The notes beneath the pieces were generated by a model that saw only the letters and a list, made by a program, of their open reading frames with translations, did not search any database and was not told the origin of the DNA. Made by a program: the position numbers and the translations under genes. From assembly GCA_022777585.1 (NCBI GenBank), contig JALFFZ010000079.1, positions 1 through 43,441 of the forward strand: a stretch of DNA of 43,441 nt. Direction: 5' to 3'. Source of the stretch: Bacteroidales bacterium (lineage in GTDB: Bacteria; Bacteroidota; Bacteroidia; Bacteroidales; UBA932). This document shows positions 1 to 43,441 of the stretch, piece by piece. How positions within the stretch are numbered: the stretch's first letter is position 1; each line of letters begins with the position of its first letter.

Positions 1-161
1 CCTCAAGTCGCATCGTGGGGTAAGGGGATGGTGGCTACATATTGATGTTGTGCTGTTGCTTTTTACTGAAAGCTGCTACTAACGACTCATAAATCTACCC
101 TTAATCGTGTATTGGATGATAGTTGCGGATTTTAGGTATAATAATTTAATCTAGGATTAAG
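1..161. other. Upstream flank of defence operon, no complete gene
   Basis: No complete gene is visible here. The first frame reads 14 codons to a TGA at about base 45 and could be the tail of a gene that starts outside the window, but nothing identifies it. The rest is AT-rich and contains TATAAT-like stretches at about 139-152. A convincing Bacteroidetes TAnnTTTG promoter for the operon that starts at 162 was not found, so that promoter may lie further upstream. Confidence 0.4.
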
Positions 162-2336
162 ATGATAGATTATATACAAATAGGAATAGAGAAAGGACTT
201 ATTTCCCTCAACGAGGATAAGTCTCGAATTAAATATATATGGCAAAAGAAAGAGCGCAATTATAATGATCCCGAAGAAAAGGTACAAGCATTAACTTTTC
301 TTCAGTTGATACTTGACTATAATTATCCAGTGTATCTTATTCGCTTGTTTGTGCCCGTAACGATGGGAAGCGAAGTTAAGGAGGCTGATATTGTTGTCTA
401 TGGTGATGAATTGTGCCTCAGTCCTTTAATCCTTGTTGAATGTAAAAAACAGGAAGTAAGTGAGGCTGAGTTTCAACAGGCCATCAATCAAGCATATAGT
501 TATGCATTTGCTTTGCCTGGTGAGGTGAAATATGTTTGGGTAACCTCTGGTATTAAGAATGAATATTTTGAAGTTGACAAGACTCAAAATACGCGTAATC
601 AGCTTCCTGATATACCACAGTATGGTGTTCAAGAAATAGCTAACTACAAGTATGTTTATGGTGCAGAACATCTTCCGAAAGAAGACGGAAAACAGCGTTT
701 TTTTGATTTGTCTATTATTGACCAAGCAGATTTGACACGTCGTTTTAAACAAGCTCATGAAGCATTATGGGCAGGGGGCCAGTTGAATCCATCTGAAGCT
801 TTTGATGAACTTGATAAGCTCATATTTTGCAAGATCTGGGATGAACGCAAGCCAAGAAAGATGGGTGAACCATACGATTTCCAAATCATAACAATATCAA
901 AGAAAGAAGAAAAGGACGAGCACAAACGCAGGCTTAAAGAAAATGACAATCTGTATAACAGGGTAAAAGCTCTTTATGAAGAAGGTCGAAAGCGTGATGC
1001 AGAAGTGTTTCGTGACAACATTCGATTAACTCCTGAGAAAATTAGGACTGTTGTGAGCTATCTTGAAAGTGTAAACCTTGGGGAAACAGATCTTGATAGT
1101 AAGGGACGTGCGTTTGAAACTTTTATGGGTTCATTCTTCCGCGGAAATTTCGGGCAATACTTTACACCTCGTGAAATTGTAAAATTCATTGTTGATGTGC
1201 TTCCTATTACGCATGATTCAAAAGTATTGGATACATCATGTGGTAGTGGCGGATTCTTGCTCTATGCTCTCAATAAAGTACGAAACGAAGCCACAGATTA
1301 TTATCCGAATTACAAGAATGATGCAAAGCAATATGCCAAGTGGTTCCCTTATTGGCATGACTTTGCTGAGAAGAACCTTTATGGTATAGAAATCAATGAG
1401 CAGATTTCACGTGCAGCCAAGATGAATATGATTATTCACGATGATGGTCATACAAATGTCATAACATCTGATGGACTGGTCTCTGATGCCACCATCAAAG
1501 AGCGTACAGGTAATAAAGGCTTCGAGTATGGAACATTTGATTTCATCATTACTAATCCACCTTTCGGAAGTAACATCCGGCAGACAGAACAGGCATACCT
1601 TAAAACCTATCAGTTAGGTAAAAAGGAAGAAGATTGGCTTGCGGTCAAAGCTAAGGCTGGTGATAATACCCGTGATGGACAACAAAGTGAGGTCCTATTC
1701 ATTGAGCAGGATTATTTGTTCTTAAAAGAAGGAGGAATGCTTGCCATTGTATTGCCTGATGGTATTCTTACAAATAGCAGTATGCAGTATGTGCGTACTC
1801 AATTGGAAGACTGGTTCCGTATCGTCGCTGTTGTGAGTATGCCACAAACAGCATTTACCGCAAATGGAGCAGGAGTAAAAAGTTCTGTTTTATTCCTAAA
1901 GAAATGGCCGAAGGATCATACGGAAGAACTTGAAAGCAAGAAGAAATCAATTGAGGCGAAGCTTCTGAAAGATGCTGACTACATTGCGAAAAGAGATCTC
2001 TGGGACAGGGAAATTAGGGAAAAACAGAAAGAAAAAGTTAACTCGATGAAGTCGCGCGATTTAAAGTCAGCTACTGCTATTAAGCAAACTCAAGCTTACA
2101 AAGACTGGAACGCAGAGTTGTTGGCTGAATATGCAGCTAAGATTGACGATTTGAAGTCAAAGCTTACAGATAACTATCTTGAACGCAAACAGAAGGAACT
2201 TCCTGATTATCCTATTTTCATGGCAATAGCAGAAGATATAGGCTATGATGCAACAGGCAAGAAAACTGCGGTTAATGAGTTGGATATTATTGGTGAAGAA
2301 TTAAAAAAGTTCATTATTAGTTTGGATAGAATATGA
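162..2336 (+). CDS. N-6 adenine DNA methyltransferase fused to HsdR-N nuclease domain
   Basis: This 724-residue protein probably modifies adenine in DNA and may also cut it. Residues about 30-130 look like the HsdR N-terminal (HSDR_N_2, PD-(D/E)XK) nuclease domain, with D76 and the E93-C-K95 pair and a Q-rich helix after it. Residues about 190-300 are a HsdM-type helical region. The methyltransferase core has the SAM motif DTSCGSGGF near residue 357 and the catalytic NPPF near 464. Residues about 590-690 are charged and probably coiled coil, as in HsdM tails. Ordinary HsdM is about 500 residues, so the N-terminal part is an addition. The stop overlaps the next gene by four bases (ATGA). No HsdR helicase lies in the window; one could lie upstream. 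With a separate S subunit, the layout resembles BcgI-like type IIB/IIG enzymes. Confidence 0.85.
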   Translation: MIDYIQIGIEKGLISLNEDKSRIKYIWQKKERNYNDPEEKVQALTFLQLILDYNYPVYLIRLFVPVTMGSEVKEADIVVYGDELCLSPLILVECKKQEVSEAEFQQAINQAYSYAFALPGEVKYVWVTSGIKNEYFEVDKTQNTRNQLPDIPQYGVQEIANYKYVYGAEHLPKEDGKQRFFDLSIIDQADLTRRFKQAHEALWAGGQLNPSEAFDELDKLIFCKIWDERKPRKMGEPYDFQIITISKKEEKDEHKRRLKENDNLYNRVKALYEEGRKRDAEVFRDNIRLTPEKIRTVVSYLESVNLGETDLDSKGRAFETFMGSFFRGNFGQYFTPREIVKFIVDVLPITHDSKVLDTSCGSGGFLLYALNKVRNEATDYYPNYKNDAKQYAKWFPYWHDFAEKNLYGIEINEQISRAAKMNMIIHDDGHTNVITSDGLVSDATIKERTGNKGFEYGTFDFIITNPPFGSNIRQTEQAYLKTYQLGKKEEDWLAVKAKAGDNTRDGQQSEVLFIEQDYLFLKEGGMLAIVLPDGILTNSSMQYVRTQLEDWFRIVAVVSMPQTAFTANGAGVKSSVLFLKKWPKDHTEELESKKKSIEAKLLKDADYIAKRDLWDREIREKQKEKVNSMKSRDLKSATAIKQTQAYKDWNAELLAEYAAKIDDLKSKLTDNYLERKQKELPDYPIFMAIAEDIGYDATGKKTAVNELDIIGEELKKFIISLDRI

Positions 2337-3853
2337 AACTAACAGGAATTATTGAGGATGTATTTCGTGGCGTAACAATCTTTCGAGGTTACGCTACATT
2401 AAAAACTTTAGCGAGATTATCTGCCTCTACTAGTTATCAAAGAGACAAAGACCCAGACAGAATAGATGCAATCAAAGATTACATCTCAAATTCATCATAT
2501 GTGTTCTATCCTGAATTAATTCTAGGTTGGCAATTGGATAATCCTGACGCTATTCGAATTATTAAAGAAGAAGAAAACACGAGTAGTGTTTCTTTGAATA
2601 ATGGTATTAAGATTAAAAAGGCAAAATTCAAATTTAAAAGTTTGCCTCTGGGTGAAGAGCCAAAAACAAAAGTAGTTACAATTGAAATTCCAGACTCCAT
2701 CAATGAGTCAATTTTTAATCGCATTGATGGCAATCATCGTTTATCCGTTGTAGATAAAATTAAAGACGAAACAGGAACATACGACAGCGAAATATGTAAT
2801 CAGATAGTTCCTTTCAGTCTGATCATCCAGAACAAATCCAACGATGCGAACAAATTTGAATCTGCATATTTCTATTTGATCAATTCCAAGGCAAAGGCAT
2901 TGACCACAGAAGAAAATCTGAAAGCAATCTTTAAAGCCGATTTTTCAGATATAGAGAAAGAATTACTTTTATCCATAGATAAGCCTCAAATAGATTGTAT
3001 ACAGTACATTTCCGAATATCTAAAGGGAAATCCTATAGACTTTGTACAAGATAAAGAAATTTTCGACTCAGAGATTTACACTTTTTCATGTAAACTTGCA
3101 AAAATAGTTGCAAATACACTAAGTAATTTTAGTGACGACAAAAAAGTCGAATTGCTTTATTCAATTAAATATATCAATAGCATATTTATCACAAGAAAGA
3201 TAAAAACCGATAATCGTGAAGTTTTTCTTGCACTCGTTATTGTTCATTATGCCCAAAACGACATTTTTGATAAATTTGTAGAATGGATCAACACAAATGA
3301 TGTTGGAACTATTGAAAATTTGGATTGTGAACACATTATTCAACTTTTCGATACTCTTCACAAACAGACTTCTTATAAGGTCTTTGTTGCAGTTCCATAT
3401 ATATCATTTAAGAGGGTTAATGAATATAATAAGCTTTTTAAGGAAGTTTTAAGTGATATCTCAAAAAAGATTGGGTTTGGATTAGAATTAATACCCATCA
3501 TGAGATTTAGAGGAGAATCCCAAAGGATTGACCAACGCTTAATTAATTGCATTAAAGAATGCGATATTTTCATAGGAGATTTGTCGACTGTAAATGATAA
3601 TGTTATCTTTGAAGTGGGATTAGCAGAAGGGTGTGGGAAGAAAATCCTTTTAATTAAGGCTGAAGAAGATACAGACCGCATTCTTTTTGATCAAGCGACC
3701 GTTCTTGACAAAGGTAAGATAGTGCCATTTGACATGGACAAACTACAATATATACCGTATTCAAATTCGGGTTATTATAATGATATAAAAAATATCATTA
3801 GAAATAACATCCCAGTTATTGTTGAACAATTAAGAAACGAAGGTCATGTATAA
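2333..3853 (+). CDS. DGQHR-domain protein fused to deoxyribosyltransferase/TIR-like domain
   Basis: This 506-residue protein has two recognisable parts. Residues about 1-200 resemble the DGQHR family that includes DndB of phosphorothioation systems: an YQR motif near residue 43, the signature as DGNHR near 132-136, and a later FYLINSKAK segment that matches the family's F..IN pattern. Residues about 200-345 are helical and unassigned. Residues about 348-500 look like the nucleoside 2-deoxyribosyltransferase/TIR-like fold: a first strand FVAVPY, then CDIFIGDLS near 409, then N-VIFEVGLAEG, where E427 sits at the expected catalytic glutamate. NDT-fold proteins act on nucleotides, and TIR relatives cleave NAD; which applies here is inference. 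It overlaps the methyltransferase by 4 bases and the S gene by 8, so it is very likely part of the same complex or regulated with it. Confidence 0.7.
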   Translation: MKLTGIIEDVFRGVTIFRGYATLKTLARLSASTSYQRDKDPDRIDAIKDYISNSSYVFYPELILGWQLDNPDAIRIIKEEENTSSVSLNNGIKIKKAKFKFKSLPLGEEPKTKVVTIEIPDSINESIFNRIDGNHRLSVVDKIKDETGTYDSEICNQIVPFSLIIQNKSNDANKFESAYFYLINSKAKALTTEENLKAIFKADFSDIEKELLLSIDKPQIDCIQYISEYLKGNPIDFVQDKEIFDSEIYTFSCKLAKIVANTLSNFSDDKKVELLYSIKYINSIFITRKIKTDNREVFLALVIVHYAQNDIFDKFVEWINTNDVGTIENLDCEHIIQLFDTLHKQTSYKVFVAVPYISFKRVNEYNKLFKEVLSDISKKIGFGLELIPIMRFRGESQRIDQRLINCIKECDIFIGDLSTVNDNVIFEVGLAEGCGKKILLIKAEEDTDRILFDQATVLDKGKIVPFDMDKLQYIPYSNSGYYNDIKNIIRNNIPVIVEQLRNEGHV

Positions 3854-5240
3854 TGTTCCTCAACATATAGATAACAACAAAGTCTTCATCCTTCAACGGT
3901 CAGAGATAGAAGGACGTCTTGATCCTAAGATGGCTTTATATAATCGTAAAGTCTTGCACTCATTGTACCCAAAGGTGAGATTGAAAGATGTACTTTTATG
4001 TAAACCGCAGTATGGAGCAAGTGAGTCTGGATTCCCAAGAAGTTCGAGGGAAGAACCTCGTTATATAAGAATTACAGATATAGACGAGAATGGATTGATT
4101 TCTTATAACGAATTGGGGGCAACAGCAAAGAATATTGAAGATAAATACATTCTTGGTGAGAAAGACATTTTAATTGCAAGAAGTGGAGCTACCGTAGGAA
4201 AGGCATACATTCATAAGTCTGCTCCTTATGCTTGCTTTTTTGCAGGTTATCTTATTCGTTTTATTATCAATACGAATAAAGCACTTCCGGAATACATATT
4301 CACTTACACACAACTTAACCCTTACAAAGAGTGGGTTAATGCAATCCAGCGTCCAAGTGGCCAACCCAATATTAATTCTGAAGAATATCAATCTCTTGAA
4401 ATACCTCTACCCAACATAGAGAAACAACAAGTAATAGTTGATCTAATCAAGTCTGCATATTTGCGAAAGAAACAAAAGGAATCCGAAGCCCAACAGCTTT
4501 TGGATAGCATTGACACATATATACTCAACGAGCTTGGAATAACTCTACCGAAAATCAAGACAGATTTAAAGAATAGAATATTCAATGTGAATAGAAGCGA
4601 ACTTGAAGAAAGATTAGATCCAACTGTTTACAAAGATGGTGTTAAACTCTGTTCAAATAATTATGATAATGTGAAGTTGTCTAGTGTTGCATATGTTAAT
4701 CCTACAGGGACGTTTAAGGGAAAAGATATTGAGACCCCAATATCTTTTATACCTATGGAGTCTATAGATGAAATCTATTCAGAAGTAAGCAAACTCGAAG
4801 ACACAACGATAGAAAATGCATCAGGTTTCACTAAATTCAAAGAGGGGGACTTGCTTTGGGCAAAGATAACCCCTTGTATGCAGAATGGAAAGTCAGCCAT
4901 AGCCAAAAACTTGACAAATGGCTTGGGATGTGGCTCAACAGAGTTCTTTGTCATGCGTCCTAAAGATGAACGACTTGCAATAGAATATCTTCACGTAATT
5001 CTTCACATGAAGTGTGTAAGAGAAACAGCGATGCTTTACTTCGGCGGTTCTGCTGGACAACAACGTGTTTCATCTGCATTTCTTGAGAATTTTAATTTGC
5101 CTCTTCCTCCAAAAGATAAGCAGATTGAGATAGCGAACCATGTTTATACTATACGCCAAAAAGCAAAAGCCTTACAAGAAGAAGGCAAAGTCTTATTGGA
5201 GGAAGCAAAAAGAAAAGTAGAATCAATGATAATTGGATAA
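3846..5240 (+). CDS. hsdS: Type I-like specificity subunit (HsdS), two TRDs
   Basis: This 464-residue protein is a DNA specificity subunit. It has two half-repeats. Each starts with a similar stretch (QRSEIEGRLDP near residue 18 and NRSELEERLDP near 250), continues through a variable target-recognition domain, and ends with the conserved region (PLPNIEKQQVIVDLI and PLPPKDKQIEIANHV) followed by a helical spacer. Two complete TRDs predict a bipartite recognition sequence. It starts inside the end of the previous gene (8-base overlap) and the next gene begins three bases after its stop, so translation is coupled. It should guide the upstream methyltransferase-nuclease fusion. No invertible second hsdS copy or recombinase is seen nearby, so there is no sign of phase-variable shuffling in the window. 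Confidence 0.92.
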   Translation: MYNVPQHIDNNKVFILQRSEIEGRLDPKMALYNRKVLHSLYPKVRLKDVLLCKPQYGASESGFPRSSREEPRYIRITDIDENGLISYNELGATAKNIEDKYILGEKDILIARSGATVGKAYIHKSAPYACFFAGYLIRFIINTNKALPEYIFTYTQLNPYKEWVNAIQRPSGQPNINSEEYQSLEIPLPNIEKQQVIVDLIKSAYLRKKQKESEAQQLLDSIDTYILNELGITLPKIKTDLKNRIFNVNRSELEERLDPTVYKDGVKLCSNNYDNVKLSSVAYVNPTGTFKGKDIETPISFIPMESIDEIYSEVSKLEDTTIENASGFTKFKEGDLLWAKITPCMQNGKSAIAKNLTNGLGCGSTEFFVMRPKDERLAIEYLHVILHMKCVRETAMLYFGGSAGQQRVSSAFLENFNLPLPPKDKQIEIANHVYTIRQKAKALQEEGKVLLEEAKRKVESMIIG

Positions 5241-5243
5241 CAA

Positions 5244-5630
5244 ATGGAACCAGAAATAGTAAAGACAACAATAACGCCATTAAAGGATTTACTTCCAGAA
5301 ATATATGGAGATGCTTTAAAACCAGGAATGAAAGCAGTTGGCCATGCTATCGGAGATGCACTAGAGATGTGCTTACTCCCTATAACAGCTATGGGATATG
5401 TACCAAAGTTAGCAAAAAAGTGTTTAGACAAACATCTTAAAACATTTGAACAGAAACTGAATAAAATACCAGAGGACAAGAAAACAGATATTCATCCGCA
5501 GATATCAATTCCTGTTATTCAGAAATTATTATATACAACAAATGACACTATTGCAGAACTTTTTATATACATGGAATCTTACCTAACTTGGCCAGACGGT
5601 ATAGTGTACTGCGCTCAACTCCGTTTATAG
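5244..5630 (+). pseudogene. Truncated Abi-alpha (DUF4393) protein, 3' end replaced
   Basis: The first roughly 105 residues resemble the Abi_alpha (DUF4393, abortive-infection alpha) family: a hydrophobic-amphipathic start, a helical charged middle (KHLKTFEQKLNKIPEDK), then PQISIPVIQKLLYTTND and IAELF, where family members go on to a conserved F-NLLA-SMD segment and a long C-terminal half. Here the family match stops at about base 5,565 and the frame runs another 22 or so codons into sequence that is antisense to the HTH gene on the other strand. The reading frame is therefore a chimera and the protein is about half the usual size. It begins three bases after hsdS and would have been the fourth gene of the defence operon. 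Family assignment is by pattern only. Confidence 0.6.
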
Positions 5631-5844
5631 CAACAACTTGGCGAGCTGTCAGGTACTCTCGGATGTCAGGCACGTTCTGCGCATATGTAACAAATAAGGC
5701 TTCTTTCTTCTCTTTGTCCTTCTTACGCTTGTTTGCTACTTTGCTGCACTTCGGAGAGCAGTAAACGCTGTCTAACGTCTTAATAATAAAGACTTTGCCA
5801 CAAATCGGGCACTTTCTCTTGATTTCAATTCCTAAATTTGCCAT
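5563..5844 (-). pseudogene. Zinc-finger/HTH excisionase-like protein, C-terminus truncated
   Basis: The 93-residue product starts with a small zinc-binding module (CPIC near residue 17 and YCSPKC near 30), a lysine-rich linker, and a MerR/excisionase-type HTH_17 helix pair (ARQVVAINGVERSTLYRLAK). In this family the wing and a further helix follow the G-KIP motif, but here the frame hits a TAA just after KIPCI. Such proteins usually sit next to integrases of Bacteroides mobile elements and bind att or control regions. No integrase is present. The gene converges on, and overlaps, the truncated Abi-alpha frame, so both probably lost their 3' ends in one event. The remaining HTH might still fold, but binding is doubtful. 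Confidence 0.6.
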
Positions 5845-5998
5845 GTCTTCTACTTGTAAGTTTTACTAAGTCCTATATGTATGTTTAAGTATGTTTATGT
5901 CCAACCTTATCTACCATTAAGTCTTGCTACAAGTATGTAACAAAAAAGCCGTAAAAAAGGGGGAATAAGCACATAGAAAACATAATCCCATAAAAAAC
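5845..5998. promoter_or_regulatory. AT-rich control region with 10-bp-spaced GTATGTTTA repeats
   Basis: This stretch lies upstream of the HTH gene. It carries GTATGTTTA at 5879-5887 and again at 5889-5897, exactly one helical turn apart, and a related GTATGTAAC at 5933-5941. ACTTGT at about 5852 and ACAAGT at about 5930 form a distant inverted pair. Repeats of this type are common as excisionase or recombinase arm sites, and one could be bound by the HTH protein. This is inference from spacing only. Confidence 0.3.
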
Positions 5999-6033
5999 AA
6001 ATGGCGTGTAACTCATTGAGCTACACGCCATTT
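5999..6033 (-). terminator. Rho-independent terminator of the mannoside operon
   Basis: A perfect 12-bp inverted repeat (AAATGGCGTGTA and its complement) encloses an 11-base loop. On the minus strand it is followed by TTGTTTTTT. It lies 34 bases beyond the last stop of the leftward susC-to-GH38 operon and should end that transcript. Confidence 0.85.
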
Positions 6034-6066
6034 GATAGTGTTTTGTTATGTCTTTACTTATGTGTC

Positions 6067-7197
6067 TCATTTGACCTCCACAAACTTGAATTCCGGGAGT
6101 CCCCTCGCTGCCGAGAATGCATCAAAATCATACTTGTCCCAATTTCCGAGAAAACTCTTGATGTCAGCTCCCCAGGTATGTTCGGCAATCATTCCCAGCC
6201 GGACGGCGAAGTCCACGGCAGTCCGGGAATACGGTTCAATGTCACCTTTTCTCAACCATTGTGAGAAAAGACGTCCAAGCGCCCTGAATTCCGCCATCCG
6301 CAGAGGAGAACTGCCATATCCATAAATCCAGGTATCGCCGATTTCCGATTCCAATATGGGGAGCATTGATTTCTCAGCCGACAGAATCTCAACCACACGG
6401 TTCAGCGAAGACGCCTCAATCCTGGCATTCGGATAACGCGACCTGAGTCTGCGGTATATATCCCTGACCTGTCCGACTGTATGAGGTCCGTGATTGTCAT
6501 TGGTAAAATTGATAAAGAGAGCAGTCTCGCCATCCGGAAGAATGATATCTTCGCCGTAACCCTTCTGATATATGAGGATTATTTCCTTCCCGGAGACATC
6601 GCGCCAAAGACATATCGGGGGAATCTCAGGAACGGAAGCTGCCGGATTTGACCCGATGTGAAGAAGTTCAATGCCGGCATCAGCCAAAATCGGGACAATC
6701 CCCCTGGTATGGCCCGGGACATCGGTCATCTTCGCAGAAATCGTCTTTTTGCCAAACCTTTCATCAAGCCTCTTTGAAAGATAAAGAGACTATTCGAACA
6801 TATCCCTGTTCATAGACTCGGACTCAACGGTATAAGGGACACCGTTCCACACGATGTCCCCATTTTCAACTGCCGTCTCAAATGTCCTGAGGGATTCCCC
6901 GTCCGCCTGTTTCAGATATGCATCCACTAGCCAGGAACCCATTGTCCACACGTATCTTTCTTCTCCTCCGCTTTCACGAAGGCTTTTGGCCACCTCAATC
7001 GCCTTCGGAATGAATTCCTCAATATATCTCTTCTCAACATTGGAATTCAAATCTGTAAAACCGATATCAAGATGTGTCTTGAATACGACAACGACATTCT
7101 TTACATCTTTGTCGGCTGCTCCGGCATTGACGAAAGCCAAAGTGAGAACCATCAGGCAGAGCATCGCACGAAACCCTGCACCAAATAACCTCAGCAT
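6067..7197 (-). pseudogene. Broken GH38-like (DUF5054-type) glycosidase
   Basis: The start (ATG at 7197, signal peptide, then FKTHLDIGFTDL with the family's H-x-D pair) reads to a TAG at 6792-6790. The same frame continues without a shift for 20 codons (SLYLSKRLDERFGKKTISAK) into a second open stretch beginning MTDVPGHTRGIVP and ending at 6067. A single nonsense codon therefore splits one gene. The joined product would be about 376 residues, shorter than I expect for this family, so the C-terminal part also seems lost. TAG is used as a normal stop elsewhere (for example at 38641), so recoding is unlikely. It follows the intact GH38 gene by a few bases in the same operon and was probably a second alpha-mannosidase-like enzyme with a secretion signal. 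Confidence 0.8.
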
Positions 7198-7199
7198 TT

Positions 7200-10100
7200 T
7201 CAAAGTTCAATCTTTACAAACACATTACCTTTCGGAGCTACCTCCGCCCTGCCTTCCACAGACTCCTCGAGCACATTCACAAAGCTGTATGGCAGAAGTT
7301 TGCCGTCAACACCTGTAATCTTCAGTTCAGTAGGTCTGCCATCAGTCTCCACTATGTTCAGAATCACTGACTTGCCCCCGAAACGGGAAGGCCAGCAGGA
7401 TGCAACGGTAAGGTTAGGAGCCTCCACATTGATGAATGATCTTTCCCGTGGATTCCTTACGTAAGCCGATGTCTTGCTTGAAGGCATAACCCTGGCATAT
7501 ACAGGAACCCTGTTGCTGCGGCCGAACTCAGTCGCTGCCGAGTTTGAAGAATCCGTAGTGGAAGTCAGCGCATAAGACCACCTGAGTTCACCTTCCTGTG
7601 AAGCACGGAAGTTGGTAGTCCAATAATTATTCATTACCCAGGAATAAATATGCTGCTTCTCGTGCTTATGGACAAGACGGTACGGATCATTGAGGAGCTC
7701 GCCCATCATAAACAGCGGAATTTCATCGGAGCTGACTATGACCTGGCTCCCGGCATTTCTCGCAGCAACATAATTCTGCACCGTGTTCCAGCCTGCAGAA
7801 GTGCGCGGAATCTGGTTTTCCCCGGCACAGACTGTGCCGCCCGGAACATCGAAATAAAGCTTTCCGTCCGGAAGTTCAACAGGGAATGCGACATAGATGC
7901 CCGACGGATCAGTCTCCGGAAGTCTCTGCAGGGAATATGAGAACTCAATCCTCTTGACATCATTGAAGAGACGCACCTCAACCCTGACTCCGGCATCTGA
8001 ACAACCGCGGAGCTTGCCCTTATAGTTGACTGATGTATAAATAGAGCCCTCCGATATGCCGGTAAACCGCACATTGGTCAGTCCCTCCCTGGAATATTTC
8101 TCAAACACCTTCCTTTCCATCTGGTGTCTGTCACCCTCAAGAGACTCGTAAATTACGGCACCCGCCGTCCATTCACAGGACTGGTCTATGAGCTCGGCAC
8201 CAGTTTCCTTGTCAATGATGGACGAAACACCACCTCGGTCGCCGTCAAAAGCGAGAGTGTAGAATTCGTTGCCAATCTCAATTTCCCCTGAGACACTCTT
8301 CCAATGCGGATTGACTGCATTTCCACCCTCTACCACAAGTTCGTATGTCCGATAGCCCATGGCAGGAATATCCTCCGCAAGAATAGCATAATACCTTCCT
8401 TCACTCCTGGAATTCAAAGGCTGCCATTTCAGCTTTCTTCCGTCCTCATCAACAATTGAGAAATTCTTGTCTCTCGGGACGAGTTCATAGTCGATATAGA
8501 CCTTCACCAGCTCTGTACGCGGACGTGCCATCGCATTGAAGAAAGTAAGCGTAGGCCTCTCTCCCCTGTATAGTTTCCCCTGAAGACGTCCGGCAGCAGC
8601 CTCATACATCATCTGGGTATTCTTCAACGCATCCCATACATAGGAGCCTTTCTCGGCCCACTGAACCTGGGAATTCTCGCAGAGAGGATTCCTGATGCTC
8701 TCGGCGGCACCGAATGTATGCTCGTTGTAGAAAAGCAGGTTCTCATTGATTCTGTCAATTTCGGCAGTGGTGGAGAAAGGATAGGAATCCCCTTCAAACG
8801 CAGCCATGGAGAGCATTCCACCTATTGTAAGCATATCGGACTGGGTAGTCCTGGATGCGGCGGTCTCTCTTGCTGCAGAGCCGAATCCGTCGGTCCACCA
8901 GTCAGGATAGGCAGCCCTGTAAACCGGCAGATTGTCAGAATATTCACTGTCAACCCTGTCCAGGAACTCCCTGATGGTGGCATTCCTCAATTTCGGCCAG
9001 GCATAGTGGTCATTCCACCTTCTGATAAGGTTTGCCTCTCTCATTGAAGGAGGCGAGTTGTCAGTATAATATCCTGAATACTGGACAGATACAAGAGGGA
9101 TATCGTAGCCCCGGTGCTTGAGGGAGGATATGTATGAGAACACTCCGCTCTCAACGCCCTTGTCATCTTCCTTGTCAATGCCCCAGGCATTGGCTGTATT
9201 GTAATGATCCGACCTGTATGAAATCAAGCTGTTCCCGGATGGAGACTCCCATTTGTAGAGAGTAGGTCTGTCAAACGGAATGTCAGCCCTGTGTCCGTTG
9301 GAGCCCATTGTGAGATACTTGACACCTATTCCGGAAAGATAGTCGGCGAGACACCAGGCTACACCGTTCACGTCATTCTGCATTGCCGTCACAACAGGAA
9401 TACCCATTTCACGGAATGTCTTGATTGGGGAAAGGAATGTCTTGTAATTGTCCTCGCCTGAGAGTTCGGACATATTGAAGAACATAGCTGTAACCTCAAT
9501 CTGTCCGTTCCTTACGTAATGCAGGAATTTCTCAATTTGCTCCTGCGGTCTGGACTTCAGCCATTCCCTGACTGCCCAGGATGCCTCACAAGTCCATCTG
9601 AAACGGGAATCATCCGGATAGGACTCAGTGGCCTCACAATACTCGATGGCATAGTCAATGTAGCGGAGATGCTCGGTAAGTATCTCCGTCTGAGGTTTGG
9701 TGTATCCTATATCCGTATGAGTCTGCTGAACAAGATAAATCGTCCATTTATCGGCCGGAAGAATCCTCAGCGTTGTCTCCATCTTCTCCTTCCCGCAGAG
9801 GATGTCGATTTTCACATCTTTGTCCTGATACTGTTCCGGTATGGATATCTCTGCAGAATTGAGGCCTGGTGCCAGATCCACAGTTCCGATCTCAGACCCG
9901 TCGCAAAGGCATTTAGCCCTCACTGTCTTCTTTCCCCAGTTGACGGCTGAGACAATGACAGGGCTACGCAATTCCTTGCCGTCCTTGCCATAAACAAGGG
10001 CAGGAACAGATTTCACGGAAGCAAGTGACACACCGCCGCTTACCTTCGCAAGAGCAATCTTGCCGGAAGCCTCAAGCCTGATATCGTCAAGCACCGTCCA

Positions 10101-10640
10101 GCTTCCTGCGACATTGGTAATCCGCAGGACATTGTCACCCTCAAGTACGGATCGGGCAGGGATTGAGACCCTTACCGGAATTGATGGCGCAGACTTGATT
10201 CCCTTGCCAAGAAAATTCTGGTCCTTGCCTGCAGGGAGTCTGATTTCCGTGGAGAAATCGTTCAGTTCAATGCGAAGTCTTGGCGGGGCAGACGGATGTA
10301 TTTCAACCATATCCATTACAAGCTCCACCTTGTCCGGAACATTCGATGCCACGTTGAATCGGACCATCAGCGTGCCTTTCCTCCGTCCTGCCCAGGCATC
10401 ATCCTGGCCCGGCATTACAAAAGGGATATCCTGAGGGCCGCTCTGACCAACGGAATAGATAGCCGCAGCATCAGGAAACACCTTGGTGATGTCATTATAG
10501 CCCCTTTCAGCTACAGCGAACTCGGCATAACTGTCATCCTTGACACCAATCTGCCATACAACATTGTTCTGAGCACCGGCCCAAAGGCCGACACCCAGAA
10601 ACAACGAAGCAGACAATACAATCTGTCTGAAGTTTTTCAT
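7200..10640 (-). CDS. GH38 family alpha-mannosidase, secreted
   Basis: This 1,146-residue enzyme should remove mannose from alpha-mannosides. A signal peptide (about residues 1-23) is followed by an N-terminal beta-sandwich module (about 27-195), a second Ig-like module (about 200-295), and the GH38 catalytic domain from about residue 300. The catalytic part shows HTDIGYT (H308, D310, metal ligands by family rule), and QNDVNGVAWC, where D423 is at the nucleophile position. C-terminal beta domains complete the usual GH38 layout. The two N-terminal modules are also present in the GH92 enzyme at 25,817. It lies nine bases after a surface lipoprotein gene in the susC operon. The metal and nucleophile assignments come from family knowledge; substrate linkage is not readable from sequence. 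Confidence 0.88.
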   Translation of the reverse strand: MKNFRQIVLSASLFLGVGLWAGAQNNVVWQIGVKDDSYAEFAVAERGYNDITKVFPDAAAIYSVGQSGPQDIPFVMPGQDDAWAGRRKGTLMVRFNVASNVPDKVELVMDMVEIHPSAPPRLRIELNDFSTEIRLPAGKDQNFLGKGIKSAPSIPVRVSIPARSVLEGDNVLRITNVAGSWTVLDDIRLEASGKIALAKVSGGVSLASVKSVPALVYGKDGKELRSPVIVSAVNWGKKTVRAKCLCDGSEIGTVDLAPGLNSAEISIPEQYQDKDVKIDILCGKEKMETTLRILPADKWTIYLVQQTHTDIGYTKPQTEILTEHLRYIDYAIEYCEATESYPDDSRFRWTCEASWAVREWLKSRPQEQIEKFLHYVRNGQIEVTAMFFNMSELSGEDNYKTFLSPIKTFREMGIPVVTAMQNDVNGVAWCLADYLSGIGVKYLTMGSNGHRADIPFDRPTLYKWESPSGNSLISYRSDHYNTANAWGIDKEDDKGVESGVFSYISSLKHRGYDIPLVSVQYSGYYTDNSPPSMREANLIRRWNDHYAWPKLRNATIREFLDRVDSEYSDNLPVYRAAYPDWWTDGFGSAARETAASRTTQSDMLTIGGMLSMAAFEGDSYPFSTTAEIDRINENLLFYNEHTFGAAESIRNPLCENSQVQWAEKGSYVWDALKNTQMMYEAAAGRLQGKLYRGERPTLTFFNAMARPRTELVKVYIDYELVPRDKNFSIVDEDGRKLKWQPLNSRSEGRYYAILAEDIPAMGYRTYELVVEGGNAVNPHWKSVSGEIEIGNEFYTLAFDGDRGGVSSIIDKETGAELIDQSCEWTAGAVIYESLEGDRHQMERKVFEKYSREGLTNVRFTGISEGSIYTSVNYKGKLRGCSDAGVRVEVRLFNDVKRIEFSYSLQRLPETDPSGIYVAFPVELPDGKLYFDVPGGTVCAGENQIPRTSAGWNTVQNYVAARNAGSQVIVSSDEIPLFMMGELLNDPYRLVHKHEKQHIYSWVMNNYWTTNFRASQEGELRWSYALTSTTDSSNSAATEFGRSNRVPVYARVMPSSKTSAYVRNPRERSFINVEAPNLTVASCWPSRFGGKSVILNIVETDGRPTELKITGVDGKLLPYSFVNVLEESVEGRAEVAPKGNVFVKIEL

Positions 10641-10649
10641 AATCCAACA

Positions 10650-11957
10650 CTATTTTTTAATCCAGGTTACATTCGCGAATTCTGCCACGTGTTTGCCTGT
10701 CTGGTCCGGAAGCTGGTCTCCCCAGTTCACAGTCATAGGCCAATATGCCTTCAGGCCATCCTCTGCACCTGTGAAGTTGTAACCCTGCTCAACATCTGCC
10801 TTAATCTGCTCGGCTGTCCTTACATCACGCCAGATTGTCACGTGCTGAACGTCTCCACGCATATACCTTGAGGAGTAGTACGGAGAGGTTCCGACCTGCA
10901 GTCTCGAAGTAGGTGTATTCATTCTCCCGCACTTGCCTGTGGACTTCAATTCACCGTTAACATAGAGGGCAATGCCGACATTGGCCTGGTATGTTATGGC
11001 AATATCATACCAAACACCGACAGAGAGAGGAGAGAATGATACGCCTCTCCAGCCACCGTCTCCCACATAGAACTGAAGCTTGCTGCCACTGCCCCTCAAC
11101 ATCATTCCGGCAGACGGATTAGCAGACTCGCAGGATATTATGCACTGGTCGCCAGGCGCGAGCTCCGTGTAACGAGCCCTGAGTTCAATCGTGAATGTGT
11201 CGCCCATATCCCAGTCAGAATACGGTCCCAGATTCATATAAGAATCTTTTCCAAACCTCGGAATTGACTCCTCAATTTCAGTAGGGAATGCATACTCAAC
11301 AGGTTCAAGTGTCAGGAAATCAAGATCCTCCTTTGACTTCTTTATGAAAGTCTGTACTGTCACCTTTCCGCCCTTCTTCCAGGATCTCAAGTTGGTCTTG
11401 GCAGGGGAATCATAAATATCCATTGTTTCAATGATGCCATCCGCATTCTCCCATGTGAGACGGTAGAACGTGGACGAGGCTTCATTCCACTCCACATCGA
11501 CAGAGCCGTCATATTTAGGGATAAACGTGGTAATCCTCTTTGGAGTTTCCTTCAGAATATCCTTGATACCGTAAGCCACGCCATAAACTTGAGACGGTAT
11601 TGACTTGTTGCCTGCAGCATCATAAGTCATTACATCGAAATAATAACTTCCACCTTCAAGATTGTCAATAAGCATTCTTGCCTTTCCGTCATCACCTATT
11701 ATTTCTGACACACTGAACACTACAGTAGTATCGTCATAGCTGACCGTACATTCAGTTGCGGACCTTAGATATCTTGTATCGCCGATAATCTCAACCCTGT
11801 TCACCCCCGAACGGACTTTCAGAGAGTCAAGCTTGCCGACATATATCTTCTCGCCCTTGGAAGTCCATTCTTTCTGTGTATCGTCAATGCCATAACATCC
11901 GGCAACTGCAACAGATAGGAAGGTCAATCCTGCAATGAGTTCTATTATACGTTTCAT
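10650..11957 (-). CDS. Surface lipoprotein, DUF4998 plus LamG-like glycan-binding domain
   Basis: The 435-residue lipoprotein has a lipobox ending at C21. Residues about 25-220 resemble DUF4998, made of Ig-like repeats. Residues about 235-435 are a concanavalin-A/LamG-like domain, with FTIELRARY, WYDIAITYQ, IALYVNGELKSTG and VTIWRDVRTAEQIKAD, the usual strand order of Laminin_G_3. In this place in a PUL such proteins are SusE/F-like surface glycan-binding proteins or glycan sensors on the outer leaflet. It is the fourth gene of the susC operon and precedes the GH38 enzyme. Binding of mannan or N-glycan is inferred from context only. Confidence 0.82.
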   Translation of the reverse strand: MKRIIELIAGLTFLSVAVAGCYGIDDTQKEWTSKGEKIYVGKLDSLKVRSGVNRVEIIGDTRYLRSATECTVSYDDTTVVFSVSEIIGDDGKARMLIDNLEGGSYYFDVMTYDAAGNKSIPSQVYGVAYGIKDILKETPKRITTFIPKYDGSVDVEWNEASSTFYRLTWENADGIIETMDIYDSPAKTNLRSWKKGGKVTVQTFIKKSKEDLDFLTLEPVEYAFPTEIEESIPRFGKDSYMNLGPYSDWDMGDTFTIELRARYTELAPGDQCIISCESANPSAGMMLRGSGSKLQFYVGDGGWRGVSFSPLSVGVWYDIAITYQANVGIALYVNGELKSTGKCGRMNTPTSRLQVGTSPYYSSRYMRGDVQHVTIWRDVRTAEQIKADVEQGYNFTGAEDGLKAYWPMTVNWGDQLPDQTGKHVAEFANVTWIKK

Positions 11958-11998
11958 ATAGTCTAATTTTCCAGTCTATTGTCGAGATTTGTAATAAT

Positions 11999-13213
11999 CT
12001 ATTCCTCCGGTTCTGACTCAATCTGTCCCCAAAGAGTAAGTTCTGACATACAAGAGAGCTTCATCTCAGAGTGGACACCGAGTATTTCAAACCTGATATA
12101 CCTGATCGGTTCCGCATTCCTGTCAAAGATGAACTCTTCACCCTCAGTGAGAAGTTGGATATCCTCGTCAGAAACCTGTCCCTGCGGCAATCCTGACGGT
12201 TTGACAGATGTGAATGAACCTATCAGCTTCCATCCGTCCAGGGGATCGGAAGTAATGGCAGGAAGTTCCGTGCAGCCATAGACATTGAAAATCCTCCAGG
12301 CTCCGTGCTGCCACCTGACATCCTCGCCGCTTCTCTGCCAGGTCTTGAGCCTGGACATCTTCGCCACGACACCGAGATCGAAAGTAAACCTGTGAGGTAA
12401 CTCTAATGGCCATTTTGTATGGATAAAGTTCCTGTCGTCGATTACCCCATCCCAGGCATTTGACATCGGGGCATGATACTGGTCCAAAGCAAGGTCGCCG
12501 TTTACCATCCCCGGCTTCACGGCTGTGAACAGTTTCTTGTCAAGCAGATCTTCTCTCCAAGGGGTTGTCGTAAATTCGAGAACCTGGGACCTGTTTCCCC
12601 AATGGTCCTGAACATAAAGGCCGAAGTCATTCTCATCATCAGGAAGTCCCCTGACGGCATATACGCCTCCCGCCTTTTCGGTATAATATACATCATAGTA
12701 CTCCATCTCACCAGAAAGGGTATCCCTTCTGGTAACATAGATTCCAATATTCGCCTTGGTGGCATTTTCAAAGGAAACCATAAAGCCTCCGAAATCCACA
12801 GCCCACTCCAGGGACTCGAAAACAGACTGTATAGGAGGAGTGAGAGGGGTAACTGTCACGGTGACCGGTGAGGAAGCATTCTCAAACTTGTCATAGGCTC
12901 TGATTTCGACAGGATAATCCTTTGTGTCGCCAAAACCCTCTATTAAAAGGGAATCCACATAGGAAGACGCCCTTGCTTCCCTCTTGGAGCCGTCGGTTCC
13001 GATAAACTCCGCCTTCACATAGGACAAGTCCATATCTGCAGGGAGTTTGTACCTAATAACCGCAGCTCCCGGCTTATTGGTCACTGTCACCTCGCTTACC
13101 GGTGAAGGAGCCTTCCCGTCGTCAGTGCCATACGGATGCAGAAGGTCCACCTCGGAGCATCCGGACAATACGGCAGCCGCCAGTATGGAAATTAAAGTTA
13201 TATTGTGTCTCAT
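11999..13213 (-). CDS. Surface lipoprotein, DUF4959/DUF5126/DUF5000 type
   Basis: The 404-residue lipoprotein has a lipobox ending at C19. Residues about 25-120 are a DUF4959-like Ig domain, about 125-220 a DUF5126-like region, and about 235-400 a DUF5000 discoidin-like (F5/8 type C) domain, with SNAWDGVIDDRNFIHTKW, a DLG turn and PIRYIRFEIL near the end. Discoidin-like domains in PULs often bind sugars. It comes directly after susD and 41 bases before the LamG lipoprotein, a common PUL order. It is a likely surface glycan-binding protein that cooperates with SusCD; the ligand is inferred. Confidence 0.85.
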   Translation of the reverse strand: MRHNITLISILAAAVLSGCSEVDLLHPYGTDDGKAPSPVSEVTVTNKPGAAVIRYKLPADMDLSYVKAEFIGTDGSKREARASSYVDSLLIEGFGDTKDYPVEIRAYDKFENASSPVTVTVTPLTPPIQSVFESLEWAVDFGGFMVSFENATKANIGIYVTRRDTLSGEMEYYDVYYTEKAGGVYAVRGLPDDENDFGLYVQDHWGNRSQVLEFTTTPWREDLLDKKLFTAVKPGMVNGDLALDQYHAPMSNAWDGVIDDRNFIHTKWPLELPHRFTFDLGVVAKMSRLKTWQRSGEDVRWQHGAWRIFNVYGCTELPAITSDPLDGWKLIGSFTSVKPSGLPQGQVSDEDIQLLTEGEEFIFDRNAEPIRYIRFEILGVHSEMKLSCMSELTLWGQIESEPEE

Positions 13214-13231
13214 TGTCTTGATTATTAAAGG

Positions 13232-15157
13232 TTACCAGAGATAACTCTGCTGGAGTTTATTGTTCCTGTACAAATCGTCAAGCTTAATCGGCCAGAAATA
13301 ATTCTTCGGAGTAAATGTCGGGAATTCAATATATGCAGGAGTGTAGAATGAATCATCAGACTCGGTTATACTCCATCCCCTTACAGGACGGTTGCAATAA
13401 TCAAGTGCAAGTTTCCATCTCCTGAGGTCGTAAAAACGCTGTCCCTCGAAAGCAAGCTCAATCATTCTTTCTCTCTGAATGATATCCCTCATTCCATCTT
13501 TTGTCTTAGGCTTGTCAGGATTATTGGAATACCTCGCCCAAGTCTCGGCCAAACCGCCGGTCTCCTTGTCCAATCCTGCCTTGTTCCTGACTTTCTGAAT
13601 GTACTCATATACTTCCTCGTCCGGGGCATCCTTACACTCATTCAGACACTCGGCATAGAGAAGGTAAAGGTCTGAAAGCCTTATAATCGGGAATGGATAG
13701 TGTGAGCACTGCTCACCGGAGTGGGTGGACTGCGTCATCACGAGTTCATAGCTTACAAGCTTCTTTGCGTAGAATCCGGTAACGGAGTAGTTCTCTAAAG
13801 AGCGTCCCGCGAGATCTCCTGACTTGCTGTGAAGAACGTATGAATTCTCGTCGCTCGGGACCTCAAGATTGAACCATTTTCCGTTGTCAAAGCCCACCCA
13901 GGCGTAGAATCGCGGTTCCCTGTACAGATGGAGCCTTGATGTCCTGGCTGTAGTGTCAGCATAGTACATATGATCCTTAGGGACCTTGATTACATCATAT
14001 CTGCCCTTATAGTCATACTCCTGGTCCTCATCAATCGGAAGGCCGTTCCTGGTATAGAACTCTTCCACAATCTCCAGAGTAGGATTATGCATCATCTTGA
14101 CCCAGCTAAGCCGGTTGGAAAGGTGATAGTTGGTAAGAGGAGCATTTGAAATACCTGTAAGATCCCTGGTATTCCTCCTTCCAAGGCCCCAGAGAAGTTC
14201 ATCGCTGAATTTCTTTGTAAGAGTGTGTCTCAAGGTAAGTTCAAGCCTTGTAGTATCGGATATGTTCTTTACAGGCTCATCGAATTCATACAACTCGTGT
14301 CCCGCCGCAATTGCCGCATCAATGGCTTCCTTGCAGGCATCCCTTGCAATCTCCCATTTTGTCGCATCATATTCAGGATTAATCATATTCCGGCCTTCGG
14401 CATCCTTCCATCCTGCAAAATCCTCATTGCCATTGTAGAGCGGGCTGGCCGCATAGGTAAGAAGACGGGCCTTGATGGCCATTGCGCCCGGCTTTGTAAT
14501 TCGACCAAGTTCAGTATCCCTAGACCTGATATATTCAGGCAATGCATTGCTGCTGATTGCCTCATCCAGCAGAGCCACAATCTTGGCGACAACATCGTCA
14601 ACCGGCTCTCTTACCACCTTTACCTCCTCCGGGGATGCATCCACCGGGATATTCACGTCAACGAAAGGGATAGGACCATAAAGCTGGAACAACCAGATAT
14701 GAAGATAGGCCTTGATGAACTTCACCTCCGCTATCCATCTTTCCTTTTCCGTTTGTGATAAATCAGGAACTTTGTCCACATTTTCAAGGAAAATATTGCA
14801 GTCCCTGATGCCGACGAACAGATTTGAGCCACCTTGTCCGCCGCTCCAATAGTTAAGATAAGGGTCATTGGTATTCTGAAGCCCCCTGGCAATACGGAAT
14901 GCCGTCTCATTCTGATAGTAGTATGTCTTGTCCGAGCAATTCCAGACCTCATCGCTTGATCCGATACCCGGATTTCCCCAAGGGCTTGCTGTACTTGGGA
15001 CATAGTTGTAGCAGGTGTACAACATCTTCTCCGCACTATTCCTTGTCTGGAAAGTCATATCCATAGTCGGGATGTTGTCCGGAACAATGTCCAGATAACT
15101 GCAGGACACTGCAGACAGGACTGACAGGACGAAGATTGATATCTTTTTCATTTTCAT
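13232..15157 (-). CDS. susD: SusD/RagB family nutrient-binding lipoprotein
   Basis: The 641-residue lipoprotein has a lipobox ending at C19 and the SusD-like N-terminal segment SYLDIVPDNIPTMD. Helical TPR-like repeats follow, with FIKAYLHIWLFQLYGPIPFVD near residue 150 and the C-terminal RagB signature RERMIELAFEGQRFYDLRRW near 575-595. It caps the SusC barrel and binds the oligosaccharide at the cell surface. It is 12 bases after susC in the same direction, so the pair is co-expressed. The partners in the operon (GH38, and GH92 across the locus) suggest alpha-mannosides as ligand. Confidence 0.97.
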   Translation of the reverse strand: MKMKKISIFVLSVLSAVSCSYLDIVPDNIPTMDMTFQTRNSAEKMLYTCYNYVPSTASPWGNPGIGSSDEVWNCSDKTYYYQNETAFRIARGLQNTNDPYLNYWSGGQGGSNLFVGIRDCNIFLENVDKVPDLSQTEKERWIAEVKFIKAYLHIWLFQLYGPIPFVDVNIPVDASPEEVKVVREPVDDVVAKIVALLDEAISSNALPEYIRSRDTELGRITKPGAMAIKARLLTYAASPLYNGNEDFAGWKDAEGRNMINPEYDATKWEIARDACKEAIDAAIAAGHELYEFDEPVKNISDTTRLELTLRHTLTKKFSDELLWGLGRRNTRDLTGISNAPLTNYHLSNRLSWVKMMHNPTLEIVEEFYTRNGLPIDEDQEYDYKGRYDVIKVPKDHMYYADTTARTSRLHLYREPRFYAWVGFDNGKWFNLEVPSDENSYVLHSKSGDLAGRSLENYSVTGFYAKKLVSYELVMTQSTHSGEQCSHYPFPIIRLSDLYLLYAECLNECKDAPDEEVYEYIQKVRNKAGLDKETGGLAETWARYSNNPDKPKTKDGMRDIIQRERMIELAFEGQRFYDLRRWKLALDYCNRPVRGWSITESDDSFYTPAYIEFPTFTPKNYFWPIKLDDLYRNNKLQQSYLW

Positions 15158-15169
15158 TTCTCCGAAAGA

Positions 15170-18100
15170 TTAGAAGTTTACATTCAAACCGAGGTTGAAC
15201 ACTCTCTGAATAGGATAATTCAAACCGTTTCCTGACATTTCCACATCCCACATCTTGAATTTGGACAATGTGAAGAGGTTGGTTCCGCTGAAATAAATCC
15301 TGAAGGTCTTCATCCTCATGGCATCACAGGCTTTCTTAGGGATGGTATAACCTATCTCAAGAGTCTTGAGCCTCAGGTATGAGCCGTCTCTCAGCCACCA
15401 GGTGCTGGCTTTGTTGTTGTTCGACACAATCTGCGGAGAGAGCCTCGGATACATCGCATAGCAGTCCCTGTCGGACTCTGTCCAGCGGTTGTCGGCAAAT
15501 TCCTTCATCATCGCATTGGAAGTCACAGAGTCCCAGTCGCCGAGATTGACAAAAGGAGCTGTCCTCGCGTGGCTGATCATAAACGAGCATTCGGTAGCCG
15601 CCTGGAAGAAGCAGGACACATCGAAATTCTTGAAGCCTGCTGAAACGCCGAATCCGAAAATATAATTTGGAACCGACGGATAACCTATCGGCACGTAATC
15701 CTGACCGTTGATAATACCGTCCTCATTGATATCTTTGTACTTGATATCGCCAGGCATCACAGCTCCGAACATCTGCTGAGGAGAGTTCGCGATGTCAGCC
15801 TCGTCAATGAACAGGCGTTCGGCAATGAGACCGGTAATCTGGTTGAGCCTCTTTCCCTCCCAGGAAAGCCACTCATATCCGTAGTCCGGTTCCTCATAGA
15901 CATCATATTTGCCGGTGGCGTAAGTCATATTGAATCTTCCCGATATCCAGGAACCGCCGGCGAAGCTCTTGTTGGCATCCACGGATATTTCATAGCCGTG
16001 GGACGATGCCTCGCCGACATTTGCACGCAGAGGAGCCTGCAGACCCATTGTAGAAGGTATTGACTTCCTGTCCATCAAGATATTGGTCCTCTTTTCACGA
16101 TAGTAGTCAGCCTGCACGACAAGCCAGTCCCAAAGTCCGAGTTCAACTCCGACATCAAACTTTTTGGCAACCTCCCAGGTAATCTTGTCATTTGGATAGC
16201 GGGAAATGCTCACGCCGTTCTTCTTGAACCCAAATTCATCTCCAAACTCGACACCAACGCCTGTATTCATATTCACATTGGAAAGATAGAAGAACCTGTC
16301 GCTCGATGAGCCAATCTGGTCGTTTCCCGCGAGTCCATACGTCGCCTTTAGTTTGAGAAGGGTTATGACCTTCTTCAACTTAGGCCCGAAGAATTTCTCG
16401 TTGGAAATGATATAGCCGGCACCAACTGAAGGGAAGAAACCGAAACGCTCTCCTTTCGCAAATCTTTCGGAACCGTTGTAACCGAAATTGGCCTCAATCA
16501 GATAACGGCTGCCGTATCCATAGGTGAACCTTCCTGCAAATCCGAGATTCCTGTATGGAAGAGAGCTCTGGAGATCACCCATATTGGCATAGAGCTTATT
16601 CTGCATTGTATATACGAGAAGACCGGACACATCGTGCTTGTTCTTGAATTTGCGGTTGTAATCAATGGCAGCTTCAAGATAAGTGGTGGTCTGGATGTCC
16701 TTGCCACCCTGCTTGTAATCCAGATATTCGGTTCCTCCGTCAGGATTGATGCAATTTATAGTATAGGTATTGTCAGCTACATCATAGGAGGACATTGTGT
16801 ACCAATAAGGATTGTAGTACCGCTGAAGGTCAAAGTACGAGTATCTTGTTGTATTGAACAAAGCCCTGGCGCTCAAGCCCTTGGTAATGAAATCCAGTTT
16901 CTGCTTGAGTTCCACCTGCGCAATGAGGTTCAACTTGTTGTATTCCTTGTATCCCCTTACCATCCTGGCGTAAGGGTTGAGATAATTTCCGTCAGAGGTG
17001 TTTCCGAACATGATATGCGTGTTTGAACCTCCTGACAGAGCACCCTCATAATACATAGGGAAGGATACAGGATCCGATGCAAGAGCCATCCTGTAGAGCG
17101 TACTACCGCCGTCAAGAGGGCCGGTGTAATCCTCGAATGTTCCGCTGAAACGGACTGAAAGTTCCGTAGTGGAGGTCACATTGATATTTATGTTGGACCT
17201 CAACTGTGTGGACCGCAGGGAAATGTTATTGTTGAAAGAGTTACTGTTGTTCTCCTTGAGAAGGCCTGTATCATTGTTGAAAGTCGCCGCAATGTAGTAT
17301 CTGGCGACCTTTCCACCTCCACTCAGGTTGGCATTGACACGTTGGTTGGTGGTATAGTCCTTGAACATCTCTCCTATCCAGTCAATTGCCGGATATGCAT
17401 ACTTGTTCACTCCTCTTTTCGTGAGTTCAATCTTCTTGTCAGGGAATGGACGCGGAGCAAGAGGATCTCTGGTGGACACCGCCTCGTTGTACAATGTCAT
17501 CCAGGTTACAGGGTCAACCACCTCAACCACACTTGTCGGCATCGAGAAAGAGTTCTCGAAACGGACATTTAGACTGGCGCGGCCCTCTTTACCTTCCTTA
17601 GTCGTCACGAGAATTACACCATTGGCTCCGCGGGCACCGTAAAGTGCTGTTGCAGTGGCATCCTTGAGAACGGAGAAGGAGGCAATGTCATCCGGTTGGA
17701 GACGAGCCAGGTCGTTTGATGAAAGCTCTACATTGTCAATGAGGATGAGCGGTCCACGGGCATTGGAGTTGAACGTGGTCACACCTCGTATGAAAAACTC
17801 CGCATTGTCCTTTCCTGGCTCTCCCGAGAGTTGCTGAGTAATCATACCGGCAATCCTTCCGCCCAGGGCGGTAGTGAGGTTGCTGGAAGGGACTTTGAGC
17901 TCCGCAGGACGGATGGTGGCAATCGAGCTGACAACGCTCTCCTTCTTCTGCTTGGAGAATGCTACAACCATCGCATCTTCAAGAGCCGTGTTCTCCTCTT
18001 CCATCACGATGAGATACACCGATTTGTCAGTAACCCTGATTCGCTTGTCCTGATAACCGATGAGTGTGGCAACAATGTTCTGCCCCTCTGATACTTTTAT

Positions 18101-18334
18101 GGAAAAGCCTCCTTGCTCATCCACAAGCATTCCGTCAGTAGTACCTTCGACCATGACGGCAGCCCCCAGGACCGGTTCTCCATTCGAGTCAACTACTCGT
18201 CCTGTCACAGTCTTCTTAGGCCCGTCAAGAATCCCCGCCGCAAACGCAACGCCCTGACCGAGGGTCAAAGAAATGACAACCAGACTGAAGAAATTGAATA
18301 GAACCTTCACTGGAGAAATGTCTGAATTTCTCAT
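15170..18334 (-). CDS. susC: SusC/RagA family TonB-dependent outer-membrane transporter
   Basis: The 1,054-residue protein imports oligosaccharides across the outer membrane using TonB energy. It has a signal peptide (about 1-34), a carboxypeptidase-regulatory-like domain (TVTGRVVDSNGEPVLGAAV, about 41-115), a plug domain (about 140-240) with GGRIAGM and VLKDATATALYGARGANGV, and a beta barrel ending in an aromatic residue (NLGLNVNF). It is the first gene of the leftward mannoside operon. Its promoter lies at about 18386-18417 and a GntR-type operator palindrome sits between promoter and start (18369-18382). Confidence 0.97.
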   Translation of the reverse strand: MRNSDISPVKVLFNFFSLVVISLTLGQGVAFAAGILDGPKKTVTGRVVDSNGEPVLGAAVMVEGTTDGMLVDEQGGFSIKVSEGQNIVATLIGYQDKRIRVTDKSVYLIVMEEENTALEDAMVVAFSKQKKESVVSSIATIRPAELKVPSSNLTTALGGRIAGMITQQLSGEPGKDNAEFFIRGVTTFNSNARGPLILIDNVELSSNDLARLQPDDIASFSVLKDATATALYGARGANGVILVTTKEGKEGRASLNVRFENSFSMPTSVVEVVDPVTWMTLYNEAVSTRDPLAPRPFPDKKIELTKRGVNKYAYPAIDWIGEMFKDYTTNQRVNANLSGGGKVARYYIAATFNNDTGLLKENNSNSFNNNISLRSTQLRSNININVTSTTELSVRFSGTFEDYTGPLDGGSTLYRMALASDPVSFPMYYEGALSGGSNTHIMFGNTSDGNYLNPYARMVRGYKEYNKLNLIAQVELKQKLDFITKGLSARALFNTTRYSYFDLQRYYNPYWYTMSSYDVADNTYTINCINPDGGTEYLDYKQGGKDIQTTTYLEAAIDYNRKFKNKHDVSGLLVYTMQNKLYANMGDLQSSLPYRNLGFAGRFTYGYGSRYLIEANFGYNGSERFAKGERFGFFPSVGAGYIISNEKFFGPKLKKVITLLKLKATYGLAGNDQIGSSSDRFFYLSNVNMNTGVGVEFGDEFGFKKNGVSISRYPNDKITWEVAKKFDVGVELGLWDWLVVQADYYREKRTNILMDRKSIPSTMGLQAPLRANVGEASSHGYEISVDANKSFAGGSWISGRFNMTYATGKYDVYEEPDYGYEWLSWEGKRLNQITGLIAERLFIDEADIANSPQQMFGAVMPGDIKYKDINEDGIINGQDYVPIGYPSVPNYIFGFGVSAGFKNFDVSCFFQAATECSFMISHARTAPFVNLGDWDSVTSNAMMKEFADNRWTESDRDCYAMYPRLSPQIVSNNNKASTWWLRDGSYLRLKTLEIGYTIPKKACDAMRMKTFRIYFSGTNLFTLSKFKMWDVEMSGNGLNYPIQRVFNLGLNVNF

Positions 18335-18368
18335 GATTGGTTAATTTAATATAGTTAATGTTATCATA

Positions 18369-18382
18369 GTATGTTTGAACAT
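18369..18382 (-). promoter_or_regulatory. Predicted GntR operator ahead of susC
   Basis: GTATGTTTGAACAT (ATGTTCAAACATAC on the minus strand) lies immediately downstream of the susC promoter. It matches four other sites in this locus at 12 or more of 14 positions, or differs by one or two bases. The position over the start of transcription suggests repression. Confidence 0.65.
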
Positions 18383-18385
18383 TTG

Positions 18386-18417
18386 CAAATATTATACATT
18401 GTACGGACATTTCCAAA
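18386..18417 (-). promoter_or_regulatory. Candidate susC promoter
   Basis: On the minus strand TTTG (18414-18417) is 20 bases from AATATTTG (18386-18393), which is close to the Bacteroidetes TTTG / TAnnTTTG pattern with one mismatch in the -7 box. A weaker operator-like TTGTACGGACATTT (18399-18412) lies within the spacer. Confidence 0.5.
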
Positions 18418-18430
18418 TATTTTATAATAT

Positions 18431-18444
18431 TTGTGCAAACATAC
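18431..18444 (+). promoter_or_regulatory. Predicted GntR operator ahead of GH92 remnant
   Basis: TTGTGCAAACATAC follows directly on an AATATTTG -7-like box for rightward transcription. It is the same palindrome as at the gntR, GH92, susC and ROK promoters. It has survived although the gene it served is dead. Confidence 0.6.
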
Positions 18445-18513
18445 TTGCGAATGTCTTGATATATTCCCGTAAAATGACAAAATTTGAAGAAATCCATAAA
18501 TACGATAAGCTAA

Positions 18514-19463
18514 ATGAAGGCAAAACAGACTATTATTCTCATATTATCCACATTGTTCTCACTCACTGCAATTGCAAAGGAACCGGCAGATTACGTCGAC
18601 ATGTTCATCGGCACATCCAATTCCCGCTGGATGCTCGGGCCCTATGCCCAGCGCCCGTTCGGAATGGTTCAGCTCGGCCCGGACAATCACGAAGGGTGAA
18701 ATGTTCGGCGGTGACGCATTCTGGAACTCCTATTGGAACCTTAACGGGCTCTGGTCACTTGCCACTCCGGAGATAATTGACAACTGGGTCGAAACCCAAC
18801 TTGAGATGTTCAGGCACACCGGATGGACTGGGAAGAGATTTACAAGGCAGTTCTCAAGAATGTAACCGAACCCGGAGCGGATCATCCCGGAGGAGGCAAT
18901 GCCGGGAATCCCCTCCTCGACATATACATAAAGTATGGATATATGCCACGTGAGTATGGAGTGATTTCAAAAACACTCGATTACGCATACGATGACTGGT
19001 GTGTCGCCATGATGTCGGATGCCGTTGGTGACAAGGAAACAGGAAAGATGCTGAAACAACGCTCCGAAAACTGGAGAAATGCATTCAATCCTGCTACCGG
19101 CTATGTCACGATGAGGGACAACTTCGCGGCGCACGTATTCGACAGGACAATGGGCAGATGAGCGCCTGGTTCGTGATGAGCGCAATGGGCTTGTTTGAGA
19201 TGGATGGCTGTTGCACTCCATATCCCGAATTCGACATAAGCAGCCCTTTGTTCAGTAAAATTACCATTTCACTGGATAGCCGGTACTATAGCGGAAAAGA
19301 GTTCACAATCAATGCTATAGGAAACTCCGACAAGAATATCTACATCCAGGAGGCATATCTCAATGGAAAGAAACTGTCATCTCCTAAGCTCAAGTTCAAT
19401 GATGTTGTGCGGGGTGGAGAACTGACACTGATAATGGGAGATTCCCCTAAAGAGTGGAATTAA
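18514..19463 (+). pseudogene. Decayed GH92 alpha-mannosidase remnant
   Basis: Three or four GH92 pieces lie in the right order but in different frames. The first (18514-18699) has a signal peptide and ADYVDMFIGTSNSRWMLGP. The next holds GGDAFWNSYWNLNGLWSLATPE (about 18708-18830). The third has PGGGNAGNPLLDIYIKYGY and LDYAYDDWCVAMM (18823-19150). The last reads DNGQMSAWFVMSAMGLF to the family's normal C-terminal MGDSPKEWN (to 19463). Each matches the intact GH92 at 25,817, but large internal blocks are missing between pieces, so the gene has shrunk from well over 2 kb to 950 bases. It lost the GNAWQ segment containing the catalytic acid. It sits between susC and gntR, a usual place for a PUL glycosidase. 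Confidence 0.88.
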
Positions 19464-19491
19464 CATTTCTTTTCATTATTTGTTTACAAAA

Positions 19492-19523
19492 TTTGGATTT
19501 ATGTAAAAATTTATTCATATTTG
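19492..19523 (+). promoter_or_regulatory. gntR promoter
   Basis: TTTG (19492-19495) is separated by 20 bases from CATATTTG (19516-19523), matching the Bacteroidetes pattern apart from one -7 base. The operator at 19521-19534 overlaps the end of the -7 box, which fits autoregulation. Confidence 0.55.
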
Positions 19524-19534
19524 TTCAAACATAT
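19521..19534 (+). promoter_or_regulatory. Predicted GntR operator ahead of its own gene
   Basis: TTGTTCAAACATAT lies 11 bases before the gntR start codon. It contains the near-symmetric core TGTTCAAACA found at the other four promoters of the locus. It implies that the regulator controls itself and the MFS gene behind it. Confidence 0.65.
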
Positions 19535-19545
19535 TTGAAATACTT

Positions 19546-20271
19546 ATGAAACTTGACCACAATTCATCAAAACCCCTGCACCAGCAGGCTGAGGAGATAT
19601 TGAGAGAGATGATTCATGAAGAAGAGTACCGCAACGGGAAGCTTCTTCCCAATGAGGTGGAATTGTCAAAGGAACTGAACATTTCGAGAAACACACTTCG
19701 GCAGGCCATCAACCGCCTGGTCTTCGAAGGACTTCTCATCCGCAAGAAGGGATACGGAACCTGTGTCGCACCGCAGGATGTGATGAGCAATGCGCGCAAC
19801 TGGATGAGTTTCACCCAGGAAATGGCGGCATTGGGGATGAAGGTGCAGAATTTCGAGCTGCATATCAGTTTCAAATCTGCCCCGAAGGAGGCTACCGACC
19901 TCTTCAACGTGCCTGAGGACAAGAAGTTGCTCTGCCTTGAACGGCTCAGGGGCAAGCCGGAGCTCCCGTTCGTATTCTTCATATCATATTTCAATCCGGC
20001 AATTCCGATGTCGGTGTCTGAGGACATGAGCAAGCCTCTTTATGACATTCTCAATAACAATTACGGAATCAAGGTCAAGACCTCCAAGGAACATATTTCA
20101 GCAAAGGCTGCCAATGCAGAGTTGGCTGAGAAACTCGGCATATTGGAAGGCGAACCCATTCTTGTCAGGAAGAGATTCGTCTATGATGTGAACAATGCCC
20201 CTATTGAATACAACATTGGATACTACCGTGCCGACTCATTCACCTATACGATTGAATGCACAAACGAATAA
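19546..20271 (+). CDS. GntR/HutC family regulator with UTRA sensor domain
   Basis: This 241-residue regulator has a winged-helix DNA-binding domain (about 5-75; PNEVELSKELNISRNTLRQAINRL, a classic GntR recognition helix) and a UTRA ligand-binding domain (about 95-238) that typically senses a sugar or sugar phosphate. Its gene lies in the middle of the mannoside locus, nine bases before the MFS transporter, and five copies of one palindrome lie at the promoters around it. The simplest reading is a local repressor released by mannose or mannose-6-phosphate. The ligand is inferred; the family and site spread are seen. Confidence 0.9.
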   Translation: MKLDHNSSKPLHQQAEEILREMIHEEEYRNGKLLPNEVELSKELNISRNTLRQAINRLVFEGLLIRKKGYGTCVAPQDVMSNARNWMSFTQEMAALGMKVQNFELHISFKSAPKEATDLFNVPEDKKLLCLERLRGKPELPFVFFISYFNPAIPMSVSEDMSKPLYDILNNNYGIKVKTSKEHISAKAANAELAEKLGILEGEPILVRKRFVYDVNNAPIEYNIGYYRADSFTYTIECTNE

Positions 20272-20280
20272 ACTAAAACT

Positions 20281-21435
20281 ATGAACAAGAACACTTCAAA
20301 AGTGCTGCCCGTCCTATTCGGCTTCTTCGTAATGGGATTCTGCGACGTGGTCGGAATCTCAACCAGTTACGTAAAACAGGATTTAAACCTCAGCGAGACC
20401 CTCGCGGGATTCATTCCGTCGATGGTATTCATCTGGTTCCTGCTCCTCTCCATCCCCGCCGCCATGGCAATGAACAAGGTCGGCAGGAAGACAATGGTAC
20501 AGGTCAGCAACGTCATCACATTCATTGGAATGCTGCTGCCTTTCATCAGCTACAACTTCGTCACCTGCATGCTGGCATTCGTGCTTCTCGGAGTGGGGAA
20601 CACGATTCTCCAGGTATCGCTCAACCCGCTGCTTACCAACGTCGTGAAAGGCAACGCCCTCACGAGTTCGCTGACAGCAGGACAGGTGGTCAAGGCAATC
20701 TCCTCATTCTGCGGTCCGTTCATTGCGGCTTTCGCGGCAGGCTCCCTCGGAAACTGGAAGTTCCTCTTCCCGATTTTCGCGGCCGTGACATTGCTCTCGG
20801 GCCTCTGGCTTCTCCTCACCCCTATCAGGGAAGAAGAGCCGGACGCCGGGACATCCTCGGCGGGAGCGGTTTTCGGACTTCTGAAGGACCCGGAAATCCT
20901 CTTCCTCTTCCTGGGAATATTCTTCATTGTCGGACTTGACGTCGGAGTCAACACCGTATCCCCGAAACTTCTGATTGAAAGGGCCGGATGGTCTGTGGAA
21001 AAGGCCGGCCTCGCATCCAGCGTCTATTTCATCTGCCGTACCGCAGGAGCTTTCGCCGGTTCCTTCCTCCTCGCCAGGGTCAATGATATCAAGTACTTCA
21101 GGTACAATATTATAGGAGCATTGGCAGTGCTTCTTCTCCTCTTCGTGACCAAGGGCACCGTACCAATGCTGATTCTCATCGGACTCATCGGATTCCTCTG
21201 CTCCAGCGTATTCTCCATCATCTACTCCGCCGCCCTCAAGGCAAGGCCGGAGAAAGCCAATGAAATCTCAGGCCTCCTGATAACCGGCGTTTCCGGCGGT
21301 GCAGTCATCCCGCCTCTGATGGGCGTTCTGGCCGACCTTACCGGAAGCCAGTCAGGTTCGCTCATCGTGATCGGCCTCTGCGTGCTCTATCTCGTATGGT
21401 GTGCTCTGGCATTGGGACGCAATAAGGAAGCGTAA
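20281..21435 (+). CDS. MFS sugar transporter (FucP/GlcP-like)
   Basis: The 384-residue inner-membrane protein has about 12 hydrophobic segments and MFS landmarks: a G-x-x-x-D-x-x-G style start (FFVMGFCDVVGIS), the loop MNKVGRKTMVQ after segment 2, and GVGNTILQVSLNPLL, typical of the FHS/GlcP/FucP branch. It probably takes up mannose or a short manno-oligosaccharide by proton or sodium symport. It is the second gene of the gntR transcript, nine bases behind it, and a strong hairpin (21467-21514) ends the unit. Substrate is inferred from neighbours. Confidence 0.88.
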   Translation: MNKNTSKVLPVLFGFFVMGFCDVVGISTSYVKQDLNLSETLAGFIPSMVFIWFLLLSIPAAMAMNKVGRKTMVQVSNVITFIGMLLPFISYNFVTCMLAFVLLGVGNTILQVSLNPLLTNVVKGNALTSSLTAGQVVKAISSFCGPFIAAFAAGSLGNWKFLFPIFAAVTLLSGLWLLLTPIREEEPDAGTSSAGAVFGLLKDPEILFLFLGIFFIVGLDVGVNTVSPKLLIERAGWSVEKAGLASSVYFICRTAGAFAGSFLLARVNDIKYFRYNIIGALAVLLLLFVTKGTVPMLILIGLIGFLCSSVFSIIYSAALKARPEKANEISGLLITGVSGGAVIPPLMGVLADLTGSQSGSLIVIGLCVLYLVWCALALGRNKEA

Positions 21436-21466
21436 GGACAACTTCCCCTTCGTCTTTATCATAACT

Positions 21467-21520
21467 GCGGAATTAAAACCGCGATTTTATGCAAAATCGC
21501 GGTTTTAATTCCGCGTTTTT
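21467..21520 (+). terminator. 22-bp perfect palindrome, terminator-like
   Basis: Two perfect 22-base arms (21467-21488 and 21493-21514) flank a 4-base loop ATGC and are followed by GTTTTT. Each arm holds a smaller GCGG...CCGC inverted pair, so alternative hairpins are possible. It can end the gntR-MFS transcript. It is also unusually long for a terminator and lies 33 bases before the AAA ATPase start. Confidence 0.7.
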
Positions 21521-21547
21521 ATATATATTTGCAAAAATGAATTGAAT

Positions 21548-22723
21548 ATGGAACAATTATACGAACTCTATGCAAAGAAACTGAAGACATTGTCAACAGA
21601 ATTCGTCCGCTATCTTTATCAGCAAATCAACTGGAATTCCCAACTGATCGTCATCATGGGTGCCCGCGGCGTAGGTAAAACCACAATGTTGCTGCAACGT
21701 ATCATCCTGTCCGGCGAAAAAGATGAATCACTGTATATCTCAGCAGACAACACATTCTTTGCCGGCAACACACTATACGACGTCGCAACAAGATTCGCAC
21801 AGTCTGGCGGGAAAGTACTATACATTGACGAGATACACAAATATCAGGGATGGTCAAAGGAAGTCAAAATGATGTACGACTATCTCCCTGAGATCAAGGT
21901 AGTGATTAGCGGTTCTTCAATTCTGGAACTCATCAATGGAACAGATGCGGATCTCAGCAGGAGGGCTATAAGATACAAACTCGAAGGTCTCTCATTCCGT
22001 GAATATCTCAATTTTACTCTTGGCCTGCATATTCCGGCATACTGTCTCGAGGAAATCCTCGCAGGGAAGGTGGAGATTCCGGCGGAAGTAAAGTATCCTC
22101 TGGCTCATTTCAAGGAATACCTCACCAAAGGATATTTTCCATTCTTCAAACAGGATGACTATTTTCAGCGGCTTGAAAACGTAATCAACCAGACAATGGA
22201 AGTGGATATCCCGGTTTATGCCAAGATGAATGTATCCACAGCACGCAAACTGAAACATCTTCTATATATAATATCGAGAAGTGTTCCGTTCAAGCCGAAT
22301 TTTACAGAAATCGGCAGAGCTCTATCCTCAGACAGGGGAACTGTAGCTGACCATTTGGTCTATATGGAGAAGTCCACTTTGATCAGACAGCTTAATTTCG
22401 CTCCGGACGGGATGGAGCTGGTACAGAAAACGGATAAAGTCTATTTGGGCAATACGTGCTTCATCTATGCTCTCGCAGATGAAAAACCGGACATCGGGAA
22501 CATTAGAGAGACCTTCTTCTATTGTGCTATGTGCGTCAACCACAAGGTGACATCTTCCCCGACAGCTGATTTCCTTGTGGAAGGCCACACATTTGAAATC
22601 GGTGGAAAATCCAAGAATCAAAAGCAGATCAAGAATATCAATGACGCATACATAGTGAAAGACGACATCGAAAACGCCTACATGAATATCATCCCGCTCT
22701 GGATGTTTGGGTTTAACTACTAA
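21548..22723 (+). CDS. AAA ATPase with DUF4143 C-terminal domain
   Basis: The 391-residue protein (ATG at 21548; a TTG two codons earlier is less likely) has an AAA_14 ATPase domain with Walker A GARGVGKTT near residue 38 and Walker B VLYIDEIHKY near 95, then a winged-helix and DUF4143 domain from about 190. The C-terminal FEIGGKSK fits the degenerate PD-(D/E)XK fold often seen in this family. These ATPases are very common and mobile in Bacteroidetes; their role is unknown. It has no obvious link to mannoside use and separates gntR-MFS from manA-ROK, so it is probably an insertion. Confidence 0.88.
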   Translation: MEQLYELYAKKLKTLSTEFVRYLYQQINWNSQLIVIMGARGVGKTTMLLQRIILSGEKDESLYISADNTFFAGNTLYDVATRFAQSGGKVLYIDEIHKYQGWSKEVKMMYDYLPEIKVVISGSSILELINGTDADLSRRAIRYKLEGLSFREYLNFTLGLHIPAYCLEEILAGKVEIPAEVKYPLAHFKEYLTKGYFPFFKQDDYFQRLENVINQTMEVDIPVYAKMNVSTARKLKHLLYIISRSVPFKPNFTEIGRALSSDRGTVADHLVYMEKSTLIRQLNFAPDGMELVQKTDKVYLGNTCFIYALADEKPDIGNIRETFFYCAMCVNHKVTSSPTADFLVEGHTFEIGGKSKNQKQIKNINDAYIVKDDIENAYMNIIPLWMFGFNY

Positions 22724-22956
22724 GGAATATGAAGAAATACGGGACAATCTCAAAACCAGACTCGAGGCTCACGCCGAATAATGAATAAGGACAATTGTAA
22801 AAGGCCGCAGGTATGATCCTACGGCCTTCAGCGTTCAGGAACATGAATTTATTGACTGCTTCAGTCTGAATAAGGACTTCAAAAAAGATAGGTTCTCAAA
22901 GAAGAAGTTCAGTTAGGTGGAAAGTATAGTTCAAGTTAGGTAAGCAGCAGGCATCG
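22724..22956. other. Intergenic region with hairpin and fragmentary coding remnants
   Basis: Directly after the ATPase stop, one frame reads EYEEIRDNLKTRLEAHAE and stops, with a helical protein-like composition. After the hairpin another reads EHEFIDCFSLNKDFKK up to a TAG at about 22,913. Neither has a start or a recognised family. They may be scraps of genes lost with the ATPase insertion. The short spans make chance reading possible. Confidence 0.3.
22801..22828. terminator. Hairpin between convergent ATPase and manA
   Basis: AAGGCCGCAGG pairs with CCTACGGCCTT across a 6-base loop with one mismatch. It lies between two converging genes and can act for either. A clear T-tract is absent on both sides. 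Confidence 0.5.
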
Positions 22957-24723
22957 TTATTTCATAAACGCTTTTATCATCATTATCCGTTCCCCGGAGT
23001 CATTCACAATCCTGTATGAACAGGCAGCAGCGGATATCACCAGAGACTCGGCATATGTAAGGTCGAATGTCATCCCGCCTTCAGTAATGATCTTTGCGGA
23101 CTTGCCCTCGACAAGATTGAGAGCGTGACATTTGCCTTCGGTCTTCACTTCCACCTCGGTATCAACCACATAGCGATGTACATCGTAGGAATGGTTGGCG
23201 TGTGTAGGAAGATGCCATAGCTCCCAGCCGTCACCCTCTTCAATAAGCGAAGGGTGGGAGACGAACTCCTCGGCAATGCGTTTGCCCTTTCGGTCGAAAT
23301 ACAGGTTCTCCATCGCTCTCCTGATGTTCAGCGGCCTCGGACGTCCATCCAGGTCGAGGGCCATCCAGTCGTACATCTTGAATGTGAAGATGTACGGAGT
23401 CGTGCTGATTTCCAGGACCAGGTTGTTGCGTCCCGAGCTGTGGAGGGTTCCCGGAGGAATCAGGTACAGACCGTGCTTCACGGCCGGTTCGGCATTGATG
23501 TACTTCGGGACGTCGAGCGGAGTGGCAGTCTCGTGGCTCCGTGTCAGGGCCGCCTCGAATTCTTCAGGGACAATGTCATCCTTGAATCCGAGATAGACCT
23601 CTGCACCCGACTTGTGGTCGAGGATATAGTAGGTTTCCTCCTGAGTGAGCACCTCTCCGAAGTTCTTCTGTATGTATTCCCTGCGCGGATGACATTGTAT
23701 TGAAAGATTGCCTCCGTCGAAATTGTCAAGATAGTCAAGACGGATCGGGAACTCGTCGCCATACTCGCGGTAGCAATCGTCTCCCACAACATCCCGGCCG
23801 GCCTCGTACATTATGGAATCGAACGAAAGCTCAAGCATCTTGTCACCGCCGCTGAGGATAATTCCGTTCTCCGGCACAATCAGTTCGAATGACCAGGCAT
23901 AGTTAGGTACATCCTGAGGAAGATCACCGATGAACTCCTTGATGCGCTGTCCTCCCCAGGCTCCCGGCTCGAACCATGGGCGTACCCTGAAACCGTTCCG
24001 GGCAAGCCTGTCCAGGCCGGCGCGGACCACATCGCCTTCCGCCCAGGTAATCTCCGTCTCGCGCTGGGCATCCACAAAAATGTCAATTTCAGGCATCAAT
24101 GCCTTCTTGTGCCTGTTGAGAACGACCCAATCAATGAAGTAGAAGCGCTTGTACATCTTCTTCGGAGCATCCGGGGCAGCCGCGCCGAGATTTCTCACGC
24201 TGCCCGCCCTCGAACGGAACTGTATCTCGTTCTTCGGGATATCCAGATAAATCAATGTCCCCTCCCATCCGGCGAGAGACGCACCGATCCCGTAAATGAT
24301 ATTGAGCGGTGCCGAAGCATCGGCCTTTATGGATGCAAGCTTGTCCCCATCAAAGAAATCCTTGAGTTCAAGGCTGGCCCTGTAACCGAAAATAGGGTCA
24401 TCACCGCCAAGGAACGGTTCTATCATCATATCTATCTCCGCAGGACTCTTCAAGGCCGAATCCACGCTCCACCAGAGGGCAGTCTTCCCGGCGGCCGAAA
24501 GCGCTTCGTTAAGGCTTGATACGAATTCATCAAACCTTACTCCGACATATCCGTCAATAATCACCGTTCCGCGTTCCGGAATCCGGGCGGCAAGTTCGCT
24601 GAAATCCGATGAGACAGTCCCGTCGCCGAGATCGTGGACCGGATATATGTCGTAGTCCATAGCTCCCGGCTTTTTCTTGCTCACCGGCATGAGATACTGA
24701 GTTGTCTTTCTGATTTTTGTCAT
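22957..24723 (-). CDS. manA: Class I mannose-6-phosphate isomerase with N-terminal extension
   Basis: This cytoplasmic enzyme interconverts mannose-6-phosphate and fructose-6-phosphate. I take the ATG at 24723 (588 residues); the TTG three codons earlier is less likely. The C-terminal part has the class I landmarks: PWFEPGAWGG near residue 260, a zinc-ligand QCH in SIQCHPRREY, and HGLYLIPPGTLHSSG. Residues about 1-230 are extra; they resemble a phosphotransferase-like P-loop domain in layout (IIDGYVGVRFDEF at the expected loop, then ALWWSVDSAL) but the lysine of Walker A is missing. The gene is nine bases after the ROK kinase, so both follow one transcript, and it links the locus to glycolysis. 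Confidence 0.88.
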   Translation of the reverse strand: MTKIRKTTQYLMPVSKKKPGAMDYDIYPVHDLGDGTVSSDFSELAARIPERGTVIIDGYVGVRFDEFVSSLNEALSAAGKTALWWSVDSALKSPAEIDMMIEPFLGGDDPIFGYRASLELKDFFDGDKLASIKADASAPLNIIYGIGASLAGWEGTLIYLDIPKNEIQFRSRAGSVRNLGAAAPDAPKKMYKRFYFIDWVVLNRHKKALMPEIDIFVDAQRETEITWAEGDVVRAGLDRLARNGFRVRPWFEPGAWGGQRIKEFIGDLPQDVPNYAWSFELIVPENGIILSGGDKMLELSFDSIMYEAGRDVVGDDCYREYGDEFPIRLDYLDNFDGGNLSIQCHPRREYIQKNFGEVLTQEETYYILDHKSGAEVYLGFKDDIVPEEFEAALTRSHETATPLDVPKYINAEPAVKHGLYLIPPGTLHSSGRNNLVLEISTTPYIFTFKMYDWMALDLDGRPRPLNIRRAMENLYFDRKGKRIAEEFVSHPSLIEEGDGWELWHLPTHANHSYDVHRYVVDTEVEVKTEGKCHALNLVEGKSAKIITEGGMTFDLTYAESLVISAAACSYRIVNDSGERIMMIKAFMK

Positions 24724-24732
24724 AACCGTCAA

Positions 24733-25623
24733 TTAAAGAAATAATGATGCAGCACCTATCATTGCCGCATTATCCAGCAAAGAAGATACTTTGACATCAA
24801 CAGGCATTCCGCAGCCTGCAAGCGTCCGTTCAAGAGAAGCGGAAAAAAGGTTGTATGCACGGGAAATATTGCCACCGAGCACTACTGACCTGGATCCGAA
24901 TGCAGATAACACCGGGAGCAGGAATTCCGCAAGCCTTGTTCCATACTCATCGAAGAGCTGCCTGGCAGCTTCGTCCTGAGCATATCTTTCAGCCACTTCC
25001 CTGGCCCCGGCGACTCTCTGCCCTGTCAGTTCCCCGTACCTTTTGACAATCCATCGGGTCGAGAATGCTTCATCTGCTATGGAATCCCCGAACGGCAGAC
25101 AGTAAACCCAACCGTTGTCAGGAACACCTTCGCCGGATGTGACCAGTTTGCCGTCATCCACGAATCCGGAGCCGACACCTGTCCCAAGAGTAAGAGCCAC
25201 CACCCTGTCAGCCCCTTTGGCAGCTCCGTGAAGAGCCTCGCCGAGAGCGAATGCCGATGCATCATTGACGAATCTCATCTGCACGTCGCCTGCCTCTGAA
25301 AACAGGACAGAACGCATTGTCTCAGCCACGTCGAGTCCATAAACGCTTTCATATTTCCCCACTCCGCTTATAAGGGATATGCCCCGGACATAGTCGAACG
25401 GCCCAGGAAAGGCAAATCCCACACGGCTGACCTTTCCCCCGAAGCCTGACATTGACCGTCTTACATTTTCCGCCCAGGCATTCACGACCTCCACGGCCCC
25501 GGCAGAGCTGTCAACCGGAGTGGTCACCGGTTCTGAACAGATACTGCCGTCTTCAATGTCAACTACAGCAGAACACACATGGGATCCACCGACATCGACA
25601 CCTATCACATAATTTTCCTTCAT
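24733..25623 (-). CDS. ROK family sugar kinase (probable mannokinase)
   Basis: The 296-residue kinase (ATG at 25623; an in-frame ATG at 25635 is also possible) has the ROK phosphate motif GVDVGGSH near the start, the catalytic aspartate in VNDASAFALGE, and LTLGTGVGSGF. The usual zinc motif CXCGXXGCXE of many ROK proteins is not seen. It would phosphorylate free mannose to give the substrate of the isomerase nine bases downstream. Mannose as substrate is inferred from that pairing. A perfect TATATTTG -7 box lies upstream (25678-25685), followed by an operator at 25653-25666. Confidence 0.87.
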   Translation of the reverse strand: MKENYVIGVDVGGSHVCSAVVDIEDGSICSEPVTTPVDSSAGAVEVVNAWAENVRRSMSGFGGKVSRVGFAFPGPFDYVRGISLISGVGKYESVYGLDVAETMRSVLFSEAGDVQMRFVNDASAFALGEALHGAAKGADRVVALTLGTGVGSGFVDDGKLVTSGEGVPDNGWVYCLPFGDSIADEAFSTRWIVKRYGELTGQRVAGAREVAERYAQDEAARQLFDEYGTRLAEFLLPVLSAFGSRSVVLGGNISRAYNLFSASLERTLAGCGMPVDVKVSSLLDNAAMIGAASLFL

Positions 25624-25652
25624 GATTACATTCATCTTTAAACAAAATCGAT

Positions 25653-25666
25653 GTATGTATGAACAT
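25653..25666 (-). promoter_or_regulatory. Predicted GntR operator ahead of ROK-manA
   Basis: GTATGTATGAACAT differs from the susC operator by a single base. It lies between the ROK promoter and start codon. Confidence 0.65.
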
Positions 25667-25677
25667 TCAACCCGACG

Positions 25678-25706
25678 CAAATATAAATAAATTTTTTGAT
25701 ATACAA
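25678..25706 (-). promoter_or_regulatory. ROK-manA promoter
   Basis: On the minus strand ATTG is followed after 18 bases by TATATTTG (25678-25685), an exact match to the Bacteroidetes -7 consensus TAnnTTTG. The spacing is slightly short. Confidence 0.6.
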
Positions 25707-25782
25707 TAGCAGATATATAAAAACGTTGCATTTATCGCTTTTGCAACCATTTATTCCACTTGCTTTATAACGGAATATTTGT

Positions 25783-25790
25783 TTACTTTG
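25783..25790 (+). promoter_or_regulatory. Candidate GH92 -7 promoter box
   Basis: TTACTTTG lies about 20 bases after a TTG and just before the operator at 25798-25811. It fits TAnnTTTG with one mismatch. Confidence 0.4.
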
Positions 25791-25797
25791 CGCAATA

Positions 25798-25811
25798 TTG
25801 TTTAAACATAC
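25798..25811 (+). promoter_or_regulatory. Predicted GntR operator ahead of GH92
   Basis: TTGTTTAAACATAC ends six bases before the GH92 start codon and directly follows its promoter. It is one base from the consensus TTGTTCAAACATAC. Confidence 0.65.
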
Positions 25812-25816
25812 GCAAA

Positions 25817-28800
25817 ATGACAAAAAAGATTCTATCAACTCTGTTTATTGCCACGACATTGGCGTCAGGTGCCTTTGCAAAGGATATAGCCACCCTGTGG
25901 ACAATAGGCGAAAAAGACGGCCGCAGTTCGGAGTTCGCCCTGGCTCCGGAAGGGTACAAGGATTTCATTGAACATGATTTCGGGTACGAGGACAAGTATT
26001 TCATCGCAGGATGGTCGGAAACCGACAAGGATTTCCCTTATGTTCTGCCGGGACCGGTGGATACCTGGGGAGGAACCTGGCGTACCTCGGGATGGAGGAC
26101 GCACGAGGTGAACATTCTGTTCTCATTGGCCGAAGAGCCCGGGAAGAATGAGGAATTCAGGCTCGACCTCGACCTCGCGGATTTCGCGAAGACTTTCCTT
26201 CCTCTCGTAAAAATCACGGTGAACGGAGAAATTGTGCAGAAAACGCAGCTCGAAGCAGAGGGATTCGATGTCAGGAAACAGAGGCATCCGAACCGCAATG
26301 AGAAGATAAAGGACGAATCCAGCCTGAAGAGCGACAGCGAGAATGCCACGCCTGCAGAAATCAGCCTCCCCCTGAAGGGAAGCGCTCTGCACAAAGGCGG
26401 CAACCGGGTGAACATAACCATCCTCGAGGGCTCATGGATCAAGTTCGACAGGGTGGCTCTCAGCGGTCCGAAAGGGACCCGGACGACAAGGCCGGGAAAT
26501 GTATTCATAAGAAGCATCCGGCCGGCCGGTTATGAGATTGAAAAGGACGGAAGGAGATTCCAGCCTCTTCTCGTGGATCTGGAGCATCTCGGCGGAGAGC
26601 CGGTGCTCAGCATTGAGGTCGATGGCAAGACGGTGATGGAGAAGAAGATAGAGAAAGGAAGATATTGTCTGGAGGCTCCGATGCCGGCGACTGCCAAATG
26701 CAGGAAAGGCAGATATGAGGTGAAATGCGACGGCAATGTCATCGCAGACGGAACCGTAAGGAGAAGTCCTGAAAAGCTCCAGACACCTGCCGACTATGTG
26801 GATACGAGAATCGGCACAGCACACTCCAGATGGATGATAGCTCCGGGCCCGTGGATGCCTTTCAGCATGGTAAAGATGAGTCCGGACAATCAGAACGCCG
26901 GATGGATGGCAGGATACCAGCCTTCATTCGAGAGCATCGGATGTTTCAGTCACATTCACGAATGGACGCTCGGTGGACTCGGAATAATGGCCTCCAACGG
27001 AGAACTCAAGACCAGGGTAGGCGATGAACTCAAGCCTGACGAGGGTTACAGGTCAAGGATTGACAAGAGGACGGAAACCGCAGGAATCGGCCTGTACAGC
27101 GCTGACCTTTCGGATTACGGCATCAAGGCTGAAGTCTCGGCCACGACACGTTGCGGTTTCACAAGGTTCACATTCCCGGAGGACAGAGGCGACGGGCGCG
27201 TCATCATCGAACTCCATCCTCAGGCAGAATACAATTTCTTCCTGAAGGATATTGACGTGAAGAAAGTATCCGACACACGCATCGAAGGATATGTTCACCA
27301 GTTCTCCCCGGGTGTATGGAGCAAGGATGCAGATCAGGACTACACAGTGCATTTCGTCGTGGAATTCGACAGGCCGATGAAGAGCCTCGGCTCATGGCGC
27401 GGGAATGAGGTGAAGGAGGATGTTGACGGATTGAAGAGCGGAGAATGCAGGGAGGCCGGACTGTTCGCATCCTTCGACCCGAAAGATGGAGCTGTAGTCA
27501 ATGTGCGCACGGCCATTTCCCCGGTCAGCGTCAGGAACGCATCGGAAAATCTAGAGAAAGAACTGGCGGGTCCTTTCGGATGGTCTCTGGATGCAGTTGT
27601 CAGAAATCAGCAGGATGTCTGGAACGACATTTTCTCAAGGCTGACAATCAGCACTGATGACAGGCTGGAGAAAGTCCGCTTCTACAACAATATGTACCGC
27701 GCCATCTGCAGCCGCAACATCTGGAGCGACTGCAATGGAGAATGGATTTCCACTGACGGCAAGCTCCGCCGCGTAGCTGACCCGGAAAATGATGTAATGA
27801 TCGGCTGCGACGCCTTCTGGAATACATTCTGGAACCTCAACCAGTTCTGGAATCTTGTGACGCCTGAATGGAGCGGCAGATGGGTGCGCTCACAGCTCGA
27901 AATGTACAAGGCCAACGGATGGCTTGCAAAGGGTCCTGCCGGACTGAACTACATCCCGGTAATGGTAGGCGAGCACGAAATTCCGATGATAGTCGGCGCA
28001 TACCAGATGGGCATCAGGGATTTCGATGCAAGACTTGCGCTCGAGGCTGCCGTCAAGATGCAGACTACACCGGCCAGGAAGGTATTCAAAGGCTTCGCCG
28101 GCAACAGGGATCTCGCTACTTATTTGGAACACGGCTATGTGCCGTGCGACAAGGGCCGTTTTTCCAACACTATGGAATATTCCTTCGATGACTGGACAGT
28201 CGGCCAGCTGGCAAAGGCTCTCGGCGACGAGGAGACCTATCTCAAATTCAACGAAAGAGGATACTGGTGGAAGAATGCAATCAGCGATGACGGATATTGC
28301 CATATGAAGGACAGCAATGGAGAATGGGTGAAGGACTTCGACCCGTTCCGCAGCGGCGCCAGCCGTCATTATGTGGAGGGCAATGCCTGGCAGCTGACAT
28401 TCTTTGTTCCGCAGGATGTTCCTGCCCTCGTCGAAAAAATCGGCAGGGAAAGATTCTGCGAGAGACTTCTCTGGGGATTCAATCAGGATGAGGCATTCCG
28501 CTACAATGCCCCTAATGACCAGTACTGGGATCACCCTGTAGTCCATGGCAACCAGCAGTCAATGCATTTCGCATATCTGTTCAACTATGCCGGCCAGCCT
28601 TGGAATACACAGAGATGGAGCAGGTCGATTCTGGAGCGCTACTACGGCTACGGAGAGGCCAATGCCTACCTCGGCGATGAAGATCAGGGCCAGATGAGCG
28701 CCTGGGCGATAATGACTTCCATCGGCCTTTTCCAGACTGACGGAGGCTGCCGCATCGATCCTGTCTATGAAATTGCAAGTCCGGCATTCGAGGAGATTGA

Positions 28801-28993
28801 AATCAATCTCGGAGGCCGATACGGCCGCGGTGACAAGTTCGTGATCAAGGCCCGCAATGCATCCAGGAAGAACATCTACGTTCAGAGCGCCGTTCTCAAC
28901 GGCCAAAGACTTGACGGATTCACGTTCCCGGCTTCGGAGCTGCTGAAGGGAGGAGAGCTCGTGCTTGAGATGGGGCCGGAGCCCAAGAAATAA
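25817..28993 (+). CDS. GH92 family exo-alpha-mannosidase, secreted
   Basis: The 1,058-residue enzyme (ATG at 25817, start of MTKKILSTLFIATTL, a clear signal peptide) should release terminal alpha-mannose in a calcium-dependent, inverting way typical of GH92. Residues about 23-215 and 220-330 are two beta modules shared with the GH38 enzyme. The GH92 part starts at ADYVDTRIGTAHSRWM. Family active-site segments are intact: YVEGNAWQLTFFVPQD with E854 at the acid position and GDEDQGQMSAW with D954 and D956 at the base position. It is divergent from ROK-manA and has its own operator. A bidirectional terminator follows. It is the only intact GH92 here and may replace the dead copy at 18,514. Confidence 0.95.
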   Translation: MTKKILSTLFIATTLASGAFAKDIATLWTIGEKDGRSSEFALAPEGYKDFIEHDFGYEDKYFIAGWSETDKDFPYVLPGPVDTWGGTWRTSGWRTHEVNILFSLAEEPGKNEEFRLDLDLADFAKTFLPLVKITVNGEIVQKTQLEAEGFDVRKQRHPNRNEKIKDESSLKSDSENATPAEISLPLKGSALHKGGNRVNITILEGSWIKFDRVALSGPKGTRTTRPGNVFIRSIRPAGYEIEKDGRRFQPLLVDLEHLGGEPVLSIEVDGKTVMEKKIEKGRYCLEAPMPATAKCRKGRYEVKCDGNVIADGTVRRSPEKLQTPADYVDTRIGTAHSRWMIAPGPWMPFSMVKMSPDNQNAGWMAGYQPSFESIGCFSHIHEWTLGGLGIMASNGELKTRVGDELKPDEGYRSRIDKRTETAGIGLYSADLSDYGIKAEVSATTRCGFTRFTFPEDRGDGRVIIELHPQAEYNFFLKDIDVKKVSDTRIEGYVHQFSPGVWSKDADQDYTVHFVVEFDRPMKSLGSWRGNEVKEDVDGLKSGECREAGLFASFDPKDGAVVNVRTAISPVSVRNASENLEKELAGPFGWSLDAVVRNQQDVWNDIFSRLTISTDDRLEKVRFYNNMYRAICSRNIWSDCNGEWISTDGKLRRVADPENDVMIGCDAFWNTFWNLNQFWNLVTPEWSGRWVRSQLEMYKANGWLAKGPAGLNYIPVMVGEHEIPMIVGAYQMGIRDFDARLALEAAVKMQTTPARKVFKGFAGNRDLATYLEHGYVPCDKGRFSNTMEYSFDDWTVGQLAKALGDEETYLKFNERGYWWKNAISDDGYCHMKDSNGEWVKDFDPFRSGASRHYVEGNAWQLTFFVPQDVPALVEKIGRERFCERLLWGFNQDEAFRYNAPNDQYWDHPVVHGNQQSMHFAYLFNYAGQPWNTQRWSRSILERYYGYGEANAYLGDEDQGQMSAWAIMTSIGLFQTDGGCRIDPVYEIASPAFEEIEINLGGRYGRGDKFVIKARNASRKNIYVQSAVLNGQRLDGFTFPASELLKGGELVLEMGPEPKK

Positions 28994-29001
28994 CAGAGCA
29001 C

Positions 29002-29037
29002 AAAAAAATCGGGCCGGGTAACCGGTCCGATTTTTTT
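29002..29037. terminator. Bidirectional terminator between GH92 and tsf
   Basis: AAAAAAATCGG and CCGG pair with CCGG and CCGATTTTTTT around a GTAA loop with one mismatch. A-tract and T-tract on opposite sides allow it to end GH92 transcription rightward and tsf transcription leftward. Confidence 0.9.
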
Positions 29038-29054
29038 ATATAGAAATCTGAATA

Positions 29055-29888
29055 TTAGTCGCTCAAAGAGAACCTCTTGAATGAGAGAACCTTTGCATCC
29101 TTGTCAGAAGCCTGGATGTAACCGAGAACTGACACCTTGTTGTCCCAGATGTAGTCCTGATCCTCGAGGGTCTGCTCCTTGAAGAACTTCTTGAGCTTGC
29201 CCTTTGCGATGTTCTCGAGCATGGCATCAGGCTTGCCGGCCATCTTCGGATCCTCAGCGATCTGCTGCTTGTACATTGCGAGCTCCTTCTCTACAGTCTC
29301 CTTAGGGCAGTCTGCCTCGGAAACTGAAACAGGGTGCATTGAGGTAACCTGCATTGCAACGTTCTTGCCGACCTCCTCGGAAACCTCCTTGTTGAAAGCA
29401 ACGATGGAAGCCACCTTGGAATTGTTGTGAACATACTGTGCAATGTATGGAGCCTCGAGAGTAGAATAATATGCAAGCACGTGCTTCTCGCCGGTCTTGC
29501 CGGTCTGGGCGGAAATCTCCTCCTCTACAGTATGGCCGTTAGGCATCTGAACTGTCTTGAGAGCCTCAGCGTCAGCCGGGAAGGCTGCGATGGCCGCATC
29601 AGCGATACCATTGGCGAGAGCCTTGAAGTCAGGAGTAGCCGATACGAAGTCAGTCTCGCATCCAAGGCATACGATGATGGCCTTGCCACCATTGATGCGG
29701 ACGAGGACAGCTCCCTCGGTTGTCTCGCGGTCAGCCCTCTTGGCTGCAACGAGCTTACCCTTCTCACGGATGATGTCCACTGCCTTCTCGAAATCGCCTT
29801 CTGCCTCGGTAAGGGCATTCTTGCAATCCATCATTCCGGCGCTGGTCATCTTGCGCAATTTCATTACGTCAGCTGCTGTAATCTGCAT
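29055..29888 (-). CDS. tsf: Elongation factor Ts
   Basis: The 277-residue protein exchanges GDP for GTP on EF-Tu. It has the N-terminal UBA-like domain (ITAADVMKLRKMTSAGMMDCKNAL) and the TDFV segment of the EF-Tu contact region (CLGCETDFVSATPDF). The start is the ATG at 29888 rather than the TTG three codons earlier. It follows rpsB by 18 bases, the classic order. Confidence 0.97.
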   Translation of the reverse strand: MQITAADVMKLRKMTSAGMMDCKNALTEAEGDFEKAVDIIREKGKLVAAKRADRETTEGAVLVRINGGKAIIVCLGCETDFVSATPDFKALANGIADAAIAAFPADAEALKTVQMPNGHTVEEEISAQTGKTGEKHVLAYYSTLEAPYIAQYVHNNSKVASIVAFNKEVSEEVGKNVAMQVTSMHPVSVSEADCPKETVEKELAMYKQQIAEDPKMAGKPDAMLENIAKGKLKKFFKEQTLEDQDYIWDNKVSVLGYIQASDKDAKVLSFKRFSLSD

Positions 29889-29906
29889 AATCTTCAAAGT
29901 TTAATA

Positions 29907-30749
29907 TTATTCTGCATTCTCCTCAGTGGCAGCCTCAACCGGTGCCTCTGCCTTTGGAGCCTCCTCTGCGGCCTCATCGGCCTTGGCGGCCTTGCGAGGA
30001 CGGAGCTTCTTTGCTGCCGGTTTCTCGGCAGCCTCGGCCGGAGCCTCTTTCTCCTTCTCGAGCTTCCTCTCGTTCAATCCCTCCTGAATAGCCTCACAAA
30101 GTGCATTGGTGATGTACTCGATGGACTTTGTGGCGTCATCATTTGCCGGAATCACATAATCAATCGGATTAGGATCGCAACATGTATCAACCATAGCGAT
30201 TACCGGAATGTTGAGACGGTTTGCCTCCTTGACTGCATTGGCTTCCTTCTGAATATCAACTACGAAGAGTGCTGACGGGAGACGGCTCATATCCTTGATG
30301 GAACCGAGGTTCTTCTCAAGCTTTGCCCTCTGGCGGTCAACCTGGAGACGCTCACGCTTTGCGAGCTTGTCGTATGTACCATCTTCCTTCATCTTGTCGA
30401 TGGTGTTCATCTTCTTGATGGCCTTACGGATGGTCGGGAAGTTGGTGAGCATTCCGCCCGGCCATCTTTCCGTTACATAAGGCATATTTACTGAAGCGGC
30501 CTTCTCGGCGATAACGTCCTTTGCCTGCTTCTTGGTGGCCACAAAAAGAATCTTGCGGCCTGAGCGCGCAAGCTCCTTCATAACCTCTGCGGCCTCGTCT
30601 ATCTTGACGACACTCTTGTGCAGGTCAATGATGTGAATCCCGTTCCTCTCGATGAAAATGTAAGGAGCCATCTTAGGATTCCACTTCCTGGCAAGATGCC
30701 CGAAATGTGCACCTGCTTCGAGTAATTCCTGGAAATTTGTTCTTGGCAT
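29907..30749 (-). CDS. rpsB: 30S ribosomal protein S2
   Basis: The 280-residue protein belongs to the small ribosomal subunit. FQELLEAGAHFGH, RWNPKMAPYIF, MPYVTERWPGGMLTNF and NIPVIAMVDTCCDPNPIDYVIPANDDA are S2 signatures. The last 50 or so residues form a low-complexity Ala/Glu/Lys tail, a frequent feature in Bacteroidetes. It is separated from rpsI by 217 bases that may hold a leader. Confidence 0.98.
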   Translation of the reverse strand: MPRTNFQELLEAGAHFGHLARKWNPKMAPYIFIERNGIHIIDLHKSVVKIDEAAEVMKELARSGRKILFVATKKQAKDVIAEKAASVNMPYVTERWPGGMLTNFPTIRKAIKKMNTIDKMKEDGTYDKLAKRERLQVDRQRAKLEKNLGSIKDMSRLPSALFVVDIQKEANAVKEANRLNIPVIAMVDTCCDPNPIDYVIPANDDATKSIEYITNALCEAIQEGLNERKLEKEKEAPAEAAEKPAAKKLRPRKAAKADEAAEEAPKAEAPVEAATEENAE

Positions 30750-30966
30750 TTTTTTGTGTTGTTTCTTGTGTTACACTTTCCCTGAAGGCCATTGCCTCAG
30801 CCTCCCGGGCTCTTTTCTTCAATCCTGAAGCAGCGGCACTGTGCCGGTCTTCGGGATTTTCCGCAGTCTCGGCAATCTTCAAGCAGCTCTGTCGGAACTC
30901 ACGCCCCTGACGAGGTCAGAAAATTTGTCAACCGGACTGTGCGAATAAATCAGCAGTAAGCAGGCA
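30750..30966 (-). other. rpsI-rpsB spacer, possible r-protein leader
   Basis: This 217-base spacer has no convincing gene. It includes a compact CGGCAC/GTGCCG hairpin at 30834-30846 and no TAnnTTTG box that I can see. Spacers of this length before rpsB may carry an autoregulatory leader, but I could not match a known one. Confidence 0.3.
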
Positions 30967-31359
30967 TTAACGCTTGCTGAACTGGAAGCGGCGACGTGCA
31001 CCAGGCTGACCAGGCTTCTTCCTCTCGACTTCTCTTGCGTCGCGGGTGAGGAATCCTTCGGCCTTGAGTGCTGAGCGGTAAGCCTCGCTGTCAATCTCGC
31101 AAAGTGCGCGGGAGATACCGAGTCTGAGCGCCTCAGCCTGACCTTTGATTCCACCTCCGCAGAGGTTTGCCTTAACGTCAAACTGACCTGTCGTTCCAGT
31201 CACTGTAAATGGCTGATTCACAATGTACTGATAAGTCTCGTCAACGAAGTAGTCATTGACTTCCCTACCGTTTACCGTGAACTTGCCTGTGCCGGCTACG
31301 ACATAAACACGAGCCACAGCTGATTTACGTCTTCCAAGGGCGTTTACTGTTTTTTCCAT
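30967..31359 (-). CDS. rpsI: 30S ribosomal protein S9
   Basis: The 130-residue protein has the S9 start [15 protein letters not shown] and the C-terminal [17 protein letters not shown] tail that enters the P-site. It follows rplM by nine bases, as in most bacteria. Confidence 0.98.
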
Positions 31360-31368
31360 TTGCTCTGT

Positions 31369-31821
31369 TTAAATTTCGTTCAACTTAATTTCTCTTGGCT
31401 GCTGTGCCTGGTGCGGATGCTCAGGACCTGCATATACGAACAGGTTGCCGAGAATCTTGTCACCAAGACGGGTCTTAGGAAGCATTCCTTTCACAGCTCT
31501 CCTGATGAGTTCAGCAGGTCTTGTCTGAAGAATCTCCTTAGGCGTGGTGAAACGCTGTCCGCCCGGATATCCGGTGTAACGCGTATAAACCCTGTCGGTC
31601 ATCTTCTTTCCACTGAGGGCCACTTTCTCGGCGTTGACCACGATGACGTTGTCACCGCAGTCCACGTTCGGCGTGAACCCTGGCTTGTTCTTGCCGCGGA
31701 GGACAAGAGCAACTCTGGACGCAAGACGGCCGAGAGCCAGATCGGTAGCATCAATGACGACCCACTCCTTCTTTACAGTCTCCTTGTTAAGGTACACTGA
31801 TTTGTAACTTTGTGTGTCCAC
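31369..31821 (-). CDS. rplM: 50S ribosomal protein L13
   Basis: The 150-residue protein shows L13 landmarks: WVVIDATDLALGRLAS, NPGFTPNVDCGD-like loop (NKPGFTPNVDCGDNVIVVNA) and YTGYPGGQR. The start is GTG at 31821, which matches the conserved length. A well-formed promoter lies 62 bases upstream. Confidence 0.97.
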   Translation of the reverse strand: MDTQSYKSVYLNKETVKKEWVVIDATDLALGRLASRVALVLRGKNKPGFTPNVDCGDNVIVVNAEKVALSGKKMTDRVYTRYTGYPGGQRFTTPKEILQTRPAELIRRAVKGMLPKTRLGDKILGNLFVYAGPEHPHQAQQPREIKLNEI

Positions 31822-31882
31822 TGTCTTGATCTTTAAATGGTTAATAATAAAATATTGCGATCCCTACACATTATAGGGGTCG

Positions 31883-31913
31883 CAAAGGTAAGAAATATTT
31901 TGCAAATGGCAAA
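31883..31913 (-). promoter_or_regulatory. rplM operon promoter
   Basis: On the minus strand TTTG (31910-31913) is exactly 19 bases from TACCTTTG (31883-31890), a full match to the Bacteroidetes promoter pattern. It should drive rplM-rpsI and possibly rpsB-tsf. Confidence 0.8.
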
Positions 31914-32224
31914 ATCAGGGAGAAAATTTCTTTTTCAGTCACGGCAATCGGGCTTTCCCGGCATCCAGGACAGTGCCCAAAATGGTCATTTTATCACATA
32001 AAAGGCATGAAGGCAGTTTTGGACATCGTCCTCAATTGCGGGCGTCCGGAAACCGAAGGATGAAAAAGACATTAACGGAAAACACAATAATCATCAGCTT
32101 TATAACTTACAATCAAATATTTACACTTATCCTATCTCATAAAGACAGAGCGAAATTAGTCACTTTTAGAACATAATTCAGCATAAATTCGTGAACTATT
32201 TACAATGTTCAAAAGGTCATATCA
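31914..32224. other. Intergenic region between divergent rplM and surface operon
   Basis: No gene is supported in this stretch. A 67-codon open frame at 31973-32176 lacks any recognisable pattern or signal. The right half is AT-rich, as expected ahead of a promoter. Confidence 0.4.
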
Positions 32225-32256
32225 GTTTCAATATAGGAAAATTTAACCTATTTTTG
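32225..32256 (+). promoter_or_regulatory. Promoter of the surface lipoprotein operon
   Basis: TATTTTTG at 32249-32256 exactly fits TAnnTTTG. A TTTC, one base off TTTG, lies 20 bases before it. Transcription would start about 12 bases before the ATG at 32276. Confidence 0.6.
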
Positions 32257-32275
32257 CTCCGTACCCAATACGTAT

Positions 32276-34069
32276 ATGGAAAAAGTATATTCAATATTAT
32301 CAACCGCATTGGCCGTTGTAACCATAGCTACGGTTACTCCTGCCTGCACCGGAATAGAGACGGAAAGGCGGAGCGAAGGCCCGGTAAGGGTGGCCTTCAC
32401 CACAACACAGCCCGGAACCAAAGCCGAACTGGATCCTTCCGCCGGCAGGTTCACCTGGGAAACAGGGGACAAGGTCGCAGTGTGGGCCGACAATCAGTCC
32501 GGAAGCCCTGTCCTCGAGGCCAGAGAGTTCACCCTTCTTGCACGAGACAATTACGACAAAGGATATTTCACATCCACATTGGACACCCCGATGGAGGAGG
32601 ATACCTATAATTATTATATAGCATTCCCGCTTCCTTCATCATTTTCCGGAAAAAATGCAGTCTTCAACCTCCCGTCCAGACAGGACGGAAAGGCCTCCGG
32701 AGCCTGCATTGCAATCTCCGATGCCATAGAGGCAGGGGCACTCAGGGAATTTGACGAGCAGAGGCCCGTTTCAGAGACCATAAGCCTCGACCTCAGGCTC
32801 AGACATCTCCTGCACTATCTCAGATTCTACATCCCGCAGGGAGAGAATGCGTTGAACGAACCCATAACCTCATTGGAGTTCTCAATGCCGCAGGGCATAG
32901 CCGGAACGGTGAATGTCAACATGGCGGACGGCAGCGCAACCCTCACCGATGCACAGACATCCGTCACACTTGCCCCGGAAGAGGCAGTACAGGACGGAGA
33001 GTTCATTTCCTCGTCCATATTCCCGCCACAGAGGACATACGTCAATGACGAGTTCCTGAATGTCAGGGTATTCTCCGAGAACTGGTACTCCGATATCGAG
33101 CCAATCAGGCTGGAAGGCAGGGATTTCCAGGCAGGGCACATCACCACGGTACCGCTCAGGGCGAAGACCGTATCCCCTGTCTATAATCTCACATTCACCC
33201 TTATCTCCAACAATCTCGGGCAGGAGGTAAAGAACCTCACATTCACTTTCGACAACGAAGTTACCTGGGGAGGAGAGAGATGGACATCCTTCTCATACGC
33301 CGACCCGGACGGCTCCACCTTCATACCGGGCGAGAAAATCGTACTCAAGACATTGGACGAGAGCGAGTTCTGGGCCCTCTCCGGCACAGGGTTGACAGTA
33401 AGTTACGAGAGCGAAGACGCCATCGTCAGCGAAAAAATCACATTCCCGGACATGGCATCCTCAAATTCCGTCAATGTGGCCCTGAACTGCCCTTACCTGA
33501 TGTTCGAGGACTTCAGCTGCATCCAGAGCAGTTTCAACAGCGGAGACAAGCACTCTGCTTCAAACACAGGCAACAAGAGTCCATACTACATCGAGAGCGG
33601 CTGGAGCGTAGCCCGGGCAGGAGGAGAGGCAGGTACAGCGATCAGACTTGCCGCCCACAGGGAAGCTGTGGCCTGCTATCATTCAAGATGCGACTCCCCA
33701 CTTCTGTCCGGAATCAAAGAAGGGCACACCGTAAATATCTCATTGACATTTAATTATTCGATGAACAGACAGGAAGGAGGTATCGGATCCAAGCCAAAGC
33801 TGGGCGCAACCGTCAATGTCGGATGGACTACAGATACCGGCAACCTCTCAAGCGGAAACGAAACGGGAACATTCCCTGATTCCTTCTATGTAAATGAGGA
33901 GACAGGCTCATATTCAGAAATCGGCAACGAGCACAGTACCCAGCTTGACGGCATAACCAACGCAATGCGCCTGTCAATAAGAGAGTTGGCTGAAACAAAG
34001 GCAGATATGACCAATGGCACCTACTGGCTCTACCTCGACAACATAAAAGTATCGATAGCAAATAACTAA
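32276..34069 (+). CDS. Fimbrillin-like lipoprotein with C-terminal jelly-roll-like domain
   Basis: The 597-residue lipoprotein has a lipobox ending at C24. Residues about 35-300 look like a fimbrillin/Mfa-type N-terminal domain: FTTTQPGTKAELDPSAGRFTWETGDKVAVW is a typical opening, followed by the paired beta domains. Residues about 300-400 are unassigned beta. Residues about 405-597 start LMFEDFSCIQSSF and end in LYLDNIKVSIAN, which resembles jelly-roll carbohydrate-binding domains. It is the first gene of a seven-gene operon of surface proteins. No pilus usher or anchor protein is seen, so a fimbria is not shown; an adhesive or glycan-binding surface protein is the cautious reading. Confidence 0.7.
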   Translation: MEKVYSILSTALAVVTIATVTPACTGIETERRSEGPVRVAFTTTQPGTKAELDPSAGRFTWETGDKVAVWADNQSGSPVLEAREFTLLARDNYDKGYFTSTLDTPMEEDTYNYYIAFPLPSSFSGKNAVFNLPSRQDGKASGACIAISDAIEAGALREFDEQRPVSETISLDLRLRHLLHYLRFYIPQGENALNEPITSLEFSMPQGIAGTVNVNMADGSATLTDAQTSVTLAPEEAVQDGEFISSSIFPPQRTYVNDEFLNVRVFSENWYSDIEPIRLEGRDFQAGHITTVPLRAKTVSPVYNLTFTLISNNLGQEVKNLTFTFDNEVTWGGERWTSFSYADPDGSTFIPGEKIVLKTLDESEFWALSGTGLTVSYESEDAIVSEKITFPDMASSNSVNVALNCPYLMFEDFSCIQSSFNSGDKHSASNTGNKSPYYIESGWSVARAGGEAGTAIRLAAHREAVACYHSRCDSPLLSGIKEGHTVNISLTFNYSMNRQEGGIGSKPKLGATVNVGWTTDTGNLSSGNETGTFPDSFYVNEETGSYSEIGNEHSTQLDGITNAMRLSIRELAETKADMTNGTYWLYLDNIKVSIANN

Positions 34070-34082
34070 CATAAAAAACATC

Positions 34083-34811
34083 ATGCGTATTAAAACTATG
34101 TCTGCAGCCTTGGCCGCATTGACCATCCTGGCAGCCTGCTCCAAGCAGAGCGGTTCGGAAGGCAATGTACGCATCGCCCTGGAGCAGCAATCCAAGCTCG
34201 TTGACGTCTCCACCAAATCTTCCGTAGGGGACTTTACAACTCTTCCTTCGGCATCAGCATTCACAGTGAAGATCAGCGACGCCCAGGACAACATCACGCC
34301 AGTGACCGACCTCTCGGCCCCTGTTACTCTTACGACTGGAAACTATATCGCATCAGCCACTTACGGCAGCCTCTCGGACGAAGGATTCGACAAGCCTTGT
34401 TTCAAGGGAGAGCAGAGTTTCTCTGTAAACGGCAGCGGTTCACAGACAGTCACCATCAAGGTAAAGCTTGCCGGCTGCATCGTGAAATTCAGCTTCACCG
34501 AAGCATTCACCAACTATTTCAGCGACTACAGCTTCACCGTCACCACTGGCGGCGGAACCGAGATTTCCGTTCCGAAGAGCGAGACCCGCGCCATCTTCAT
34601 GGATGCGTACACATTCAGGCTCAGCGGTACACTTACCAGCCAGAGCGGAGCCACCCAGACTTTCGCAGAGAAGGAGTTCAAGAACCTTGAGCCGGCAACC
34701 TGCTACACGGTCAAGTTCGACGCCTCCAATGTAGGTTCAAATTCCATAACCATCTCCTTTGACGAGACCACCATCGACACGGACCTCGTAGAAGTGGATT
34801 TAAATGACTGA
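34083..34811 (+). CDS. DUF4493-like lipoprotein (small)
   Basis: The 242-residue lipoprotein has a lipobox ending at C19. The rest is beta-rich with the DUF4493 pattern: a Y-ASATYG turn, a SFSVNGSGSQTVTI segment, then KLAGCIVKFSFTEAF and a closing FKNLEPATCYTVKFDAS. Function is unknown; the family occurs only with surface lipoprotein operons in Bacteroidetes. It sits 13 bases behind the fimbrillin-like gene and its stop overlaps a possible start of the next gene. Confidence 0.7.
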   Translation: MRIKTMSAALAALTILAACSKQSGSEGNVRIALEQQSKLVDVSTKSSVGDFTTLPSASAFTVKISDAQDNITPVTDLSAPVTLTTGNYIASATYGSLSDEGFDKPCFKGEQSFSVNGSGSQTVTIKVKLAGCIVKFSFTEAFTNYFSDYSFTVTTGGGTEISVPKSETRAIFMDAYTFRLSGTLTSQSGATQTFAEKEFKNLEPATCYTVKFDASNVGSNSITISFDETTIDTDLVEVDLND

Positions 34812-34815
34812 TATT

Positions 34816-36057
34816 ATGAAACTTAGGAAAATATTCACATTGTCACTTGCCGCACTCGCCCTTGCAGGCTGCGCCGATGATAAATTCGCTTTCGACAAGA
34901 ACGGAGAGGGAAAAGGAACACTCTCATTTGCAGGTCTCAGCATTGACTACTCCGAGGAGATGGTCACAAGGGCCGAGGCTGCGGACGGAACCTATATGCT
35001 CTATGTCTATGACTCAGGCGAGTCCCTCGTATGGTCAGGTCAATATTCCACCATCCTGGAGGGTACCGGAAGCATTTCCCTGCTCGCCGGAGACTACAGA
35101 ATCAACGTCCGTTCCACATCTGCGGCTGTACCTGACGCCAAGTTCTCATCTCCTGTCTATGGGGCATCGCAGACCTTCACAATCACGGCCGGAGAGACCA
35201 CGACACTGGGGACAATCACCTGCACCCTTCTCCAGTGCGCCGTCTCGGTGGAGTACAATGACGACTTCCTCTCATTGGTGACGGGCGACGGAAATACCAG
35301 CGTGGAAGTAACAGCGGGCTCCCCTCTCGACTATGTGCTCAGCTACAATTCGGGCACTCCGAAATACGAGAGGCGCATCGGCTACTTCGCTGTAAACGGA
35401 AACAATACGACAATGGTTGTCACCTTCAAGGGAAGCATTGAGAACAAGACCCAGAAGATGACCACCACGATTACCAATCTCAAGCCTCGCGACTACCACA
35501 TCGTCAAGTTCATGAAGAAGGTTGACGCCACAGGCTCCGTGACAATCGGCATTGAAATAGACGGTCTCGTGGCAGATGCCACACTCGACAATGACATCGA
35601 GGCTTCCGAGCAGGGTGACGGCAATGACCCGGAGGCTCCTGCCGGAGACGGCGGAATCCGTCTCGTATCTACCTGCGACTATGATATCACACAGCCGATT
35701 ACAGTACCTGCATCAGGCAATCCTTTCGACCTTACTCTCCAGGCCGTAGTTCCTAACGGAGTTCTCCGCTTCACAGTGGACATCGCTTCCACCAACGAGG
35801 ACTTCATCAACTCCGTCAACACCGTGGGAGGAACCAACCTTGACCTCATCAATCCTTCCGAGGAAGCAATGGGCGTATTCGACATCGTGCCATTCCCTCA
35901 CGGAGCGGAGCTCGCAGGACAGACATTAGTGGACTTCGACCTCTCTGGCGCCCAGACCGCAATTCTCGGCTTCCCTGGCAGCCACACATTCAGGATGAAT
36001 GTTGTGGACACGAAGGGTTGCAGGAACAGCATTGACGTAATATTCATTGTCGAATAA
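34816..36057 (+). CDS. DUF4493-type lipoprotein
   Basis: The 413-residue lipoprotein (ATG at 34816, which begins the signal peptide MKLRKIFTLSLAALALAGC; an earlier ATG at 34804 overlaps the previous gene) has a lipobox ending at C19 followed by ADD, which could serve as a surface-export signal. The first 220 residues follow the DUF4493 pattern (SLLAGDYRINVRS, QTFTITAGETTTLGTITC, TNLKPRDYHIVKFM). The remaining 170 hold another beta domain (FDLTLQAVVPNGVLRFTVDI). Function unknown. Confidence 0.75.
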   Translation: MKLRKIFTLSLAALALAGCADDKFAFDKNGEGKGTLSFAGLSIDYSEEMVTRAEAADGTYMLYVYDSGESLVWSGQYSTILEGTGSISLLAGDYRINVRSTSAAVPDAKFSSPVYGASQTFTITAGETTTLGTITCTLLQCAVSVEYNDDFLSLVTGDGNTSVEVTAGSPLDYVLSYNSGTPKYERRIGYFAVNGNNTTMVVTFKGSIENKTQKMTTTITNLKPRDYHIVKFMKKVDATGSVTIGIEIDGLVADATLDNDIEASEQGDGNDPEAPAGDGGIRLVSTCDYDITQPITVPASGNPFDLTLQAVVPNGVLRFTVDIASTNEDFINSVNTVGGTNLDLINPSEEAMGVFDIVPFPHGAELAGQTLVDFDLSGAQTAILGFPGSHTFRMNVVDTKGCRNSIDVIFIVE

Positions 36058-36074
36058 GAAGAGGAGGGAAGAAA

Positions 36075-37892
36075 ATGAAAAAGACATTTGCACTTATCAC
36101 AATAGCTGCGGCGGCCCTCTTGTCCTGCCAGAAGCAGCAGACCACACCTGAAGGGGAAGGTGCCCTCATACTCTCGGTCAGCACTGGTGAGACCAGGGCG
36201 GCAATGACATCTGACGAACTTCTCGCCAATGCAGACATCCGCATATACAAGGATGACTTCTCCGGAATGGTACGCCACTACAAGTATTCCGAGCTTCCGC
36301 AGAGAATCTATCTGCCGTCAGGAGGATACAGAATCGACGTGGTTGCCGGTGAGGCTGCGAAGGAGACCCCTTCATACGCATCCTGGGAGCAGAAAAGTTA
36401 CAAGGGAAGCAAGGCAGTCACCATCACAGCCGGAGGCTCCGAGAACATCACGGTGGTGGCCGCAATGAACAGCATCGTATCGAACATTTCATTTGACAGC
36501 ACGATAGACAGCTATTTCCAGGCAGGTTATTCCTGTTCTGTAAGTCTCTCCACAGTGGAGGGGGCAAGTCTCTCGTACAGCAAGTCCCAGAGCGGAACGG
36601 ACGGATATTTCATCGCATCCGGATTCGAGCCATCCCTCGACTGGACATTCAGCGGAACCCTCACAAGCGGCGAGTCCTTCACCAAGAGCGGACGGATTCA
36701 GAACGTAGAGGGAGGAAAGCGCTACAAACTCCTCCTCAAATACGTGGAAAAGAACGGCCTCCTCGATGTTGAAATTCTCGTGGACGACACCCTCAATGAG
36801 GTTTACGACGACATTATCTTCGTTCCGGTATCAACAGGGCTCGCATCTACCGGAAAATATGAGGTCTGGGGAACCAAGTTCACCGCATACGCCGACGTGG
36901 ACGAGAATGAATATGACCGGACCAAGGTTTACTTCGAGTACAGGGTTGCTGGAAGCGATGGCGCGTGGAGCCGCTCGGTGGCTGCCACAAGGATCAGCGA
37001 AGGCTCATACTCTGCCCTGATCAACGGCCTGGCCGGAGAGACTGAATACGAGTACCGCCTCGTAGTGACCAAAGCCGCTGACGGAAGCGAGGAAATCGTG
37101 GATGGCACCAAGACTGTCACCACTGAGGCAACCCCTCAGGTACCGAACAGCAGTTTCGAGACTGTCAGTCACGCCGAGAGCAGCAACTACTACTCATTCT
37201 ATGACCCTGCCTCATCCGACCCTGCTCTCCAGAGCAAGTGGTGGTGCAGCGGAAACAAGGGCTCTACAACAGTAGGTTCTTCCTACCAGATTACATACCC
37301 TGACACCGGAGACAAGCAGGACGGAAACCAGTCAGTATGTCTGGAGTCAAGATATGTAATTGTAAAGTTCGCTGCAGGAAACCTGTTCTGCGGGCGGTTC
37401 GGAGCCACAATCGGAACAAGCGGCGGTACTGTCTATTTCGGACGTCCATTCACAGCCCGCCCTACCGCAATGCGTTTCTGGGCCAAGTATTCATCCGGAA
37501 AGATAAACCGTGTCGGCAACGGCCCTGCGGGAGTCCAGTCAGGTGACTATGACAAGGCCTCCCTGCGAATCGCCCTCGGCACCTGGGATTACAAGAAGTA
37601 TGGCGGCGATGCAAACAGCCCTATTCTCGTGAACACCACGGACGAAAGCACATTCATGGATTACGCCACGGACGAGTCAACCATAGCCTTCGGAGAGAGG
37701 ATTCTGACAGCCGATGCGGATAACAGCACCAACGTATGGCAGCAGATTACCATTCCTCTGGACTACAAGACCACAACCGAATATCCTACACATATCATGA
37801 TTGCCTTTGCGGCAAGCATGTACGGTGACTACTTCACAGGTTGTGACTCCAGCAAGCTGTGGCTTGACAAGATAGAACTTCTCTACGAATAA
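36075..37892 (+). CDS. DUF4493-fn3-PCMD domain lipoprotein
   Basis: The 605-residue lipoprotein has a lipobox ending at C18. Domains in order: DUF4493 (about 25-255), a fibronectin-III-like domain (about 265-355, ending ETEYEYRLVV), and the PCMD domain (putative carbohydrate metabolism domain, about 357-605) starting VPNSSFETVS and including SKWWCSGNKGSTTVG and a final DYFTGCDSSKLWLDKIELLYE-like strand. The last two domains are repeated in the gene at 39,436. PCMD proteins are thought to bind or process glycans; this is weakly supported in general. Confidence 0.8.
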   Translation: MKKTFALITIAAAALLSCQKQQTTPEGEGALILSVSTGETRAAMTSDELLANADIRIYKDDFSGMVRHYKYSELPQRIYLPSGGYRIDVVAGEAAKETPSYASWEQKSYKGSKAVTITAGGSENITVVAAMNSIVSNISFDSTIDSYFQAGYSCSVSLSTVEGASLSYSKSQSGTDGYFIASGFEPSLDWTFSGTLTSGESFTKSGRIQNVEGGKRYKLLLKYVEKNGLLDVEILVDDTLNEVYDDIIFVPVSTGLASTGKYEVWGTKFTAYADVDENEYDRTKVYFEYRVAGSDGAWSRSVAATRISEGSYSALINGLAGETEYEYRLVVTKAADGSEEIVDGTKTVTTEATPQVPNSSFETVSHAESSNYYSFYDPASSDPALQSKWWCSGNKGSTTVGSSYQITYPDTGDKQDGNQSVCLESRYVIVKFAAGNLFCGRFGATIGTSGGTVYFGRPFTARPTAMRFWAKYSSGKINRVGNGPAGVQSGDYDKASLRIALGTWDYKKYGGDANSPILVNTTDESTFMDYATDESTIAFGERILTADADNSTNVWQQITIPLDYKTTTEYPTHIMIAFAASMYGDYFTGCDSSKLWLDKIELLYE

Positions 37893-37896
37893 GTTT

Positions 37897-38643
37897 ATGC
37901 GCGGAAATACTCTACTAAAAGCGGTGCTCAGTATCATAACGCTGACCCTTGCCCTTGGGGCAGGGGCTCAGCGTTATGACAGAGGCTATAACCTGTCAAA
38001 TTCAGGCAGCTTCGTGAAAAAGGGCACCTGGATGGCCGGAGGGACAGCCAGCTATTCATTCCACGACAACGAGGACTACAACCTCCTTATCATCGAGGAC
38101 ATCAACTCCACGGGTTATGGAGTCAATGTCAGTCCCGCATTCTGCTATATGGTAAGGAACAATATGGGAATCGGCATGAGGGTGGAGTACGGCCGCAACA
38201 TGCTCAAGCTCGACGACGCTCACGTCGATATCGAGGACGTTTCGATGGATGTGAAGGACTATCACTGGATCAAGCAGATGGTAAATGCCAAATTCATCCT
38301 CAGGAACTACATTCCACTCGGTGATTCGAAGCGCTTCGCAATGTTCACGGAGTCCCAGCTCTCGTTCGGTTACGGACAGGCGAAGGTGGTAAACGGCAAC
38401 CTGGAGTATCCGAAGGGAGCATACGACAACATTACCAACCTCAGCGTGAACCTCTGTCCCGGACTCATGGCTTTTGCAGACGAGCATTTCGCCATCGAAC
38501 TGAGTGTCAAGATGCTCGGCCTGAGCATAAGCCACGTCGAGCAGACCAAGAATCAGGTTTACTACGGCAGCCGCAACTCCACATCGATCAATTTCAAGAT
38601 CAACGTGCTCACAGTAGGTGTCGGAATATATTATTATCTTTAG
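37897..38643 (+). CDS. Outer-membrane beta-barrel protein A
   Basis: The 248-residue protein has a cleavable signal peptide (AGAQ cut near residue 24) and alternating hydrophobic strands that end in an aromatic stretch (VGVGIYYYL), all marks of an outer-membrane barrel of about 8-10 strands. It shares layout with the next gene: a GxGxxxSYSFxD strand, SPAFCYMVRNNMGIGMR and NLSVNLCPGLMAF. The pair looks like a duplicated gene. Start is four bases after the previous stop, so translation is coupled. Function unknown. Confidence 0.7.
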   Translation: MRGNTLLKAVLSIITLTLALGAGAQRYDRGYNLSNSGSFVKKGTWMAGGTASYSFHDNEDYNLLIIEDINSTGYGVNVSPAFCYMVRNNMGIGMRVEYGRNMLKLDDAHVDIEDVSMDVKDYHWIKQMVNAKFILRNYIPLGDSKRFAMFTESQLSFGYGQAKVVNGNLEYPKGAYDNITNLSVNLCPGLMAFADEHFAIELSVKMLGLSISHVEQTKNQVYYGSRNSTSINFKINVLTVGVGIYYYL

Positions 38644-38646
38644 CCT

Positions 38647-39432
38647 ATGAGGAAGATTATAGCAATATTCATCGCACTTCTCCCGCTCGTGACAGATATG
38701 TCGGCAAGGGACCGCAACAGGGAACCGCGGGTAATGGGAGTACCTATGAGCGTCAAGGATACAAGTTCCAACGGCAGGAGACTGGCCCAGAGGCTGTTCA
38801 TCAGCAAGGGAGAAGTCGGCCTTGGAATATCCTTCTCCTATCTTGACATTGACAGCAATGACAGCGACTACCTCATGCTGCTTCAGAACTGCAACGCCTA
38901 CGCGAAGACTTTCAGCGTGATACCGACTGTCTCCTACGCCATAAAGGACAACAAAATCATCGGAATGCGTTTCAAGTATTCCACCTCATCGGGCAATATC
39001 TCCGAAGCTGACCTGAGCCTTTTGAGCGAGGATCTGACATTGAATGTAAGCAAGATCAGGGCAAACGGAGACACCTACCAGACGGCAGTCTTCTACAGGG
39101 CCTACCTCGGGCTCGACAGCCACGGGCGCTTCGGGCTTTTCAATGACGTCCAGCTTGCCTATACCCACGGCAGGACAACATTCTCCTACGGGGATACGGG
39201 TCTCAATGCCTACAACCTCTCGGACAAGGTCAACCTGAGCCTGCATCCGGGCCTTGAAGTATTCGCAATGAACAATATAAGCCTCAGTGTCAGCCTCGGC
39301 TTCGGAGGCCTGAGATACACAAACATCAGATGTATGGAAGATGGCCATATCACCGGCAGGAGAATAGCAGGAAACGCCCGTTTCTACATGGATGTCACTG
39401 ACATACGCATAGGTCTCACAATCCACATCTAA
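38647..39432 (+). CDS. Outer-membrane beta-barrel protein B
   Basis: The 261-residue protein is a diverged relative of the previous gene: FSVIPTVSYAIKDNKIIGMRFKY and KVNLSLHPGLEVFAMNNISLSVSLG match the corresponding segments of protein A. It has a signal peptide and a terminal strand (TDIRIGLTIHI). It starts three bases after protein A and ends three bases before the next gene. Confidence 0.7.
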   Translation: MRKIIAIFIALLPLVTDMSARDRNREPRVMGVPMSVKDTSSNGRRLAQRLFISKGEVGLGISFSYLDIDSNDSDYLMLLQNCNAYAKTFSVIPTVSYAIKDNKIIGMRFKYSTSSGNISEADLSLLSEDLTLNVSKIRANGDTYQTAVFYRAYLGLDSHGRFGLFNDVQLAYTHGRTTFSYGDTGLNAYNLSDKVNLSLHPGLEVFAMNNISLSVSLGFGGLRYTNIRCMEDGHITGRRIAGNARFYMDVTDIRIGLTIHI

Positions 39433-39435
39433 AGT

Positions 39436-41037
39436 ATGAGAAAATTCATTTCAATCCTGTCAGCAGCTGCGGTCATTGTATCCTGCATCCACAATGACCT
39501 GCCCTACCCTGTCATTGAGGCGTCAATCACATCATTGGAGGTGGAGGGAGCAAGTTCAGTGGAAATCAACAGTCTTAGGCAGATTATCACCATAACGCTC
39601 GAGGAGACCACGGACATCAGGAATGTACAGGTCAAGAACATTGGGTTCAACACCCCTGAGGTGAAGCCTTCCTGGAACATCTGCGGCTTCCGCGACCTCA
39701 GCAAACCGCTGAAGCTCACGCTCACCACATACGGTGACTATGAATGGACAATAGAGGCGAAGCAGCCAATAGAACGCTGGTTTTCAATGTCTTATCAGGT
39801 CGGGGAAAGCGCAGTTGACTATGAGAACAAAAGAGTTGTGGTCAAAGTCGCCGCTACGGCCGATGTGGCAAATCTTTCCATAACAAGCTGCAAGCTCGGG
39901 CCAAAGGACATAACCACCTATACTCCGGACCCTTCCACCATCAGGGATTTCAGCGAGGAACAGACAATACAGGTCGCCTACCATAGCGTCAGGGAGGAGT
40001 GGAAGATTTTTGTGGAGAGAAGTTCGACAACTGTCAGATTCCTGAAACTCGACCCTTGGACCAGAATCGCCTGGCTTACCGCCGAGGGAATTGCCGGCAA
40101 TGACAATGGATTCAGGCTGAGGGAGTCAGGCACGGAGGAATGGCAGGCAATCAGTCCAAGCTCCGAGACCGGAGGCAAGTTCACCGCAAGTGCGGACGGG
40201 CTGAAGCCTGAGACAACCTACGAATGCAAGGCGTTCAGCGGAAACGAGGAAACCGAGATTCAGACATTCACGACAGAGGATGAAAGACAGTTGCCTAACG
40301 CAGGCTTCGAGACCTGGTCCAATGCTGAATCCGACAAATACTACTCGTTCTTCGATCCTGCATCTCCGGATCCTGAGCTGCAGACCAAGTGGTGGGGCAG
40401 CGGAAACAAGGGCTCGACTACAGTGGGTGCCAGCCATACCATTACAATGCCTTGCACCGATGATGCAGTGGAGGGAAAGAGTTCCCTGCTCATGGCATCA
40501 GACTATGTGGTCATCAAATTCGCGGCAGGAAACGTATTCTCCGGGGAATACTACAAGACCATTGGAACCAGCGGCGGTGTCATCCGCATGGGAAGGCCGT
40601 TCACACACAGGCCTCAGAAACTCACGGCCTGGATCAGGTACAGGGCAGGAGTCATCACCGACAAGACATTCGGGGACAAGCCTGACAATGACCCTGTGAA
40701 GGTCGGAGACCGCGACAGAGGAAGCATCTGGGTGGCTCTCGGTGACTGGGACTACCACAAATACGGCGGCTCGGAGGAATCCCCTGTGGAGCTCAACACT
40801 ACCGACAAGAGCACGTTCTTCGACCCTAAGGGCGAGAATGTCATAGCATACGGCAATTTCGTGGCTGACAGGGACTATGACCAGTGGACGAAGGTGGAAG
40901 TGCCTCTTGAGTACGTGACAACGTCCAAGAAGCCTACCCATATCATTGTATCCTGCGCATCGAGTATGCTGGGTGACTATTTCACCGGCAGTGCAGACTC
41001 AAGGATGTGGATAGACGATATCCGGCTGGAATATTGA
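39436..41037 (+). CDS. Ig-fn3-PCMD domain lipoprotein
   Basis: The 533-residue lipoprotein has a lipobox ending at C17. The N-terminal 200 residues are two beta domains of DUF5018-like appearance (YPVIEASITSLEVEGASS and YGDYEWTIEAKQPIERWF). A fn3-like domain follows (about 205-275), then a PCMD domain (about 280-533) with LPNAGFETWS, TKWWGSGNKGSTTVG and DYFTGSADSRMWIDDIRLEY. The fn3-PCMD half closely matches the protein at 36,075. It is the last gene of the operon and a terminator follows six bases later. Confidence 0.8.
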   Translation: MRKFISILSAAAVIVSCIHNDLPYPVIEASITSLEVEGASSVEINSLRQIITITLEETTDIRNVQVKNIGFNTPEVKPSWNICGFRDLSKPLKLTLTTYGDYEWTIEAKQPIERWFSMSYQVGESAVDYENKRVVVKVAATADVANLSITSCKLGPKDITTYTPDPSTIRDFSEEQTIQVAYHSVREEWKIFVERSSTTVRFLKLDPWTRIAWLTAEGIAGNDNGFRLRESGTEEWQAISPSSETGGKFTASADGLKPETTYECKAFSGNEETEIQTFTTEDERQLPNAGFETWSNAESDKYYSFFDPASPDPELQTKWWGSGNKGSTTVGASHTITMPCTDDAVEGKSSLLMASDYVVIKFAAGNVFSGEYYKTIGTSGGVIRMGRPFTHRPQKLTAWIRYRAGVITDKTFGDKPDNDPVKVGDRDRGSIWVALGDWDYHKYGGSEESPVELNTTDKSTFFDPKGENVIAYGNFVADRDYDQWTKVEVPLEYVTTSKKPTHIIVSCASSMLGDYFTGSADSRMWIDDIRLEY

Positions 41038-41042
41038 CGCAG

Positions 41043-41069
41043 AAAGGGTGGCTCACGGGCCACCCTTTT
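41043..41069. terminator. Terminator after the surface operon and metG
   Basis: AAAGGGTGGC and GCCACCCTTT form a 10-bp stem with a 6-base loop and a short T run on the plus strand. It lies between the converging surface operon and metG and may serve both. Confidence 0.8.
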
Positions 41070-41097
41070 CAGTGATATGCGGCTCAGGCCGCAAATG

Positions 41098-43275
41098 CTA
41101 TCCTATCTCGGCTCCGTTGAGCAGAACCTCCGCAGGAGTGATGAACCTCATCTTCCCGTCCCCCTGACGTGCCATGAGAATCATTCCCTTGGACTCGATA
41201 CCGCGGATCTTCCTTGGAGCAAGATTGGCGAGAATGCATATCTGCTTCCCGACCATATCCTCCGGTGAATAGAACTCGGCGATACCGGAGACAATGGTAC
41301 GCTTGTCAATGCCGGTATCGATGGTAAGCTTCAGCAGCTTGTCAGTCTTGGGCACACGCTCAGCCTCAAGCACGGTGGCCGTGCGGATATCCATCTTCTC
41401 GAAATCCTCGAAAGTGCATTCAGCCTTCTGAGGGGCCACTACCTTGGCAGCCTCAGCCTTTGCGGCAGCCTCACGCTCTGCCCTGATGGCATCAAGGCGG
41501 GCGAGCTGGGCATTGATTGCCTCATCCTCAATCTTGGCGAAGAGGAGCTCCGGCTGGTTCAGCTGGTGGCCGGCAGGGAGAAGGTCAGTATCTCCGAGAC
41601 GTGACCAGTCAAGGCAGACTCCGCAGGAAGGGAGGCAATCTGCTGAAGAGACAGTATGGAGAGCGGCCCCTTCGCCAGGCCTGTAAGTATTGACAGTCTC
41701 CTGCTCACCCTTACGGTGGTCAACTCCAGCATTGATGCCGACTCCCAGCATATTGCGGAGCTTCTCCGCAGCGAACGGGGTAAACGGCTCGAACGCGATG
41801 GCCAGATCGGCGCAGATCTGGAGGCAGACATTGAGAATGGTGCCGGTATGCTCCAGATCAGTCTTTGCCACCTTCCAAGGCTCGGTATCGGAAATGTACT
41901 TGTTGCCGACACGGGCAATCGACATCGCATCCTTCAGGGCCTCGCGGAAATGATAGCCCTCGATGTTCCTTTCAAGGGAAGCCCTCAGCGCAGGAATCTC
42001 CGCCAGAGTCTCCCTGTCAATGTCGAGGAGATTGCCGCAGGCCGGAACCTTGCCACCGAAATATTTGTGGGTCAGGACAACAGCCCTGTTCACGAAGTTG
42101 CCGAAAATGGCCACGAGCTCGCTGTTGTTGCGCGCCTGGAAATCCTTCCAGCTGAAATCATTGTCCTTGGTCTCGGGAGCATTGGCAGTGAGGACATACC
42201 TCATCACATCCTGCTTGCCCGGGAACTCTGTGAGGAATTCGTGAGCCCATACAGCCCAGTTGCGGGAAGTGGAAATCTTGTCTCCCTCGAGATTAAGGAA
42301 CTCATTGGCAGGGACATTGTCCGGGAGGATATAGCCGTCGCCATAGGCCTTCAGCATTGAAGGGAAGACGATGCAATGGAACACGATATTGTCCTTTCCG
42401 ATGAAGTGGACGAGCTTCGTGTCCCCGCTCTTCCACCATTTGTCCCAGCTCTCCGGGAGCAGCTCCTGGGTATTGGAAATATAGCCAATCGGCGCATCGA
42501 ACCACACGTAGAGAACCTTGCCCTCGGCACCTTCCACAGGTACAGGGACGCCCCAGTCCAGGTCGCGGGATACGGCGCGCGGCTGAAGACCGCCGTCAAT
42601 CCAGCTCTTGCACTGGCCATAGACATTGCTCCTCCACTCCTTGTGATCCTCCAGAATCCACACGCTCAGCCATTTCTCATACTGATCCAGCGGGAGATAC
42701 CAGTGGGAAGTCTTTTTCTTCACAGGCTCCGCTCCGCTGAGCTTGGACTTCGGATTGATGAGTTCTTCCGGGCTGAGGGTGCTGCCGCATTTCTCGCACT
42801 GGTCGCCATAGGCTCCCTCAGCTCCGCATTTAGGGCAGGTTCCGACTATGTACCTGTCAGCGAGGAAAGTCTTCGCCTCCGGGTCGTAGTACTGCTCTGA
42901 CTCCCTGGTGATGAACTTGCCCTCGTCATATAGCTTGCGGAAGAACTCCGAGGCATTCTTCTCGTGAACCTTCGAACTGGTACGTCCGTAAATGTCGAAA
43001 TTGATACCGAGGCCCGAGAAAGAGTCCTTGATAATCTTGTGATACTTGTCCACAATATCCTGCGGAGTACAGCCCTGCTGACGGGCCTTGATCGTAATCG
43101 GCACACCGTGCTCGTCGCTGCCGCATACATAGAGCACATCCTCTCCCCTCATCCTGAGATATCTGACGTAGATATCAGCAGGCACATAGACACCGGCGAG
43201 ATGGCCGATGTGGACAGGGCCGTTGGCATAAGGCAACGCGCTGGTCACAAGTGTTCTTTTGAATTTCTTATCCAT
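41098..43275 (-). CDS. metG: Methionyl-tRNA synthetase with C-terminal tRNA-binding domain
   Basis: The 725-residue enzyme charges tRNA-Met. It has the class I HIGH motif ([11 protein letters not shown]), a zinc knuckle ([18 protein letters not shown]), and the KMSKS-equivalent [10 protein letters not shown]. The anticodon-binding helical domain is followed by a linker and a Trbp111-like tRNA-binding domain (about residues 620-725, with [23 protein letters not shown]). Between RNMLG and [18 protein letters not shown] there are about 40 more residues than I expect in Bacteroidales relatives, including [10 protein letters not shown]. The start is the ATG at 43275. Confidence 0.97.
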
Positions 43276-43441
43276 ATTCCACTACTGTCCCGTTTAAACT
43301 AATTAATACTGAATAAGTTAGGATATTCGTCAGTTGAAACGGAATTTTGATTTTTGTTAAACAATTGATTTATAGGCACTTTCTCAAATAACACAAAGCC
43401 TAACGTTTGAGAAATTGTATACAATGATTGCTCTAGCCCTA
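43276..43441. other. AT-rich flank at window edge
   Basis: Base composition falls sharply just before the metG start. The stretch contains the inverted pair TTTCTCAAA (about 43380) and TTTGAGAAA (about 43408). No TAnnTTTG promoter for metG is obvious. It could be a promoter region or the end of an insertion element outside the window; I cannot decide. Confidence 0.3.

What the first reader, a model, noticed from the sequence alone, without database searches (positions are those of the whole stretch)
32276..41037. Seven-gene surface operon of fimbrillin-like, DUF4493, barrel and PCMD proteins
All seven genes run the same way with spacings of about 3-17 bases behind one good promoter. Five are lipoproteins and two are barrels, and no catalytic or transport gene is included. 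This may be a surface assembly with its own outer-membrane export pair, but no described system matches that I know of.
Basis: partly seen in the sequence, partly recalled or inferred. Interest (0 to 1): 0.52.

Follow-up and report, generated by a model that had tools for sequence, protein, structure and literature searches.

The report
Bacteroidales pilin-lectin surface operon with barrels
A seven-gene operon, kept together across many families of gut Bacteroidales, encodes pilin-like surface lipoproteins joined to sugar-binding-like domains plus a dedicated outer-membrane barrel and a lipid-anchored partner; it is probably an undescribed adhesive, glycan-binding surface structure related to type V pili.

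Summary
The operon is real and conserved. Seven co-directional genes (32276-41037) encode five lipoproteins and two paralogous outer-membrane barrels. In 200 genomes of the host family the barrel and the PCMD lipoprotein ORF7 occur in exactly the same 47 genomes. They are adjacent in essentially every intact locus across Bacteroidales. Usually three DUF4493 lipoproteins precede them in fixed order.

DUF4493 has no solved homologue by sequence, but its AlphaFold model best matches type V pilins and anchors (Mfa2, BT0320). ORF1-4 carry a Thr-Lys/Arg-Ala/Ser site about 25-30 residues after the lipidated Cys, where type V prepilins are cleaved. ORF7 lacks it, as anchors do. PCMD domains keep the BT2081 aromatic pocket but not its proposed catalytic Asp259/Arg290, so they look like binders. 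The barrels resemble OmpA/OmpW and match no Pfam/NCBIfam family above threshold; as exporters they look too narrow.

Best reading: a type-V-pilus-like adhesive assembly, with ORF1/ORF4 as lectin-bearing tip-type subunits, ORF2/ORF3 as linkers, and ORF7 plus barrel(s) as the membrane base. No description was found in the held library. Filament formation and ligand are untested.

The parts
32226..32256 (+). Bacteroides-type promoter (TTTC-N19-TATTTTTG), about 20 nt before the first ATG
   Evidence: sequence; only TAnnTTTG on + strand from 31813 to the window end
32276..34069 (+). ORF1, lipoprotein, fimbrillin-like N domain (Mfa_like_1, aa 60-297) plus unclassified C-terminal domain; tip-type adhesin candidate
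   Evidence: Pfam 28.2 bits vs 27; 8-member alignment; most divergent gene in some locus pairs
32417..32425 (+). ORF1 T48-K49-A50, candidate prepilin cleavage site
   Evidence: motif survey
34083..34811 (+). ORF2, lipoprotein, single DUF4493 domain; pilin-like stalk/linker candidate
   Evidence: Pfam E 1e-36; AF2 pLDDT 82.8 and Foldseek to type V pilins
34212..34220 (+). ORF2 T44-K45-S46, in the low-confidence loop after the first strand
34804..36057 (+). ORF3, lipoprotein, DUF4493 plus conserved C-terminal domain of unknown type
   Evidence: Pfam E 2e-31; 34-member alignment
34966..34974 (+). ORF3 T55-R56-A57, candidate cleavage site
36075..37892 (+). ORF4, lipoprotein, DUF4493 + Fn3-like + PCMD jelly roll; lectin-bearing pilin-like subunit
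   Evidence: Pfam E 3e-37 and 7e-37; PDB relatives 4jrl, 3hbz, 4het, 3s30
36192..36200 (+). ORF4 T40-R41-A42, candidate cleavage site
37897..38643 (+). ORF5, outer-membrane barrel 1
   Evidence: AF2 pLDDT 85.3; Foldseek OmpA/Ail/OmpW; no Pfam/NCBIfam family above threshold
38647..39432 (+). ORF6, outer-membrane barrel 2, paralogue of ORF5
   Evidence: 24% identity over 207 aa
39436..41037 (+). ORF7, lipoprotein with CIxND-PYP start, DUF5018/BT1761-like N region, Fn3-like and PCMD; candidate anchor or base lectin, without the cleavage motif
   Evidence: Pfam PCMD E 3e-39; weak DUF5018 and PDB 8a9y/8aa0/8aa2; no motif
40306..41028 (+). PCMD domain of ORF7; BT2081 aromatic pocket kept, Asp259 and Arg290 lost
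41043..41068 (.). Perfect 10-bp inverted repeat, terminator between ORF7 and metG

Best explanation
The operon makes a type-V-pilus-like, glycan-binding surface structure. Shown here: gene set and order, lipoprotein signals, conservation, predicted folds, the prepilin-type site, loss of the proposed catalytic residues. Inferred: ORF1-4 reach the surface as lipoproteins; a surface clostripain-type protease cuts after Lys/Arg in the loop behind the first strand; removal of that strand opens a groove that takes a strand from the next subunit, giving a short fibre or complex. ORF1 and ORF4 carry C-terminal ligand-binding domains like type V tip pilins; ORF2 and ORF3 are linkers or stalk. ORF7, a lipoprotein without the cut site, stays lipid-anchored and together with barrel(s) ORF5/6 forms the outer-membrane base. 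The barrel/ORF7 pair is the irreducible core and also occurs alone.
For: Barrel and ORF7 in the same 47 of 200 family genomes (hypergeometric P about 1e-46). Barrel directly before ORF7 in 46/47, 76/80 and 29/31 loci; most exceptions are truncated contigs or an over-long start call. DUF4493 genes beside them in 39/47, 45/80, 25/31. DUF4493 model: 20 of 34 PDB hits at E<=1e-3 are type V pilin/anchor-type Bacteroidetes structures, including P. gingivalis Mfa2 (5nfi). T[KR][ASTG] at +18..+40 after the lipid Cys in 45 of 79 clusters (35% identity) of DUF4493/M1 proteins, near zero elsewhere in the N-terminal 200 aa, against 1 of 14 ORF7 clusters. The window's sites (K49, K45, R56, R41) lie where Mfa1/3/4 are cut (R49, R43, R54), and anchor Mfa2 has no site (PMC5789003). 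[quoted passage not shown] The genome has a clostripain-family C11 gene, an Mfa2 gene and a DUF3575 barrel beside another Mfa2-like gene. PCMD pocket kept, proposed catalytic Asp259/Arg290 not conserved in 38 ORF7s.
Against: TM-scores of the DUF4493 model to type V pilins are only 0.42-0.47, and sequence profile comparison to Mfa2 is weak (39%; a control driven by the signal peptide gave 35%). No member of the known anchor family Mfa2 is in the operon. No repeated major subunit is obvious; it may be a compact complex, not a fibre. The C-terminal strand of ORF2 is modelled with low confidence. The barrel's role as a base is inferred from linkage only. The M1/DUF4493 survey counts relatives, so the clusters are not fully independent.
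Confidence: 0.5

Rival explanations
1. A non-polymeric surface glycan-binding complex: independent lectin lipoproteins clustered around a barrel, comparable with the surface glycan-binding proteins of PULs, but without uptake.
For: ORF7 N region resembles BT1761 of the levan utilisome; PCMD is PUL-associated (PMC2954218); PCMD is often the slowest-changing part; the barrel/ORF7 pair stands alone in many loci.
Against: No SusC/SusD or enzyme in the operon or its conserved neighbourhood; does not explain the pilin-like fold and site in ORF1-4.
Confidence: 0.28
2. The barrels are a dedicated export or secretion pair for the lipoproteins.
For: Constant adjacency of barrel and lipoprotein; FapF, a secretion barrel, is among the structural hits.
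Against: Model is a narrow OmpA/Ail/OmpW-like barrel, TM to FapF 0.25-0.33; often a single barrel; lipoproteins of this order use a general route (PMC12632263).
Confidence: 0.08
3. Small-molecule or oligosaccharide uptake: barrel as a channel fed by lectins.
For: Weak matches of single barrel members to Toluene_X and OmpG-type porin models; glycan-binding partners.
Against: No TonB-dependent transporter, periplasmic enzyme or regulator in the operon; the OmpG-type match of ORF5 is below its curated cut-off.
Confidence: 0.1

Closest known systems
Type V pili (FimA-E / Mfa1-5 of Porphyromonas gingivalis; Bacteroides Mfa/Fim pilins)
   Same: Lipoprotein precursors, Lys/Arg site in the loop after strand 1 at the same distance, one lipoprotein without the site, C-terminal ligand-binding domains, fimbrillin-like ORF1, pilin-like predicted DUF4493 fold
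   Different: DUF4493 in place of FimA/Mfa1 families; no Mfa2 anchor; Fn3-PCMD modules; one or two barrels of a new family as constant partners; filament not demonstrated
BT2081 and the PCMD family (PDB 3hbz, 4jrl, 4het, 3s30)
   Same: C-terminal PCMD jelly roll with conserved aromatic pocket, Asp338 and the C-terminal Ca ligand (Asp351)
   Different: Asp259/Arg290 not conserved in ORF7s; fused to DUF4493 or to the ORF7-specific N region; no SusC partner
DUF3575 barrels near type V fimbrial genes (BT4227, BT4233-36; this genome C156)
   Same: Small outer-membrane barrel in a fimbrial locus
   Different: Barrel families not detectably related (hhalign 5.7%); here directly coupled to a PCMD lipoprotein
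BT1761 surface glycan-binding protein of the levan utilisome (8a9y, 8aa0, 8aa2)
   Same: About 77 aligned residues of the ORF7 N region (E about 3e-8)
   Different: No PCMD match there; belongs to a SusCD transporter complex (own knowledge)

Membership tests
Type V pilus | Subunits made as lipoprotein precursors | tested here: met
   Lipobox in ORF1-4 and ORF7
Type V pilus | Type V pilin fold of the subunits | tested here: inconclusive
   Foldseek E down to 1.6e-6, prob 1.0, 20 of 34 best hits are this fold, but TM 0.42-0.47; ORF1 Mfa_like_1 just over cut-off
Type V pilus | Arg/Lys protease site in the loop after strand 1 | tested here: met
   45/79 clusters with a sharp positional peak, ORF7 1/14; cleavage itself not testable
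Type V pilus | Maturation protease in the genome | tested here: met
   Peptidase_C11 at C28; C25 not found, but that search rang nowhere
Type V pilus | Mfa2/FimB-family anchor in the operon | tested here: not met
   No PF08842 match in ORF1-7; only 2 of 34 ORF3 relatives weakly
Type V pilus | Donor-strand polymer visible as a filament | not testable with these tools
   Needs microscopy and biochemistry
PCMD family | PF13201 above curated cut-off | tested here: met
   ORF4 127.8 and ORF7 135.6 bits vs 28
PCMD family as glycoside hydrolase | Asp259 and Arg290 of BT2081 | tested here: not met
   Ser and Asn in ORF7; mostly Gln/His and Glu/Lys in 38 ORF7s
Polysaccharide utilisation locus | SusC/SusD pair and enzymes in the operon | tested here: not met
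   None in ORF1-7 or the conserved neighbourhood
Outer-membrane protein exporter | Wide barrel or known exporter family | tested here: not met
   OmpA/OmpW-like model; no Pfam family over cut-off for ORF5

The most novel reading that the evidence does not exclude
A new class of Bacteroidales surface organelle: pilin-like lectin subunits mounted on a dedicated barrel-lipoprotein base, with the barrel/PCMD-lipoprotein pair as a portable, order-wide platform that accepts different adhesins, the leading subunit being swapped between lineages.
Probability: 0.3. Interest if true: 0.75.

Novelty: new variant of a known kind. Interest (0 to 1): 0.56.

Why it matters
It gives a coherent, testable role to three widespread unnamed or 'unknown function' families (DUF4493, PCMD, the new barrel family) in gut Bacteroidales, and predicts a protease-matured lectin structure that may decide what these bacteria stick to. 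If the barrel is a pilus base, it would also bear on how type V pili and surface lipoproteins are held at the outer membrane, which is open.

Tried and rejected
Phase-variable promoter: no inverted repeats flank the promoter. Structured RNA: none. Sequence relatives of the barrel, ORF1 or its C-terminal domain in PDB: none. C-terminal domain of ORF1 as a diverged PCMD: no profile support. Sequence proof of DUF4493 = Mfa2: weak, with a signal-peptide control nearly as high. Barrel = DUF3575: not supported. Gingipain C25 in the genome: not found, but the search rang in no control. Hidden pilin-like genes upstream of the short barrel/ORF7 loci: the first residues of the upstream genes examined look mostly like unrelated housekeeping or metabolic proteins (read by eye, no family search). 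Outside Bacteroidales: no ORF7 N-region hits in a 396-genome phylum sample except in that order.
Full report
Observation. Five have lipoprotein signals, two are predicted barrels. Pfam gives Mfa_like_1 (ORF1, marginal), DUF4493 (ORF2, 3, 4), PCMD (ORF4, 7) and nothing over threshold for the barrels. A Bacteroides-type promoter precedes ORF1 and a stem-loop follows ORF7. The block lies between rplM/rpsI and metG, both on the other strand (metG and rpsI by reading the translation).

Conservation. In 200 genomes of the same family the barrel (ORF5) occurs in 47 and strong hits to the ORF7 N region occur in exactly the same 47. Gene maps of 47 family loci, 80 loci from the GTDB collection found through ORF7, and 31 loci from an order-wide barrel search show the barrel directly upstream of ORF7 in 46, 76 and 29; nearly all exceptions are contig ends or an over-long start call, with L137 the one clear exception. 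DUF4493 genes stand beside them in 39, 45 and 25 of these loci, most often three. The common order is [ORF1-ORF2 or one DUF4493-Fn3-PCMD gene] - DUF4493+C domain - DUF4493-Fn3-PCMD - barrel (- barrel) - ORF7. The window's fimbrillin-like ORF1 with ORF2 is the rarer form (7 of 47). Flanking genes differ between genera, so this is not simple synteny. Loci without DUF4493 have apparently unrelated genes upstream. Named carriers of the longer form include Bacteroides fragilis Q1F2, Odoribacter lunatus and Barnesiella sp.. A phylum sample gave ORF7 hits only within Bacteroidales. DUF4493 and PCMD domains also occur singly: DUF4493 hits are in 134 of 200 family genomes, so those two domains alone are not diagnostic.

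DUF4493 as a pilin-like fold. A 93-sequence alignment gave a model of ORF2 with mean pLDDT 82.8. Of 34 PDB matches at E<=0.001, 20 are Bacteroidetes fimbrillin/Mfa2-type adhesion proteins, among them P. gingivalis Mfa2 (5nfi). TM-scores of 0.42-0.47 make this fold-level, not close. The first strand (26-35) is followed by a low-confidence loop (40-47) that holds T44-K45-S46. Across 283 DUF4493/M1 proteins the motif T[KR][ASTG] peaks 20-39 residues after the lipid Cys: 160 of 283 proteins, 45 of 79 clusters at 35% identity; ORF7 relatives have it in 8 of 134 and 1 of 14 (a first count is). In P. gingivalis, Mfa1, Mfa3 and Mfa4 are cut after Arg49, Arg43 and Arg54 in the loop after strand 1, and anchor Mfa2 is not cut (PMC5789003). 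In gut Bacteroidales the protease is reported as the surface clostripain, and tip pilins typically bear C-terminal ligand-binding domains (PMC12632263). The window's genome encodes a clostripain-family C11 peptidase and Mfa2 genes elsewhere.

PCMD and ORF7. The PCMD domains match BT2081 and three other solved structures. BT2081 has a deep putative sugar pocket with Asp259/Arg290 proposed for catalysis (PMC2954218). In 38 ORF7s the aromatic platform, Asn200, Asp338 and Phe340 positions are kept, but Asp259 is mostly Gln or His and Arg290 varies. This favours binding over hydrolysis. The N region of ORF7 is weakly related to DUF5018 and to BT1761 of the levan utilisome (the name BT1761 for the 8a9y chain is own knowledge).

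Barrels. ORF5 models with pLDDT 85 as an up-and-down barrel nearest OmpA, Ail and OmpW. ORF6 is a paralogue. Such barrels are usually too narrow to move folded proteins (established knowledge), so I reject the export-pair idea and prefer a membrane base or partner for ORF7; that role is inference from linkage. A DUF3575 barrel beside an Mfa2-like gene on another contig of this genome, and DUF3575 genes near a fimbrillin gene in B. thetaiotaomicron (PMC10434189), are precedents for barrels in fimbrial loci, though the families are not detectably related.

Evolution. In several locus pairs the leading gene, or its C-terminal domain, is far more divergent than the rest: L132/L148 ORF1 21-23% against 62-82% elsewhere, L062/L063 leading PCMD region 36% against 70-95%. 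This fits a swapped tip adhesin but rests on few pairs. PCMD of ORF4 and ORF7 is often the most conserved part.

Verdict. The surface-assembly idea holds and becomes more specific: a type-V-pilus-like, lectin-bearing structure with a barrel/ORF7 base. It works like type V pili in its inferred logic but is not filed as a member, because the Mfa2 anchor is missing and the filament is unproven. No paper in the held library names DUF4493 or these Pfam accessions; subscription papers could not be searched.

Noticed in passing
7200-18334 and 19546-28993: Mannoside/N-glycan-type polysaccharide utilisation locus: GH38, two lipoproteins (DUF4998 + laminin G; DUF4959/5126/5000), SusD, SusC, GntR-UTRA regulator, MFS, ROK, GH92 with CBM-like domain.
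   Followed up: partly
18823-19463: Fragment of a GH92 catalytic domain in short ORFs (match at 18823-19161), probably a decayed gene.
   Followed up: no
162-5630: Type I restriction-modification-like genes: HSDR_N fused to N6 methylase, a Methylase_S gene, and a small ORF with a weak Abi_alpha match.
   Followed up: no
6067-6729: 220-aa ORF matching only the start of DUF5054, likely a truncated gene.
   Followed up: no
22957-24732: 591-aa protein with no Pfam match at E<=0.05, beside a ROK gene in the mannoside locus.
   Followed up: no
L212:617-3661 (G000:C156): Mfa2-like gene next to a DUF3575 barrel and a 526-aa protein without Pfam match, a possible further type V locus with a barrel.
   Followed up: partly
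L085:7272-8351 (G000:C116): Lone DUF4493 + DUF6359 lipoprotein carrying the same T-K-A site; single DUF4493 genes like it are common in the family.
   Followed up: partly
L079, L080: Second DUF4493/PCMD cluster without barrel or ORF7 in genomes G006 and G180.
   Followed up: no
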